This document shows positions 1-37,523 of a stretch of DNA of 37,523 bases, piece after piece. The notes under the pieces are model-generated. The model saw only the letters and a list, made by a program, of their open reading frames with translations. It had not been told where the DNA came from and searched no databases. Made by a program: the position numbers and the translations under genes. The DNA lies in IMG/VR virus record IMGVR_UViG_3300010392_000604, positions 1-37,523 of that record; one strand, written 5' to 3'. How positions within the stretch are numbered: the first letter of the stretch is position 1; every line of letters begins with the position of its first letter. Origin of the DNA: a virus.

Positions 1-342
1 AAGGTTGTTAAGAGGGCTATCCAAATCACTAAACAAGACTTCTTTGTAGGTGAGGGAGTACGTTCTGTAGAGAGACAAAAGAGGCTTGTGGCTTCTGGTG
101 CTTCACGCACTATGAACTCTCGTCATATCACAGGACACGCTGTAGACCTTCATCCGTATCCCTACAACGGAGATCACGACCAAGATGGTGTTCCAAATCG
201 TGATGACTGGGACGCTTACCGACCAATCGTAGAGGCTATGTCTAGGGCTGCTGATGAACTCGGTGTTCCACTAGAGCATGGCTGGGACTGGGGTTGGGAT
301 GCGCCCCACCATCAACTACCTTGGAGTGATTATCGTGTTTAA
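1..342 (+). CDS. M15-family peptidase endolysin (5' end missing)
   Basis: The frame is open from the first base, so the gene starts upstream and only the C-terminal 113 residues are seen. They hold the zinc-peptidase signature of the M15 / VanY group: S-R-H-I-T-G-H-A-V-D-L (His and Asp zinc ligands) and, near the end, E-H-G-W-D-W followed by P-H-H-Q-L with the third ligand. Phage members, such as the T5 endolysin, cleave peptide cross-links in peptidoglycan at the end of infection. It is followed directly by small membrane proteins and a spanin, which fits a lysis cassette. No signal peptide can be judged because the N-terminus is absent. A GTG at 88 is only an internal codon. Confidence 0.85.
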   Translation, partial: KVVKRAIQITKQDFFVGEGVRSVERQKRLVASGASRTMNSRHITGHAVDLHPYPYNGDHDQDGVPNRDDWDAYRPIVEAMSRAADELGVPLEHGWDWGWDAPHHQLPWSDYRV

Positions 343-598
343 CGAGGAAGGTATCGTAAACAAACTGGTGACAGCTGCTGTTATTGGTCTGCTAGGGTGG
401 AACGTAATGACCACCCAACAGTTGGCTATTGACGTGGCTGTCATCTCAGAAAAAGTAGACACAAGTATCAGACAACAGGTGTCCAGCTCTGATATCGCTG
501 TTCTACAGGACAAAATCGTTCGGCTAGAAAACTGGAACCAAAACCTTTCAACGAGGCTCGCTAATGTCGAAGACTACATCAGAAAAGAAGACCTATAA
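335..598 (+). CDS. Small one-TM, coiled-coil lysis-region protein
   Basis: This is an 87-residue protein if the GTG at 335 is the start; GGAG at 323-326 sits at the right distance upstream. An in-frame ATG at 278 lies inside the endolysin and has no good ribosome site. One hydrophobic helix near the N-terminus (L-V-T-A-A-V-I-G-L-L-G-W) is followed by a hydrophilic stretch with heptad-like spacing (V-L-Q-D-K-I-V-R-L-E-N-W-N), so a membrane-anchored coiled coil is likely. Its position between endolysin and spanin suggests a holin, holin partner or antiholin. No sequence motif proves which. It overlaps the next gene by 35 bases. Confidence 0.7.
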   Translation: MFNEEGIVNKLVTAAVIGLLGWNVMTTQQLAIDVAVISEKVDTSIRQQVSSSDIAVLQDKIVRLENWNQNLSTRLANVEDYIRKEDL

Positions 599-743
599 AC
601 GTGAGGTGGCTGCTGTCCTTCTGGCTGGCTTAGGCTACCTCGTATTCGTAGATAATGTGGAGATGGTAAATGTACTGGTATGGCCGTTTGTCAGTTTTGC
701 TGCTGGTGCTTTTGGCCTCGATGCCATTAAGCAGCTGCGATAA
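564..743 (+). CDS. 59-residue two-TM membrane protein, putative holin
   Basis: A complete ATG-to-TAA frame encodes a Lys-rich N-terminus (M-S-K-T-T-S-E-K-K-T-Y-K-R-E) followed by two hydrophobic segments, about residues 15-29 and 35-52. Small proteins with a charged end and two closely spaced helices next to an endolysin are typical class II holins, which open the inner membrane and set the lysis time. The role is inferred from topology and position. It overlaps the gene before it (35 bases) and the spanin after it (74 bases), and the length is short enough to be missed by a 60-codon cutoff. Confidence 0.75.
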   Translation: MSKTTSEKKTYKREVAAVLLAGLGYLVFVDNVEMVNVLVWPFVSFAAGAFGLDAIKQLR

Positions 744-1002
744 AGCTCTGCCATTTCTTACCGGAGGAGGCCCTAACGTAGCTGCAAATACACAGCTGGG
801 TAAAACCAATACACAAACGTTGGGTGTCTCCTCCTCCAACGCCCCTACGGTAAGCCTTAGACCTCAGTCAAGGGTGGATCAGATCGACCAGAGTACGAAG
901 ACCCAGAACGATACTAACCCTGTTGTCTGGGTTGTCTTTGGTTTACTCATTGCTCTAGCGATGTACCTTATGTATCTCCTCCCTTCACCTAAAAGGTCTT
1001 GA
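670..1002 (+). CDS. Unimolecular spanin (lipoprotein with C-terminal TM)
   Basis: This 110-residue protein has a signal peptide ending in a lipobox (L-S-S-C, Cys at about residue 23). A polar Ser/Thr/Gln/Asn-rich linker follows, then a C-terminal membrane helix (V-V-W-V-V-F-G-L-L-I-A-L-A-M-Y) and a short basic tail (P-S-P-K-R-S). An outer-membrane lipid anchor plus an inner-membrane helix in one chain is the hallmark of u-spanins, as in phage T1 gp11. These span the periplasm and fuse the two membranes in the last step of lysis. Their presence implies a Gram-negative host. The ATG at 670 is preceded by GGAG at 659-662. Confidence 0.87.
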   Translation: MYWYGRLSVLLLVLLASMPLSSCDKALPFLTGGGPNVAANTQLGKTNTQTLGVSSSNAPTVSLRPQSRVDQIDQSTKTQNDTNPVVWVVFGLLIALAMYLMYLLPSPKRS

Positions 1003-1027
1003 CAGGTTTTAATAACCATGTTATAAT
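999..1027 (+). promoter_or_regulatory. Consensus sigma70 promoter for the HNH-like and tail fibre genes
   Basis: Both boxes match the consensus exactly: TTGACA at 999-1004 and TATAAT at 1022-1027, separated by 17 bases. It lies just after the spanin stop and 54 bases before the next ATG, and it points rightward. The transcript would begin inside a 28-nt element repeated at 23485. Confidence 0.9.
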
Positions 1028-1055
1028 TAACTTAGGGTTTGTCCGGGGGGATATA
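1028..1055 (+). repeat. 28-nt promoter-proximal repeat, copy 1
   Basis: This element starts immediately after the -10 box and matches 23485-23512 at 26 of 28 positions; the core reads CTTAGGGTTTG then CCGGGG then GATATA. It would form the first bases of the transcript, so it may act as an RNA leader or as an operator. The inverted-repeat partner found at copy 2 is not present here. Confidence 0.85.
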
Positions 1056-1080
1056 ACATAACTTAACAATAGGGACTTTT

Positions 1081-1338
1081 ATGCCTCGTAATTATAAAAA
1101 AGAATACAAGAACTACCACTCTAAGCCTGCTCAAAAGAAAAATAGAGCTAGTCGTAATGCTGCTCGACGTAAGGCTGTAGCCTCAGGTAAGGCTCGTAAA
1201 GGGGATGGTAAGGACGTACATCACAAGAATGGTAATCCTCGGGATAACCGTAGCTCTAACCTTTCTGTGAAAAGTAAAAGTAAGAACAGATCTTATTCTC
1301 GCACTAAGACAGCACGTAAGAAAAATCCTAGGAGCTAA
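1081..1338 (+). CDS. Small basic HNH-like protein
   Basis: This is an 85-residue, very basic protein. The middle carries D-V-H-H-K-N-G-N-P-R-D-N-R-S-S-N-L, which matches the core of HNH nucleases (a His pair, then Asn-rich segment, then N-L). It lacks the usual upstream cysteine pairs and is short for a full endonuclease. It could be a minimal homing-type nuclease or a DNA-binding remnant. It is the first gene after the promoter at 999-1027, and the tail fibre starts seven bases after its stop. Confidence 0.7.
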   Translation: MPRNYKKEYKNYHSKPAQKKNRASRNAARRKAVASGKARKGDGKDVHHKNGNPRDNRSSNLSVKSKSKNRSYSRTKTARKKNPRS

Positions 1339-1344
1339 CAACGT

Positions 1345-4300
1345 ATGGCAAAGAGACCATCTATTTCTTCTGTAGGTTCTGGTTACACATCCCCAGAGAC
1401 CCTAAACCAAAACTTCCAGAACATTGCTGAAGCATTTGACAACACACTGTCTAGGGATGGCTCCACGCCTAACTCTCTGGGGTCCGACCTAGACCTAGAC
1501 GGTAACGATATCCTTAACGTAGATAACCTCACTGTTACTGGTACAATCAATTACCAAGGTCGTGTCTTGACACCCGGAGGGGGTGGCGAAGGCTCCGGTG
1601 TTGCCGTTCTGTACAACTCGACCCTTCTAACTCCTGTTGCTACTGCTCTGAACTTCACTGGGGCAGGTGTAACAGTCACAAACGATGGTTTGACTAAGAC
1701 GATCAACATCCCCGGTGCAGGTGGCTCTGGTGGTCTTCCTACCTACAGTCAACCAGCTTCAGTACGGACTGACATTGGGAATGGAACACTCTCGGATGGA
1801 GACAAGTTCTACCTCGGTGGGGAGTTGTTTGAAGTCCAACGTAGTCTAGATAATGATCCGGACTCTTGGTTCTACAACACCAACGGTGACACCAATTACG
1901 GTGTTAAACCTATCTCTCCTCTTCCATACAACTACTATGTCTTCCCGGGTTTCAAAACCCAAGACAACAATAAGATTCACATTAGTATCTCTCCCGATGG
2001 ACGTAGATTCTTCCGTCTCAACGCTGAACCCATCATGCGTGGTGGTGGAGACAGCACTATCGGTGGTCGAGACTCTCAGTTGTTCTGGAACGAGAACCTT
2101 GGTGAATGGTGGATGCCTGTTACCTCGGGCAGTGAAGTAACTGATTATGACTTCTCTGTCTTCCGGTCTCGAGACGGTATTACCTTTGGGTTGTCTCGTG
2201 GTTATCTTGACGCCAACAGTCCTGAAGGTAAAGTACGAGGGAAGACTCTTCCGGGTACTTCTCGTCCTGTGGATCGTCAGTGGTCTAACAAGTTCTATCG
2301 CTTTAACGGTACACTGTACATCATCACGTCTCTTCAGGTTCTCCCTGATGTCACCAATGCGTTTGGTAATAATGCCCCTCAGTTCCGTCCGTACATCGCT
2401 GAGGTTATCGACGAAGACAACATGCTCTTCGGTCCTGTCACACAGCTTCAAATCGGTGGGGCAACTGACGCTAAACTGAACCCTGACTTCATCCTCGTAG
2501 ACGGTACTTACTACGCTTGTATCAAAGATAGTCCTACTCGTTCTATCGAAGTCTGGTCTGCTACTGATCTGTTTGGTACTTGGACACTTGAAGATACTAT
2601 CGACCTCAACCCGGCTGACTTGAACAGTCTGGAAGGCGATACTTGGGCTGTGCATAAGTATGTAGACCCGAATGACCCAGACAACATTCTGATTAAATAC
2701 CGTATCCATCTGGCTAACAACCGTGATGAGAACGACAAACTGATCGGTATTCCTCGGTTTACTGAATCTCTAACCACACCTGCTGGTCCTTATGGAGACA
2801 TCGAACAACTAGACTTCTCCCATGCTTCCCGCAACGGTACTATCACTAATTTGGCGATGGTCAACGACCCTCGTGCTATCAAGTCCATTATGGCTGCTCA
2901 AGATGCTTACGTTGGTCAATTCCGACACAAAGTGGACGAACAGGAGACTCTGGACGCTGGTACACACGACCTGTACCCTCAACAGAGTTTCATGTATACA
3001 ATCGCTGGAGCAGGTGGTTCTACTGTTGTAGAAGTGAAAGAGAAGGTTGCTGATCGTTTCTACGTTGGTGTTAACAACACTAATGCCGGAGCTACTATTG
3101 AGTTCACTGGTAACGATCTCTGTCGTGAGTTCACTGTAGGTGGTGGTGCCCAAGAGTACGTCGAGGTTATCTGGCTTGAGGCTATCGGTAAGTACGTACC
3201 AATTGGCCGTATACAGTCTTTTGGTGTTGCCGATAAACAACTTCTGACAGATACCACAGACACTGTGACACCCACACAGGACACCGAGTACTATATTCTG
3301 GGTACAGCAGGGTCCACACAAGTAACCATCCCTGAGAAGGGAGCTGATAGCTTCTACGTAGCTGTTCACAACAGTGATCCCGGAGCTACTGTAGAGTTCA
3401 TCGGCAATGACTTCTGTCGTCCCTTTACAGTAGGTGGTGGTCAACAGGAGTTGATCCAAGTTATCTGGTCTGAGCAAATCGGTAAGTACATTCCGGTGGG
3501 ACGTTTGTCTACCGGTGGTGGTGGCTCCTCAGACGGTGTCATCAATGGGTTGACCTTCAACTCAGGAACAAATGTGCTGACAGCCTCTAGGACTGTTGGG
3601 GGTGATCTAACCGCTGACCTGTCTGCTCTGGATACCCAAGAAGGTATCACAGTTGAGGACGAAGGTGTTCCACTCACTACTCTTGCAACCACTTTGAACT
3701 TCACAGGTACTGGTGTAACCGTTACTGGAACCGGTGCTGAGAAGACAGTGACTATCAACTCTGGTGGTGGAAGCGCTGACGGTGTTGTGACAGCAGGTAC
3801 CTATAACTCTACTTCAAAGGAAGTAACTCTGTCTAGGTCTGAAGGCCTTGCTGATGTTACAGTAGACATGAGTGGACTGCCTTACAGATACTTCGGCTCG
3901 ACCACTGTTCTTCTGGACCAGTCTGGTGCTGATGGCTGGGGTATTCGGGATGCTGCTACAGATGGTGACTTTATCCCATTCGGCACTTCTCGTCGCCTAG
4001 GGAACCTTGCAAACCCTGTGAGGGGTGTTACACTGGAGGCTAGGGATGCAGCCGGTGGAACTGGCACAGACCATCTGGAACTGTTCCTTGCACAGAATGG
4101 TTCCCTGAGACTTACCGATGTAAATTCTCCTACAAACAACGATGGTTTGGACATCAATGCGTTCAACCAAGTTCACATAGATACACGTACATCGGGTACT
4201 GCAACTTGGGATCGCTCTAACGGCAATGTCATCAACTTCACCAGCAGTCTTTCCAGCACACTTACTGTGGACTTGTCTAGTATGAAGGTTGGTGAGTTTG

Positions 4301-4464
4301 TGTTTGTTCGGGTGGGTAGTCCTAATAGCCGGACTATCAGCTTCACAGGACAAACCTTTGAGTGGGCAGGAGGCTCTCAGCCTTCAACTACCGCGAGTAC
4401 GATGTCTTACATCTTCTTCAGAGTAGGTTCGTCTAATACACAAGCTATCGCTGTGGAGTTCTAA
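1345..4464 (+). CDS. Tail fibre / receptor-binding protein with possible GH-like propeller
   Basis: This is a 1039-residue protein. Residues 1-70 (N-Q-N-F-Q-N-I-A-E-A-F and D-L-D-L-D-G-N-D-I-L-N-V) resemble the virion-attachment end of podovirus fibres. Residues about 205-510 look like a five-bladed beta-propeller of the GH43 type: repeated acidic motifs and blades such as N-P-D-F-I-L-V-D-G-T-Y-Y followed by a 'W-S-A-T-D-L-F-G-T-W' strand. A polysaccharide-cleaving role is therefore plausible but unproven. Residues 547-623 and 648-722 are two copies of one module. Further paired repeats lie around 88-124 with 766-800, and 730-760 with 810-835. The C-terminal 200 residues are beta-rich. RBS AGGAG lies upstream. 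Confidence 0.85.
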   Translation: MAKRPSISSVGSGYTSPETLNQNFQNIAEAFDNTLSRDGSTPNSLGSDLDLDGNDILNVDNLTVTGTINYQGRVLTPGGGGEGSGVAVLYNSTLLTPVATALNFTGAGVTVTNDGLTKTINIPGAGGSGGLPTYSQPASVRTDIGNGTLSDGDKFYLGGELFEVQRSLDNDPDSWFYNTNGDTNYGVKPISPLPYNYYVFPGFKTQDNNKIHISISPDGRRFFRLNAEPIMRGGGDSTIGGRDSQLFWNENLGEWWMPVTSGSEVTDYDFSVFRSRDGITFGLSRGYLDANSPEGKVRGKTLPGTSRPVDRQWSNKFYRFNGTLYIITSLQVLPDVTNAFGNNAPQFRPYIAEVIDEDNMLFGPVTQLQIGGATDAKLNPDFILVDGTYYACIKDSPTRSIEVWSATDLFGTWTLEDTIDLNPADLNSLEGDTWAVHKYVDPNDPDNILIKYRIHLANNRDENDKLIGIPRFTESLTTPAGPYGDIEQLDFSHASRNGTITNLAMVNDPRAIKSIMAAQDAYVGQFRHKVDEQETLDAGTHDLYPQQSFMYTIAGAGGSTVVEVKEKVADRFYVGVNNTNAGATIEFTGNDLCREFTVGGGAQEYVEVIWLEAIGKYVPIGRIQSFGVADKQLLTDTTDTVTPTQDTEYYILGTAGSTQVTIPEKGADSFYVAVHNSDPGATVEFIGNDFCRPFTVGGGQQELIQVIWSEQIGKYIPVGRLSTGGGGSSDGVINGLTFNSGTNVLTASRTVGGDLTADLSALDTQEGITVEDEGVPLTTLATTLNFTGTGVTVTGTGAEKTVTINSGGGSADGVVTAGTYNSTSKEVTLSRSEGLADVTVDMSGLPYRYFGSTTVLLDQSGADGWGIRDAATDGDFIPFGTSRRLGNLANPVRGVTLEARDAAGGTGTDHLELFLAQNGSLRLTDVNSPTNNDGLDINAFNQVHIDTRTSGTATWDRSNGNVINFTSSLSSTLTVDLSSMKVGEFVFVRVGSPNSRTISFTGQTFEWAGGSQPSTTASTMSYIFFRVGSSNTQAIAVEF
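2983..3510 (+). repeat. Two tandem ~75-residue modules inside the tail fibre
   Basis: Residues 547-623 and 648-722 of the fibre share the pattern Y-T/I-I-x-G-x-x-G-S-T, D-x-F-Y-V-x-V, N-x-x-x-G-A-T-x-E-F-x-G-N-D, C-R-x-F-T-V-G-G-G and I-G-K-Y-x-P-x-G-R. This points to internal duplication of a small beta domain. DNA identity is only moderate, so the duplication is not recent. Confidence 0.8.
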
Positions 4465-4845
4465 ATGCTACAACTGTTCATGATGATGTCTGCCTTTGCG
4501 GCTAATCAAGAGACAGTTACCTACACATGGTCTATGACAGCTGGGACGAATGGTTCGTACAACGGCTATTCCCCAGCGTCAGACCTAAACGTTGGTTCTA
4601 TCTCTGCGGAGCCTGTAGCAGGTCAGACGATACGAAGACAACTCTCTGGTGTGTCTAACGCGTCTAGGTTCCAGTTCCTTGGTAACGCTACTTCAGCTGT
4701 ATCAGGGTTCACTGAATTGGTCGTTAATGGGACTTCCTACGCAATCTCTTCTTGGACATACAATGGTACAGCAACATACGCTGTGTTTACAACAACTGCT
4801 CCTACGTATAGTAACGGTGTTACCTACACCTGTGAGCTTAGATAA
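4465..4845 (+). CDS. Tail-fibre-adjacent protein of unknown function
   Basis: This 126-residue protein begins directly after the fibre stop (TAA then ATG). The first 13 residues are hydrophobic (M-L-Q-L-F-M-M-M-S-A-F-A-A) and may be a signal peptide, or translation may start at one of the later Met codons. The rest is rich in Ser, Thr, Gly and Tyr with alternating hydrophobic residues, as expected for a beta-sandwich. The position suggests a fibre tip, fibre chaperone or host-surface binding protein. No family recognised. Confidence 0.7.
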   Translation: MLQLFMMMSAFAANQETVTYTWSMTAGTNGSYNGYSPASDLNVGSISAEPVAGQTIRRQLSGVSNASRFQFLGNATSAVSGFTELVVNGTSYAISSWTYNGTATYAVFTTTAPTYSNGVTYTCELR

Positions 4846-4849
4846 ACAA

Positions 4850-4893
4850 AAAGAAAGCCACTAAGGAGAAATCCCTAGGGGCTATTTTCTTTT
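4850..4893. terminator. Bidirectional terminator between converging operons
   Basis: An outer stem pairs AAAGAAAGCC (4850-4859) with GGC (4880-4882) and TTTCTTT (4886-4892), leaving a 3-nt bulge. An inner CTAAGG / CCCTAG stem has one mismatch. The T-rich side is present on both strands. It sits exactly where the rightward fibre operon and the long leftward operon meet. Confidence 0.7.
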
Positions 4894-5074
4894 AGTTTAC
4901 TGGTGTGAGTGATACCACCCGGTCAGGGTCGTTCTGCTCAAAGTCGATCTCTTGAGCCATCCACTCGTACATAGCCTCAGCTAGTTCCATGACGTCTTGG
5001 TCTTGGTGTTGCCGTGCTTCTACTGCGAGTTGGAGTGCTGCCATTTTTACGGAGAAGGATGAAATTGTGTTCAT
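4892..5074 (-). CDS. Small acidic protein, last gene of the leftward operon
   Basis: This 60-residue protein is mostly helical in appearance, with an acidic C-terminal half (E-W-M-A-Q-E-I-D-F-E-Q-N-D). Its ATG overlaps the stop of the preceding DUF3310-like gene as ATGA, so translation is probably coupled. The terminator lies at its stop codon. No family recognised. Confidence 0.65.
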   Translation of the reverse strand: MNTISSFSVKMAALQLAVEARQHQDQDVMELAEAMYEWMAQEIDFEQNDPDRVVSLTPVN

Positions 5075-5403
5075 GTGGTTTCCTTTGCGGTGTACTCTTC
5101 TTTGATCAGTTCTAGGTAATGAATAGCTTTATTGATATCCTCTAGACCGTTCTTGTCCTTGTGACGTGAGACATACTTTACTACGTTACCTTCGTACCAA
5201 CCTAGATTATTTTCTCTGATGTATTCGATGGGTTGGATCTTGAAGGTCTTGTAGTGGGCACCTCCCACTTGTTTGTCTTTTGGTTTCACTTCGTTTGTCC
5301 TTCGGAACGTCGGAAGAGAGCAACAATAGAGGGTCTGTCCGGGCAGTACATCACGGTAGATCTTACCACAACTCTGACACCGGTAGTCACTCTTCGTTTC
5401 CAC
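5071..5403 (-). CDS. DUF3310-like protein with N-terminal zinc ribbon
   Basis: This is a 110-residue protein with a GTG start at 5403. Residues 9-28 hold a C-x-x-C pair and a C-C pair, suggesting a zinc ribbon. The C-terminal part follows the DUF3310 pattern common in phages: Q-P-I-E-Y-I-R-E-N-N-L, then E-G-N-V-V-K-Y-V-S-R-H-K-D-K-N-G, then D-I-N-K-A-I-H-Y-L-E-L. Such proteins are often labelled nucleotide-kinase-like, but the biochemical role is uncertain. It lies just downstream of thyX in the operon, which fits a nucleotide-related function. Confidence 0.8.
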   Translation of the reverse strand: METKSDYRCQSCGKIYRDVLPGQTLYCCSLPTFRRTNEVKPKDKQVGGAHYKTFKIQPIEYIRENNLGWYEGNVVKYVSRHKDKNGLEDINKAIHYLELIKEEYTAKETT

Positions 5404-5539
5404 CTGTGAGTCCTCCTTCGATACCTTCTAGTGCGATTTGAAGACCGATAAGCATCCAGTCTTTAGTCGGGCCATCTGGGAGGATTTGAACCCCCCAGCC
5501 AATAAGTTCAGCACTGAGCCACATTCGGAATTTAAGCAT
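5387..5539 (-). CDS. 50-residue protein downstream of thyX
   Basis: The frame runs from an ATG that overlaps the end of thyX by 8 bases to a TGA inside the start region of the DUF3310-like gene. The product contains W-L-S-A-E-L-I-G-W-G-V-Q-I-L-P and W-M-L-I-G-L-Q-I-A-L-E-G, two short amphipathic or hydrophobic helices. Overlap with both neighbours argues for coupled translation. No family recognised. Confidence 0.6.
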   Translation of the reverse strand: MLKFRMWLSAELIGWGVQILPDGPTKDWMLIGLQIALEGIEGGLTGGNEE

Positions 5540-6206
5540 TCTCTTCTTCTTTCTTAACGAGTTCCCCCCAAGATACGGGGAAAAGCTCTTTCATTTTTTC
5601 GTCAATTTGTTGAGCCACAAGACGTGACTCGTATTGTGTGTCTTCTTTAAGACGTAGGCTGCACATGTCTGCAAAGGCGTCGAGGCTGCCAGACCAATAC
5701 CACTCGGTCATCATGGACTGAGGTAGGATCATACGGGCTTGCTCAGGGCAGACCCCTTGCTCTATAAGGTGTTTGTAGAGACTTAAAGTCTCTTCGTTTT
5801 GAGCGTAAACATCCTCTGGGATATCCTTGAACTCCCACAGAGACTCGTAAGTTTGGACAGGTAGGTCCGTACTACCTTGCTTCTTGTCTACGGCCTTGGA
5901 TCTCCAAACGTCTGGTACGTAAAGCTCGGGTGCGTCATCTACATAGCGTCGACTGATTTCATTCCACCTTAGGTATTGGTGCTTCACCAACTGTCTAGCG
6001 ACAAAAAGAGGTGCCCTAACCCTGAACGAGGCAAAACAGTGTCCAAAGGGTGAGATATGTTTGTTCCTCGCCAAATAGGAAATTAGTTTGTCGTTTTGTT
6101 CTTTTGAGTAAAGAGATGCTTCTTTGTCGAAAGACACTCTCGCAGCATTAACTACCGTTTCATCAGTACCCATATGGTCTAAGTAGTCAACCTTGATTTG
6201 AGCCAT
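5532..6206 (-). CDS. thyX: Flavin-dependent thymidylate synthase ThyX
   Basis: This is a 224-residue protein of normal ThyX length. It makes dTMP from dUMP with methylene-tetrahydrofolate and FAD. Recognised by H-I-S-P-F-G-H near residue 50 and by the signature region V-K-H-Q-Y-L-R-W-N-E-I-S-R-R-Y-V. The canonical R-H-R-x7-S motif reads K-H-Q here, so both arginines are replaced while the downstream N-E-I-S-R-R-Y is kept. I recall similar variants in other marine phage ThyX proteins, so it is probably active. The C-terminal P-Q-S-M-M-T-E-W-Y-W segment also fits. Its start is overlapped by an HNH gene. Confidence 0.93.
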   Translation of the reverse strand: MAQIKVDYLDHMGTDETVVNAARVSFDKEASLYSKEQNDKLISYLARNKHISPFGHCFASFRVRAPLFVARQLVKHQYLRWNEISRRYVDDAPELYVPDVWRSKAVDKKQGSTDLPVQTYESLWEFKDIPEDVYAQNEETLSLYKHLIEQGVCPEQARMILPQSMMTEWYWSGSLDAFADMCSLRLKEDTQYESRLVAQQIDEKMKELFPVSWGELVKKEEENA

Positions 6207-6634
6207 TCAATAATCCTCTCTAAGTCTTCTATACTAGCGTCGTCTTTTATTCTATTAGCCCTCTGTGAGAGCCACTGAACGTTTCCTTTTACATAACCTT
6301 TTTCCGGAACCACCCTGTCTAACTCGGCTGCCTCTGAACTCCCTTTCGGAGCTTTCAAACTGAGAGGTGTTCCGAAGACGGGGCAAACTCCAGTCCAGAT
6401 ACCTTTTAAGTGAGCTACGTCCAAGTCAAAAGGTAGACCTTTGTCTGAGGCCCTGTGCCTAGCGGACCTCATCCTAATGGCAAACCTGTTTTTGTCTCTG
6501 TACTTTTTCTGGTACCCCTTGTTTCTCTCTACGTAACAAGCTTTACAAAGAGAGTGGAGACCTCCACGATTCCTATAGAAGTCTCCAGTGCTCTTCGGGG
6601 TAAGACACCCAGTACAGACCTTTGTCTGGCTCAA
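6179..6634 (-). CDS. HNH-type endonuclease with zinc ribbon, probably homing
   Basis: A 151-residue protein with a TTG start at 6634; GGGGAG lies 6-7 bases upstream and the TTG overlaps the previous stop as TTGA. The N-terminus has C-T-G-C-L-T-P-K-S-T-G-D-F-Y plus C-K-A-C, a zinc ribbon seen in many phage HNH proteins. The C-terminus has E-L-D-R-V-V-P-E-K-G-Y-V-K-G-N-V-Q-W and R-A-N-R-I-K-D-D-A-S, the HNH core of this subfamily. Such free-standing genes usually spread themselves into intronless neighbours. It overlaps the first nine codons of thyX. Confidence 0.85.
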   Translation of the reverse strand: MSQTKVCTGCLTPKSTGDFYRNRGGLHSLCKACYVERNKGYQKKYRDKNRFAIRMRSARHRASDKGLPFDLDVAHLKGIWTGVCPVFGTPLSLKAPKGSSEAAELDRVVPEKGYVKGNVQWLSQRANRIKDDASIEDLERIIEWLKSRLTT

Positions 6635-6840
6635 GTAGCTCTCCCCAGTGTTACATATTTTTGGTCAGCGATGTAGGCTCCCTCTGGGAGAGAGTCCACA
6701 TTGTTTTGTTTAAAGGTAAAGTTGGCTTCACGACATTCAGCCTCAGTCCTAAAGGGCATCAGAGAGGTTGCCAGACCACACCCCTCAGGGGTCCTAATGC
6801 CTTGCTCCAAACCACATACCAGTGTTAGTGCGATAAACAT
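6631..6840 (-). CDS. Small exported Cys-containing protein
   Basis: This 69-residue protein has an N-terminal hydrophobic stretch (M-F-I-A-L-T-L-V-C) like a signal peptide. It then has spaced cysteines (E-G-C-G-L and T-E-A-E-C-R-E-A) in a pattern I associate with small secreted phage or bacterial proteins of unknown role. It may be periplasmic. Its stop overlaps the HNH start as TTGA. Confidence 0.6.
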   Translation of the reverse strand: MFIALTLVCGLEQGIRTPEGCGLATSLMPFRTEAECREANFTFKQNNVDSLPEGAYIADQKYVTLGRAT

Positions 6841-6857
6841 TTGTTACCCTCCTTCTG

Positions 6858-7076
6858 TTACAGATTCTGCATTAGTTTAGTTCCGCAGTCAAAACATAGG
6901 TCCATCGAGATAGAGTGGGAAACACCACCCCAAGACCCATCGAAAGAACGTCCTCCTACATGGCCCTCTAGTTTGAGTTCAAAAGAACCACACGAAGAAC
7001 CATCGTTGAAATCTTTGTTGTGTGACTCTCTGCCGCATTTGTCACACACGTAAGTTACTTCAGTTTTCTTAGTCAT
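6858..7076 (-). CDS. Small zinc-finger-like protein
   Basis: This 72-residue protein has two C-x-x-C pairs, C-D-K-C near residue 11 and C-F-D-C near residue 61, flanking a Gly/Ser-rich loop. This layout would bind one zinc ion. Its ATG overlaps the nrdJ stop as ATGA. It could be a regulator or a redox partner, but nothing in the sequence decides that. Confidence 0.7.
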   Translation of the reverse strand: MTKKTEVTYVCDKCGRESHNKDFNDGSSCGSFELKLEGHVGGRSFDGSWGGVSHSISMDLCFDCGTKLMQNL

Positions 7077-8980
7077 TGCCCGATATCCACCAGTTCACAA
7101 GTATCACCAGAGCAAGCCATAGTTTGCATACTCACAGTGTTGTCGTCTTCTTCGTAACCTCCCAGACCTGACCAGTTGATCTCAGTCGGCATCTTGGACA
7201 ACAACTCATTGTACTCGTCTTCAGTTGCCTCTTGATATGGAGCTTGTTGGTAGATGTGGTCATCGTAGGGCAGGAACGATACACCAGACATTTCGTCAAA
7301 GTGTTCATACACAAAAGCCCCTACTTCAAGCCACTCAGACTTCTTTACATTGATCGTAACTGATGGTTTGTGTTCACACCAATGTCGCTGGTAAACCAAC
7401 CAAGTCTTAAGCTGTTCGATAGCTGTAACATCAGAAGTAACTACAGCATCCTCAGGAGCCTTGATTGGGAAAGAGAAGACTGTCGTTGTAGACCCCTTGT
7501 AGACACAAGGCTCACTCGGGATACCTTGGTCTTTCATAAACTGTGTCAGTGGGTCTTTGTTGTCTCCACGAACAGTTCGGATATAGAAGGGACTGTAGCG
7601 AGTATGGATACCAGAAGCACTGTCTACCAACTGGGAGACTGTCCCTGAAGGTTTAACACAGGTGATCGCTGTGCTAACTGGGACACCAAGAATGTCAGCC
7701 CACTCAGCGTTAGTGGCAACAGCAATGCTCTTGAGGTGTTCGAGAGTCTTCTCTAGGCCTTTGTTCTGGGTGGTCATCAGGGGGTTATCCATAATGCCTG
7801 TCAGAGACACACCCAACAGTCGCTCTTCCTCGGTATTCTTCTGCCAAATCTTACGAAGGTAAGGGAAGTTAGTGTAGGTGGACTGAATGGTACCAAGGAT
7901 GGTTGCGAGGCGTACTTTACGCTCCAAGTCCTCGATAGTGTCTTCCCTACGTACCACAACCTCAGTCAAGTTACAGAACTGATACGGACGAAGAATGATC
8001 TCAGAACAAGGGTTCGTACCAAAGTCAAACGAAGGATCACGTCGACCATTCTTTGCGGCTTGTTTCTTAGAAGCCTCTCGGTTGAAGATACCACGTTCAC
8101 CGGAACCGCTTTCAGCAAGTGCTGTCCACTCCCGAAGGAAAGACAAGGCGTCTGGTTTCTCTGTGTAAGCCACCGAGTTGTTAGCAAGGAAACGATGATC
8201 AGGGAAAGAACCTGTCTTCGCATGGCGCATACGATCGTCACTGAGGTTACTCAGGGAGATCATAGCAGAACGACGCACACCTCCAACAACGACGATCTCA
8301 CCGATCTTACACATGATGTCATGGGCTTCGATACTCGAGAGTTTACGTCCTTTAGCCTCTTTGAACATCGAGACAGTGAAGTTGAACAAGTCAACCAGAG
8401 GAGCAGGACCAGAGGCACGACCACCGAAGGTCTTCAGTTTAGCTCCTGCTGGGCGCACTTTGGATACGTCCCACTTGGGGATCTCACCAGAGTACAGAAG
8501 GGCAATCAGTTGTCGGTAAGACTTAGCCCAACCTTCTTTACTGTCTTTAACAACAATTGTTGTCTCACTCTCAAAGAGTTCCTCTGGGATCTCTGGGAGT
8601 TTCTTGACGTACTGTCTCTCAACGGAGAAGCCCACACCAGTGCCGCACAGAAGGATGAACATAGCCTCATCGAAGGACTTAACATCATCTACTGGAAGGT
8701 ACGAACAGTTGTAACCACAGGTGTTGTCCCGGTCAAGAGCATTACCTGCGGTCATCATGGCTCGCATGGAAGGCATTACTTCTAGGTCGAGAATGACTTC
8801 CTTTAACTGGTTAAAAACTAGGTGTCGGTCTTCTGTCCAGACTCCTTCAGGAAATTTAGGCCCCCCGCAGACATTAAAGATGTAACGGTCTACAGTCTCT
8901 TCCCATGTCTCTCGTCGTTTCTCTTCAGGCAACCACCGAGCATAGCGGCTTTGGTGGATAAATTTTTGATAATCGTTCAT
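7073..8980 (-). CDS. nrdJ: Adenosylcobalamin-dependent (class II) ribonucleotide reductase
   Basis: This 635-residue protein resembles the monomeric class II enzyme of Lactobacillus leichmannii, which reduces ribonucleoside triphosphates. N-P-C-S-E-I carries the thiyl-radical Cys, and a second Cys lies 11 residues on in F-C-N-L-T-E-V, the same spacing as C408/C419 of that enzyme. An early C-G-Y-N-C-S-Y-L-P segment supplies the other redox Cys. C-V-K-P-S-G-T-V-S is the phosphate-binding loop. The C-terminal A-C-S-G-D-T-C-E-L is the reducing Cys pair. Activity needs B12 coenzyme from the host. It probably works with ThyX to supply dNTPs for replication. Confidence 0.95.
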   Translation of the reverse strand: MNDYQKFIHQSRYARWLPEEKRRETWEETVDRYIFNVCGGPKFPEGVWTEDRHLVFNQLKEVILDLEVMPSMRAMMTAGNALDRDNTCGYNCSYLPVDDVKSFDEAMFILLCGTGVGFSVERQYVKKLPEIPEELFESETTIVVKDSKEGWAKSYRQLIALLYSGEIPKWDVSKVRPAGAKLKTFGGRASGPAPLVDLFNFTVSMFKEAKGRKLSSIEAHDIMCKIGEIVVVGGVRRSAMISLSNLSDDRMRHAKTGSFPDHRFLANNSVAYTEKPDALSFLREWTALAESGSGERGIFNREASKKQAAKNGRRDPSFDFGTNPCSEIILRPYQFCNLTEVVVRREDTIEDLERKVRLATILGTIQSTYTNFPYLRKIWQKNTEEERLLGVSLTGIMDNPLMTTQNKGLEKTLEHLKSIAVATNAEWADILGVPVSTAITCVKPSGTVSQLVDSASGIHTRYSPFYIRTVRGDNKDPLTQFMKDQGIPSEPCVYKGSTTTVFSFPIKAPEDAVVTSDVTAIEQLKTWLVYQRHWCEHKPSVTINVKKSEWLEVGAFVYEHFDEMSGVSFLPYDDHIYQQAPYQEATEDEYNELLSKMPTEINWSGLGGYEEDDNTVSMQTMACSGDTCELVDIGQ

Positions 8981-9150
8981 GTTAGTTTGTCTACTTTCTT
9001 TTGAGCTGAGGAAACACTGTTAAAACTACCCAAGTACTTCTTCCTCCGGTAAAGGAGGTAGTTCTCCCCCCGATCAGCCTCTAGGTAGAACTCACCGTCT
9101 TTAGTCTCCCATGACCATCTGGTCACTGGCTCTAGTTTAAACGAGGTCAC
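8977..9150 (-). CDS. 57-residue basic protein upstream of nrdJ
   Basis: The frame starts with GTG at 9150 (AAGG about nine bases upstream) and ends in TGA overlapping the nrdJ ATG as ATGA. It overlaps the end of the MazG-like gene by 14 bases. The product is basic in its second half (Y-R-R-K-K-Y-L and Q-K-K-V-D-K-L). It fills what would otherwise be the only sizeable gap in this part of the operon. No family recognised. Confidence 0.65.
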   Translation of the reverse strand: MTSFKLEPVTRWSWETKDGEFYLEADRGENYLLYRRKKYLGSFNSVSSAQKKVDKLT

Positions 9151-9532
9151 TGAGGTCTACCTTTGGGTAATCTTTGTTCTTCACGATTTTACCGTCCTCT
9201 CTGCGTTGAATAGTACCATCTGGCTGGTACATACGACCCATGTTGTTGTCGTGGACACGAAGCAGAGCTTGGTCTAGATCCCACCCTCGAGCATTAGCAT
9301 ATCCGTAGATGACATACACTAGGTCGGCAAGCTCTTTAAGCTGAGGAGCCTTAGTGATGTGTCGCCACTCTGTATCCCACTCAAAGAACTCCTCATGCAC
9401 TAGACTCCGGTAAAGGACTGGATCAGGTTCTTGTCCCGAAACCTCTTGGTACTCCTTTACCATTTGTAGAGGGGTTTTGTCTCTTACGTCCTCACTTGGC
9501 TCCCAATATTCAAACATTTCTAGTTGGCTCAA
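9137..9532 (-). CDS. MazG-like / PRA-PH-type nucleotide pyrophosphohydrolase
   Basis: I place the start at TTG 9532, because GGAGG lies eight bases upstream and the previous gene's stop overlaps it; an ATG at 9517 is the alternative. This gives 131 residues. The all-alpha NTP pyrophosphohydrolase motifs are visible: H-E-E-F-F-E-W, then E-L-A-D-L-V-Y-V-I-Y-G-Y and V-H-D-N-N-M-G-R-M, whose acidic residues bind Mg. Family members hydrolyse NTPs or dNTPs to monophosphates, for example dUTP or alarmones. Position next to nrdJ and thyX supports a nucleotide-pool role. Confidence 0.85.
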   Translation of the reverse strand: MSQLEMFEYWEPSEDVRDKTPLQMVKEYQEVSGQEPDPVLYRSLVHEEFFEWDTEWRHITKAPQLKELADLVYVIYGYANARGWDLDQALLRVHDNNMGRMYQPDGTIQRREDGKIVKNKDYPKVDLSDLV

Positions 9533-9729
9533 AACAAACGCCTCCAAATAGTGAACCACCCTGTGCAAACATCAATGAGAAAACAGACAAAGTAAGTAAA
9601 TACCTTTTCAGATGTTTTGTCTGTGTCGCGAGTAAGTTCGTGTGTTTCATCAATAGACTCGTCGACGATAGACAGCAAGAACTCTAGACTACCTAGAGCT
9701 ACGACTAACCATAGAATAGTTTCAATCAT
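9529..9729 (-). CDS. Small two-TM membrane protein
   Basis: This 66-residue protein has hydrophobic segments at residues 3-21 (T-I-L-W-L-V-V-A-L-G-S-L-E-F-L-L) and about 43-60 (V-F-T-Y-F-V-C-F-L-I-D-V-C), joined by an acidic loop. Its stop overlaps the TTG start of the MazG-like gene. Function unknown; likely inner membrane. Confidence 0.65.
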   Translation of the reverse strand: MIETILWLVVALGSLEFLLSIVDESIDETHELTRDTDKTSEKVFTYFVCFLIDVCTGWFTIWRRLF

Positions 9730-9889
9730 CCTCGCTAATCCCCTCTTCGTCTAGGTAAATGTAATCTTTAAGGTCGATCAAACCTTCTTCAACCAACCAG
9801 TCGACTACAACAAAAACCTCAATGTCATTCTCCTCAAGGAGAGTTTCAAGAGGGTAGTAGTCGGCCAGTGCCTTCACGATGTCACTCAT
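9722..9889 (-). CDS. 55-residue acidic protein
   Basis: The ATG at 9889 overlaps the stop of the upstream endonuclease as ATGA, and the TGA lies inside the start of the next gene. The product is strongly acidic (about 16 Asp/Glu against 3 Lys) with a helical core (D-W-L-V-E-E-G-L-I-D-L-K-D-Y). Very acidic small phage proteins often mimic DNA or bind host enzymes, but nothing here shows a target. Confidence 0.65.
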   Translation of the reverse strand: MSDIVKALADYYPLETLLEENDIEVFVVVDWLVEEGLIDLKDYIYLDEEGISEDD

Positions 9890-10329
9890 TCTCTCGTCTC
9901 TCTAAGGTACTCAATAGCTTTACCTAAAAGCTCTTCTGAGTCGTTGAACTTACCTAATCCTGTATTACACTTCGAACAAAGAATACCTCTGACTTTCCTT
10001 GTAATGTGACAATGGTCTATGTGTGGATGTTTCATTTCTTGAGAACAGAGACAACACAAACCCCCTTGTGAAACTAGGATTCGGTCGTAATCGTCTCTAG
10101 TTAATCCGTACTTACTTTTGATTTGCTCCCACCTGGTGGGGCCTCTTGTCTCACGCCTACGTCTGTTCTCCTCCTCCCTTACTAGTGGGTCCAAACGCCT
10201 TTGTCTTTTAGCTTCGTTTCTGCAGCTTTTACACTGCCCCATAAAACCATCTCTGTACCTAGGGTTTTTCCAGAAGTTTTCTAAAGTCTTATACGTTTTA
10301 CACTTAGAACATCTTTTAACTGTAGACAC
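9886..10329 (-). CDS. Endonuclease VII-like HNH nuclease with zinc ribbon
   Basis: A 147-residue protein. The N-terminus has two C-x-x-C pairs (C-S-K-C and C-K-S-C) in a zinc ribbon. The C-terminal half matches the recombination endonuclease VII family: K-Y-G-L-T-R-D-D-Y-D, G-G-L-C-C-L-C, H-I-D-H-C-H-I-T-R-K-V-R-G-I-L-C and C-N-T-G-L-G. It may resolve branched DNA during packaging like T4 gp49, or act as a homing nuclease. The added ribbon, also seen in the HNH protein at 6179-6634, favours homing. Its start overlaps the phosphoesterase stop by 14 bases. Confidence 0.85.
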   Translation of the reverse strand: MSTVKRCSKCKTYKTLENFWKNPRYRDGFMGQCKSCRNEAKRQRRLDPLVREEENRRRRETRGPTRWEQIKSKYGLTRDDYDRILVSQGGLCCLCSQEMKHPHIDHCHITRKVRGILCSKCNTGLGKFNDSEELLGKAIEYLRETRE

Positions 10330-11089
10330 GTTTTAGAGCCTCCATACTCACCCACTGGAGGTCGTAGGTACCATTTTCTACTTCCCTTTTAACTGCCACC
10401 CCTTTAGTCCATTCGTGGTTAGCTTGACCTGCCCATGTTTCCTCTGCCCCCTTGAAGCAGCCCGCAACCAAACCCTGCATCGCACTAGGACGTGCATCAG
10501 TTTTAAGGTAATAGTGGAATTTATGAGAGTGACCAACAGTTGTAGAACAAGCTGTTTTTTCAACAAGAGCACAAGCGTGATGTTTACTTGAAAGAGCAGA
10601 ACCATAGTTGCCACTAGCAATGTAGTGACTATAGAGGACCCCATCGACAGTAAGGGTTCCGGGGGCGCTATTCTCATATTCGGTGTACTCGTCGAACCAG
10701 TAGTCTGTTTGAAGATGGCTGAAGGAAATCCCGTGTGTTGATCCCTCAAGTCGAGGGTCGTGGGCGATAGCCTTTTTGATTCTATTCTCGTGGTTTCCCT
10801 CAAGACCGTACCAAGTTGGTTTCTTTCGCTTGTTCTTTTTGAACTTCCACCGAAGACGTTCTTGTGCATCGTTATACCATTCGATATCTTTCTCATAGGA
10901 TTGATTGACAATCTGACTTGGGTACCGAGTGTCGTAGGAGTTAAGAGAGCGCATGTCAGCACCATCTCCTAGGTCTACTACATAGTCTGGTTTCAAGTCG
11001 TAAAGGAACTCTCCGAGCCATGAGAACCTCTCGTTAGAGGCCTCAGGATCAGCGTGAGAACATGTGAAGATTACTGCTGTTTTACCCAT
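10316..11089 (-). CDS. Calcineurin-like metallophosphoesterase
   Basis: A 257-residue protein with the ordered metal-binding motifs of the superfamily: C-S-H-A-D at residue 10, G-D-G-A-D near 42, G-N-H-E-N near 98 and G-H-S-H near 187. The first motif has Cys-Ser before His in place of the usual Asp-x-His, which is a variation. Phage members are often called DNA repair exonucleases or phosphatases; the substrate cannot be told from sequence. It sits between small unknown genes and the endonuclease VII-like gene. Confidence 0.88.
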   Translation of the reverse strand: MGKTAVIFTCSHADPEASNERFSWLGEFLYDLKPDYVVDLGDGADMRSLNSYDTRYPSQIVNQSYEKDIEWYNDAQERLRWKFKKNKRKKPTWYGLEGNHENRIKKAIAHDPRLEGSTHGISFSHLQTDYWFDEYTEYENSAPGTLTVDGVLYSHYIASGNYGSALSSKHHACALVEKTACSTTVGHSHKFHYYLKTDARPSAMQGLVAGCFKGAEETWAGQANHEWTKGVAVKREVENGTYDLQWVSMEALKRVYS

Positions 11090-11289
11090 TTTATGCCTTT
11101 ACCCATTTTGACCTCTGCCAGATACTCAGATACCTTATAGGAGCCTTCTGGTCCGATCTCCCACTCCTCTACTTCATCAGCGATTAGAGCTAGTTCCTCT
11201 TTAAGTTCATTTGTGACTGTGACTATGCTGGTGCCATAAGTCTCCCGGTCCTCACACCAGTCTTCTCGATAGATAAAAACTTTAGACAT
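11071..11289 (-). CDS. Small acidic protein of unknown function
   Basis: This 72-residue protein has an acidic middle (E-L-K-E-E-L-A-L-I-A-D-E-V-E-E-W-E) that looks helical. It overlaps both neighbours by 8 and 19 bases. No family recognised. Confidence 0.65.
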   Translation of the reverse strand: MSKVFIYREDWCEDRETYGTSIVTVTNELKEELALIADEVEEWEIGPEGSYKVSEYLAEVKMGKGIKWVKQQ

Positions 11290-11557
11290 CGTACTCTTTA
11301 TCTCCTACAGGTGTAAACGGAAGAGGTGGATTGTTTTCACCGTAGTGACCGTACTCGTTGAAAGGTTGAACTGAAGCTGGATACGGGTCATCCTCAATTT
11401 CTACCTTAAAGTACTTCTTTAGAACGTACCCTAATGCTTCTTCTTCACCATTGAAACTTTGATTAACCTTCTGTCCGTCAAGGTATAGGTTTGTTTCAAA
11501 GTGAGTACAACACCCACATGGAGCTTCCCAGATGTTATCTTCTACACGAATTTTCAT
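11282..11557 (-). CDS. Small protein of unknown function
   Basis: A 91-residue protein with a Cys cluster near the start (C-G-C-C-T-H-F) and a Pro-rich C-terminal region. The ATG overlaps the stop of the upstream nuclease gene as TAATG, so it is probably translated by re-initiation. No family recognised. Confidence 0.65.
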   Translation of the reverse strand: MKIRVEDNIWEAPCGCCTHFETNLYLDGQKVNQSFNGEEEALGYVLKKYFKVEIEDDPYPASVQPFNEYGHYGENNPPLPFTPVGDKEYDV

Positions 11558-11922
11558 TAGTCTACCTTCTCTGAGTTAATTCTCATAAACTCCAACTGCA
11601 AGTAGTAGTCAAAGTCTACCACAGCAAGAGGTTTCTTGTGATTAGCTTTTACAACGAGAAGAGGTTCATACCCATTTGCATTCTCTTCTGCTTGTCCGTA
11701 GAGTTTGTAGATAGCCATCTCTTTGTGACTCTTGCATTCTACTGAGACAGGAAGCATGTCACGTGCAAAAGGTGAAAGCTGCACGTCTTCTCCTCCTGCT
11801 CCCATACTTGTGGACTTAACGTCCTCAGGAAGACAGCCCCAAGGCTTCATAAGCTCAATGAAACGGTCTCGAACGTATTGTTGTAGTTTACGGCCTTTGG
11901 CCTTAGCGCTTGATGTTTTCAT
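11557..11922 (-). CDS. PD-(D/E)XK-type endonuclease / resolvase-like protein
   Basis: This 121-residue protein starts with K-T-S-S-A-K-A-K-G-R-K-L-Q-Q and has P-E-D-V-K-S-T-S-M-G-A-G-G-E-D-V-Q-L-S, then V-S-V-E-C-K-S-H. The E-D and E-C-K elements fit the Mg-binding core of restriction-like nucleases. Phage members of this size usually act as Holliday-junction resolvases or single-strand endonucleases in recombination, like T7 gp3. It lies in the same operon as SSB, exonuclease and polymerase. Its ATG overlaps the previous stop as ATGA. Confidence 0.8.
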   Translation of the reverse strand: MKTSSAKAKGRKLQQYVRDRFIELMKPWGCLPEDVKSTSMGAGGEDVQLSPFARDMLPVSVECKSHKEMAIYKLYGQAEENANGYEPLLVVKANHKKPLAVVDFDYYLQLEFMRINSEKVD

Positions 11923-12227
11923 TTAGTTTCCTCTAGTGCTGCTTTGATGCGGACAGTGATTCTACTGTAAGCCTCTTCCAAACCAGAAACCTCCCCTTGT
12001 ATGCTAACAATGCAGTCATACAGAATGTCCTCTATATCATTAAATAGGCCATCAGTATTCACCCCATCCGCGTTTTCACGGGCTTGGCGGTAGGCGGTGA
12101 GGGCGTCGCGTTCATCCTTGCATTCGTGGATAGCTTGCCGAGAAACAAGCACCATAATGCCTTCTTCGTCAGCCTGTTGGTAGTTCATCAGGGCGTCCCA
12201 TGCCGCCTCTTTGCTTGTGTCAGTCAT
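11919..12227 (-). CDS. 102-residue helical protein with a GC-rich patch
   Basis: I choose the ATG at 12227 because GGAG lies 6-9 bases upstream; an upstream extension to 12302 would overlap a better small gene. The product is helical and acidic (A-Y-R-Q-A-R-E-N-A-D and E-L/D-I-E-D-I-L-Y-D). Bases around 12065-12130 are visibly richer in GC than the surrounding DNA, so part of the gene may be a recent acquisition. No family recognised. Confidence 0.65.
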   Translation of the reverse strand: MTDTSKEAAWDALMNYQQADEEGIMVLVSRQAIHECKDERDALTAYRQARENADGVNTDGLFNDIEDILYDCIVSIQGEVSGLEEAYSRITVRIKAALEETK

Positions 12228-12357
12228 TGGGGTTCTCCTGTTTACAGATTTGAATTTCTTTTCCAATCCAGTCAGCACATCCGTCGTCGTCCAAGTCGGC
12301 ACCTAGAAGAAAAATAGCAAAGAGCATCCCTGTACAGAAGCATGCTAGTTCACTCAT
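12220..12357 (-). CDS. 45-residue one-TM protein
   Basis: The frame starts at ATG 12357 in a TAATG overlap with the upstream exonuclease and ends overlapping the next ATG by 8 bases. The product has an N-terminal hydrophobic segment (C-F-C-T-G-M-L-F-A-I-F-L-L-G) followed by an acidic stretch (A-D-L-D-D-D-G-C-A-D-W), so it is a likely small inner-membrane protein. Confidence 0.55.
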   Translation of the reverse strand: MSELACFCTGMLFAIFLLGADLDDDGCADWIGKEIQICKQENPND

Positions 12358-13217
12358 TACGTAACCTCGTCTACTTTAGGTTCCCGAACAACTTCAGTGA
12401 GAAACCGTGGTTTTCCTGCGTACAAGAAGGTCCGTAGACCCGGCCAGCACATGTCTTTGAAAGCACAGTAAGAACACTGTGTATCCAGTTTCATGTTACC
12501 AGACTTGCCGTCAGGAATAGAACTAAAACCCCGATCTGGCACCACCTCTGGGTTATTAACCGCTGCTTTGATGGCTTCAAACTCTTCTTCCTTGGTGTTG
12601 ATCTCATGTCCAAGGTCGTACATATCGAGACAAAGCTCACCGGAAACCTTGTTTACAACCAAGAAAGCTCCAAGCGAGGGATGGGAGTCGACTTCTGTTT
12701 GTGTTCTTCCTGCGTAAACATACGATGATAGTTGGGAGATGTAACCAAAGGGATCGTCATCCCGTAGACCCCCTGTTTTAAACTTGATAAAGGAGTAGGG
12801 ACTGGCTGATTTAACGTCAACTGTGATTCCGTCGATAACAGCATCTCGGTGTCCCTTAATACCCGCGACCTCCAAAGTATCTTGCATTCCTGCCACGTCA
12901 TGTCCGGCAGCGATTGCCAAGGATAGGATGAGATCTTCCAGAAGATCCCCGTAGAGAAATTTGAGGAGAGTGGAAGCCCGAAAAACTTCATTGTCATCAG
13001 GCTTGTTGATTGAGTACCAAAGCTTCCTCGTACATGAAGTGCCCATCCCACTGAGCCGGAGAGTTGGTTCTCTTTCTTCTCGTTCTCCACCCAGTCTACG
13101 CCACACCGTTGAAGACACTGACTCGGTGAAGAACTTGTGTACGGTTTCATCCCAACCTCCATTTCCCTCGATAACACTGTTGATGTCTTCTACAAGTGTT
13201 GAAATCTTTTTAGCCAA
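12357..13217 (-). CDS. Cas4/RecB-like PD-(D/E)XK exonuclease
   Basis: I place the start at TTG 13217, because GGGAG is seven bases upstream and the product begins M-A-K-K-I-S-T-L; a GTG at 13235 lacks a ribosome site. The 286-residue product has G-H-R-D-A-V-I-D-G, then V-D-V-K-S-A-S-P, then Q-L-S-S-Y, the nuclease core of the RecB/Cas4 superfamily. Cysteines at C-T-R-K-L-W-Y and C-S-Y-C-A-F-K-D-M-C could bind a 4Fe-4S cluster as in Cas4 and AddB. It probably degrades DNA ends for recombination or host-DNA recycling, analogous in role to T7 gp6. Confidence 0.87.
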   Translation of the reverse strand: MAKKISTLVEDINSVIEGNGGWDETVHKFFTESVSSTVWRRLGGEREEREPTLRLSGMGTSCTRKLWYSINKPDDNEVFRASTLLKFLYGDLLEDLILSLAIAAGHDVAGMQDTLEVAGIKGHRDAVIDGITVDVKSASPYSFIKFKTGGLRDDDPFGYISQLSSYVYAGRTQTEVDSHPSLGAFLVVNKVSGELCLDMYDLGHEINTKEEEFEAIKAAVNNPEVVPDRGFSSIPDGKSGNMKLDTQCSYCAFKDMCWPGLRTFLYAGKPRFLTEVVREPKVDEVT

Positions 13218-13314
13218 AGTAGTTCTCCCATACACGCGTAATGATAAAACCTAAGGCGGCTCCTACGAGGCCTCCCAATAAGGAAGCCCCGAGGAGAGTC
13301 AGAAAGAACATCAT
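13210..13314 (-). CDS. 34-residue hydrophobic membrane peptide
   Basis: ATG 13314 overlaps the previous stop as ATGA and the TAA overlaps the TTG start of the exonuclease. Almost the whole chain is one membrane helix (F-F-L-T-L-L-G-A-S-L-L-G-G-L-V-G-A-A-L) with small residues, ending in a charged R-V-W-E-N. The tight overlap on both sides supports real translation. Function unknown. Confidence 0.55.
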   Translation of the reverse strand: MMFFLTLLGASLLGGLVGAALGFIITRVWENYFG

Positions 13315-13580
13315 TTGCTGACAGGTTTCTTGTAGGTCACACCTTTACGAGGCCAAACGAAACCCCCTGTCGGGTAAACAAGCCAGACACAGAAGAGACC
13401 TAAAAAAGGAACTACGTTTGAGATAAGGTTAGAAAACCAAGAAGGTTTATGCGCAAAGCTTCCCTCGTACATCAGACCGGGAAATTCATCAGCAACACCA
13501 CCTGTTTCTTTAGCCATAGTGAGGGCGTAAGAGATTAGGACAAGGACAACGTAAACTACGGTATAAGCGGAAGTATCCAT
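13311..13580 (-). CDS. Two-TM membrane protein of unknown function
   Basis: This 89-residue protein has hydrophobic segments at residues 6-22 (Y-T-V-V-Y-V-V-L-V-L-I-S-Y-A-L) and about 55-70 (V-V-P-F-L-G-L-F-C-V-W-L-V-Y) and a basic C-terminus. AAGGAG precedes the ATG. It is encoded between SSB and the exonuclease and may anchor something to the membrane, but nothing proves a role. Confidence 0.65.
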   Translation of the reverse strand: MDTSAYTVVYVVLVLISYALTMAKETGGVADEFPGLMYEGSFAHKPSWFSNLISNVVPFLGLFCVWLVYPTGGFVWPRKGVTYKKPVSK

Positions 13581-13591
13581 GTTTTTACTCC

Positions 13592-14068
13592 TTAGAACGG
13601 CAGACGGAGGTCAGGGGAACCACCTTCGTCGTCACCTTCAGGACGTTCGTACTCGACAAGGTCCAGAACCTGAACACCCATCATTCGAGTACCTTTGCCC
13701 ATTTTTGTCTCGTAGACCTCGAAGGCAACTTTGACTTTGGATCCATTACCAATGAGTTTGGATGTATCCCAGAGTTCGCCTTCAGCGTCCTTGATAACAG
13801 GGGCACCACCAAGAGCAGGGATACTTGTGTGTTTGTGTTTACGTTTGAACTTAATACTCAGACCATCGTCAGTGATACGGGGTTTGAGACGGGAACCGGA
13901 GGCACTCAGTGCGTCAAGGTTCTCTTTGTCAAGGATTACGTCGATTGTATATGCACCGTCGCAGTCACCGTAGAAACCTTCGTGCATGTCTCGGTTGTTC
14001 TCGTAGAGACGAGGATACATCGCGATACCTTCAACGGTGTGTACTGTGCTTTTCGGTTTGTCTGTCAT
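13592..14068 (-). CDS. Single-stranded DNA-binding protein (gp2.5-like)
   Basis: This 158-residue protein looks like an OB-fold SSB: alternating strands through K-V-K-V-A-F-E-V-Y-E-T-K and M-M-G-V-Q-V-L-D-L-V, and an acidic C-terminal tail (E-G-D-D-E-G-G) ending in an aromatic residue (L-P-F). That tail is typical of T7 gp2.5 and bacterial SSB, where it recruits polymerase and helicase. Its place between polymerase and nuclease genes supports the call. Sequence similarity alone would not separate it from other phage SSB families. Confidence 0.8.
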   Translation of the reverse strand: MTDKPKSTVHTVEGIAMYPRLYENNRDMHEGFYGDCDGAYTIDVILDKENLDALSASGSRLKPRITDDGLSIKFKRKHKHTSIPALGGAPVIKDAEGELWDTSKLIGNGSKVKVAFEVYETKMGKGTRMMGVQVLDLVEYERPEGDDEGGSPDLRLPF

Positions 14069-14084
14069 GTTCAGTTAGTTTCCT

Positions 14085-14222
14085 TTAGATGTCTTTAGTA
14101 GTTAGAGTTTGGTAACGAGCTTCCCAAGAATCTCGCATTAGACCTTTGCAGTCGTCCATTAGGTCTTTCATAGTTGGTGTTGCTGTTCTGTAGTATTCTT
14201 TAAACCACTCTTCGAAGGCCAT
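14085..14222 (-). CDS. 45-residue protein directly behind an internal promoter
   Basis: ATG at 14222 with AAGGAA nine bases upstream and TAA at 14085-14087. The product (M-A-F-E-E-W-F-K-E-Y-Y-R, then D-S-W-E-A-R-Y-Q) is amphipathic and probably helical. It is the first gene after the leftward promoter at 14244-14273 and is followed by SSB. No family recognised. Confidence 0.65.
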   Translation of the reverse strand: MAFEEWFKEYYRTATPTMKDLMDDCKGLMRDSWEARYQTLTTKDI

Positions 14223-14243
14223 AGTGTTGTTCCTTACATATTA

Positions 14244-14273
14244 ATATTAACATGGTTTAGTTGGTGGGGTCAA
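14244..14273 (-). promoter_or_regulatory. Internal leftward sigma70 promoter ahead of the SSB gene
   Basis: Reading leftward, TTGACC (14273-14268) is followed after 18 bases by TAATAT (14249-14244). The spacer end and -10 region (AACCATGTTAATATTAA) resemble the promoter at 999-1027. It would boost the 45-residue gene, SSB and downstream nucleases inside the long operon. Confidence 0.65.
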
Positions 14274-14461
14274 GAAGTTTCGAAAGGAATTTCTTCAATT
14301 TCTGTGTCATGTCCTTGGTGTTTCTCGTAAGCTCCGTTATACTCCCTGTAGAAACGTTCAGCACTTTTGGCTACATCTAGTGTCGGGTGGGCTGAGACTA
14401 GGCTTCGGTAATCTTCCCCTCCAACTGGGTACGTGTGTATTAGGATATACACAGAATTCAT
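14270..14461 (-). CDS. 63-residue protein of unknown function
   Basis: I use the ATG at 14461, which overlaps the previous stop as TGATG, rather than the TTG one codon earlier. The product has a hydrophobic start (S-V-Y-I-L-I-H-T-Y) and a helical middle (V-A-K-S-A-E-R-F-Y-R-E-Y). No family recognised. Confidence 0.65.
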   Translation of the reverse strand: MNSVYILIHTYPVGGEDYRSLVSAHPTLDVAKSAERFYREYNGAYEKHQGHDTEIEEIPFETS

Positions 14462-14784
14462 CAAATTTTCTCCAACACAGTGATTTCTCGTACTTCAATA
14501 GACTCGATGGAATGGATACCCCACTCATGGTAGGGACAAACCTCAGAGAACACCTCTAGTTCCTCCTGTGTGATAACTCCTTTATAAGCGTCTTGGTACG
14601 CAGCTGAATGGTCAATGTTGTCCCAGTTGTGTTTGTAGGGGTTCTCCCTTCCGTATTTCAAGACTTCTCGGCCTACCTTCAAGATAGTGTCTAGGTTTTC
14701 TTCCACCCAACCTTTAATTTCAGTCTCTTCTGTTATATAATCTGCGTCGTTTGTGTCAGCGGTGATCTTAAGGTATTTACCCAT
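14461..14784 (-). CDS. 107-residue acidic protein of unknown function
   Basis: The ATG overlaps the polymerase stop as TAATG. The product is acidic, with a helical first half (W-V-E-E-N-L-D-T-I-L-K-V-G-R-E-V-L) and a beta-like end (S-I-E-V-R-E-I-T-V-L). It might be a polymerase partner because of coupling, but nothing in the sequence shows it. Confidence 0.68.
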   Translation of the reverse strand: MGKYLKITADTNDADYITEETEIKGWVEENLDTILKVGREVLKYGRENPYKHNWDNIDHSAAYQDAYKGVITQEELEVFSEVCPYHEWGIHSIESIEVREITVLEKI

Positions 14785-16727
14785 TAGTGTGTCTCCAACC
14801 AGTTTTTTCCAATGTCTGTGCTACCAGCGAGAGGACAGAAGATATTCAAGTCCAAACCAGCTTGCACAATTGAGTTACGTTGTATCTCTCCAAGTCTTTC
14901 AGCCATATCCAGAGAACCAGGACACTCTGTCTGCCATTCATCGTGGACGAAATCCACTTGCTTGTAGAGAATCTTCTCTTCGTCAGCCCATTTACGCCAC
15001 AGTCGGTTAGCGTGTTTCATAACGATTGCTTCCCCGTTCTGTAGATAACCTGCCAACATCAAGTGTTCACTGTTTTGAACAACTTTACGTCCGTCAAGAC
15101 CCTCGAAGTAGCCCCTACGAGCATCGCGAGGGATAAGCCCTGTCTTCAGTTTCTTGAGTTTAGGAAGACTCTCAAGGAAGTTATACTCAGCCTCCTTTGC
15201 TTTCTTGTTGGTGGTTCTTAGGTTACGAGCCATCAAGGCTGTCCCTGAACCCAGGAGCCAACTGTAAATGAAAGTCTTGGCGTCATCCCGTGTGATGTGG
15301 TCAAGAGCCAAAGCTTTTTTGTTTACATTGTGAATATCCGTCAGGTCTTCTTTACGACCAGAGTGGATAGCGTGGGCATACTCCTCATCTTTCATGTAGT
15401 GAGCAAGGATACGAAGCTGGATACCTTCAGCATCTGTGCCGACAAGGTACTTGTCCTCGTCTACGCACCAAAGGGATCGTAGTGTCGCATCGTACTCTTT
15501 CTTGATTTCTTTAACTGCGTTGTCTACTTGACCGTGGAAAGGGCTGAAGACGTTAGCTTGATTAGGGGCAGAGTGAGACATCCGATGAGTCCAAGCTCCG
15601 ATGTTCCAGAACTTACCGTGGATACGGCCATCCTCTTGGACACAACCTAGCCACTCCTCAAGGGAGGAACGACGTCCTTCTAGGGTCAGCCACTGAGCAA
15701 GAAGTTTAGCCCCTTCAGGAGCGCTGTCAGGGACTGTCTGAAGGTTTGTCTCGTCTACCTTCCATCCGTAATACTCGAAGTACTCCTTCTTGTCTTGGTA
15801 GGCTTCAGGCGTCATCAAGGTTTTACCCCACATATCCCCGGGTTTACACCGACCAAACTTTTGGTGTGTCTTTGTCTTGACCACTGGTTCCCAACCAGCT
15901 TCCCATAGTTTGTCGATACGGTGCTTAGTACTACCCGGGTTGAATGTTTCGTAGTCGTAACATACTAGCTCAGTCCCCTCAAGTTTTGTCTTGGGGTAAC
16001 GTCCCATAGCATTCTCAGTGGTACTGTAGAAAGAACCATCTTGTTTGATCCGGAACTGGACACGATTAACCTCGGTCAACCACGGAGGCCAACACTCTTG
16101 GAACTTAGCTTCGAGTTTCGCCATTCGCTCCTTAATAGAAGACAGGAGTTCTTCGGCTTTCTCTTTGTTAAACTTGAAGCCATTCTTCGACATATCCTCG
16201 TTGATGAGAACCATGTCGTGTTCTAGTCGCATAGCTTCCTTCCAAGCGTCATCGTGGATGTAACGCTCGTACATCTTGTAGATGCGCTCGTTAACTACAA
16301 CGTCTTGGACACAGTAGTTCACCATCTCCAGAGAGAGTTTAGAGAAGTCATTGAAGACAGTCTTAGGAACCCCTAGGTACTGACCAAGTTCAGCCAAAGA
16401 ATGAGTGGAAAAACCAGAATAGTTAACCAAACGGGAAACAACAAAGGTATCCACCACCTTAGACTCTTCAATGCCGGCTCCAAGCACACGGTTAACAACA
16501 GGAACGTCGAAAGACAAACCATTATGGGCCACCCAGAGATCGACATCAGGAACAAAGCTAACAAAGTCATCGAAAGTACCCACCCAGTTGGAGTGGATCT
16601 TCACATCAGACCAGACTTTTGTTTCTTTGTCTAACTCTTTTGTGACGATACACCAAATTGTGTTAACCCCCCGGTGTCCTTCCCGGGGGATCAACTCTGT
16701 TTCGATATCAAAGATGATTATCTTCAT
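14784..16727 (-). CDS. Family A DNA polymerase with 3'-5' exonuclease
   Basis: This 647-residue replicative polymerase resembles T7 gp5. The exonuclease domain (about residues 1-180) has F-D-I-E-T-E, N-G-L-S-F-D and Y-C-V-Q-D. Polymerase motif A is D-A-E-G-I-Q-L-R-I-L-A-H, motif B is R-D-D-A-K-T-F-I-Y-S-W-L-L-G, motif C is V-H-D-E near residue 595. At the site equivalent to E. coli Phe762 there is Tyr, as in T7. At the site equivalent to Tyr766 there is Leu, which is unlike E. coli and T7. It should copy the genome together with the primase-helicase encoded just upstream. Confidence 0.95.
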   Translation of the reverse strand: MKIIIFDIETELIPREGHRGVNTIWCIVTKELDKETKVWSDVKIHSNWVGTFDDFVSFVPDVDLWVAHNGLSFDVPVVNRVLGAGIEESKVVDTFVVSRLVNYSGFSTHSLAELGQYLGVPKTVFNDFSKLSLEMVNYCVQDVVVNERIYKMYERYIHDDAWKEAMRLEHDMVLINEDMSKNGFKFNKEKAEELLSSIKERMAKLEAKFQECWPPWLTEVNRVQFRIKQDGSFYSTTENAMGRYPKTKLEGTELVCYDYETFNPGSTKHRIDKLWEAGWEPVVKTKTHQKFGRCKPGDMWGKTLMTPEAYQDKKEYFEYYGWKVDETNLQTVPDSAPEGAKLLAQWLTLEGRRSSLEEWLGCVQEDGRIHGKFWNIGAWTHRMSHSAPNQANVFSPFHGQVDNAVKEIKKEYDATLRSLWCVDEDKYLVGTDAEGIQLRILAHYMKDEEYAHAIHSGRKEDLTDIHNVNKKALALDHITRDDAKTFIYSWLLGSGTALMARNLRTTNKKAKEAEYNFLESLPKLKKLKTGLIPRDARRGYFEGLDGRKVVQNSEHLMLAGYLQNGEAIVMKHANRLWRKWADEEKILYKQVDFVHDEWQTECPGSLDMAERLGEIQRNSIVQAGLDLNIFCPLAGSTDIGKNWLETH

Positions 16728-16746
16728 CTATTCTCCCGTCCAAATC

Positions 16747-17109
16747 TTACCAAGGCGTCCCCGTCACTTCATACTCTTCCTCTGACGGCATACTGTCGAT
16801 GTTCTGGTCGGCCCAGAGACAATACTCATACAAAGTACTTGAAACTACTTCACTCTCGTAGCATTCTCCGAAATCAGACTCAAGGGAATGGGAACCCCAG
16901 ATGAAAGAATGGTCAAGGAGATCTGGATCAAAGGACCCACCCACACAGGCATCCAGTACGTCTTGGATGAGTTCTCGGAGACTACCACAGTCAGTGATCT
17001 CACCCGGCCAACACCGGTACACCTCTGCCAAACTAATCTTTTCTTTCGGAGGCACAGAAGGTTCTTTTCCTTCTACTTTACAGACGAACTTTACAAAACC
17101 TTTAGCCAT
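16747..17109 (-). CDS. KGF-motif paralogous protein
   Basis: This 120-residue protein starts M-A-K-G-F-V-K-F-V-C-K-V-E-G-K-E-P, the same N-terminal motif as the products at 25829-26140 and 26137-26460. It also shares the later pattern D-P-D-L-L-D-H-S-F-I-W-G-S. The C-terminal half is acidic. The ATG overlaps the previous stop as TAATG. It lies far from the other two members, between polymerase and primase-helicase. No known family recognised. Confidence 0.72.
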   Translation of the reverse strand: MAKGFVKFVCKVEGKEPSVPPKEKISLAEVYRCWPGEITDCGSLRELIQDVLDACVGGSFDPDLLDHSFIWGSHSLESDFGECYESEVVSSTLYEYCLWADQNIDSMPSEEEYEVTGTPW

Positions 17110-17705
17110 TAGATTTTCTCTGATTGGAGACGGGAACCTTCGATTTCTTTTGTTGCTCGGTGAGACTTAGTGTCTACTTGAACGACACGGGCAAGACCAG
17201 ACGTGTTCTCAACGAACACAAAGTCACCAACTTGAAGGTTACGTTTGCTGTTGAAGTAGTGGCAGGTCGTCTGACTCCCCTGTACAAACCGAACACCGAT
17301 GGTGTAGGGCATGACTTTTTCAATCTCGTGACGTTCCACAGTGAGAATCGACCCTGTGTTCTTGACCTCGAAGACAACCTTACCTTGTGAGTTTGTCGCG
17401 AGTGGGTAGCCGTATACGTCACGGCCTTTGAGTTGGTGAAGACTTTTATCCATTTTGTTTTCCTCTTCTTTGATTTTGACTACTTTTTGGTGAAATGGGA
17501 TCTTATAGCTCACACCACCACTAGACTTAGCGTAGATTTCCTCAGTGTAAAAAGACATTGAGGTTACTGTGTACGAAGCGGTGCCAGACGGATACCTGAA
17601 ACAATCTCCTACATTTAGACAGCCAACTGGAATTTTTTTCTCATGAGAGGGGGTGGCGTAGCACATGATTCCAGTGGATGTTTTGAGACACGTATTTTTA
17701 GTCAT
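17109..17705 (-). CDS. Two-domain beta-barrel-like protein with possible internal start
   Basis: I place the start at ATG 17705, which overlaps the primase-helicase stop by 8 bases, giving 198 residues. Each half contains a V-G-D-centred motif (L-N-V-G-D-C-F-R-Y near residue 28 and L-Q-V-G-D-F-V-F-V near 163) like small SH3-type barrels. At 17453 an ATG follows AGAGG by eight bases, so the C-terminal 114 residues could also be made alone. Related V-G-D proteins are encoded at 19451, 19719 and 24003. Function unknown. Confidence 0.65.
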   Translation of the reverse strand: MTKNTCLKTSTGIMCYATPSHEKKIPVGCLNVGDCFRYPSGTASYTVTSMSFYTEEIYAKSSGGVSYKIPFHQKVVKIKEEENKMDKSLHQLKGRDVYGYPLATNSQGKVVFEVKNTGSILTVERHEIEKVMPYTIGVRFVQGSQTTCHYFNSKRNLQVGDFVFVENTSGLARVVQVDTKSHRATKEIEGSRLQSEKI

Positions 17706-19269
17706 ACGACTTCTCCTCGAGTGTAAAGGTGGCAGGATCAAACATGAGTTCACCAGCGAAACCAGTGTTACCCACAGGACGATTTTTCAGGATAGTGAGT
17801 GCGGTCGTGTTTCGCATCTCGTCGTCCATAGCTTGTTTGTCTCGCTCAAGTTTGACAACAACACCAGCCCTCTTACCGATCATTCGGCAATCACGGATCT
17901 GTCCATCGTCATTCTCGTGGGCGATAGAGATAACACCCACACCAAGTTCTGAGCAGAGACGAGCCATCTTAGTGGACAACTGAGACAACCAAGACTCAAG
18001 AGAAGAGTCGTCCTGTCGACTATACCCAAGGTCTTGGATAGGCTCGAAGAAGACATACTTGACCCCACAAACTTCAGAGAAATACCTGATCTGATCAAGG
18101 ATATTCTCAGGATCGTCGTCTACACCGAGTGTGAACTGGTAGAAGTTCTCCCGTTCAGTGAATGAACGGATGGCTTCCATAACTTCTTCTTCAGGAACTC
18201 CTTTGTAACTTGGAAGGTAGACAATCTCTTCCTCTCCTTCGTCGTTGACTTCGACTTTAGTGTCCTGAAGGGTTACGTCCTTCTTGAGTACATAGGAAGC
18301 AAGGCCGAGCAGACTCCGCTTCTTTGTCTCTTCAAGGTGCATAACCGCAATAGGTACAGTCGGGTGTTCGGAGAGAATTGTGTACTCGAGTTTACGCATG
18401 AACTCTGTCTTGCCGATACCCTCAGGTGCTTGGAAGAGAGTCCAGTACCCTTGGAACAAACCCAAAGCTTTTTCGTCAAAGTCTTTGATACCTGTTGGAA
18501 GGTACATCGAGCCTTTGTCGTCTTTGAGAATCTTCTCAAATTGCTCTGGTGTGTTGAAGATGTTCTCAGGTACGTACTTCTTCCGGTTGATCCAAGCGTA
18601 TAGGAAGTCACTCCCGTCACCGTTAGTTAGGTAATCGTTTGGATCTTTGTGTTTGGTCATATTGACACGATAACACTTGTTAGGAAATGTCCGACTGAAT
18701 ACCTCAGCAGCAGCATTGCCCGCATCATCGCTGTCTGTGGCAAGTACGATAGTCTCGAAGGCGTCGATGTACTCGCGGCACACAGGATTCTTCAAGACTT
18801 GTTTAGCACTACCACCAGCCATACCAACAACAGGGTATCGTTTACCCAACATTTGGTAAGCTGAAGGAACATCGTCCTCACCTTCAACGATAGTCAAGAC
18901 CTTAGAGCTACCGGCGTTGAACTTGTCCATACCGAAGAGCATGTTGTTCTTGAAGCCTTTGTTCTGTGTGAAGTCCTTAGGCAGCACACGAGTCTTCGGC
19001 ATGTGTGGGTAAGGATAAACCCGATTGAAGTCTTTCCCACTGACTACACCAGTAAGAATACCGTAGAACTCAACAACATCTTTGTCAATAGAGCGGTATC
19101 CTTTGATTTCAAGGTCGATAGACTCTTCGTCAACTTTTGGAGCTGACTTTTTCTTTGTTGTCGTTGATCCGCAACTATGGCAGAACCAACCTCCGTCCTC
19201 AAAGACAGTCAGACACCCATCGTGCCCACAACTAGGACAAGACTTGTGTGTGTCTACAGGATCACTCAT
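17698..19269 (-). CDS. Bifunctional DNA primase-helicase (T7 gp4 type)
   Basis: A 523-residue protein. A zinc ribbon (C-P-S-C near residue 11 and C-H-S-C near 30) reads the priming site. A TOPRIM domain follows, with V-E-G-E-D-D and A-T-D-S-D-D-A-G binding Mg for RNA primer synthesis. The RecA/DnaB-like helicase domain has Walker A A-P-E-G-I-G-K-T near 285, a Walker B region V-F-F-E-P-I-Q-D-L and a later A-H-E-N-D-D sensor segment. It unwinds and primes the fork for the polymerase encoded downstream. Confidence 0.94.
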   Translation of the reverse strand: MSDPVDTHKSCPSCGHDGCLTVFEDGGWFCHSCGSTTTKKKSAPKVDEESIDLEIKGYRSIDKDVVEFYGILTGVVSGKDFNRVYPYPHMPKTRVLPKDFTQNKGFKNNMLFGMDKFNAGSSKVLTIVEGEDDVPSAYQMLGKRYPVVGMAGGSAKQVLKNPVCREYIDAFETIVLATDSDDAGNAAAEVFSRTFPNKCYRVNMTKHKDPNDYLTNGDGSDFLYAWINRKKYVPENIFNTPEQFEKILKDDKGSMYLPTGIKDFDEKALGLFQGYWTLFQAPEGIGKTEFMRKLEYTILSEHPTVPIAVMHLEETKKRSLLGLASYVLKKDVTLQDTKVEVNDEGEEEIVYLPSYKGVPEEEVMEAIRSFTERENFYQFTLGVDDDPENILDQIRYFSEVCGVKYVFFEPIQDLGYSRQDDSSLESWLSQLSTKMARLCSELGVGVISIAHENDDGQIRDCRMIGKRAGVVVKLERDKQAMDDEMRNTTALTILKNRPVGNTGFAGELMFDPATFTLEEKSYD

Positions 19270-19271
19270 TT

Positions 19272-19454
19272 CTACCCTTTCGTTAGATTCTTTATTTCAT
19301 TCTCGTCTTCACCCAAGATAATTCTCTGAACGTCCCCCAAGGTAAAGTCCTTGCCTATTGTGGTGTAAATAACTTCGAGGCAATCCTGACAGTAGACGTC
19401 CACAGGTGGGTCGTACATCAGAGCGCCCGGTCGGTCGCAACACTTGCATCTCAA
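19272..19454 (-). CDS. 60-residue zinc-finger-like protein, TTG start
   Basis: Start TTG at 19454 overlaps the previous stop as TTGA, with AGGA eight bases upstream. Two Cys pairs (C-K-C-C and C-Q-D-C) about 20 residues apart suggest a zinc knuckle. The C-terminal part is helical and charged. It precedes the primase-helicase and may be co-translated with it. Function unknown. Confidence 0.65.
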   Translation of the reverse strand: MRCKCCDRPGALMYDPPVDVYCQDCLEVIYTTIGKDFTLGDVQRIILGEDENEIKNLTKG

Positions 19455-19717
19455 TGTTCTGTTCCTTTGATGATAGTAGTCTCCTTCTCTTTGAAGAACC
19501 GTGCAATTCCTTTGAGGTTTTCCATTGGGTCTGCCTTTTTGAAAATACGTCTAAAAGAGTACTGGAATGCCCCTCTAATAGGCGTACCAGAAAACGTAGG
19601 GTCAATAGCTTGAACAACGCTGGTTTCACCTACTTCTAGAACCTTGAACTTTTCACCAGCAGTACTCTCTACAATATCACCAACTTCAGCCCCGAGTTTT
19701 TGGAGTGACGTACCCAT
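19451..19717 (-). CDS. Small V-G-D barrel-like protein with KG-ARFF tail
   Basis: The ATG at 19717 gives 88 residues. The body (E-V-G-D-I-V-E-S, F-K-V-L-E-V-G-E) looks like a small beta barrel. Near the C-terminus it has N-L-K-G-I-A-R-F-F-K-E-K-E, almost identical to the end of the neighbouring product at 19719-19982. This resembles the N-terminal KGF motif of other proteins in the operon. No function recognised. Confidence 0.68.
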   Translation of the reverse strand: MGTSLQKLGAEVGDIVESTAGEKFKVLEVGETSVVQAIDPTFSGTPIRGAFQYSFRRIFKKADPMENLKGIARFFKEKETTIIKGTEH

Positions 19718-19718
19718 C

Positions 19719-19982
19719 CTATAGATCCTTTCCTTTGAAGAAACGAGCAACACCTTTGAGGTGCTTGTGACTCTTTTTCAGAGGTTTGAATTCTCTCAGG
19801 AGAAAAGAGTGGTCCCACAAACCGCAGTTTACACCATCCTTAGAGAGGCTAGCGGAGACCAGGTTTGTCCGGTAAACAGTGAAGACGGCCCCGGGTACGT
19901 ATTTAGACGAGAGCCCCCGGTCACTGGATACAAACTCGATTTCATCACCTACCTTAAGGTCGTCTGTCCAATTCCTATCCAT
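19719..19982 (-). CDS. Paralogue of the neighbouring V-G-D protein
   Basis: I use ATG 19982, which follows GGAGG by five bases and overlaps the GGCT-like stop by 8 bases, giving 87 residues. The body has L-K-V-G-D-E-I-E-F-V and ends H-L-K-G-V-A-R-F-F-K-G-K-D-L. Shared layout with 19451-19717 indicates tandem duplication. Its position next to the GGCT-like gene ties it to the amidoligase cluster. Confidence 0.7.
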   Translation of the reverse strand: MDRNWTDDLKVGDEIEFVSSDRGLSSKYVPGAVFTVYRTNLVSASLSKDGVNCGLWDHSFLLREFKPLKKSHKHLKGVARFFKGKDL

Positions 19983-20607
19983 TGTATCCTCCGTAGCTGT
20001 AGAATTTCTCATCCGAGTACATCGGAGAAAAGTCCAGATGAGGTTTGATCTTGTACGCCATATCATGAGACACGAAATCAAAGAGTTCGTCCATCTCGTT
20101 GAACCACGTGTAAGCCTGTGTGGTCGGGCTGTTGGGGTCCAAAGAACGGACCTTAACATCAATGAGGCTGCGTTCCCAACTGTACCCATTGTCGTAGTAC
20201 TCATCGAGAAGGTGGAGAACCTCAAGACTCACCTCACAGACACGGCCCTTGACTGGTTTGAGGTCACTGATGAAGTAATCAGGAAGGTCGACGTACTCAA
20301 GATCGAAAGGATCTTCCAGACATGCCGCAGGGTATGGGTTCGTGTGATCTCCCTTGATGTTATACCAAGGCAGGTACTCGTGTGCAGTGCAGGCCGCATG
20401 GTGAAGGCCACGGTACCCGTCGATACACTGTTGGTTTGTCAGGTCAAGATTGGCCTTCATGGCCGAGAACTCTTGGTTATCGTCCCACAGGAAGATCTTG
20501 ATGGGCTCGTTGTTGAAACGAAGAACAGGAGCATCGTAGGTACGAGACTCGTTAAGGTTTGTCCGGATGATATCCAGAAGATTTGGTTTCTTCACAGTTT
20601 TAGCCAT
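19975..20607 (-). CDS. GGCT/AIG2-like protein (second copy)
   Basis: A 210-residue protein. The middle segment V-K-G-R-V-C-E-V-S-L-E-V-L-H-L-L-D-E-Y and Y-S-W-E-R-S-L-I-D-V-K-V, then A-Y-T-W-F-N, matches the core of gamma-glutamylcyclotransferase-like folds, which cleave gamma-glutamyl or related amide bonds by cyclisation. The usual Y-G-S-N start is replaced by F-L-W-D-D-N, so activity is uncertain. The ATG overlaps the glutamine-amidotransferase stop as TAATG, which places it in one translational unit with that gene. Confidence 0.7.
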   Translation of the reverse strand: MAKTVKKPNLLDIIRTNLNESRTYDAPVLRFNNEPIKIFLWDDNQEFSAMKANLDLTNQQCIDGYRGLHHAACTAHEYLPWYNIKGDHTNPYPAACLEDPFDLEYVDLPDYFISDLKPVKGRVCEVSLEVLHLLDEYYDNGYSWERSLIDVKVRSLDPNSPTTQAYTWFNEMDELFDFVSHDMAYKIKPHLDFSPMYSDEKFYSYGGYNG

Positions 20608-21566
20608 TAGCTTTCGCTTCCTTCTTGCTTCACCTTGTTCAAAGCAGTGATAAGACGTTGACGTTCATTCGTCAGGTATTGTGCCTTCTTGTGAAGAAGG
20701 TAGTTGCTCTCGATCAACTCTTTGATGAGCAGTGTTGCATTCTCTGCGTCATTCCCTGAATTAATGATAGCATCCAGAGTCTCATCTGTAAAGAGGTGAA
20801 CATCACGGATACTGTTGAGATTGAACTTCTCAGTGAACCGTCGTGTTTGACTGTCCTTCGCGTACCCTTTCGGGATAGGTCGAGTCGATGAAGTTTTCGT
20901 AGAGGAGACCCCCGAAGAATTCCCACCATGAATCACTTTCGGGGGGTTGTACTTTTTTACGCGGTGACTCGGATTGAAGGAGTAGGTATTGGAGTAGTAC
21001 CAGCCTTCTTCCTTTTTACCACCGTTGCCCTCCTCGTTACACAATAGAGAGTTGCCTTCGCTGTCAAAGAAAGTCAGGACACTTGCAGCAGAGAGTTGAT
21101 CCTCCAAAAGCTCTTTCACAAAAGGATCGGAAAGAAGTTCCTCGGGTTCCATACCCTTCACCAGACGCTTGAAGAGAGGACGCACATAGGTACGAACAAA
21201 GTTCCGTGTGTCACTCTCATCGCCAGCAGCTTTGAGCTTGTAGCGGTTAAGTGTACCGTTGTGACACATACGGAGGTCAATGCCATCCGTCTTCTTCTCA
21301 AGGATAGGGAACGGGTGAGCATTCCGGAGGTTTGTCGCCCCTGCAGTGGTATACCGCAGGTGAAGCATCAAATCCTTGTCAATCAGTTCCTCGTTCACCA
21401 AACGGTAAAGGCTCTCAGGGTCAGGTTCTTCAGGGGAACGAATGACCTCAAGGCCCTTGTCACCTTGGAAAGCAAGCCCGTACCCATCAGGATTGTTCAG
21501 GATAGCGCTCTTGAACTTGTCAAAAGGAATCTCGAAGTTGGGTTTACGTTGGATGATGAGACACAT
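20607..21566 (-). CDS. Class II glutamine amidotransferase (Ntn hydrolase)
   Basis: A 319-residue protein starting M-C-L-I-I, so removal of Met would expose the N-terminal Cys nucleophile. H-L-R-Y-T-T-A-G, N-A-H-P-F and M-C-H-N-G-T-L are the glutamine-binding and oxyanion segments of class II enzymes such as GlmS and PurF. These release ammonia from glutamine for an acceptor domain, which is absent here; the C-terminal 130 residues are low-complexity then helical. Neighbouring amidoligase and ATP-grasp genes may use the ammonia or the amide. Could instead be a standalone amidohydrolase. Confidence 0.85.
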   Translation of the reverse strand: MCLIIQRKPNFEIPFDKFKSAILNNPDGYGLAFQGDKGLEVIRSPEEPDPESLYRLVNEELIDKDLMLHLRYTTAGATNLRNAHPFPILEKKTDGIDLRMCHNGTLNRYKLKAAGDESDTRNFVRTYVRPLFKRLVKGMEPEELLSDPFVKELLEDQLSAASVLTFFDSEGNSLLCNEEGNGGKKEEGWYYSNTYSFNPSHRVKKYNPPKVIHGGNSSGVSSTKTSSTRPIPKGYAKDSQTRRFTEKFNLNSIRDVHLFTDETLDAIINSGNDAENATLLIKELIESNYLLHKKAQYLTNERQRLITALNKVKQEGSES

Positions 21567-21568
21567 GG

Positions 21569-22912
21569 TTAGGCTTTCTGGAACAGGTTGAGAAGGGAGG
21601 AGTACTTGTGGTCATTCTTGATGACGTACTCTTTGAAGTTTTCGATGAAGGAACGACCGAAGCAACGAACACCGATACGGTCAGTAAACTCAAAGATAGC
21701 ATCGACGTGGTCGAGACAGCGAATGATGTGGTCAACGTCGAAGATGCCTTGGAAGAGACGAACTTCAACAGTCGGACCAGAGCTGAAGTGACACACAGAC
21801 CGCCCCGAAGTGTGGATAGTACGCTTCAAGCGACGAGCCAAAGTGTAGCCCTCGTAGTTGCGGTCGATCTGACAGTACTGGTTGCCCCGGTAGTCTTTCC
21901 GACGAGACACTTCTGTGAAGTGATCAACGGAAGTCTTGTCCCACTGGTTCCAAGCAGCAACAAACTTACGGCTGTGGAAGTGGCTCAGGAAGTGGCTACG
22001 AGACACGTGGATGTGAATACCGTTGTTCAGGTCGTCAGAACAGTCGAACACGTCGGAGATATTCATGTCACGTTTGGCGCACAGAGTCTGGAGCTTCTCG
22101 AAGAAAATCTTCCAGTTCTGACGAAGGTAACGGCGAGAACAAGGAACAGTGACGATCTCTATTTTGTTACGGTAACAACCCGACACAGAAGAGTCACTCT
22201 TGAAGATGAAGAAAGGTTCCTGAACAGGTTCAACCTCGCAGACGATACGTTGAATTTCCTTGGTGGAAAGCTTCGTGCTGACTTCAACTTCCATGCCATA
22301 CTGTGTCACTTCGTTCTTGCTCTCACGAGAAAGAGTCCGGAAGAAACCAAAAGCTTCGGGTTCCATCTTGAAGCTGTAGTTGTGAAGTTTGGTCCACTTA
22401 GAGTGGATTCCTGTCGTATCCACCGAGTCGACCGGGTGTGAAGACGTCGGACTTGCGTCAATGTAGCCACCCCAACCGAAACTCAAGAGGAAAGCAGGTT
22501 TAATGGCATCCTCTTGTTCGTCGTCCACAAGGAGGATAGGTACACCATCACCCGAGGAGCGAGAAGTGTTTCGATGAAGCTGGAAAGGATGGTCACTGAG
22601 GACGATGTAGGACGAAAGCCAATCCCGGTCGACTGTGCTGATATCGTCACGTTCAAACCAACGGCGGATCCAATCACGGGAAGACACAGTGAGTTGAGGG
22701 AAAAGTGCGTCACGGTTTGCCATCCACCAGTCGAGAACCGCTGCTTTTGTCTGGAAACCCATCTGTTCGATAGTGAACCGTGGGTCGTAGAAACCGTGGA
22801 CGTAGAAAGTCACTTCTTTCCCGGTGTGGTCCACAAAGAAGTAGCTCCGAGCGTTACCCGGTACCTCAAAAGTGTAGATTGCGTCTTCAGCTTCAAAAGT
22901 TACGTGTGGCAT
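21569..22912 (-). CDS. Putative amidoligase (COOH-NH2 ligase, glutamine-synthetase fold)
   Basis: A 447-residue protein. The C-terminal 250 residues follow the Amidoligase_2 pattern: Y-G-M-E-V-E-V (205-211), K-S-D-S-S-V-S-G with E-I-V-T-V-P (238-257), N-G-I-H-I-H-V-S (297-304) and T-V-E-V-R-L-F-Q-G (381-389). These carry the metal- and ATP-binding acids, His and Arg of the glutamine-synthetase-like ligases predicted to join a carboxylate to an amine. The first 200 residues are an unrecognised domain. It lies between the GATase and GGCT genes, as in the phage operons predicted to modify peptides. Confidence 0.82.
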   Translation of the reverse strand: MPHVTFEAEDAIYTFEVPGNARSYFFVDHTGKEVTFYVHGFYDPRFTIEQMGFQTKAAVLDWWMANRDALFPQLTVSSRDWIRRWFERDDISTVDRDWLSSYIVLSDHPFQLHRNTSRSSGDGVPILLVDDEQEDAIKPAFLLSFGWGGYIDASPTSSHPVDSVDTTGIHSKWTKLHNYSFKMEPEAFGFFRTLSRESKNEVTQYGMEVEVSTKLSTKEIQRIVCEVEPVQEPFFIFKSDSSVSGCYRNKIEIVTVPCSRRYLRQNWKIFFEKLQTLCAKRDMNISDVFDCSDDLNNGIHIHVSRSHFLSHFHSRKFVAAWNQWDKTSVDHFTEVSRRKDYRGNQYCQIDRNYEGYTLARRLKRTIHTSGRSVCHFSSGPTVEVRLFQGIFDVDHIIRCLDHVDAIFEFTDRIGVRCFGRSFIENFKEYVIKNDHKYSSLLNLFQKA

Positions 22913-22929
22913 GTCAGTAGTCTCTCTAT

Positions 22930-23448
22930 CTAAGGTTTCTTGTTCAGATTCAGAGTCGAAGTCCAGTCGAACTCTTCTTTGTCGTTAAGACCAACAGGTC
23001 TGGTGTAGCGAAGGGAGGAGGAGTTGAGTTGAAGGTAAATCCAACACTCGTGTTCGTTACCCTCGTTGTCGAGAGTAATGATAGTAGTCCGGGTGTAGTG
23101 ATCCGGGTGTCCTTCGAGAATGTCCAGCTCCCAGAAGCAATCCTCATTGGGGATAGACCAGACGTCACCACGGACAGGGTTGAACAACTCGTCTACCGTG
23201 TAGGCGTGTGGGAACTCCTCACAGACTGTCTCTTTTGTGTAGACGTAGGGGCAACCTACGTTACGCATCAGGTAAGGCTCCTGAGTCACGAAGGAACCCA
23301 TGTGAGTGGCACCATGTCCGGTAAGGATACGGGAGTTACCGAACCCTTTACGGAGTGTGCCATAGGTAAAGACAAGACCACACTTGTTGATCTCATTCTT
23401 GTAATCTTCCCTTTGTTCAGGGCTAAGACTCATTTGGAAGTATCTCAT
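22930..23448 (-). CDS. Gamma-glutamylcyclotransferase-like protein (GGCT/AIG2)
   Basis: A 172-residue protein with L-V-F-T-Y-G-T-L-R-K-G near residue 25, the nucleotide-like binding loop that defines the family. G-D-V-W-S-I and L-D-I-L-E-G-H-P-D-H-Y-T-R follow, whose Glu is the expected catalytic acid. Family members cleave gamma-glutamyl or epsilon-amine linkages with release of a cyclic product. In this cluster it could trim or reverse an amide bond made by the ligases. The start at 23448 has a poor ribosome site and may depend on upstream translation. Confidence 0.85.
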   Translation of the reverse strand: MRYFQMSLSPEQREDYKNEINKCGLVFTYGTLRKGFGNSRILTGHGATHMGSFVTQEPYLMRNVGCPYVYTKETVCEEFPHAYTVDELFNPVRGDVWSIPNEDCFWELDILEGHPDHYTRTTIITLDNEGNEHECWIYLQLNSSSLRYTRPVGLNDKEEFDWTSTLNLNKKP

Positions 23449-23455
23449 TTTTCTC

Positions 23456-23484
23456 TTGACAACCTCTCGATTAAAGGTTAAAAT
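23456..23484 (+). promoter_or_regulatory. Sigma70 promoter antisense to the leftward operon
   Basis: TTGACA (23456-23461) and TAAAAT (23479-23484) are separated by 17 bases and point rightward, against all surrounding genes. It is followed by the same 28-nt element as the promoter at 999-1027, which makes chance unlikely. Confidence 0.65.
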
Positions 23485-23512
23485 TAACTTAGGGTTTGCC
23501 CGGGGTGATATA
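23485..23512 (+). repeat. 28-nt promoter-proximal repeat, copy 2
   Basis: Identical to 1028-1055 at 26 of 28 positions. On the leftward strand it also forms the coding part of an 11-codon frame and one arm of an RNA stem. Confidence 0.85.
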
Positions 23513-23524
23513 TGCTTTAAGCAT
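23489..23524 (-). CDS. Possible 11-residue leader peptide
   Basis: ATG at 23524 follows a strong GGAGG with only three bases between, and the frame (M-L-K-A-Y-I-T-P-G-K-P, stop) ends before the GGCT gene. It lies inside an RNA stem region, a layout used by attenuators. The short Shine-Dalgarno spacing and tiny size make it uncertain. Confidence 0.25.
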   Translation of the reverse strand: MLKAYITPGKP

Positions 23525-23556
23525 CTACCTCCTCAGGATAAACCTACCCCGAACCC
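23492..23556. other. Stable imperfect inverted repeat with nested hairpin
   Basis: GGGTT (23492-23496) and CGGGGT (23501-23506) pair with AACCC (23552-23556) and ACCCCG (23546-23551), giving 11 pairs with a 4-nt bulge. Inside the loop, ATGC (23512-23515) pairs with GCAT (23521-23524). Read leftward it is followed by a T-rich stretch, so it may terminate or attenuate the operon before the GGCT gene. Read rightward it would fold the start of the antisense transcript. Confidence 0.6.
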
Positions 23557-23640
23557 AACGATAAGAACAAAGAAGTAGGACATGATGAGCCAACCAAGGT
23601 TAGCCATGTTGACACAGAAAAAGAATTCTTCTCCACACAT
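23533..23640 (-). CDS. 35-residue one-TM peptide
   Basis: ATG 23640 lies one base after the previous stop, with GGAGAG five bases upstream, and TGA at 23533-23535. The second half is a membrane helix (W-L-I-M-S-Y-F-F-V-L-I-V-G-F-G-V-G). Function unknown; the tight junction supports translation. Confidence 0.55.
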   Translation of the reverse strand: MCGEEFFFCVNMANLGWLIMSYFFVLIVGFGVGLS

Positions 23641-23641
23641 C

Positions 23642-24010
23642 TTACTCTCCTTTCAGTTCTTTGAGTTGATGTTTGATCACCTGTTGAATGTCGTTGAGGA
23701 TCTCTTGACCTGTCTCACTGGTGACAACAGCTTCGCCTGCTTCACTACCAGCAATGAGGTAGATCGTTTCCTTTGAGGGAACAAAGTGTGTGATGACGAG
23801 AAGGAAGAAGAAAACCGACCACACCCAACAGAACCCTTTGGGAACATCAACCATTTCCTCATAATCATTCTTGTTGAATTCGTAGAGACACTTCCAGAAC
23901 AGAAGGCCAAAACCACCGAGAACAGACACGATGAAACCAAGACCACCAAGAGAACTGGCTGCGTTGGGCAACACGTCTGCCAGATACAGAAACCAAGACA
24001 AATCATTCAT
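23642..24010 (-). CDS. Two-TM membrane protein common in phages
   Basis: This 122-residue protein has hydrophobic segments at about 20-40 (L-G-G-L-G-F-I-V-S-V-L-G-G-F-G-L-L-F) and 62-78 (W-V-W-S-V-F-F-F-L-L-V-I-T-H-F-V). A soluble tail follows, with P-S-K-E-T-I-Y-L-I-A-G-S-E and a helical end. I have seen this tail pattern in other phage membrane proteins of unknown role. It sits between GGCT and ATP-grasp genes and could anchor the modification system to the inner membrane, which is inference only. Confidence 0.7.
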   Translation of the reverse strand: MNDLSWFLYLADVLPNAASSLGGLGFIVSVLGGFGLLFWKCLYEFNKNDYEEMVDVPKGFCWVWSVFFFLLVITHFVPSKETIYLIAGSEAGEAVVTSETGQEILNDIQQVIKHQLKELKGE

Positions 24011-24575
24011 CAGATTTCTCCTCAGCTTGAGTCATACGGACGACACGATAAGGTTCGTGTTGAGACAGTCCCCATTCTTCACACCACTTATTGGCGGCAC
24101 TCTCTGATGTGAAAGTAATGCCCGGTTGGATTCCGTTGTTGAGGATAACGATCCACACGTCCTCAACCTTTTCTTGCAGAGGTACGAGGTCAAACCCAGA
24201 CTCTCCACCCCCTGAGAGGAACGCTCCGTGGCTGTCATGGGCACTCAGGTTTCCCTCTGGCCCCATCGAAACAACAGGCTTGCCCTTGTCGTTCCCATCC
24301 ACACACAGAATGCGGACAGGCTGGGTCGGAGTGTGACGATAGGCCCATTCCTTGTCGAGTGTGATGATAGTTCCAGCACGACGGATGAGTTCCCACCTGC
24401 CGAAATTACCGTTACCACACACCACTCCTTTTGAGTTAACCCATCTTCCATTCTCTTGCCTCTCCCAGCGATAAAAGACATGGATAGAGCTTTGGAAATC
24501 AAAAACGTCTGGGTGGTAGCGGAACACATCCCCCTTCTGAGGGTTCCACTCCTTCATTGTCTTGAGCTCAGGCAT
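24003..24575 (-). CDS. 190-residue protein with N-terminal K-G-D barrel motif
   Basis: The N-terminal part (W-N-P-Q-K-G-D-V-F-R-Y-H) is like the V-G-D segments of the proteins at 17109, 19451 and 19719. The middle is Gly-rich (S-G-G-G-E-S-G-F-D-L-V) and the C-terminal 45 residues look like a separate small alpha/beta unit (F-T-S-E-S-A-A-N-K-W-C-E-E-W). Its ATG overlaps the previous stop by 8 bases. No known family recognised. Confidence 0.68.
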   Translation of the reverse strand: MPELKTMKEWNPQKGDVFRYHPDVFDFQSSIHVFYRWERQENGRWVNSKGVVCGNGNFGRWELIRRAGTIITLDKEWAYRHTPTQPVRILCVDGNDKGKPVVSMGPEGNLSAHDSHGAFLSGGGESGFDLVPLQEKVEDVWIVILNNGIQPGITFTSESAANKWCEEWGLSQHEPYRVVRMTQAEEKSDE

Positions 24576-24795
24576 TGGTGTTTTCCTTTTTAAACTGTTC
24601 TTTCAGGAGGTTGTAAAGTTCCTCCGAGATTTCAACTTCTGCTGTTGAGCCGTAGTCTTCCAAACTATAGAAGAACTTACCGTCTTTCTTGAAAATCTCA
24701 AGAACACCATAGTAGTTCTCGATGAAAGTGGATTGAAAGGCTTCAGTCTGACCAGCTTTGACCCTCCACCCCGCAGACTCTACAAGGTTTTTCAC
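24568..24795 (-). CDS. 75-residue protein, GTG start
   Basis: GTG 24795 overlaps the ATP-grasp stop as GTGA. The product is mixed alpha/beta with a charged C-terminal helix (L-Y-N-L-L-K-E-Q-F-K-K-E). Translational coupling suggests a partner of the ATP-grasp protein. No family recognised. Confidence 0.62.
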   Translation of the reverse strand: MKNLVESAGWRVKAGQTEAFQSTFIENYYGVLEIFKKDGKFFYSLEDYGSTAEVEISEELYNLLKEQFKKENTNA

Positions 24796-25836
24796 ATTCC
24801 TTCTCCTTCGTTGTTCTGGGTTGCGTAATGGTCCTTAACCGCTGGGTGGATATACTTCCGCCAGCCGGTAGCGTCAGGGCTGAGAGACATACGCTCTTTC
24901 CCGTGGTCAGCCATGTAGGCGAAACAGTGGGCCATACACTTCTGACGATAGGAGACAGACCCATCGGACAACAGAGGGAGAGACGGAGCGCTGTTCATTT
25001 CGATGACATACGCACGACCATTCTCGTCCACCATCACATCCACCCCAGAGAAGTCGAGGTCAGGCACATGTTTGAAGGCTTCAACAGCCACACGGCAAAC
25101 CTCCATCGGCCAGTCACCCCAGTTGACCACATCGAAGCGACCACCTTGGGCCACATTCCAAGCCACTGCACTGGGGTCGTCAGGGGTCTTCCTTGCAACA
25201 GTAGCAACCCGACCAGACACAACGTACACCCGGTATTCAGCGACTTTGTTGATCAATTCAGAGGCATACCAGCCACCGGAGAACACACGAGAGTTGTTGT
25301 TGACAACATTAAGAAGGTCTTCCAACCCATTGACAACAAACAAGTTCCTACCCTGAGCGTGTGTCCGAGGACGAAGCACCAACGGCTGCTCGCCACTGAT
25401 CCAAGAGGTTTCGTTGTCGCTGTCGCCTTTGATGATAGTAGTCGGGATCAAGGTAGGGTCCATCTCTCTGAACATCTTGCGGCACCCGAGTTTGTCTCCT
25501 ACGATGGAGATTGCCCGGGATGGATTCACTTGTTTGCTCAGAGGAACCCCTGTAGGGGATGTACACCCCCACCTCACGACAAGGGTTGAATCCTCCAAAG
25601 CGGCCATCGCTCTGGTATCTTGAAGACGATCGCTCCGGACACACGACGCCTTCTGACCCAAAGACAAGATAGCTGACGTGGACCGGGGAGTTCTCCCATC
25701 TTGGTTCAAAAAGGAAGTCATTCCCCGGATCGACCCAGCCCCGAGTTTTTTCCTGCGAAGAAATGTAATCATGTTTGTACTCTTTCTCTTTTTTCCCGTC
25801 GAGTTTGTTTTGAAACCTGACGAAACCTCTACCCAT
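24792..25836 (-). CDS. ATP-grasp ligase split by an apparent +1 frameshift
   Basis: The C-terminal part (frame ending at 24792) carries ATP-grasp features: D-K-L-G-C-R-K-M-F, L-V-L-R-P-R-T-H-A-Q-G-R-N, E-Y-R-V-Y-V-V-S-G-R and the Mg-binding V-M-V-D-E-N-G-R-A-Y-V-I-E-M-N-S-A-P. Family members join a carboxylate to an amine through an acyl phosphate. The natural start, ATG 25836, overlaps the previous stop by 8 bases but reads in another frame (M-G-R-G-F-V-R-F-Q-N-K-L-D-G). Skipping one base in the C4 run (25685-25688 on this strand) joins the frames as W-E-N-S-R-S-T-S-A-I-L, giving 347 residues. It may be programmed, a mutation or a base-call error. Confidence 0.8.
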
Positions 25837-26140
25837 TGTCCTGTCTCTGCCAACTGCGGATGATATCACGCGCTTTAGCAGACTCATCACAAGTGAGTTG
25901 ACCCAAGGCTATTCCAATACGCAACTTGACATGGATATCGTCCCAAAAACTATAGCCTTGATCGGTTGAGGACCACCTGAAGCCGTCGAGAAGTGCCTCG
26001 CTGTCGATATGGTCAACGCGAGTTTCCATAAGTCTTCGCCAGAGCCGGAAGGTATAACCGGGTTGAGGGTATTCGTCATCTTTAGGTTCTACTACCTCTC
26101 GGCCCTCTAGCTTGCGTTGAAACTTAGCGAACCCCTTCAC
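25829..26140 (-). CDS. KGF-motif protein, GTG start
   Basis: I choose GTG 26140, which overlaps the previous stop as GTGA with GGAGG upstream, giving 103 residues. It starts M-K-G-F-A-K-F-Q-R-K-L-E-G-R-E and shares with its upstream neighbour L-M-E-T-x-V, G-F-x-W-x-S, Q-G-x-x-F-W and a final W-Q-R-Q. Tandem duplication is clear. An ATG at 26152 or 26164 would add a tail lacking in the relatives. No known family. Confidence 0.72.
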   Translation of the reverse strand: MKGFAKFQRKLEGREVVEPKDDEYPQPGYTFRLWRRLMETRVDHIDSEALLDGFRWSSTDQGYSFWDDIHVKLRIGIALGQLTCDESAKARDIIRSWQRQDNG

Positions 26141-26460
26141 CGCTCCCTCCATTGGCGTTGCCAATCCTCGATGTATTCCAATGCCTTCTGGAAATCAGGG
26201 TCATCTGAAGGTTCACGTCCTGCGTTCCTGTTCTGCAACTCGCGGTAGAACTTACGCCAGAAAGCAGCCCCTTGTGGTGAAGAGTGCCAAACGAAACCCC
26301 TGTTGAGGAGTTCATGTGACACACTGTTGACAGGAGTTTCCATGAGTTGATCCCAGTATGATCCTGCGTTATTGTCCGGGAGACTGGACAAAGGTCCCAA
26401 GGGAACTGGAGGTTCTTCGCCACGCAGTTTCATTTGGAAGGTAACAAAACCTTTAGCCAT
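26137..26460 (-). CDS. KGF-motif protein
   Basis: A 107-residue protein with start M-A-K-G-F-V-T-F-Q-M-K-L-R-G-E-E-P, almost the same as the product at 16747-17109. The body shares G-F-V-W-H-S-S-P-Q-G-A-A-F-W and a C-terminal W-Q-R-Q with the next gene. GAGGA precedes the ATG. Together with 25829-26140 and the N-terminus of the ATP-grasp gene it forms a run of three adjacent genes with one shared N-terminal motif. Confidence 0.75.
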   Translation of the reverse strand: MAKGFVTFQMKLRGEEPPVPLGPLSSLPDNNAGSYWDQLMETPVNSVSHELLNRGFVWHSSPQGAAFWRKFYRELQNRNAGREPSDDPDFQKALEYIEDWQRQWRER

Positions 26461-26470
26461 TGTGTTTTCC

Positions 26471-26746
26471 TCACGGGTATAGGCACCGGTAGATAGTACC
26501 GGGAACCTTCATGTGGTATTTAGACCAGTCAGCAAGAACATCGTAGTCTGTCTTGTAGTGGTTCGCTTTACGACCTTCCCTATCAATAAGGTATTGTGGT
26601 CCATATCGTTTACCACCCATGAGTATCCACCCATCTTTTGAAACGGTCGCACCTTCGTGGTAGGCAATCTCAATGTAGGAAGTGAAACGACCCACTACAA
26701 GACCACCTTTCACGTACAGAAGGAATGTCCTAGGTAGAGTACCCAT
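26471..26746 (-). CDS. 91-residue basic protein of unknown function
   Basis: The ATG overlaps the previous stop as TGATG. The product is rich in Tyr, Lys and Gly (G-W-I-L-M-G-G-K-R-Y-G-P-Q-Y) and looks mainly beta. No family recognised. Confidence 0.65.
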   Translation of the reverse strand: MGTLPRTFLLYVKGGLVVGRFTSYIEIAYHEGATVSKDGWILMGGKRYGPQYLIDREGRKANHYKTDYDVLADWSKYHMKVPGTIYRCLYP

Positions 26747-27282
26747 CAGAAGGAAGGTTCAGAGTCAGCGGTGGTCAGACCAGAAACCAGAGCCTTCGCG
26801 GCTTCAACAGACATGTCATTGTCCTTTGCGAACTTGATCAGCCAGCTCTTCGCCTGCTTCTGCTTCTGCTCCAGAGTCTTTTCACCAGTATCCTTGCGGA
26901 TGACAGGGAATGCTTCCTTGTACCCTTTGTCACGGATGGTGCGCTCACCGAGGTTGCGAAGGGCTTGGATACGGTCGGTATCAACGCCGCCGTTGTCGCT
27001 CCTCTCGAACACAACACCAAAGTCTGCATCCTTGTTGAACTTATACGTCACACCCTGAAGAGAGTGGTCAAGGATACGCTTGAGGTGCGTTGCGTACACC
27101 ATGCGAGCCGGTTCCTTGCGTTTGATACGCTTGCACACCTTGCCATGAGTCACCACCAGCAACTTGCCAAGGGAGTTTGTGTCACCTGCATTGAAGCTTT
27201 CGAGAGCCTGCACCACGGCTTTGAAGAAACCAGTTTCCGCACCAGTGGCGTTGGAACAAAACTTTTTCACTTGATCTACCAT
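26746..27282 (-). CDS. 178-residue early protein of unknown function
   Basis: I place the start at ATG 27282 with AAGGAG seven bases upstream; an upstream extension would run through the tRNA region. The product is basic and helical, with K-V-C-K-R-I-K-R-K-E-P-A-R-M and a Lys/Gln-rich stretch near the end (L-E-Q-K-Q-K-Q-A-K-S-W). It is the first sizeable gene after the tRNA. A nucleic-acid-binding role is possible from its charge only. Confidence 0.75.
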   Translation of the reverse strand: MVDQVKKFCSNATGAETGFFKAVVQALESFNAGDTNSLGKLLVVTHGKVCKRIKRKEPARMVYATHLKRILDHSLQGVTYKFNKDADFGVVFERSDNGGVDTDRIQALRNLGERTIRDKGYKEAFPVIRKDTGEKTLEQKQKQAKSWLIKFAKDNDMSVEAAKALVSGLTTADSEPSF

Positions 27283-27321
27283 TTTGTGTCTCCTTACACA
27301 TGTTTGGTTTCGTTTAGATTT

Positions 27322-27398
27322 TGGCGACCACGGTAGGACTCGAACCCACAACCAAAGAAATAGAAGTTCCTTGCTCTATCCTGTTGAGCTACGTGGCC
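27322..27398 (-). tRNA. tRNA-Arg (anticodon UCU)
   Basis: The leftward strand folds as a full 77-nt cloverleaf. The acceptor arm is GGCCACG with CGTGGTC (one G-T pair), the D-arm is GCTC/GAGC, the anticodon stem is AGGAA/TTCTT with loop CTTCTAT, and the T-arm has loop TTCGAGT. The 3' CCA is encoded. The anticodon TCT reads AGA and, less well, AGG codons, which are used in the phage genes here and are often rare in gammaproteobacterial hosts. Confidence 0.93.
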
Positions 27399-27413
27399 TT
27401 ATGAACACCACAA

Positions 27414-27439
27414 AGGGGATAACCGTGTGGCTATCCCCT
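27414..27439 (-). terminator. Strong hairpin before the tRNA (terminator or processing site)
   Basis: AGGGGATA (27414-27421) pairs perfectly with TATCCCCT (27432-27439), with two more inner pairs. The T-tract after it in the leftward direction is only three bases, so it may attenuate rather than stop transcription, or mark the 5' processing of the tRNA. Confidence 0.6.
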
Positions 27440-27460
27440 CAAGCTGTTCACCTCCATGCG

Positions 27461-27667
27461 TTACATAGTTTCAATTTCCAGTTCATATTCTCCTTCACTT
27501 AGACGATCCACGATGACCCTGAAAACTTCATCCAGATAAAAGAAATGGTCCCCATCGTCATCAAAAACCTGTTCATCACCAAAGAACAGAGTCCAGACAA
27601 AGACTTCATCGTCTACATCTGGGGCACTGTAGTCCGCGATGTCGATCCTTTCGACCTTGATTTTCAT
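27461..27667 (-). CDS. 68-residue very acidic early protein
   Basis: The product is strongly acidic (D-V-D-D-E-V-F-V-W, D-D-D-G-D-H-F-F-Y-L-D-E-V), with about 22 Asp/Glu. Early acidic phage proteins often bind or inhibit host factors or mimic DNA, but no target is visible. It lies five bases after the next upstream gene and ends just before the hairpin at 27414-27439. Confidence 0.7.
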   Translation of the reverse strand: MKIKVERIDIADYSAPDVDDEVFVWTLFFGDEQVFDDDGDHFFYLDEVFRVIVDRLSEGEYELEIETM

Positions 27668-27672
27668 GTTTT

Positions 27673-27834
27673 TCAGTATACCTTTTCCTCAAGACGACAA
27701 GACAACACATCTAGGTTCATCGCCAAGTGTACCCTACGGACTTCTTCCTCCTTGTCGTTGTGATGATAGTAGTCCTTTTCCCAGACGTCACCACTTCTGT
27801 TCCGTACCTCAACGGTGAACTTGTGAAGTCCCAT
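27673..27834 (-). CDS. 53-residue early protein
   Basis: ATG 27834 follows GAGGA at a good distance; TGA at 27673-27675. The product is charged (H-H-N-D-K-E-E-E-V-R-R-V-H) with a beta-like start (H-K-F-T-V-E-V-R-N-R). It belongs to the early leftward set. No family recognised. Confidence 0.65.
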   Translation of the reverse strand: MGLHKFTVEVRNRSGDVWEKDYYHHNDKEEEVRRVHLAMNLDVLSCRLEEKVY

Positions 27835-27879
27835 CGTGTTGTCCTCACATTTGATTAGGTCAGTGTGTACCCGTAAGGT

Positions 27880-27993
27880 TTAGTCGTCAGCCTTCAGCCA
27901 CGCCTTGATGAGTGTTGCCACGTCTTTCTTGGACGCATTGGCTTTCTTCTCACCATTGAAGAGAACAGAAGTCGCAGTGAAACGAATTGTCAT
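27880..27993 (-). CDS. 37-residue first gene of the leftward operon
   Basis: ATG 27993 follows AGGAAAGGA; TAA at 27880-27882. The product (M-T-I-R-F-T-A-T-S-V-L-F-N-G-E-K-K, then K-K-D-V-A-T-L-I-K-A-W) is small and basic. It lies about 520 bases downstream of the best leftward promoter. Function unknown. Confidence 0.6.
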   Translation of the reverse strand: MTIRFTATSVLFNGEKKANASKKDVATLIKAWLKADD

Positions 27994-28519
27994 GGTTTTT
28001 CCTTTCCTATGTAAACCACAAGGCACACCCATCAGTTAAGACAGGTGCACCCAAGCTTTACATACTTTTCTAACCTTGTTTTGCATTTGCCACAAGATAC
28101 CCATTCGGCCATGGACAAGACTAAGTGAGACTCCCTGTATATCAGGACACGTCACCTAGGTTGCCGCCTATTGGTATCAAGACAGAGAGCCTAGGGCATA
28201 CCATAGGCACACCGTCAAGGAATGGAAATTAGTCTAACCGTCACCCCAAGCCATTCACTCAAGGGGCAAGACCACAAGGCTAGGCCAAGCGGATATGTCA
28301 AAGAACACGCAACCACATGTGCAGTCACTTCCCAGACCTACCGATACACTTCACAAGTACGCCCCGTTATCCTAAGAGTTAGGACTAGGTAGGGCAGGCT
28401 ACCTGTTTGCCTATCGGCTGGCCCTTATGGGCTATGTGTTAGAACCTAGTCTAAGTGTTTCCTAGTGTCAACCCCTCTTTTTATATCCCGCTTAAAGGTA
28501 ACTTGCGGCTAGTTCCTGT
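27994..28519 (-). ncRNA. Long non-coding leader, possibly a structured RNA
   Basis: No credible gene on either strand over about 525 bases. It would be the 5' leader of the leftward transcript. Local stems include 28134-28146 (CCTG/CAGG), 28370-28384 (TCCTAA, 3-nt loop, TTAGGA), 28387-28404 (AGGTAG/CTACCT) and 28421-28432 (GCCC/GGGC), and there is a CACATGTG palindrome near 28315. Base composition is higher in GC than the DNA to its right. Several stems in a row suggest a folded RNA, but no known class was recognised. Confidence 0.35.
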
Positions 28520-28548
28520 AATCTAGGGCCTTGCACCGTAGCTGTCAA
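28520..28548 (-). promoter_or_regulatory. Likely main leftward (early) promoter
   Basis: Reading leftward, TTGACA (28548-28543) is followed after 17 bases by TAGATT (28525-28520). Three further leftward TTGACA boxes lie at 28466-28471, 28753-28758 and 29323-29328 with poorer -10 partners (TAGGTT for the first), which recalls the tandem early promoters of T7. Confidence 0.6.
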
Positions 28549-28781
28549 CAGGTTTCTTCTAGGTTCGGATCAAGAGGCTTGTGCCTTACTCTCACCTAGG
28601 GTCTGTCGCTGTTGATGAAACCAATATGGCCTAAGAGGATGAGGATAGCAAGGGGGTAAGAGTTCACGAAATGTTACATTATGTTTCAGTGTATGTGTTG
28701 TTTGTGTCTGTGTATAAGAACACGTATGCGCGTAGTATGAAACATCTAGTGTTGTCAATAGTTTATTTCACATCTAGGATA

Positions 28782-28811
28782 TTGAATGTGTGTTACATGG
28801 GGTACTATACT
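28782..28811 (+). promoter_or_regulatory. Rightward promoter in the control region
   Basis: TTGAAT (28782-28787) and TATACT (28806-28811) are 18 bases apart. The expected start site falls at the left edge of the Fur-box-like palindrome. The transcript would cross the G-cluster and the CTAG-rich segment before reaching the small terminase gene. Confidence 0.5.
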
Positions 28812-28817
28812 ACCTAT

Positions 28818-28832
28818 TGAGAATGATTCTCA
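28818..28832. promoter_or_regulatory. Fur-box-like 7-1-7 inverted repeat
   Basis: TGAGAATGATTCTCA is a perfect 7-1-7 palindrome that differs from the Fur 7-1-7 consensus (TGATAAT-N-ATTATCA) at one base in each half. It covers roughly +1 to +15 of the promoter at 28782-28811, the normal place for a repressor site. Confidence 0.45.
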
Positions 28833-28841
28833 TCTAGATAC

Positions 28842-28860
28842 TTAACCATTTGGTTAACCA
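28842..28860. repeat. Overlapping palindromes
   Basis: TTAACC (28842-28847) and GGTTAA (28852-28857) form an inverted repeat, and 28851-28860 (TGGTTAACCA) is itself a perfect 10-bp palindrome. It lies ten bases after the Fur-like box and could be a second operator. Confidence 0.5.
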
Positions 28861-28897
28861 TTAGGGGGTACCCTAGTAAAACCATCAAGTATTAACA

Positions 28898-28921
28898 GGG
28901 GGGGAGAGGGGGGCTGGGGGG
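28898..28921 (+). other. G-cluster with G-quadruplex potential
   Basis: Three runs of 7, 6 and 6 G (28898-28904, 28908-28913, 28916-28921) are separated by 3 and 2 bases. Since the first run can be split, an intramolecular four-tract quadruplex is possible on this strand or in its rightward RNA. Such a run is very unusual for the moderate GC content of the window. Confidence 0.7.
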
Positions 28922-29167
28922 TACCTTCTAGTTCTTGAATGACACCCTAAGATTTTCTAACCAAAATTTACCATCTAGAAATTAACGCAGGAGAGCCTTA
29001 AATACCCTCTAGGCTACCTCGGTACCTAAAAAACCATTACACCCATCTAGAGAGGCTCTCTGTGGCTCTCAGAGGTATTTCCACCTAGTCTGCCCCATCT
29101 AGTATTCACCTAGACCTAGGTAACATGGTATACTAGGTGTTATAACTAGATGTTTAAACCCTAGGGG

Positions 29168-29194
29168 AACCTCTAGGTTAGAACCTCTAGGTTA
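29168..29194. repeat. Tandem 14-bp palindromic repeats
   Basis: AACCTCTAGGTTA occurs twice with a 14-base period (29168-29180 and 29182-29194). Each copy is an inverted repeat (AACCT / AGGTT around CT). The spacing of somewhat more than one helical turn suggests paired protein-binding sites such as iterons or operators. Confidence 0.7.
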
Positions 29195-29280
29195 TACCTT
29201 AAGTATCTTTATATTACTTTTAATAACATTAAGAACCTAAGGGTACTCTAGGGAAGAACATCTAGTATACCATCTAGTTA

Positions 29281-29296
29281 TATACCTTAAGGTATA
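29281..29296. repeat. 16-bp perfect palindrome
   Basis: TATACCTTAAGGTATA reads the same on both strands. A near copy lacking one G lies at about 29192-29206. It is about 105 bases upstream of the -35 box of the late promoter and may be an operator. Confidence 0.7.
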
Positions 29297-29400
29297 GATA
29301 GGGTACTACACTATTCTTGTCTTGTCAACATAAAAATACACGTTAGGTATACTTTTCTTCACTTGTCTTTACTTTTCTTTGTCTTACCCCAACAAAACAC

Positions 29401-29430
29401 TTGACAAAGGTGTAACGAACATGGTATAAT
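29401..29430 (+). promoter_or_regulatory. Sigma70 promoter for the packaging and capsid operon
   Basis: TTGACA (29401-29406) and TATAAT (29425-29430) both match consensus, with an 18-base spacer. It lies 28 bases upstream of the small terminase ATG. The -10 surroundings (ATGGTATAATTAAT) resemble the other rightward promoters, but the 28-nt element is missing. Confidence 0.88.
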
Positions 29431-29457
29431 TAATGCATACGAACAAAGGAATGTACA

Positions 29458-29967
29458 ATGAAACTCCCTGTAGACAGAGATCAGATCTATACAACCAACA
29501 ATGGTCTCAAGGTTCTTTGTCTTATCAAGGAACTTTGTAAGCCCACCGACACACCGATCTTCACTTTGAGAGACGAGAAAGAAGGATACGAAAGCCTTCG
29601 AACTCTTTTTGTCTCCCTCACAGTAGAGGATCCCTCCGAGGCCACCTTTGCTTCTCTTGTCTTTGATGACGTAGGCTATTGGCTTAAAGCCCGAGAGAAT
29701 AAGATCCTCAAGCCTTACATCGAAGAGTGGCGAGAAGAAGCAGACGTCAAGCGAAAAGCTCTGGCCTTTAACGCTATTGTCCACGAGGTTAAGACAGGAG
29801 GTAAGTCAGCCTTCAGTGCTGCTAAGTTCCTTATCGAAGAACCTTACAAAGACAAACGAACACCTAAGACTAAGGCTCAGGTTCAGAAAACTACAGAGAA
29901 AGCTAAGTCCTCTGTCTTTGTCCCTGACAACCTAGAAGACTTCCTCAACCAAGGTAAAGTTAACTAA
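29458..29967 (+). CDS. terS: Small terminase subunit
   Basis: This 169-residue helical, charged protein is the first gene of the late operon and directly precedes the large terminase; stop and start overlap as TAATG. The N-terminal half looks like a DNA-binding helical domain. The C-terminus has a basic Lys/Thr-rich stretch (K-R-T-P-K-T-K-A-Q-V-Q-K) followed by a short acidic helix (N-L-E-D-F-L-N), a tail usually used to bind the large subunit. The call rests mainly on position and layout. Confidence 0.8.
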   Translation: MKLPVDRDQIYTTNNGLKVLCLIKELCKPTDTPIFTLRDEKEGYESLRTLFVSLTVEDPSEATFASLVFDDVGYWLKARENKILKPYIEEWREEADVKRKALAFNAIVHEVKTGGKSAFSAAKFLIEEPYKDKRTPKTKAQVQKTTEKAKSSVFVPDNLEDFLNQGKVN

Positions 29968-31514
29968 TGGATCAAAAGACCAAGGACCAGATTAGGGAGG
30001 TCGCTGAGAATAGCCTTGAGGCTTTTATCGCTCTAGTAGCTCCTCAACGTGTTCTTGGCAACTGCCACAAAGAACTACTCCGATGGTGGACACGTCCTGA
30101 CGCTAAGGACCACCAACTAGTACTCTTCCCTCGAGACCACGGTAAATCAGCTATGGTAGCTTACCGAGTAGCTTGGGAGCTTACTAAAGATCCTTCCCTC
30201 CGTGTCCTCTACATCTCAGCTACTTCTAACCTTGCACAGAAACAACTTGGTTTCATCAAACAGATCTTTGAGTCAGATACTCATCGTCACTTCTGGCCAG
30301 ATCACATCCATCCTGAAGAAGGTAAACGATCCAAGTGGACTGCTTCAGAGATTGAACTAGATCACCCCATTCGTAAGATCGAACAGATTCGTGACCCCTC
30401 AATTATGACAGCTGGTCTTACCACAGGGATTACTGGTCTTCACTTCGATGTTGCTGTCTTGGATGACGTAGTCGTTTACGAAAATGCTTACACCCAAGAG
30501 GGTCGTAACAAGGTTGAAACTCAGTACTCCCTCCTCGCCTCTATTGAGGGCACAGGAGCAAGAGAATGGGTTGTTGGTACTCGGTACCACCCCAAGGATC
30601 TCTACTCTCTGATGCTCGAAATGGTTGAGCCTACGTTCAACGAAGAAGGACAGGTTGACGGAGAAGTAAACATCTACGAGATCCTCGAAGAAGTTGTAGA
30701 AGACCGAGGGGATGGCACTGGTCAATTCCTCTGGCCTAGGCAACAACGTAAAGACGGTAAGTGGTTTGGTTTTGACATGAAGGAATTGGCTCGTAAGAAA
30801 GCCAAGTATGTTGACCGCACACAGTTCCGTGCCCAGTACTACAACGACCCAACTGACCCTGATTCTCGTCCTATTGACTATGACAAGTTCCAGTACTACG
30901 ATAAGAAGTTCCTCAAACAAGAAAGAGGACACTGGTACTACAAAGGTGAGAAACTAAACCTAGTAGCCTCTATCGACTTTGCTTACTCCACACGGAAAGA
31001 AGCAGACTACACAGCTATCGTGGTTATCGGGGTCGATGGAGACAACAACATCTACGTCTTGGATATCCAGCGGTTCCAAACTGACCGTATCCGAGATTAC
31101 TTCCAAGAGCTTCTGAACCTCCACAATCGTTGGGGATTTAAGAAACTCAGAGCAGAGACTACAGCTGCCCAGCAGTCAATCGTTAAGTCTCTTAAACAAG
31201 ACTACTTTGCCCCTCACGGCCTTATGATCCGAGTAGAAGAAGTTAAACCTACCCGACATGAAGGTTCTAAAGAGGAGCGTATGGAGGCTGTCCTAACACC
31301 TCGTTACGATAACTTCCAAGTCTACCATTACCGTGGGGGTAACACTCAGATCCTCGAAGATGAGCTTGTGAGTAATAACCCTCCACACGATGACGTTAAG
31401 GACGCACTAGCGACTGCTATCGAAGGTGCTGTGAGGCCCACTAAAAACTACATCGGTTCTTCGTCTTCAAACGTAATTAAATTCAACGAAAGGTTCGGAG
31501 GTAGAAGCTTCTGA
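29967..31514 (+). CDS. terL: Large terminase subunit (ATPase-nuclease)
   Basis: A 515-residue packaging motor. The ATPase domain has L-F-P-R-D-H-G-K-S-A near residue 52 as Walker A, V-A-V-L-D-D near 163 as Walker B and a coupling segment V-V-G-T-R-Y-H. The RNase-H-like nuclease domain has S-I-D-F-A-Y-S-T near 334, with D-Y-T-A-I-V-V-I, and H-D-D-V-K-D-A-L near 470. It cuts concatemers and drives DNA into the prohead through the portal encoded next. Confidence 0.95.
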   Translation: MDQKTKDQIREVAENSLEAFIALVAPQRVLGNCHKELLRWWTRPDAKDHQLVLFPRDHGKSAMVAYRVAWELTKDPSLRVLYISATSNLAQKQLGFIKQIFESDTHRHFWPDHIHPEEGKRSKWTASEIELDHPIRKIEQIRDPSIMTAGLTTGITGLHFDVAVLDDVVVYENAYTQEGRNKVETQYSLLASIEGTGAREWVVGTRYHPKDLYSLMLEMVEPTFNEEGQVDGEVNIYEILEEVVEDRGDGTGQFLWPRQQRKDGKWFGFDMKELARKKAKYVDRTQFRAQYYNDPTDPDSRPIDYDKFQYYDKKFLKQERGHWYYKGEKLNLVASIDFAYSTRKEADYTAIVVIGVDGDNNIYVLDIQRFQTDRIRDYFQELLNLHNRWGFKKLRAETTAAQQSIVKSLKQDYFAPHGLMIRVEEVKPTRHEGSKEERMEAVLTPRYDNFQVYHYRGGNTQILEDELVSNNPPHDDVKDALATAIEGAVRPTKNYIGSSSSNVIKFNERFGGRSF

Positions 31515-33229
31515 TGGCTGGAACAACACTAGATCTTGAAAACCTGATTGATCCAGATGATCTGGCTAAAGAGATTTCTCTTAACTGGATCGAATGGGAC
31601 AAACTTCGAGTTGAATGGAAAGAAGAGAAGAAAGAGCTTCGTAACTACATCTACGCTACGGATACTCGAACTACTTCTAACCAAGACCTACCGTGGTTCA
31701 ACTCAACGACTACACCTAAACTCACACAAGTATATGATAACCTAAAAGCTAATTACTCTGCTGCTCTTTTCCCAAACACCAACTGGATGAAATGGGAAGC
31801 ACATGACCGGGAAGCTGCTACCAAAGCCAAACGAGACACTATTCAGTCTTATATGGAAAATAAGATTAGACAGAGTAAGTTTGAGCGTGAGGCCGATAAA
31901 CTAATTGATGACTTCGTTCTTTTCGGAAACTGTTTTGCTACAGTAGAGTTTGAGCAAAATTATAACGAGGTGGACAATGAAGTTATCCCCGGATACATTG
32001 GTCCTGCTATTAAGCGCATTAGTCCTTACGATATTGTCTTCAACCCTACGGCATCAAGCTTTAGCAGCTCTCCGAAAATCATCCGATCTATTACAACTCT
32101 TGGGGAACTAGCCCGCGATGATCGGTACTCGGAAGTAATCGAGAAGACAAAGTATAACCGAAGAGAGGTAGCTGCGGCTGACTCTTGGGACAAGTCCGAA
32201 GGCTTCGTAGCAGATGGTTTCTCGGACATCCAACATTACTACGGTTCTGGTTATGTAGAGATCCTGACGTTCTATGGTGATGTCTTTGATGTACGAACCG
32301 GAGAGTTCAGGTCAAACCGTAAAATAGAAATTATCGACCGTGCCTATATCTTGTCTGACGAACCTGTAGCCTCTTGGCTTGGAAAGGAACCAATCTTCCA
32401 TGCTGGCTGGCGTAACCGTCCGGATAACCTCTGGGCAATGGGTCCACTGGACAACCTTGTCGGTCTTCAATACCGTATTGACCATCTGGAAAACCTGAAG
32501 GCTGATGTCTTCGACCAGATCGCTTACCCAATCATGAAGATCCGTGGTGACGTAGAAGACTTTGACTACGCCCCGGGCACACGAATTATCCTAGGAGAAG
32601 AAGGGGACGTTGAGTATATGTCTCCTGATGCTACTGCTCTCAACGCAGACATGCAGATCCAAGTCCTAGAAAACAAAATGGAAGAGCTTGCTGGTGCGCC
32701 TCGACAGGCAATGGGTATTCGAACACCCGGTGAAAAGACAGCCTTCGAAGTACAGCAACTCCAAACCTCATCGTCTCGTATCTTTGAACACAAGGCTATG
32801 AAGTTTGAAAGAGAATTCCTTGAGCCTGCTCTGAACGCAATGCTTGAGTCTGGTCGACGTAACATGGATGCTTCCGACCTTATCCGTGTACTCGATGATC
32901 CGACTGGAGCTGAACTGTTCAAGTCCATCACTCGTGAGGACATTACGGCTAAAGGTAAGATTGTTCCTCGTGGTGCTTCTCACTTCGCAGAGAGAGCACA
33001 GCGTCTACAAAACCTTCTGCAAATGCAGCAGATGAAAGCCGACCCAACTGTAGGTGCACACATTTCTGGTAAGGTTATCGCCCGTATCATGGCTGAAGAG
33101 TTGAATGAAAAAGACCTCTTTGGAGATAACATTGCAGTAGAGGAACAAATGGAGACTCAGAAGGCTGCTCAGGACGCTGAAGCAGACGCTATGGAGGAAC
33201 TCCAAGTTGCAGCGGAGCAAGGTCTGTAA
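31514..33229 (+). CDS. Portal (head-tail connector) protein
   Basis: A 571-residue protein of the podovirus portal type. It has an N-terminal helical region (L-R-V-E-W-K-E-E-K-K-E-L-R), then P-K-L-T-Q-V-Y-D-N-L, and a long helix-rich C-terminal part (G-A-P-R-Q-A-M-G-I-R-T-P-G-E-K-T-A-F-E) typical of this family. It ends in an Ala/Glu-rich tail. Twelve copies form the DNA channel. The ATG overlaps the terL stop as TGATG, and the scaffold and capsid genes follow, as usual. Confidence 0.9.
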   Translation: MAGTTLDLENLIDPDDLAKEISLNWIEWDKLRVEWKEEKKELRNYIYATDTRTTSNQDLPWFNSTTTPKLTQVYDNLKANYSAALFPNTNWMKWEAHDREAATKAKRDTIQSYMENKIRQSKFEREADKLIDDFVLFGNCFATVEFEQNYNEVDNEVIPGYIGPAIKRISPYDIVFNPTASSFSSSPKIIRSITTLGELARDDRYSEVIEKTKYNRREVAAADSWDKSEGFVADGFSDIQHYYGSGYVEILTFYGDVFDVRTGEFRSNRKIEIIDRAYILSDEPVASWLGKEPIFHAGWRNRPDNLWAMGPLDNLVGLQYRIDHLENLKADVFDQIAYPIMKIRGDVEDFDYAPGTRIILGEEGDVEYMSPDATALNADMQIQVLENKMEELAGAPRQAMGIRTPGEKTAFEVQQLQTSSSRIFEHKAMKFEREFLEPALNAMLESGRRNMDASDLIRVLDDPTGAELFKSITREDITAKGKIVPRGASHFAERAQRLQNLLQMQQMKADPTVGAHISGKVIARIMAEELNEKDLFGDNIAVEEQMETQKAAQDAEADAMEELQVAAEQGL

Positions 33230-33459
33230 TGGACTCCCGTTGGCTCAAAGGACACTCTAATCGAGAAGCTAGGAAGAAACAAGTCAAGGACATGGATTAT
33301 GCCTTTGATGAGATCATCAAGCTTCTCGAGAAGGAGTACAAGAAAAAGCCAGCCGATAGAGATTACACCAATCCTAACTGGATGGCAAGTCAAATTGCGA
33401 TCAACGAGTATAACCAAGCCGTTGACGACATCATCAAACTCTTAACAATTAAGGAATAA
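33229..33459 (+). CDS. Small protein between portal and scaffold
   Basis: A 76-residue basic helical protein whose ATG overlaps the portal stop as TAATG. Two segments show the same pattern, F-D-E-I-I-K-L-L-E and V-D-D-I-I-K-L-L-T, so it may form a helical hairpin. It may be a minor head or assembly factor by position. No family recognised. Confidence 0.72.
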   Translation: MDSRWLKGHSNREARKKQVKDMDYAFDEIIKLLEKEYKKKPADRDYTNPNWMASQIAINEYNQAVDDIIKLLTIKE

Positions 33460-33460
33460 C

Positions 33461-34186
33461 ATGTCCAGTGTTTTTGACGCTCCCACCACAGAGCAAGAAG
33501 CCAATAACTCCCAAGAAACTCCCACCACAGAGGATTGGGTTAGTGAACTGGTAAAAGAAAAGGGTGAGCAATGGCAAGACCCGCAAGCAATTGCAAAAGG
33601 GTATCTCCACGCTCAGAACCGTATCAAAGAACTCGAGGCTATCGCTGAGAAAGCCAAAGAGAATGACTACGCCAAGACCCTACTGGAACAACTTCAAGCT
33701 ACACAGGCCCCAGCAGCTACTCCTGAACCGCTTGAAACTAACGAAACTCCGAGTAGCACAGAACAAAACGACCATACCAGTCTGCGTCCTGAGGATATTG
33801 AGAGCCTGTTGGAAGAGAAACTTTCTACTCGTGCTAAACAAGAGAAAGTAGAGAAAGCCCTTCGTGAGAAATTTGGGGATAACGCAAACAAAGTTGTCCA
33901 CGACCGAGCAAAGGAACTCAATCTCTCCATTGAGAAGATGCAAGAACTTGCAAATGAATCCCCCGATGCATTTCTTCGTCTTGTCGGTGATCCCGCACCC
34001 AAGGAGACAAACAAAACTATTTCGTCTTCTATTAACACGGGTAGCGGTTTCAACAGTAATAGCGGTGAACGTAACCACGCTTACTACAGCGAGCTTCGCC
34101 GCAAGAATCGCAAACTCTATGACTCAATGCAATCCCAAATGCTACAAGATCGTATGCGACTTGGGGATGCTTTCTACAAAAATTAA
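33461..34186 (+). CDS. Scaffolding protein
   Basis: A 241-residue, acidic then basic, coiled-coil-rich protein (N-R-I-K-E-L-E-A-I-A-E-K-A-K-E-N) with Pro/Thr-rich low-complexity linkers. It ends in a basic region (E-L-R-R-K-N-R-K-L-Y-D) that usually binds the capsid protein. Its position immediately before the major capsid gene is the normal one. It should guide prohead assembly and leave before packaging. Confidence 0.87.
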   Translation: MSSVFDAPTTEQEANNSQETPTTEDWVSELVKEKGEQWQDPQAIAKGYLHAQNRIKELEAIAEKAKENDYAKTLLEQLQATQAPAATPEPLETNETPSSTEQNDHTSLRPEDIESLLEEKLSTRAKQEKVEKALREKFGDNANKVVHDRAKELNLSIEKMQELANESPDAFLRLVGDPAPKETNKTISSSINTGSGFNSNSGERNHAYYSELRRKNRKLYDSMQSQMLQDRMRLGDAFYKN

Positions 34187-34198
34187 AGGAGACAGTAA

Positions 34199-35164
34199 AT
34201 GTCTGGTATGACTACTGGTAACTCGGAACACCTGATTCGTTCTGAGATTTGGTCCACGGAGCTTAAGGAAATCCTCCGTGATGAAATGATGGCGCAAAGC
34301 TACGTCCGTATGCTCGATGGCTTCCCGGATGGCGATACCTTCACTATCCCGTCTATCGGTCAAGCACAGGTTGACGACTACGAGGAAGATACTGAGATCC
34401 AGTTCCGTCCGATGGACACTGGTGAGTTCCAGTTCTCGATCACCGAATACCTGTCGAGCGGTACCTACATCACCAAGAAAAACATGCAGGACTCGTTCTA
34501 CTCTGCACAACTGATTTCTCGCTTCCTCCCGGAGCAGGAACGTGCAATCATGGAACACTTTGAGACCACTACTCTGGCAACCCCGGAAGCTGGTGTCGCT
34601 GCAAACTCTAATGAGCTTATCGACGGTATCGAACACCGTTGGGCAGCTGGTGGTGCAGACGCTCGTATGCAAGTCGAGGACTTCGCTCGTGCCCGTTATG
34701 CTCTGAAAAAAGCTAACGTCCCGGATCGGAATCTGGTCGCTATCGTTGACCCTTCCGTTGAATACACTATGAACACTCTGACTAACCTGACTAACGTTTC
34801 GGACAACCCGCGTTGGGAAGGTATTGTCGCTGACGGTATCGCTACTGGTATGAAGTTCGTCAAGAACATCTACGGTTTCGATGTTTACACGTCCAACCAC
34901 CTTAAGGACATCACAGATAACGCCCTGAACACTGCGGCTGACTCTGCGGTTGACTTCTCGTCTGAAAACGGCAAGGCCAACCTGTTCTTCTCTGCGGATG
35001 CTTCGGTTACTCCGTTTGTTGGTGCATGGCGTCAGATGCCTGAAGTTGACTATGAGTTCAACAAGAAGCGTCAGCGTCACGAGTATATGACCACTGCACG
35101 TTACGGTGTGAAGAAGTATCGCCCCGAGAACCTCGTGGTTGTTCCTTCCAAGACCGACGTGTAA
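34199..35164 (+). CDS. Major capsid protein (HK97 fold)
   Basis: A 321-residue protein with the features of HK97-fold coats: an N-terminal arm, an extended-loop-like acidic segment (D-D-Y-E-E-D-T-E-I-Q-F), an axial-domain helix (F-A-R-A-R-Y-A-L-K-K-A-N-V-P) followed by L-V-A-I-V-D-P, and Y-G-F-D-V-Y-T-S-N near 227. A strong AAAGGAGA site precedes the ATG and codon use is the most biased in the window, both expected for the most abundant virion protein. Confidence 0.92.
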   Translation: MSGMTTGNSEHLIRSEIWSTELKEILRDEMMAQSYVRMLDGFPDGDTFTIPSIGQAQVDDYEEDTEIQFRPMDTGEFQFSITEYLSSGTYITKKNMQDSFYSAQLISRFLPEQERAIMEHFETTTLATPEAGVAANSNELIDGIEHRWAAGGADARMQVEDFARARYALKKANVPDRNLVAIVDPSVEYTMNTLTNLTNVSDNPRWEGIVADGIATGMKFVKNIYGFDVYTSNHLKDITDNALNTAADSAVDFSSENGKANLFFSADASVTPFVGAWRQMPEVDYEFNKKRQRHEYMTTARYGVKKYRPENLVVVPSKTDV

Positions 35165-35188
35165 TTGAAAGAATAAGGAGAAGATATT

Positions 35189-35665
35189 ATGTCTTGGAAA
35201 AACGCTGACGGTCTTGAAGTGCTTATGCACGGTGAACAAGGCAAAGTGAAAAAGAACGGTGGTACAACTCGTTCTATTAAACAAACTCTGATTGTCGACG
35301 TGGAGGGTACTGAGGTACCTTCTACTGCCGATACCCCGGAGGCTAACGACGCATTTATTCCGGCAGGTGCCTATATCACTGGTGCTTACCTGATTGTCGA
35401 AGAAGCCTTTACATCCGGTGGTGCTGCAACCATGACAATCGGTACGTATGAGAAAGACGGTACGACTATTGATGCTGATGGTGTCGATGCTGCTGTTGCT
35501 CTCACCGCAGTAAACGCTGGAGGCAAGGTCGTCAAGAACGATGGTGCTCAAGTGGCTGGTGCCGCAACCGTTGGTTCTGCTGATGCGTATGTCAAAGTAA
35601 ACTATGGTACTGCTGCCTACACTGGTGGTAAGGCCAAACTGTTCGTGGAATACATCCCACGGTAA
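35189..35665 (+). CDS. Capsid-associated (decoration or minor head) protein
   Basis: A 158-residue protein rich in Gly, Ala, Thr and Val, with short beta-like repeats (G-A-Y-I-T-G-A-Y-L-I-V and A-A-T-M-T-I-G-T-Y), and a final V-E-Y-I-P-R. A strong AAGGAGA site precedes the ATG. Its place between the capsid protein and a terminator suggests high expression and a capsid-surface role. The exact family was not recognised. Confidence 0.75.
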   Translation: MSWKNADGLEVLMHGEQGKVKKNGGTTRSIKQTLIVDVEGTEVPSTADTPEANDAFIPAGAYITGAYLIVEEAFTSGGAATMTIGTYEKDGTTIDADGVDAAVALTAVNAGGKVVKNDGAQVAGAATVGSADAYVKVNYGTAAYTGGKAKLFVEYIPR

Positions 35666-35675
35666 CTTTAACGGA

Positions 35676-35701
35676 GGGGAGTCTTGGAGGTGAGGCTCCC
35701 C
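35676..35701 (+). terminator. Terminator after the capsid genes
   Basis: GGGGAGTCT (35676-35684) pairs with AGGCTCCCC (35693-35701) over nine pairs, including one T-G, around an 8-nt loop. TTCTTTCCCTT follows. Partial stopping here would keep capsid transcripts above those of the tail genes. Confidence 0.75.
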
Positions 35702-35723
35702 TTCTTTCCCTTAGGAGATATTC

Positions 35724-36323
35724 ATGGCAAACATTCTTCATTCTGTCCTACAAGGCTCCGAGATCCATGCGCCTAAGGGTGCTGACACTGCAAGTGAAAA
35801 ACAAGTCTACCTGTCTGATGGCACTGGATCTGGTGCTTGGACTAACTGGCCGACAGGTTGGGGTTACTACGTAGACAACACAGCTCAGGTCTTTGGGAAC
35901 AGTTACAGTAAACTGACAATCAGTGGGACAGGTTCTGGAAGTGACTCAACACACCTCCCAATTGGTATCAGAGGCTCTGGTGAACTTTGGGATTCTTCCT
36001 CTAATGTAATCACACCGATGGCTGTTGGGGATGCATACGATATGCGTCTAAATCTTCCAGTTACAGCTGAGACTGGGTCTCCCACAGAGATTACGATCCA
36101 ACTAGATATCGGTGGAGGTGCTTCTCCGACTATCGTTGTTGCAAGCCGATACGCGAGTGCTGGTCGCTCTACACCTTACACGATTACTGTAGGTTTCCCT
36201 ATTTTCACACTAAACACTTTCATCACCAACGGTGGTCAATTTTTTGTAAAGACTGACTCTGGTTCAGTTACTATTACAAACCCTGGCCTTCTACTGGTAC
36301 GCAACCATCCGGGTGACATCTAA
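35724..36323 (+). CDS. Head fibre / virion structural protein
   Basis: A 199-residue protein. The N-terminus (L-H-S-V-L-Q-G-S-E-I-H-A-P-K-G-A-D-T-A) followed by V-Y-L-S-D-G-T-G-S-G-A-W matches the collagen-like or jelly-roll virion proteins that many podoviruses encode after the capsid gene. The rest is a beta-sandwich-like domain. It may project from the head or sit at the neck. AGGAG precedes the ATG. Confidence 0.75.
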   Translation: MANILHSVLQGSEIHAPKGADTASEKQVYLSDGTGSGAWTNWPTGWGYYVDNTAQVFGNSYSKLTISGTGSGSDSTHLPIGIRGSGELWDSSSNVITPMAVGDAYDMRLNLPVTAETGSPTEITIQLDIGGGASPTIVVASRYASAGRSTPYTITVGFPIFTLNTFITNGGQFFVKTDSGSVTITNPGLLLVRNHPGDI

Positions 36324-37054
36324 TGTCTATGAAGAAAACACTGCTGGAGATCGTCCAAGACATTCTCTCGGATATGGACTCTGAGGAAGTTAATTCGATC
36401 TCTGACTCCAATGAGGCTCGTCAAGTTGCACGTATTGTACAGACGACCTTCTACAACCTGATCGCTACAAGGGAGATTCCAGAGCATGAAGAGCTTCTGA
36501 AACTAACTCCTGCAAGCGACTCCAACTTTCCAACTCATTTTGAGTACACAGACAATGTAAAAGAAATCACTGATGTTTGGTACGAGGACTCTGATGGCTT
36601 CTACCGAGAAGTTCGTTGGATTGAACCTTTGGACTTCCTAAACCGAACAGACCGTGTAACAGAAGATTTTGTCACTGTCTTCGATAAGAACGGTGGTACA
36701 AAACTTAGAATTAAGAACGATGCAAATCCGACGTTCTACACTTCTTTTGACGACAAGTGGATCGTTATGAACTCCTACGACTCCTCTGTTGATTCAACCC
36801 TTCAATTCTCGAAAGTACGTGCCTATGGTACAGTCTACCCTGTTTTCACTCTTGCAGACGGTTACACACCTGACCTTGACTCTACCTTATTTCCTTATCT
36901 TGTCGCTGAAGCTAAGTCCACGGCTATGTCCCTTCTGAAGGGGCAGACAGACCCTAAGGTAGACCAACAGTCTCGTAGACAAAAAAGCTATATGCAAAAC
37001 GATCAATTTAGATCAGAACGAGGAAACAAGAGAGTAAACTATGGTAGATGTTGA
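36323..37054 (+). CDS. Head-tail adaptor / tail tube-type connector (T7 gp11-like role)
   Basis: This 243-residue protein starts with a helical segment (L-L-E-I-V-Q-D-I-L-S-D-M-D-S), then Q-V-A-R-I-V-Q-T-T-F-Y-N-L-I-A. It has D-K-W-I-V-M-N-S-Y-D and ends in a helix plus a Gln/Arg-rich tail. This pattern is found in podovirus adaptors that sit under the portal. The ATG overlaps the previous stop as TAATG. Position upstream of another tail-stabilisation gene agrees. Confidence 0.85.
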   Translation: MSMKKTLLEIVQDILSDMDSEEVNSISDSNEARQVARIVQTTFYNLIATREIPEHEELLKLTPASDSNFPTHFEYTDNVKEITDVWYEDSDGFYREVRWIEPLDFLNRTDRVTEDFVTVFDKNGGTKLRIKNDANPTFYTSFDDKWIVMNSYDSSVDSTLQFSKVRAYGTVYPVFTLADGYTPDLDSTLFPYLVAEAKSTAMSLLKGQTDPKVDQQSRRQKSYMQNDQFRSERGNKRVNYGRC

Positions 37055-37370
37055 ACGGGGTGTAGACGATTACGGGTTTGAGTGGATCAAAGTAAAATCC
37101 CCAAAAGCTGAAGTGACCTACTTGATCTCCAAGTCTGAGAATGGTTTCTCACAGTACCAAGTCTCCCTGTCTAGTGGTAAGGTTCCTGCCGAACTTAGTG
37201 GTGTCTACACAACCCCTGACTTTGCTCTCCGTTGTGTTCTGAAACATATTGAGAAGAAACGTTGGACACAAGCTGCTAAAAACAGGGAAACAGCAAAACG
37301 AGTAGCTCAACGTAAAAAGGAACGCACGGATGGTAAGCTTCAATCAAACAGTTCGGACACAGTTCAATAA
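37041..37370 (+). CDS. Small tail-region protein of unknown function
   Basis: A 109-residue protein with a beta-like start (E-W-I-K-V-K-S-P-K-A-E-V-T-Y-L) and a very basic C-terminal helix (A-A-K-N-R-E-T-A-K-R-V-A-Q-R-K-K-E-R). It overlaps both neighbours by 14 and 41 bases. It may be a minor tail or assembly protein. No family recognised. Confidence 0.7.
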   Translation: MVDVERGVDDYGFEWIKVKSPKAEVTYLISKSENGFSQYQVSLSSGKVPAELSGVYTTPDFALRCVLKHIEKKRWTQAAKNRETAKRVAQRKKERTDGKLQSNSSDTVQ

Positions 37371-37523
37371 AGGACTGCTGACTGAATTCTCAGAACTAAA
37401 CTTCCCTGAGGAAGCTTCTATTGACGAACTCAACTGTGATCTGTTCAAAGCAGGCAACAGGACTAAAAGAAAAGGTTTCAGCCCTGAGGTAGGCTCTTCT
37501 CCAGCCTCCGGGCCTTTTCAACT
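37330..37523 (+). CDS. Tail tubular / stabilisation protein, N-terminal fragment
   Basis: The gene runs off the right edge; 64 residues are seen. The start (M-V-S-F-N-Q-T-V-R-T-Q-F-N-K-G-L-L-T-E-F), then F-P-E-E-A-S-I-D-E-L-N-C-D-L, is typical of the large podovirus tail nozzle or stabilisation proteins (T7 gp12 or P22 gp10 role). AGGA lies upstream of the ATG, and the start overlaps the preceding gene by 41 bases. Confidence 0.8.
   Translation, partial: MVSFNQTVRTQFNKGLLTEFSELNFPEEASIDELNCDLFKAGNRTKRKGFSPEVGSSPASGPFQ

Follow-up and report, generated by a model that had tools for sequence, protein, structure and literature searches.

Phage amidoligase systems of the phiEco32/LUZ24 type were reportedly predicted by Iyer et al. 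in 2009. In phiEco32, LUZ24 and CW02, the cluster consists of a COOH-NH2 ligase, an amidoligase, a class II glutamine amidotransferase (GATase II), an ATP-grasp protein and a GGCT. We found no substrate, product or role of phage amidoligase clusters in the accessible literature, though they have been predicted since that year. The closest amidoligase and GATase that we found in a cultured phage belong to Methylophilales phage MEP401 (GATase 29%, E 1e-13), and its amidoligase was annotated as PF12224 by its authors (PMC10580990). Unlike in the locus described here, ATP-grasp and GGCT were not found in MEP401; GGCT is present in some relatives. Graspetide (microviridin) systems resemble the present locus in that an ATP-grasp enzyme lies beside small proteins with a common short recognition helix, the microviridin motif being PFFARFL (PMC7823629).

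A five-enzyme amidoligase module

We analyzed the window, a stretch of 37,523 nucleotides of a marine phage (IMG/VR record IMGVR_UViG_3300010392_000604). On its minus strand, from 25772 to 19975, lie an ATP-grasp ligase, GGCT1, a glutamine-synthetase (GS)-fold amidoligase, a class II GATase and GGCT2, with other proteins interleaved:

24792..25772, minus strand: ATP-grasp ligase, 326 aa, start MITFLRRKKLGAGS, RimK-like/R2K-like (Pfam, phrog, PDB profile)
24568..24795, minus strand: interleaved 75-aa protein, not found with the module elsewhere
23642..24575, minus strand: 122-aa membrane protein (phrog_3878) and 190-aa protein, interleaved between ATP-grasp and GGCT1
22930..23448, minus strand: GGCT1, 172 aa, GGACT-like gamma-glutamyl(amine) cyclotransferase with its catalytic motif preserved (PF06094, 4e-13)
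21569..22912, minus strand: amidoligase, GS fold, 447 aa (AF2 and Foldseek; PF12224 in relatives)
20607..21566, minus strand: class II glutamine amidotransferase, 319 aa, N-terminal Cys2 (PF13230, 8e-10)
19975..20607, minus strand: GGCT2, specific to type I, GGCT fold with catalytic Glu and YGTL motif both missing (fold-level match)

A sequence-only reading had placed these five enzymes in one leftward unit. All five are indeed on one strand, at coordinates equal or near to those first assigned, and the same set occurs in divergent uncultivated phages, seven lineages counting that of the window, so it is not a chance grouping. The order is identical in L012, then in L030, L038, L040/L043 and L045, and is rearranged in L037. 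Among 22 new loci found from ATP-grasp alone, amidoligase and GATase were present in 20 and GGCT in 17.

Type I, our label for the window's variant of the module, has ATP-grasp, GATase, amidoligase and GGCT homologous to those of phiEco32, LUZ24 and CW02, and is like them in enzyme classes and in its early position upstream of the primase-helicase (PMC3890496). It differs from them in its N-terminally extended amidoligase, its other fixed order, its degenerate GGCT2 and the absence of the COOH-NH2 ligase, for which no HMM match (PF14395-like) was obtained in any type I locus. The window carries amidoligase, GATase II, ATP-grasp and GGCT together upstream of a primase-helicase, the arrangement that marks a phiEco32/LUZ24-type module. 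Judged from its sequence, the window module is an early-region phage amidoligase module and a new variant of this predicted system: a fixed five-gene set with a catalytically degenerate GGCT.

The ATP-grasp ligase matched R2K_3 (4e-7), R2K_2 and RimK (6e-5) in Pfam as well as phrog_2599 (E 4e-17), and its profile matched the alpha-L-glutamate ligase 7qyr (3e-10) and also RimK, LysX-type and TTLL6 structures in the PDB. These best solved-structure matches are distant and have other operon partners; RimK, LysX-type enzymes and TTLL6 act on acidic protein tails. No graspetide ligase was among the PDB profile matches. Residues E179, R181, D245, E258 and N260 were invariant in 18 homologues, and the RimK/LysX-type core, ExR and D...ExN, is present. 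Of the two conserved RAGNYA lysines expected of R2K proteins, the one at the apparent strand-2 position is Arg134 in 18/18 members; the Pfam R2K matches are above cut-off. The true start is the ATG at 25772, not the TTG of the longest open reading frame.

The window amidoligase had no Pfam match at E<1, PF12224 included; that family was matched by 9/17 aligned relatives (best 1e-7). Its AF2 model (pLDDT 69) gave a Foldseek E of 3e-5 (probability 1.0, low TM), and all significant matches were of the GS superfamily, YbdK and GMAS among these. E208, E210, D240, E252, H300, H302, R338, E383 and R385 were invariant, and the GS-fold catalytic set ExE / K-D / E / HxH / R / ExR is present, unchanged or almost unchanged across 16-17 sequences. 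The GATase has the N-terminal catalytic Cys and the HxR, NG and D motifs of class II, with C2, R71, H102, N103, G104 and D119 invariant in 11 homologues. Against isolate phages, tblastn found no close relative of the amidoligase and one distant match only of the ATP-grasp, Melvirus PQ867853; with a type I ATP-grasp and a type I GGCT2 as queries, tblastn against 50,697 phage records gave no match.

GGCT1 matched GGACT (PDB 1vkb) at 4e-15 with a 15-member profile, and its YGTL loop and catalytic Glu are present (Y29, G30, L32 and E112 invariant in 15 homologues). GGCT2 was below threshold against PF06094 (E 0.0017) and was related to GGCT1 by profile comparison with 78% probability; the best structural matches of its model, of low confidence (pLDDT 56) and used at fold level only, were GGACT/GGCT. 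In 8/8 aligned members, a FLWDD-like segment replaces YGTL and a YY.N-like segment replaces LEG. GGCT2 is catalytically degenerate. The earlier idea that two GGCTs trim or reverse the product was therefore half wrong: it may hold for GGCT1, and it fails for GGCT2, which is without the catalytic Glu and YGTL in every homologue.

The sequence-only reading had named three outcomes that would speak against it: structural searches that fail, loss of catalytic residues in most homologues, and no co-occurrence in related phages. None came true for the core enzymes. These matched their expected folds, four of the five kept their catalytic residues (GGCT2 being the exception), and the genes co-occur. 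The assigned families and the link to the amide-forming phage operons predicted by Iyer et al. are supported by the same fold matches, residues and neighborhoods.

None of the interleaved proteins (75 aa, 190 aa and membrane) was found with the module in other type I phages, and on that ground they were rejected as substrates. A promoter/terminator scan gave fewer sites than in shuffles. A recurrent tRNA-Arg(UCU) was rejected as a module part, as it occurs in only some module phages; this tRNA is probably common among phages generally.

Terminal tags on small early proteins

Proteins of ~100 aa adjoining the ATP-grasp gene, and other small proteins nearby, have a common terminal peptide tag:

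26137..26460, minus strand: A1, small protein, N-terminal tag MAKGFVTFQMKLRGEE
25829..26140, minus strand: A2, A1 paralogue directly upstream of ATP-grasp, N-terminal tag (GTG)KGFAKFQRKLEGRE (A-family HMM)
25780..25836, minus strand: A3, remnant of a tag start (MGRGFVRFQNKLDGKKEK) that overlaps the 5' region of ATP-grasp; downstream frame without selection
19719..19982, minus strand: C1, small protein, C-terminal tag HLKGVARFFKGKDL
19451..19717, minus strand: C2, small protein, C-terminal tag ENLKGIARFFKEKE
16747..17109, minus strand: A4, third A-family paralogue, beside DNA polymerase, N-terminal tag MAKGFVKFVCKVEGKEP

A1 and A2 are 37% identical, so the small paralogous proteins noted at the outset are real. 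The A-family HMM found A2 homologues upstream of ATP-grasp in most other type I phages (L037, L038, L040, L043 and L045; sub-threshold in L030). Between the window and L002, 21/29 differences fall on ATP-grasp third codon positions; the A3 frame is therefore not maintained, which rules out that its tag is joined to ATP-grasp by fusion or programmed frameshift.

Tags were detected without supervision, above shuffled controls. They are lineage-specific, many other module phages having tags of their own, and mark sets of 3-16 small early proteins: KGxxxFhRKhE, and PxxLEENV, KPxxKEDWL, TSLEEYM and DEDLYY, the last four each ending at the stop codon. In the cultured isolate Salinivibrio phage CW02, nine proteins end in PxxLEENV or close variants, with gp4, gp6, gp7, gp11, gp13, gp14 and gp17 among them. 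Type I/III tags are helix-like (GFAKFIKRIE), with Gly2, Phe6 and an acidic residue at position 11 nearly constant, and type II tags are extreme C-terminal (LEENV, KEDWL, LEEYM); the two are unlike, and a single recognition mechanism is therefore not obvious. Conserved Glu/Asp occur in the tags. A PSSM built from type I phages identified 7 and 10 tagged proteins in two type III contigs outside its seed and had no match in type II contigs, known phages or control phages. Two degenerate DNA patterns of the tags, scanned against viral contigs, returned only three, all already-known module carriers, indicating specificity and no new lineage.

At identical residues of type I/III tags, the similarity of codons was roughly that expected from codon usage, which points to selection on the protein. 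Type II tags are still present where the Shine-Dalgarno of the following gene falls after the stop. On these observations, a DNA repeat or a Shine-Dalgarno artefact was rejected. The DEDLYY tag of G016, with 0.78 of codons shared against 0.46 expected, may be a recent duplication. Unlike in graspetide systems, the tags lie at either terminus of small proteins. Identity with the PFFARFL motif was dropped, as the likeness was weak (PSSM p 0.009 vs random 7-mers, 0.05 vs its own shuffles). In a limited full-text literature search that covered few subscription papers, we found no report of lineage-specific end tags on many otherwise unlike small phage proteins.

The gene directly upstream of ATP-grasp is tagged in 9/11 lineages. 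When pooled, small genes bordering module genes were tagged in 30/46 cases vs 8/38 for those next to other large genes (Fisher p 6e-5); a per-contig test within the early span only was not significant (combined p 0.13), and tagged genes cluster with one another too. No early small-protein tag set was seen in 11/12 module-lacking controls, and PQ867845 has 16 tagged small proteins and no module. No tag set was found in phiEco32, in LUZ24 and in several further module phages, or in the 13.7 kb of L012. The tag-module link is associative.

Proposed mechanism and competing readings

Two ATP-dependent ligases of unlike folds, the RimK-like ATP-grasp and the GS-fold amidoligase, stand in a fixed-order module. 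Each would activate a carboxylate as an acyl phosphate; a two-step ligation is plausible, as is a glutaminase-type GATase that would draw ammonia or glutamate from glutamine for both. GGCT1 would cleave off a gamma-glutamyl (isopeptide) unit in the form of 5-oxoproline, allowing turnover of the mark, and GGCT2 may have a product-binding or structural role. The target would be protein ends, most likely those of the phage's own tagged small proteins bordering the module; as grounds, we offer the tail-acting relatives of ATP-grasp and the conserved Glu/Asp in the tags. Operon small proteins had been named before as possible targets; the tagged ones give that idea a concrete candidate, and the interleaved ones drop out. 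We tentatively favor an amide-forming and amide-undoing system that would act on the phage's tagged small proteins (probability roughly 0.4), and propose, as a still unproven point, that these are substrates or docking partners of the module. It is rather doubtful that this amounts to a phage protein-tagging system, in which the module would read a lineage-specific tag on 3-16 small early proteins and add or remove an amide-linked residue.

The module might instead modify the host envelope (the peptidoglycan stem peptide or another wall amide), for example to block superinfection, with the tagged proteins unrelated. Its early position fits host takeover, GS-fold, ATP-grasp and GATase enzymes are all known in wall peptide chemistry, and a passage of PMC10580990 cites a published suggestion of this kind for phiEco32. 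We nonetheless consider it unlikely: inspection of the enzymes showed no secretion signal, the ATP-grasp profile is nearer to RimK/LysX-type than to D-Ala ligases (3e-10 vs 4e-4), and no wall-specific gene was co-conserved in the loci examined.

In their folds, the enzymes also correspond to GCS, glutathione synthetase and GGCT, YbdK is another match of the amidoligase model, and phage ZRK32 has the same four activities, for which a benefit to nitrogen metabolism was proposed (PMC10945688). On a metabolic reading, the amidoligase would play the part of GCS and the ATP-grasp that of GSH synthetase in a glutathione-like gamma-glutamyl cycle, together with GGCT and glutaminase, to yield a small peptide or to recycle nitrogen and glutamate. 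We consider this improbable here, as the divergent second GGCT and extra ligases in several phages exceed a simple cycle, the best solved relatives of the ATP-grasp are protein-tail ligases, and no glutathione synthetase was among its PDB matches.

RimK adds glutamate to ribosomal protein S6; the present module could likewise modify one specific protein of the host, such as of the ribosome or RNA polymerase, to the phage's advantage, with the tagged proteins as targeting adaptors or bystanders. R2K-type phage ATP-grasps have been predicted to modify host proteins (PMC4431377). This reading is quite unlikely, as nothing in the loci points to any particular host protein. Finally, the type I/III tag resembles the C-terminal membrane helix of MinD and is amphipathic (mean moment 0.55 vs 0.34 in shuffles) and net positive on average, but a membrane-targeting (MinD/FtsA-like) helix with no direct ligase link is quite unlikely, given that the constancy of Gly2, Phe6 and acidic position 11 exceeds what such a helix would need and that the short, acidic type II tags do not resemble one.

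Overall, small-protein sets with a terminal tag beside the ligases offer a first concrete guess at the target of the module and open the substrate question to direct tests, also in the cultured phage CW02. If the protein-tagging reading is true, one enzyme set would control many phage effectors at once.

The five-enzyme module and its distribution

All five enzymes that the sequence-only reading had placed in one leftward unit were present in the window, a 37.5-kb IMG/VR phage fragment, and were followed by a primase-helicase and a DNA polymerase.

25772-19975, minus strand: ATP-grasp, GGCT1, amidoligase, GATase, GGCT2
27322-27398: tRNA-Arg(UCU)

The enzymes were 100% identical to those of a 48.7-kb contig (L001). 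Because the window terminase shared 80% identity with an uncultivated Cobavirinae genome and about 66% with Lentibacter, Celeribacter and Roseobacter podoviruses, we assign the fragment to a Zobellviridae-type podovirus. The tRNA recurred in several module-bearing phages (L074, L085, L096, L119 (CW02), L125, L126 and L127); it probably does not belong to the module but is common in phages.

The window ATP-grasp matched R2K and RimK in Pfam, and a profile of 18 sequences matched solved RimK-type alpha-L-glutamate ligases (3e-10) and, more weakly, S6-modifying RimK/LysX-type proteins and TTLL6; its constellation of catalytic residues was intact. The nearest solved relative of GGCT1 was GGACT (gamma-glutamylamine cyclotransferase), with the catalytic Glu and YGxL loop invariant, and the GATase had invariant Cys2, HxR, NG and D motifs. 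The amidoligase itself matched no Pfam family; its relatives matched Amidoligase_2. Significant PDB matches of its AF2 model (pLDDT 69, low in 105-199) were glutamine synthetases, a YbdK-type ligase and gamma-glutamylmethylamide synthetase (TM about 0.3, whole chain), and the metal/ATP/substrate residues E208, E210, D240, E252, H300, H302, R338, E383 and R385 were invariant in 17 proteins. GGCT2 had a GGCT fold by profile comparison and, despite a poor model, by Foldseek; the catalytic Glu and YGTL were absent from all 8 homologues, and its role is probably that of a structural or binding subunit.

A scan from the GATase recovered a 13.7-kb contig (L012) whose ATP-grasp, GGCT1, amidoligase, GATase, GGCT2 and helicase genes are arranged just as in the window. 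Scanning from the ATP-grasp gave 22 more loci, 20 with amidoligase and GATase and 17 with a GGCT, and we distinguished three layouts.

Module layouts in the window, other contigs (L numbers) and named phages
Type I: ATP-grasp, GGCT1, one or two amidoligases, GATase, GGCT2; window, L012, L030, L038, L040/L043, L045; rearranged in L037
Type II: includes COOH-NH2 ligase; L032-L034, L039, L041, L042, L044, phiEco32, LUZ24, CW02
Type III: COOH-NH2 ligase, ATP-grasp, amidoligase, GATase, GGCT; L035, L036

OM43-phage-like contigs carried amidoligase and GATase, some also GGCT. These comparisons establish the folds, catalytic residues and co-conserved gene order of the module; for the four core enzymes, neither a failed fold match, nor catalytic loss, nor a lack of co-occurrence was found. 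Type I differs in its fixed order, N-terminally extended amidoligase and degenerate GGCT2, and two tblastn searches of 50,697 phage records did not find it. The module thus represents a previously undescribed form of an already predicted kind, the phage amidoligase system of Iyer et al. (2009) as cited in later papers.

In some type I phages the main amidoligase gene was preceded by another amidoligase-like one, which was shorter and carried GFEWE, HxH and IEYR motifs.

L037 5648-6511: second amidoligase-like gene
L038 6674-7543: second amidoligase-like gene
L040 11300-12202: second amidoligase-like gene
L045 2936-3868: second amidoligase-like gene

The L012 DNA polymerase frame was in two parts with an HNH-like fragment between (9125-11348), which suggests a homing-endonuclease insertion. 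Distant ATP-grasp/GATase/COOH-NH2 ligase groupings in L116 and L117 (in L117 also with amidoligases), from MAGs labelled Proteobacteria and Thaumarchaeota, are possibly proviruses or cellular homologues.

Terminal tags in type I and III phages

The interleaved small proteins had been described as paralogous and membrane proteins. The three between ATP-grasp and GGCT1 were not conserved with the module; A1, A2 and A4, small window proteins, were indeed paralogous. Their family directly adjoined ATP-grasp upstream in most other type I phages, was weak in L030 and was absent in L012. A short peptide was common to the A1/A2/A4 N-termini and the C-termini of two further small proteins, C1 and C2, and in related phages one terminus of numerous small proteins that otherwise differ from one another, mostly 60-150 aa long, bore this tag. 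It was also recovered when protein ends were compared with shuffled ends without supervision. The type I/III consensus is [TKS]-G-[FIM]-[AGTV]-x-[FW]-[ILV]-[RK]-[KRD]-x-[ED].

A PSSM of type I instances found 7 and 10 tagged proteins in two type III contigs, neither used in building it, and none in seven type II contigs or eight control or known phages; a looser PSSM rebuilt with type III instances gave one match each in two further genomes (G010, G017) and CRP-4. Codons at identical tag residues differed at about the rate predicted from codon usage, and the tag is therefore conserved at the protein level. A 160-codon frame overlapping ATP-grasp (25348-25836) began with a tag-like peptide; codon positions ruled it out as a selected coding sequence. 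Short-repeat small proteins also occurred.

L037 4864-5256 and 10867-11313: VYGNAxVYG repeats, C-terminal FVKFM tag
L045 863-1276 and 8236-8781: REDGPAIEWADG repeats

Tags in other phages and their link to the module

The same comparison of protein ends revealed other tags in module phages: TSLEEY[ML]* (G015), DEDLYY* (G016) and KPxxK[EAGS]DW[LM]* (a phage contig binned with a Crocinitomix MAG). Salinivibrio phage CW02, which has been cultured, has nine small proteins (2206-10907) with the C-terminus PxxLE[ED]N[V]* or one close to it; their genes are interleaved with those for GATase, COOH-NH2 ligase, ATP-grasp and GGCT, and several directly adjoin module genes. The Shine-Dalgarno of the next gene often overlapped these C-terminal tags, which were kept also where it lay after the stop.

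Among 12 module-lacking phages, only PQ867845 had an early tag set: sixteen small proteins (60-74 aa; 4067-14989) ending [VIL]PxEF[LFM]x*, their genes interspersed among those for CobS, CobT, primase-helicase and DNA polymerase. We did not find the amidoligase module there; CobS/CobT lay upstream of the helicase instead. ICP2 had CobT/CobS at the same position, without a tag set. HTVC010P and ICBM2 yielded only paralogous larger or tail-assembly proteins, and ICBM1 a weak unrelated trio.

A tagged gene lay directly upstream of ATP-grasp in 9 of 11 lineages. When lineages were pooled, the tagged share of small genes was 30/46 next to module genes, 8/38 next to other large genes and 28/68 next to neither (Fisher p 6e-5 and 6e-4). 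Adjacency tests gave combined p 5e-5 across whole contigs in nine lineages and 0.13 in the stricter version within the early span. All of these p-values are exploratory because several variants of the adjacency test were run after the gene maps had been seen. Since tag sets were absent from phiEco32, LUZ24 and other module-bearing phages, and PQ867845 is tagged without the module, the link is suggestive, not established.

Candidate chemistry and target

Both ligases would use acyl-phosphate chemistry, with nitrogen or glutamate drawn from glutamine, and GGCT1 may take off gamma-glutamyl units. A cell-wall target (PMC10580990, citing Iyer et al.), a role in nitrogen metabolism (PMC10945688) and action on a host protein (PMC4431377) are all live alternatives. 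As the most economical new explanation of the target, we hypothesize that the module acts on, or docks with, the tagged small proteins. Genuine novelty would lie in the lineage-specific terminal tags.
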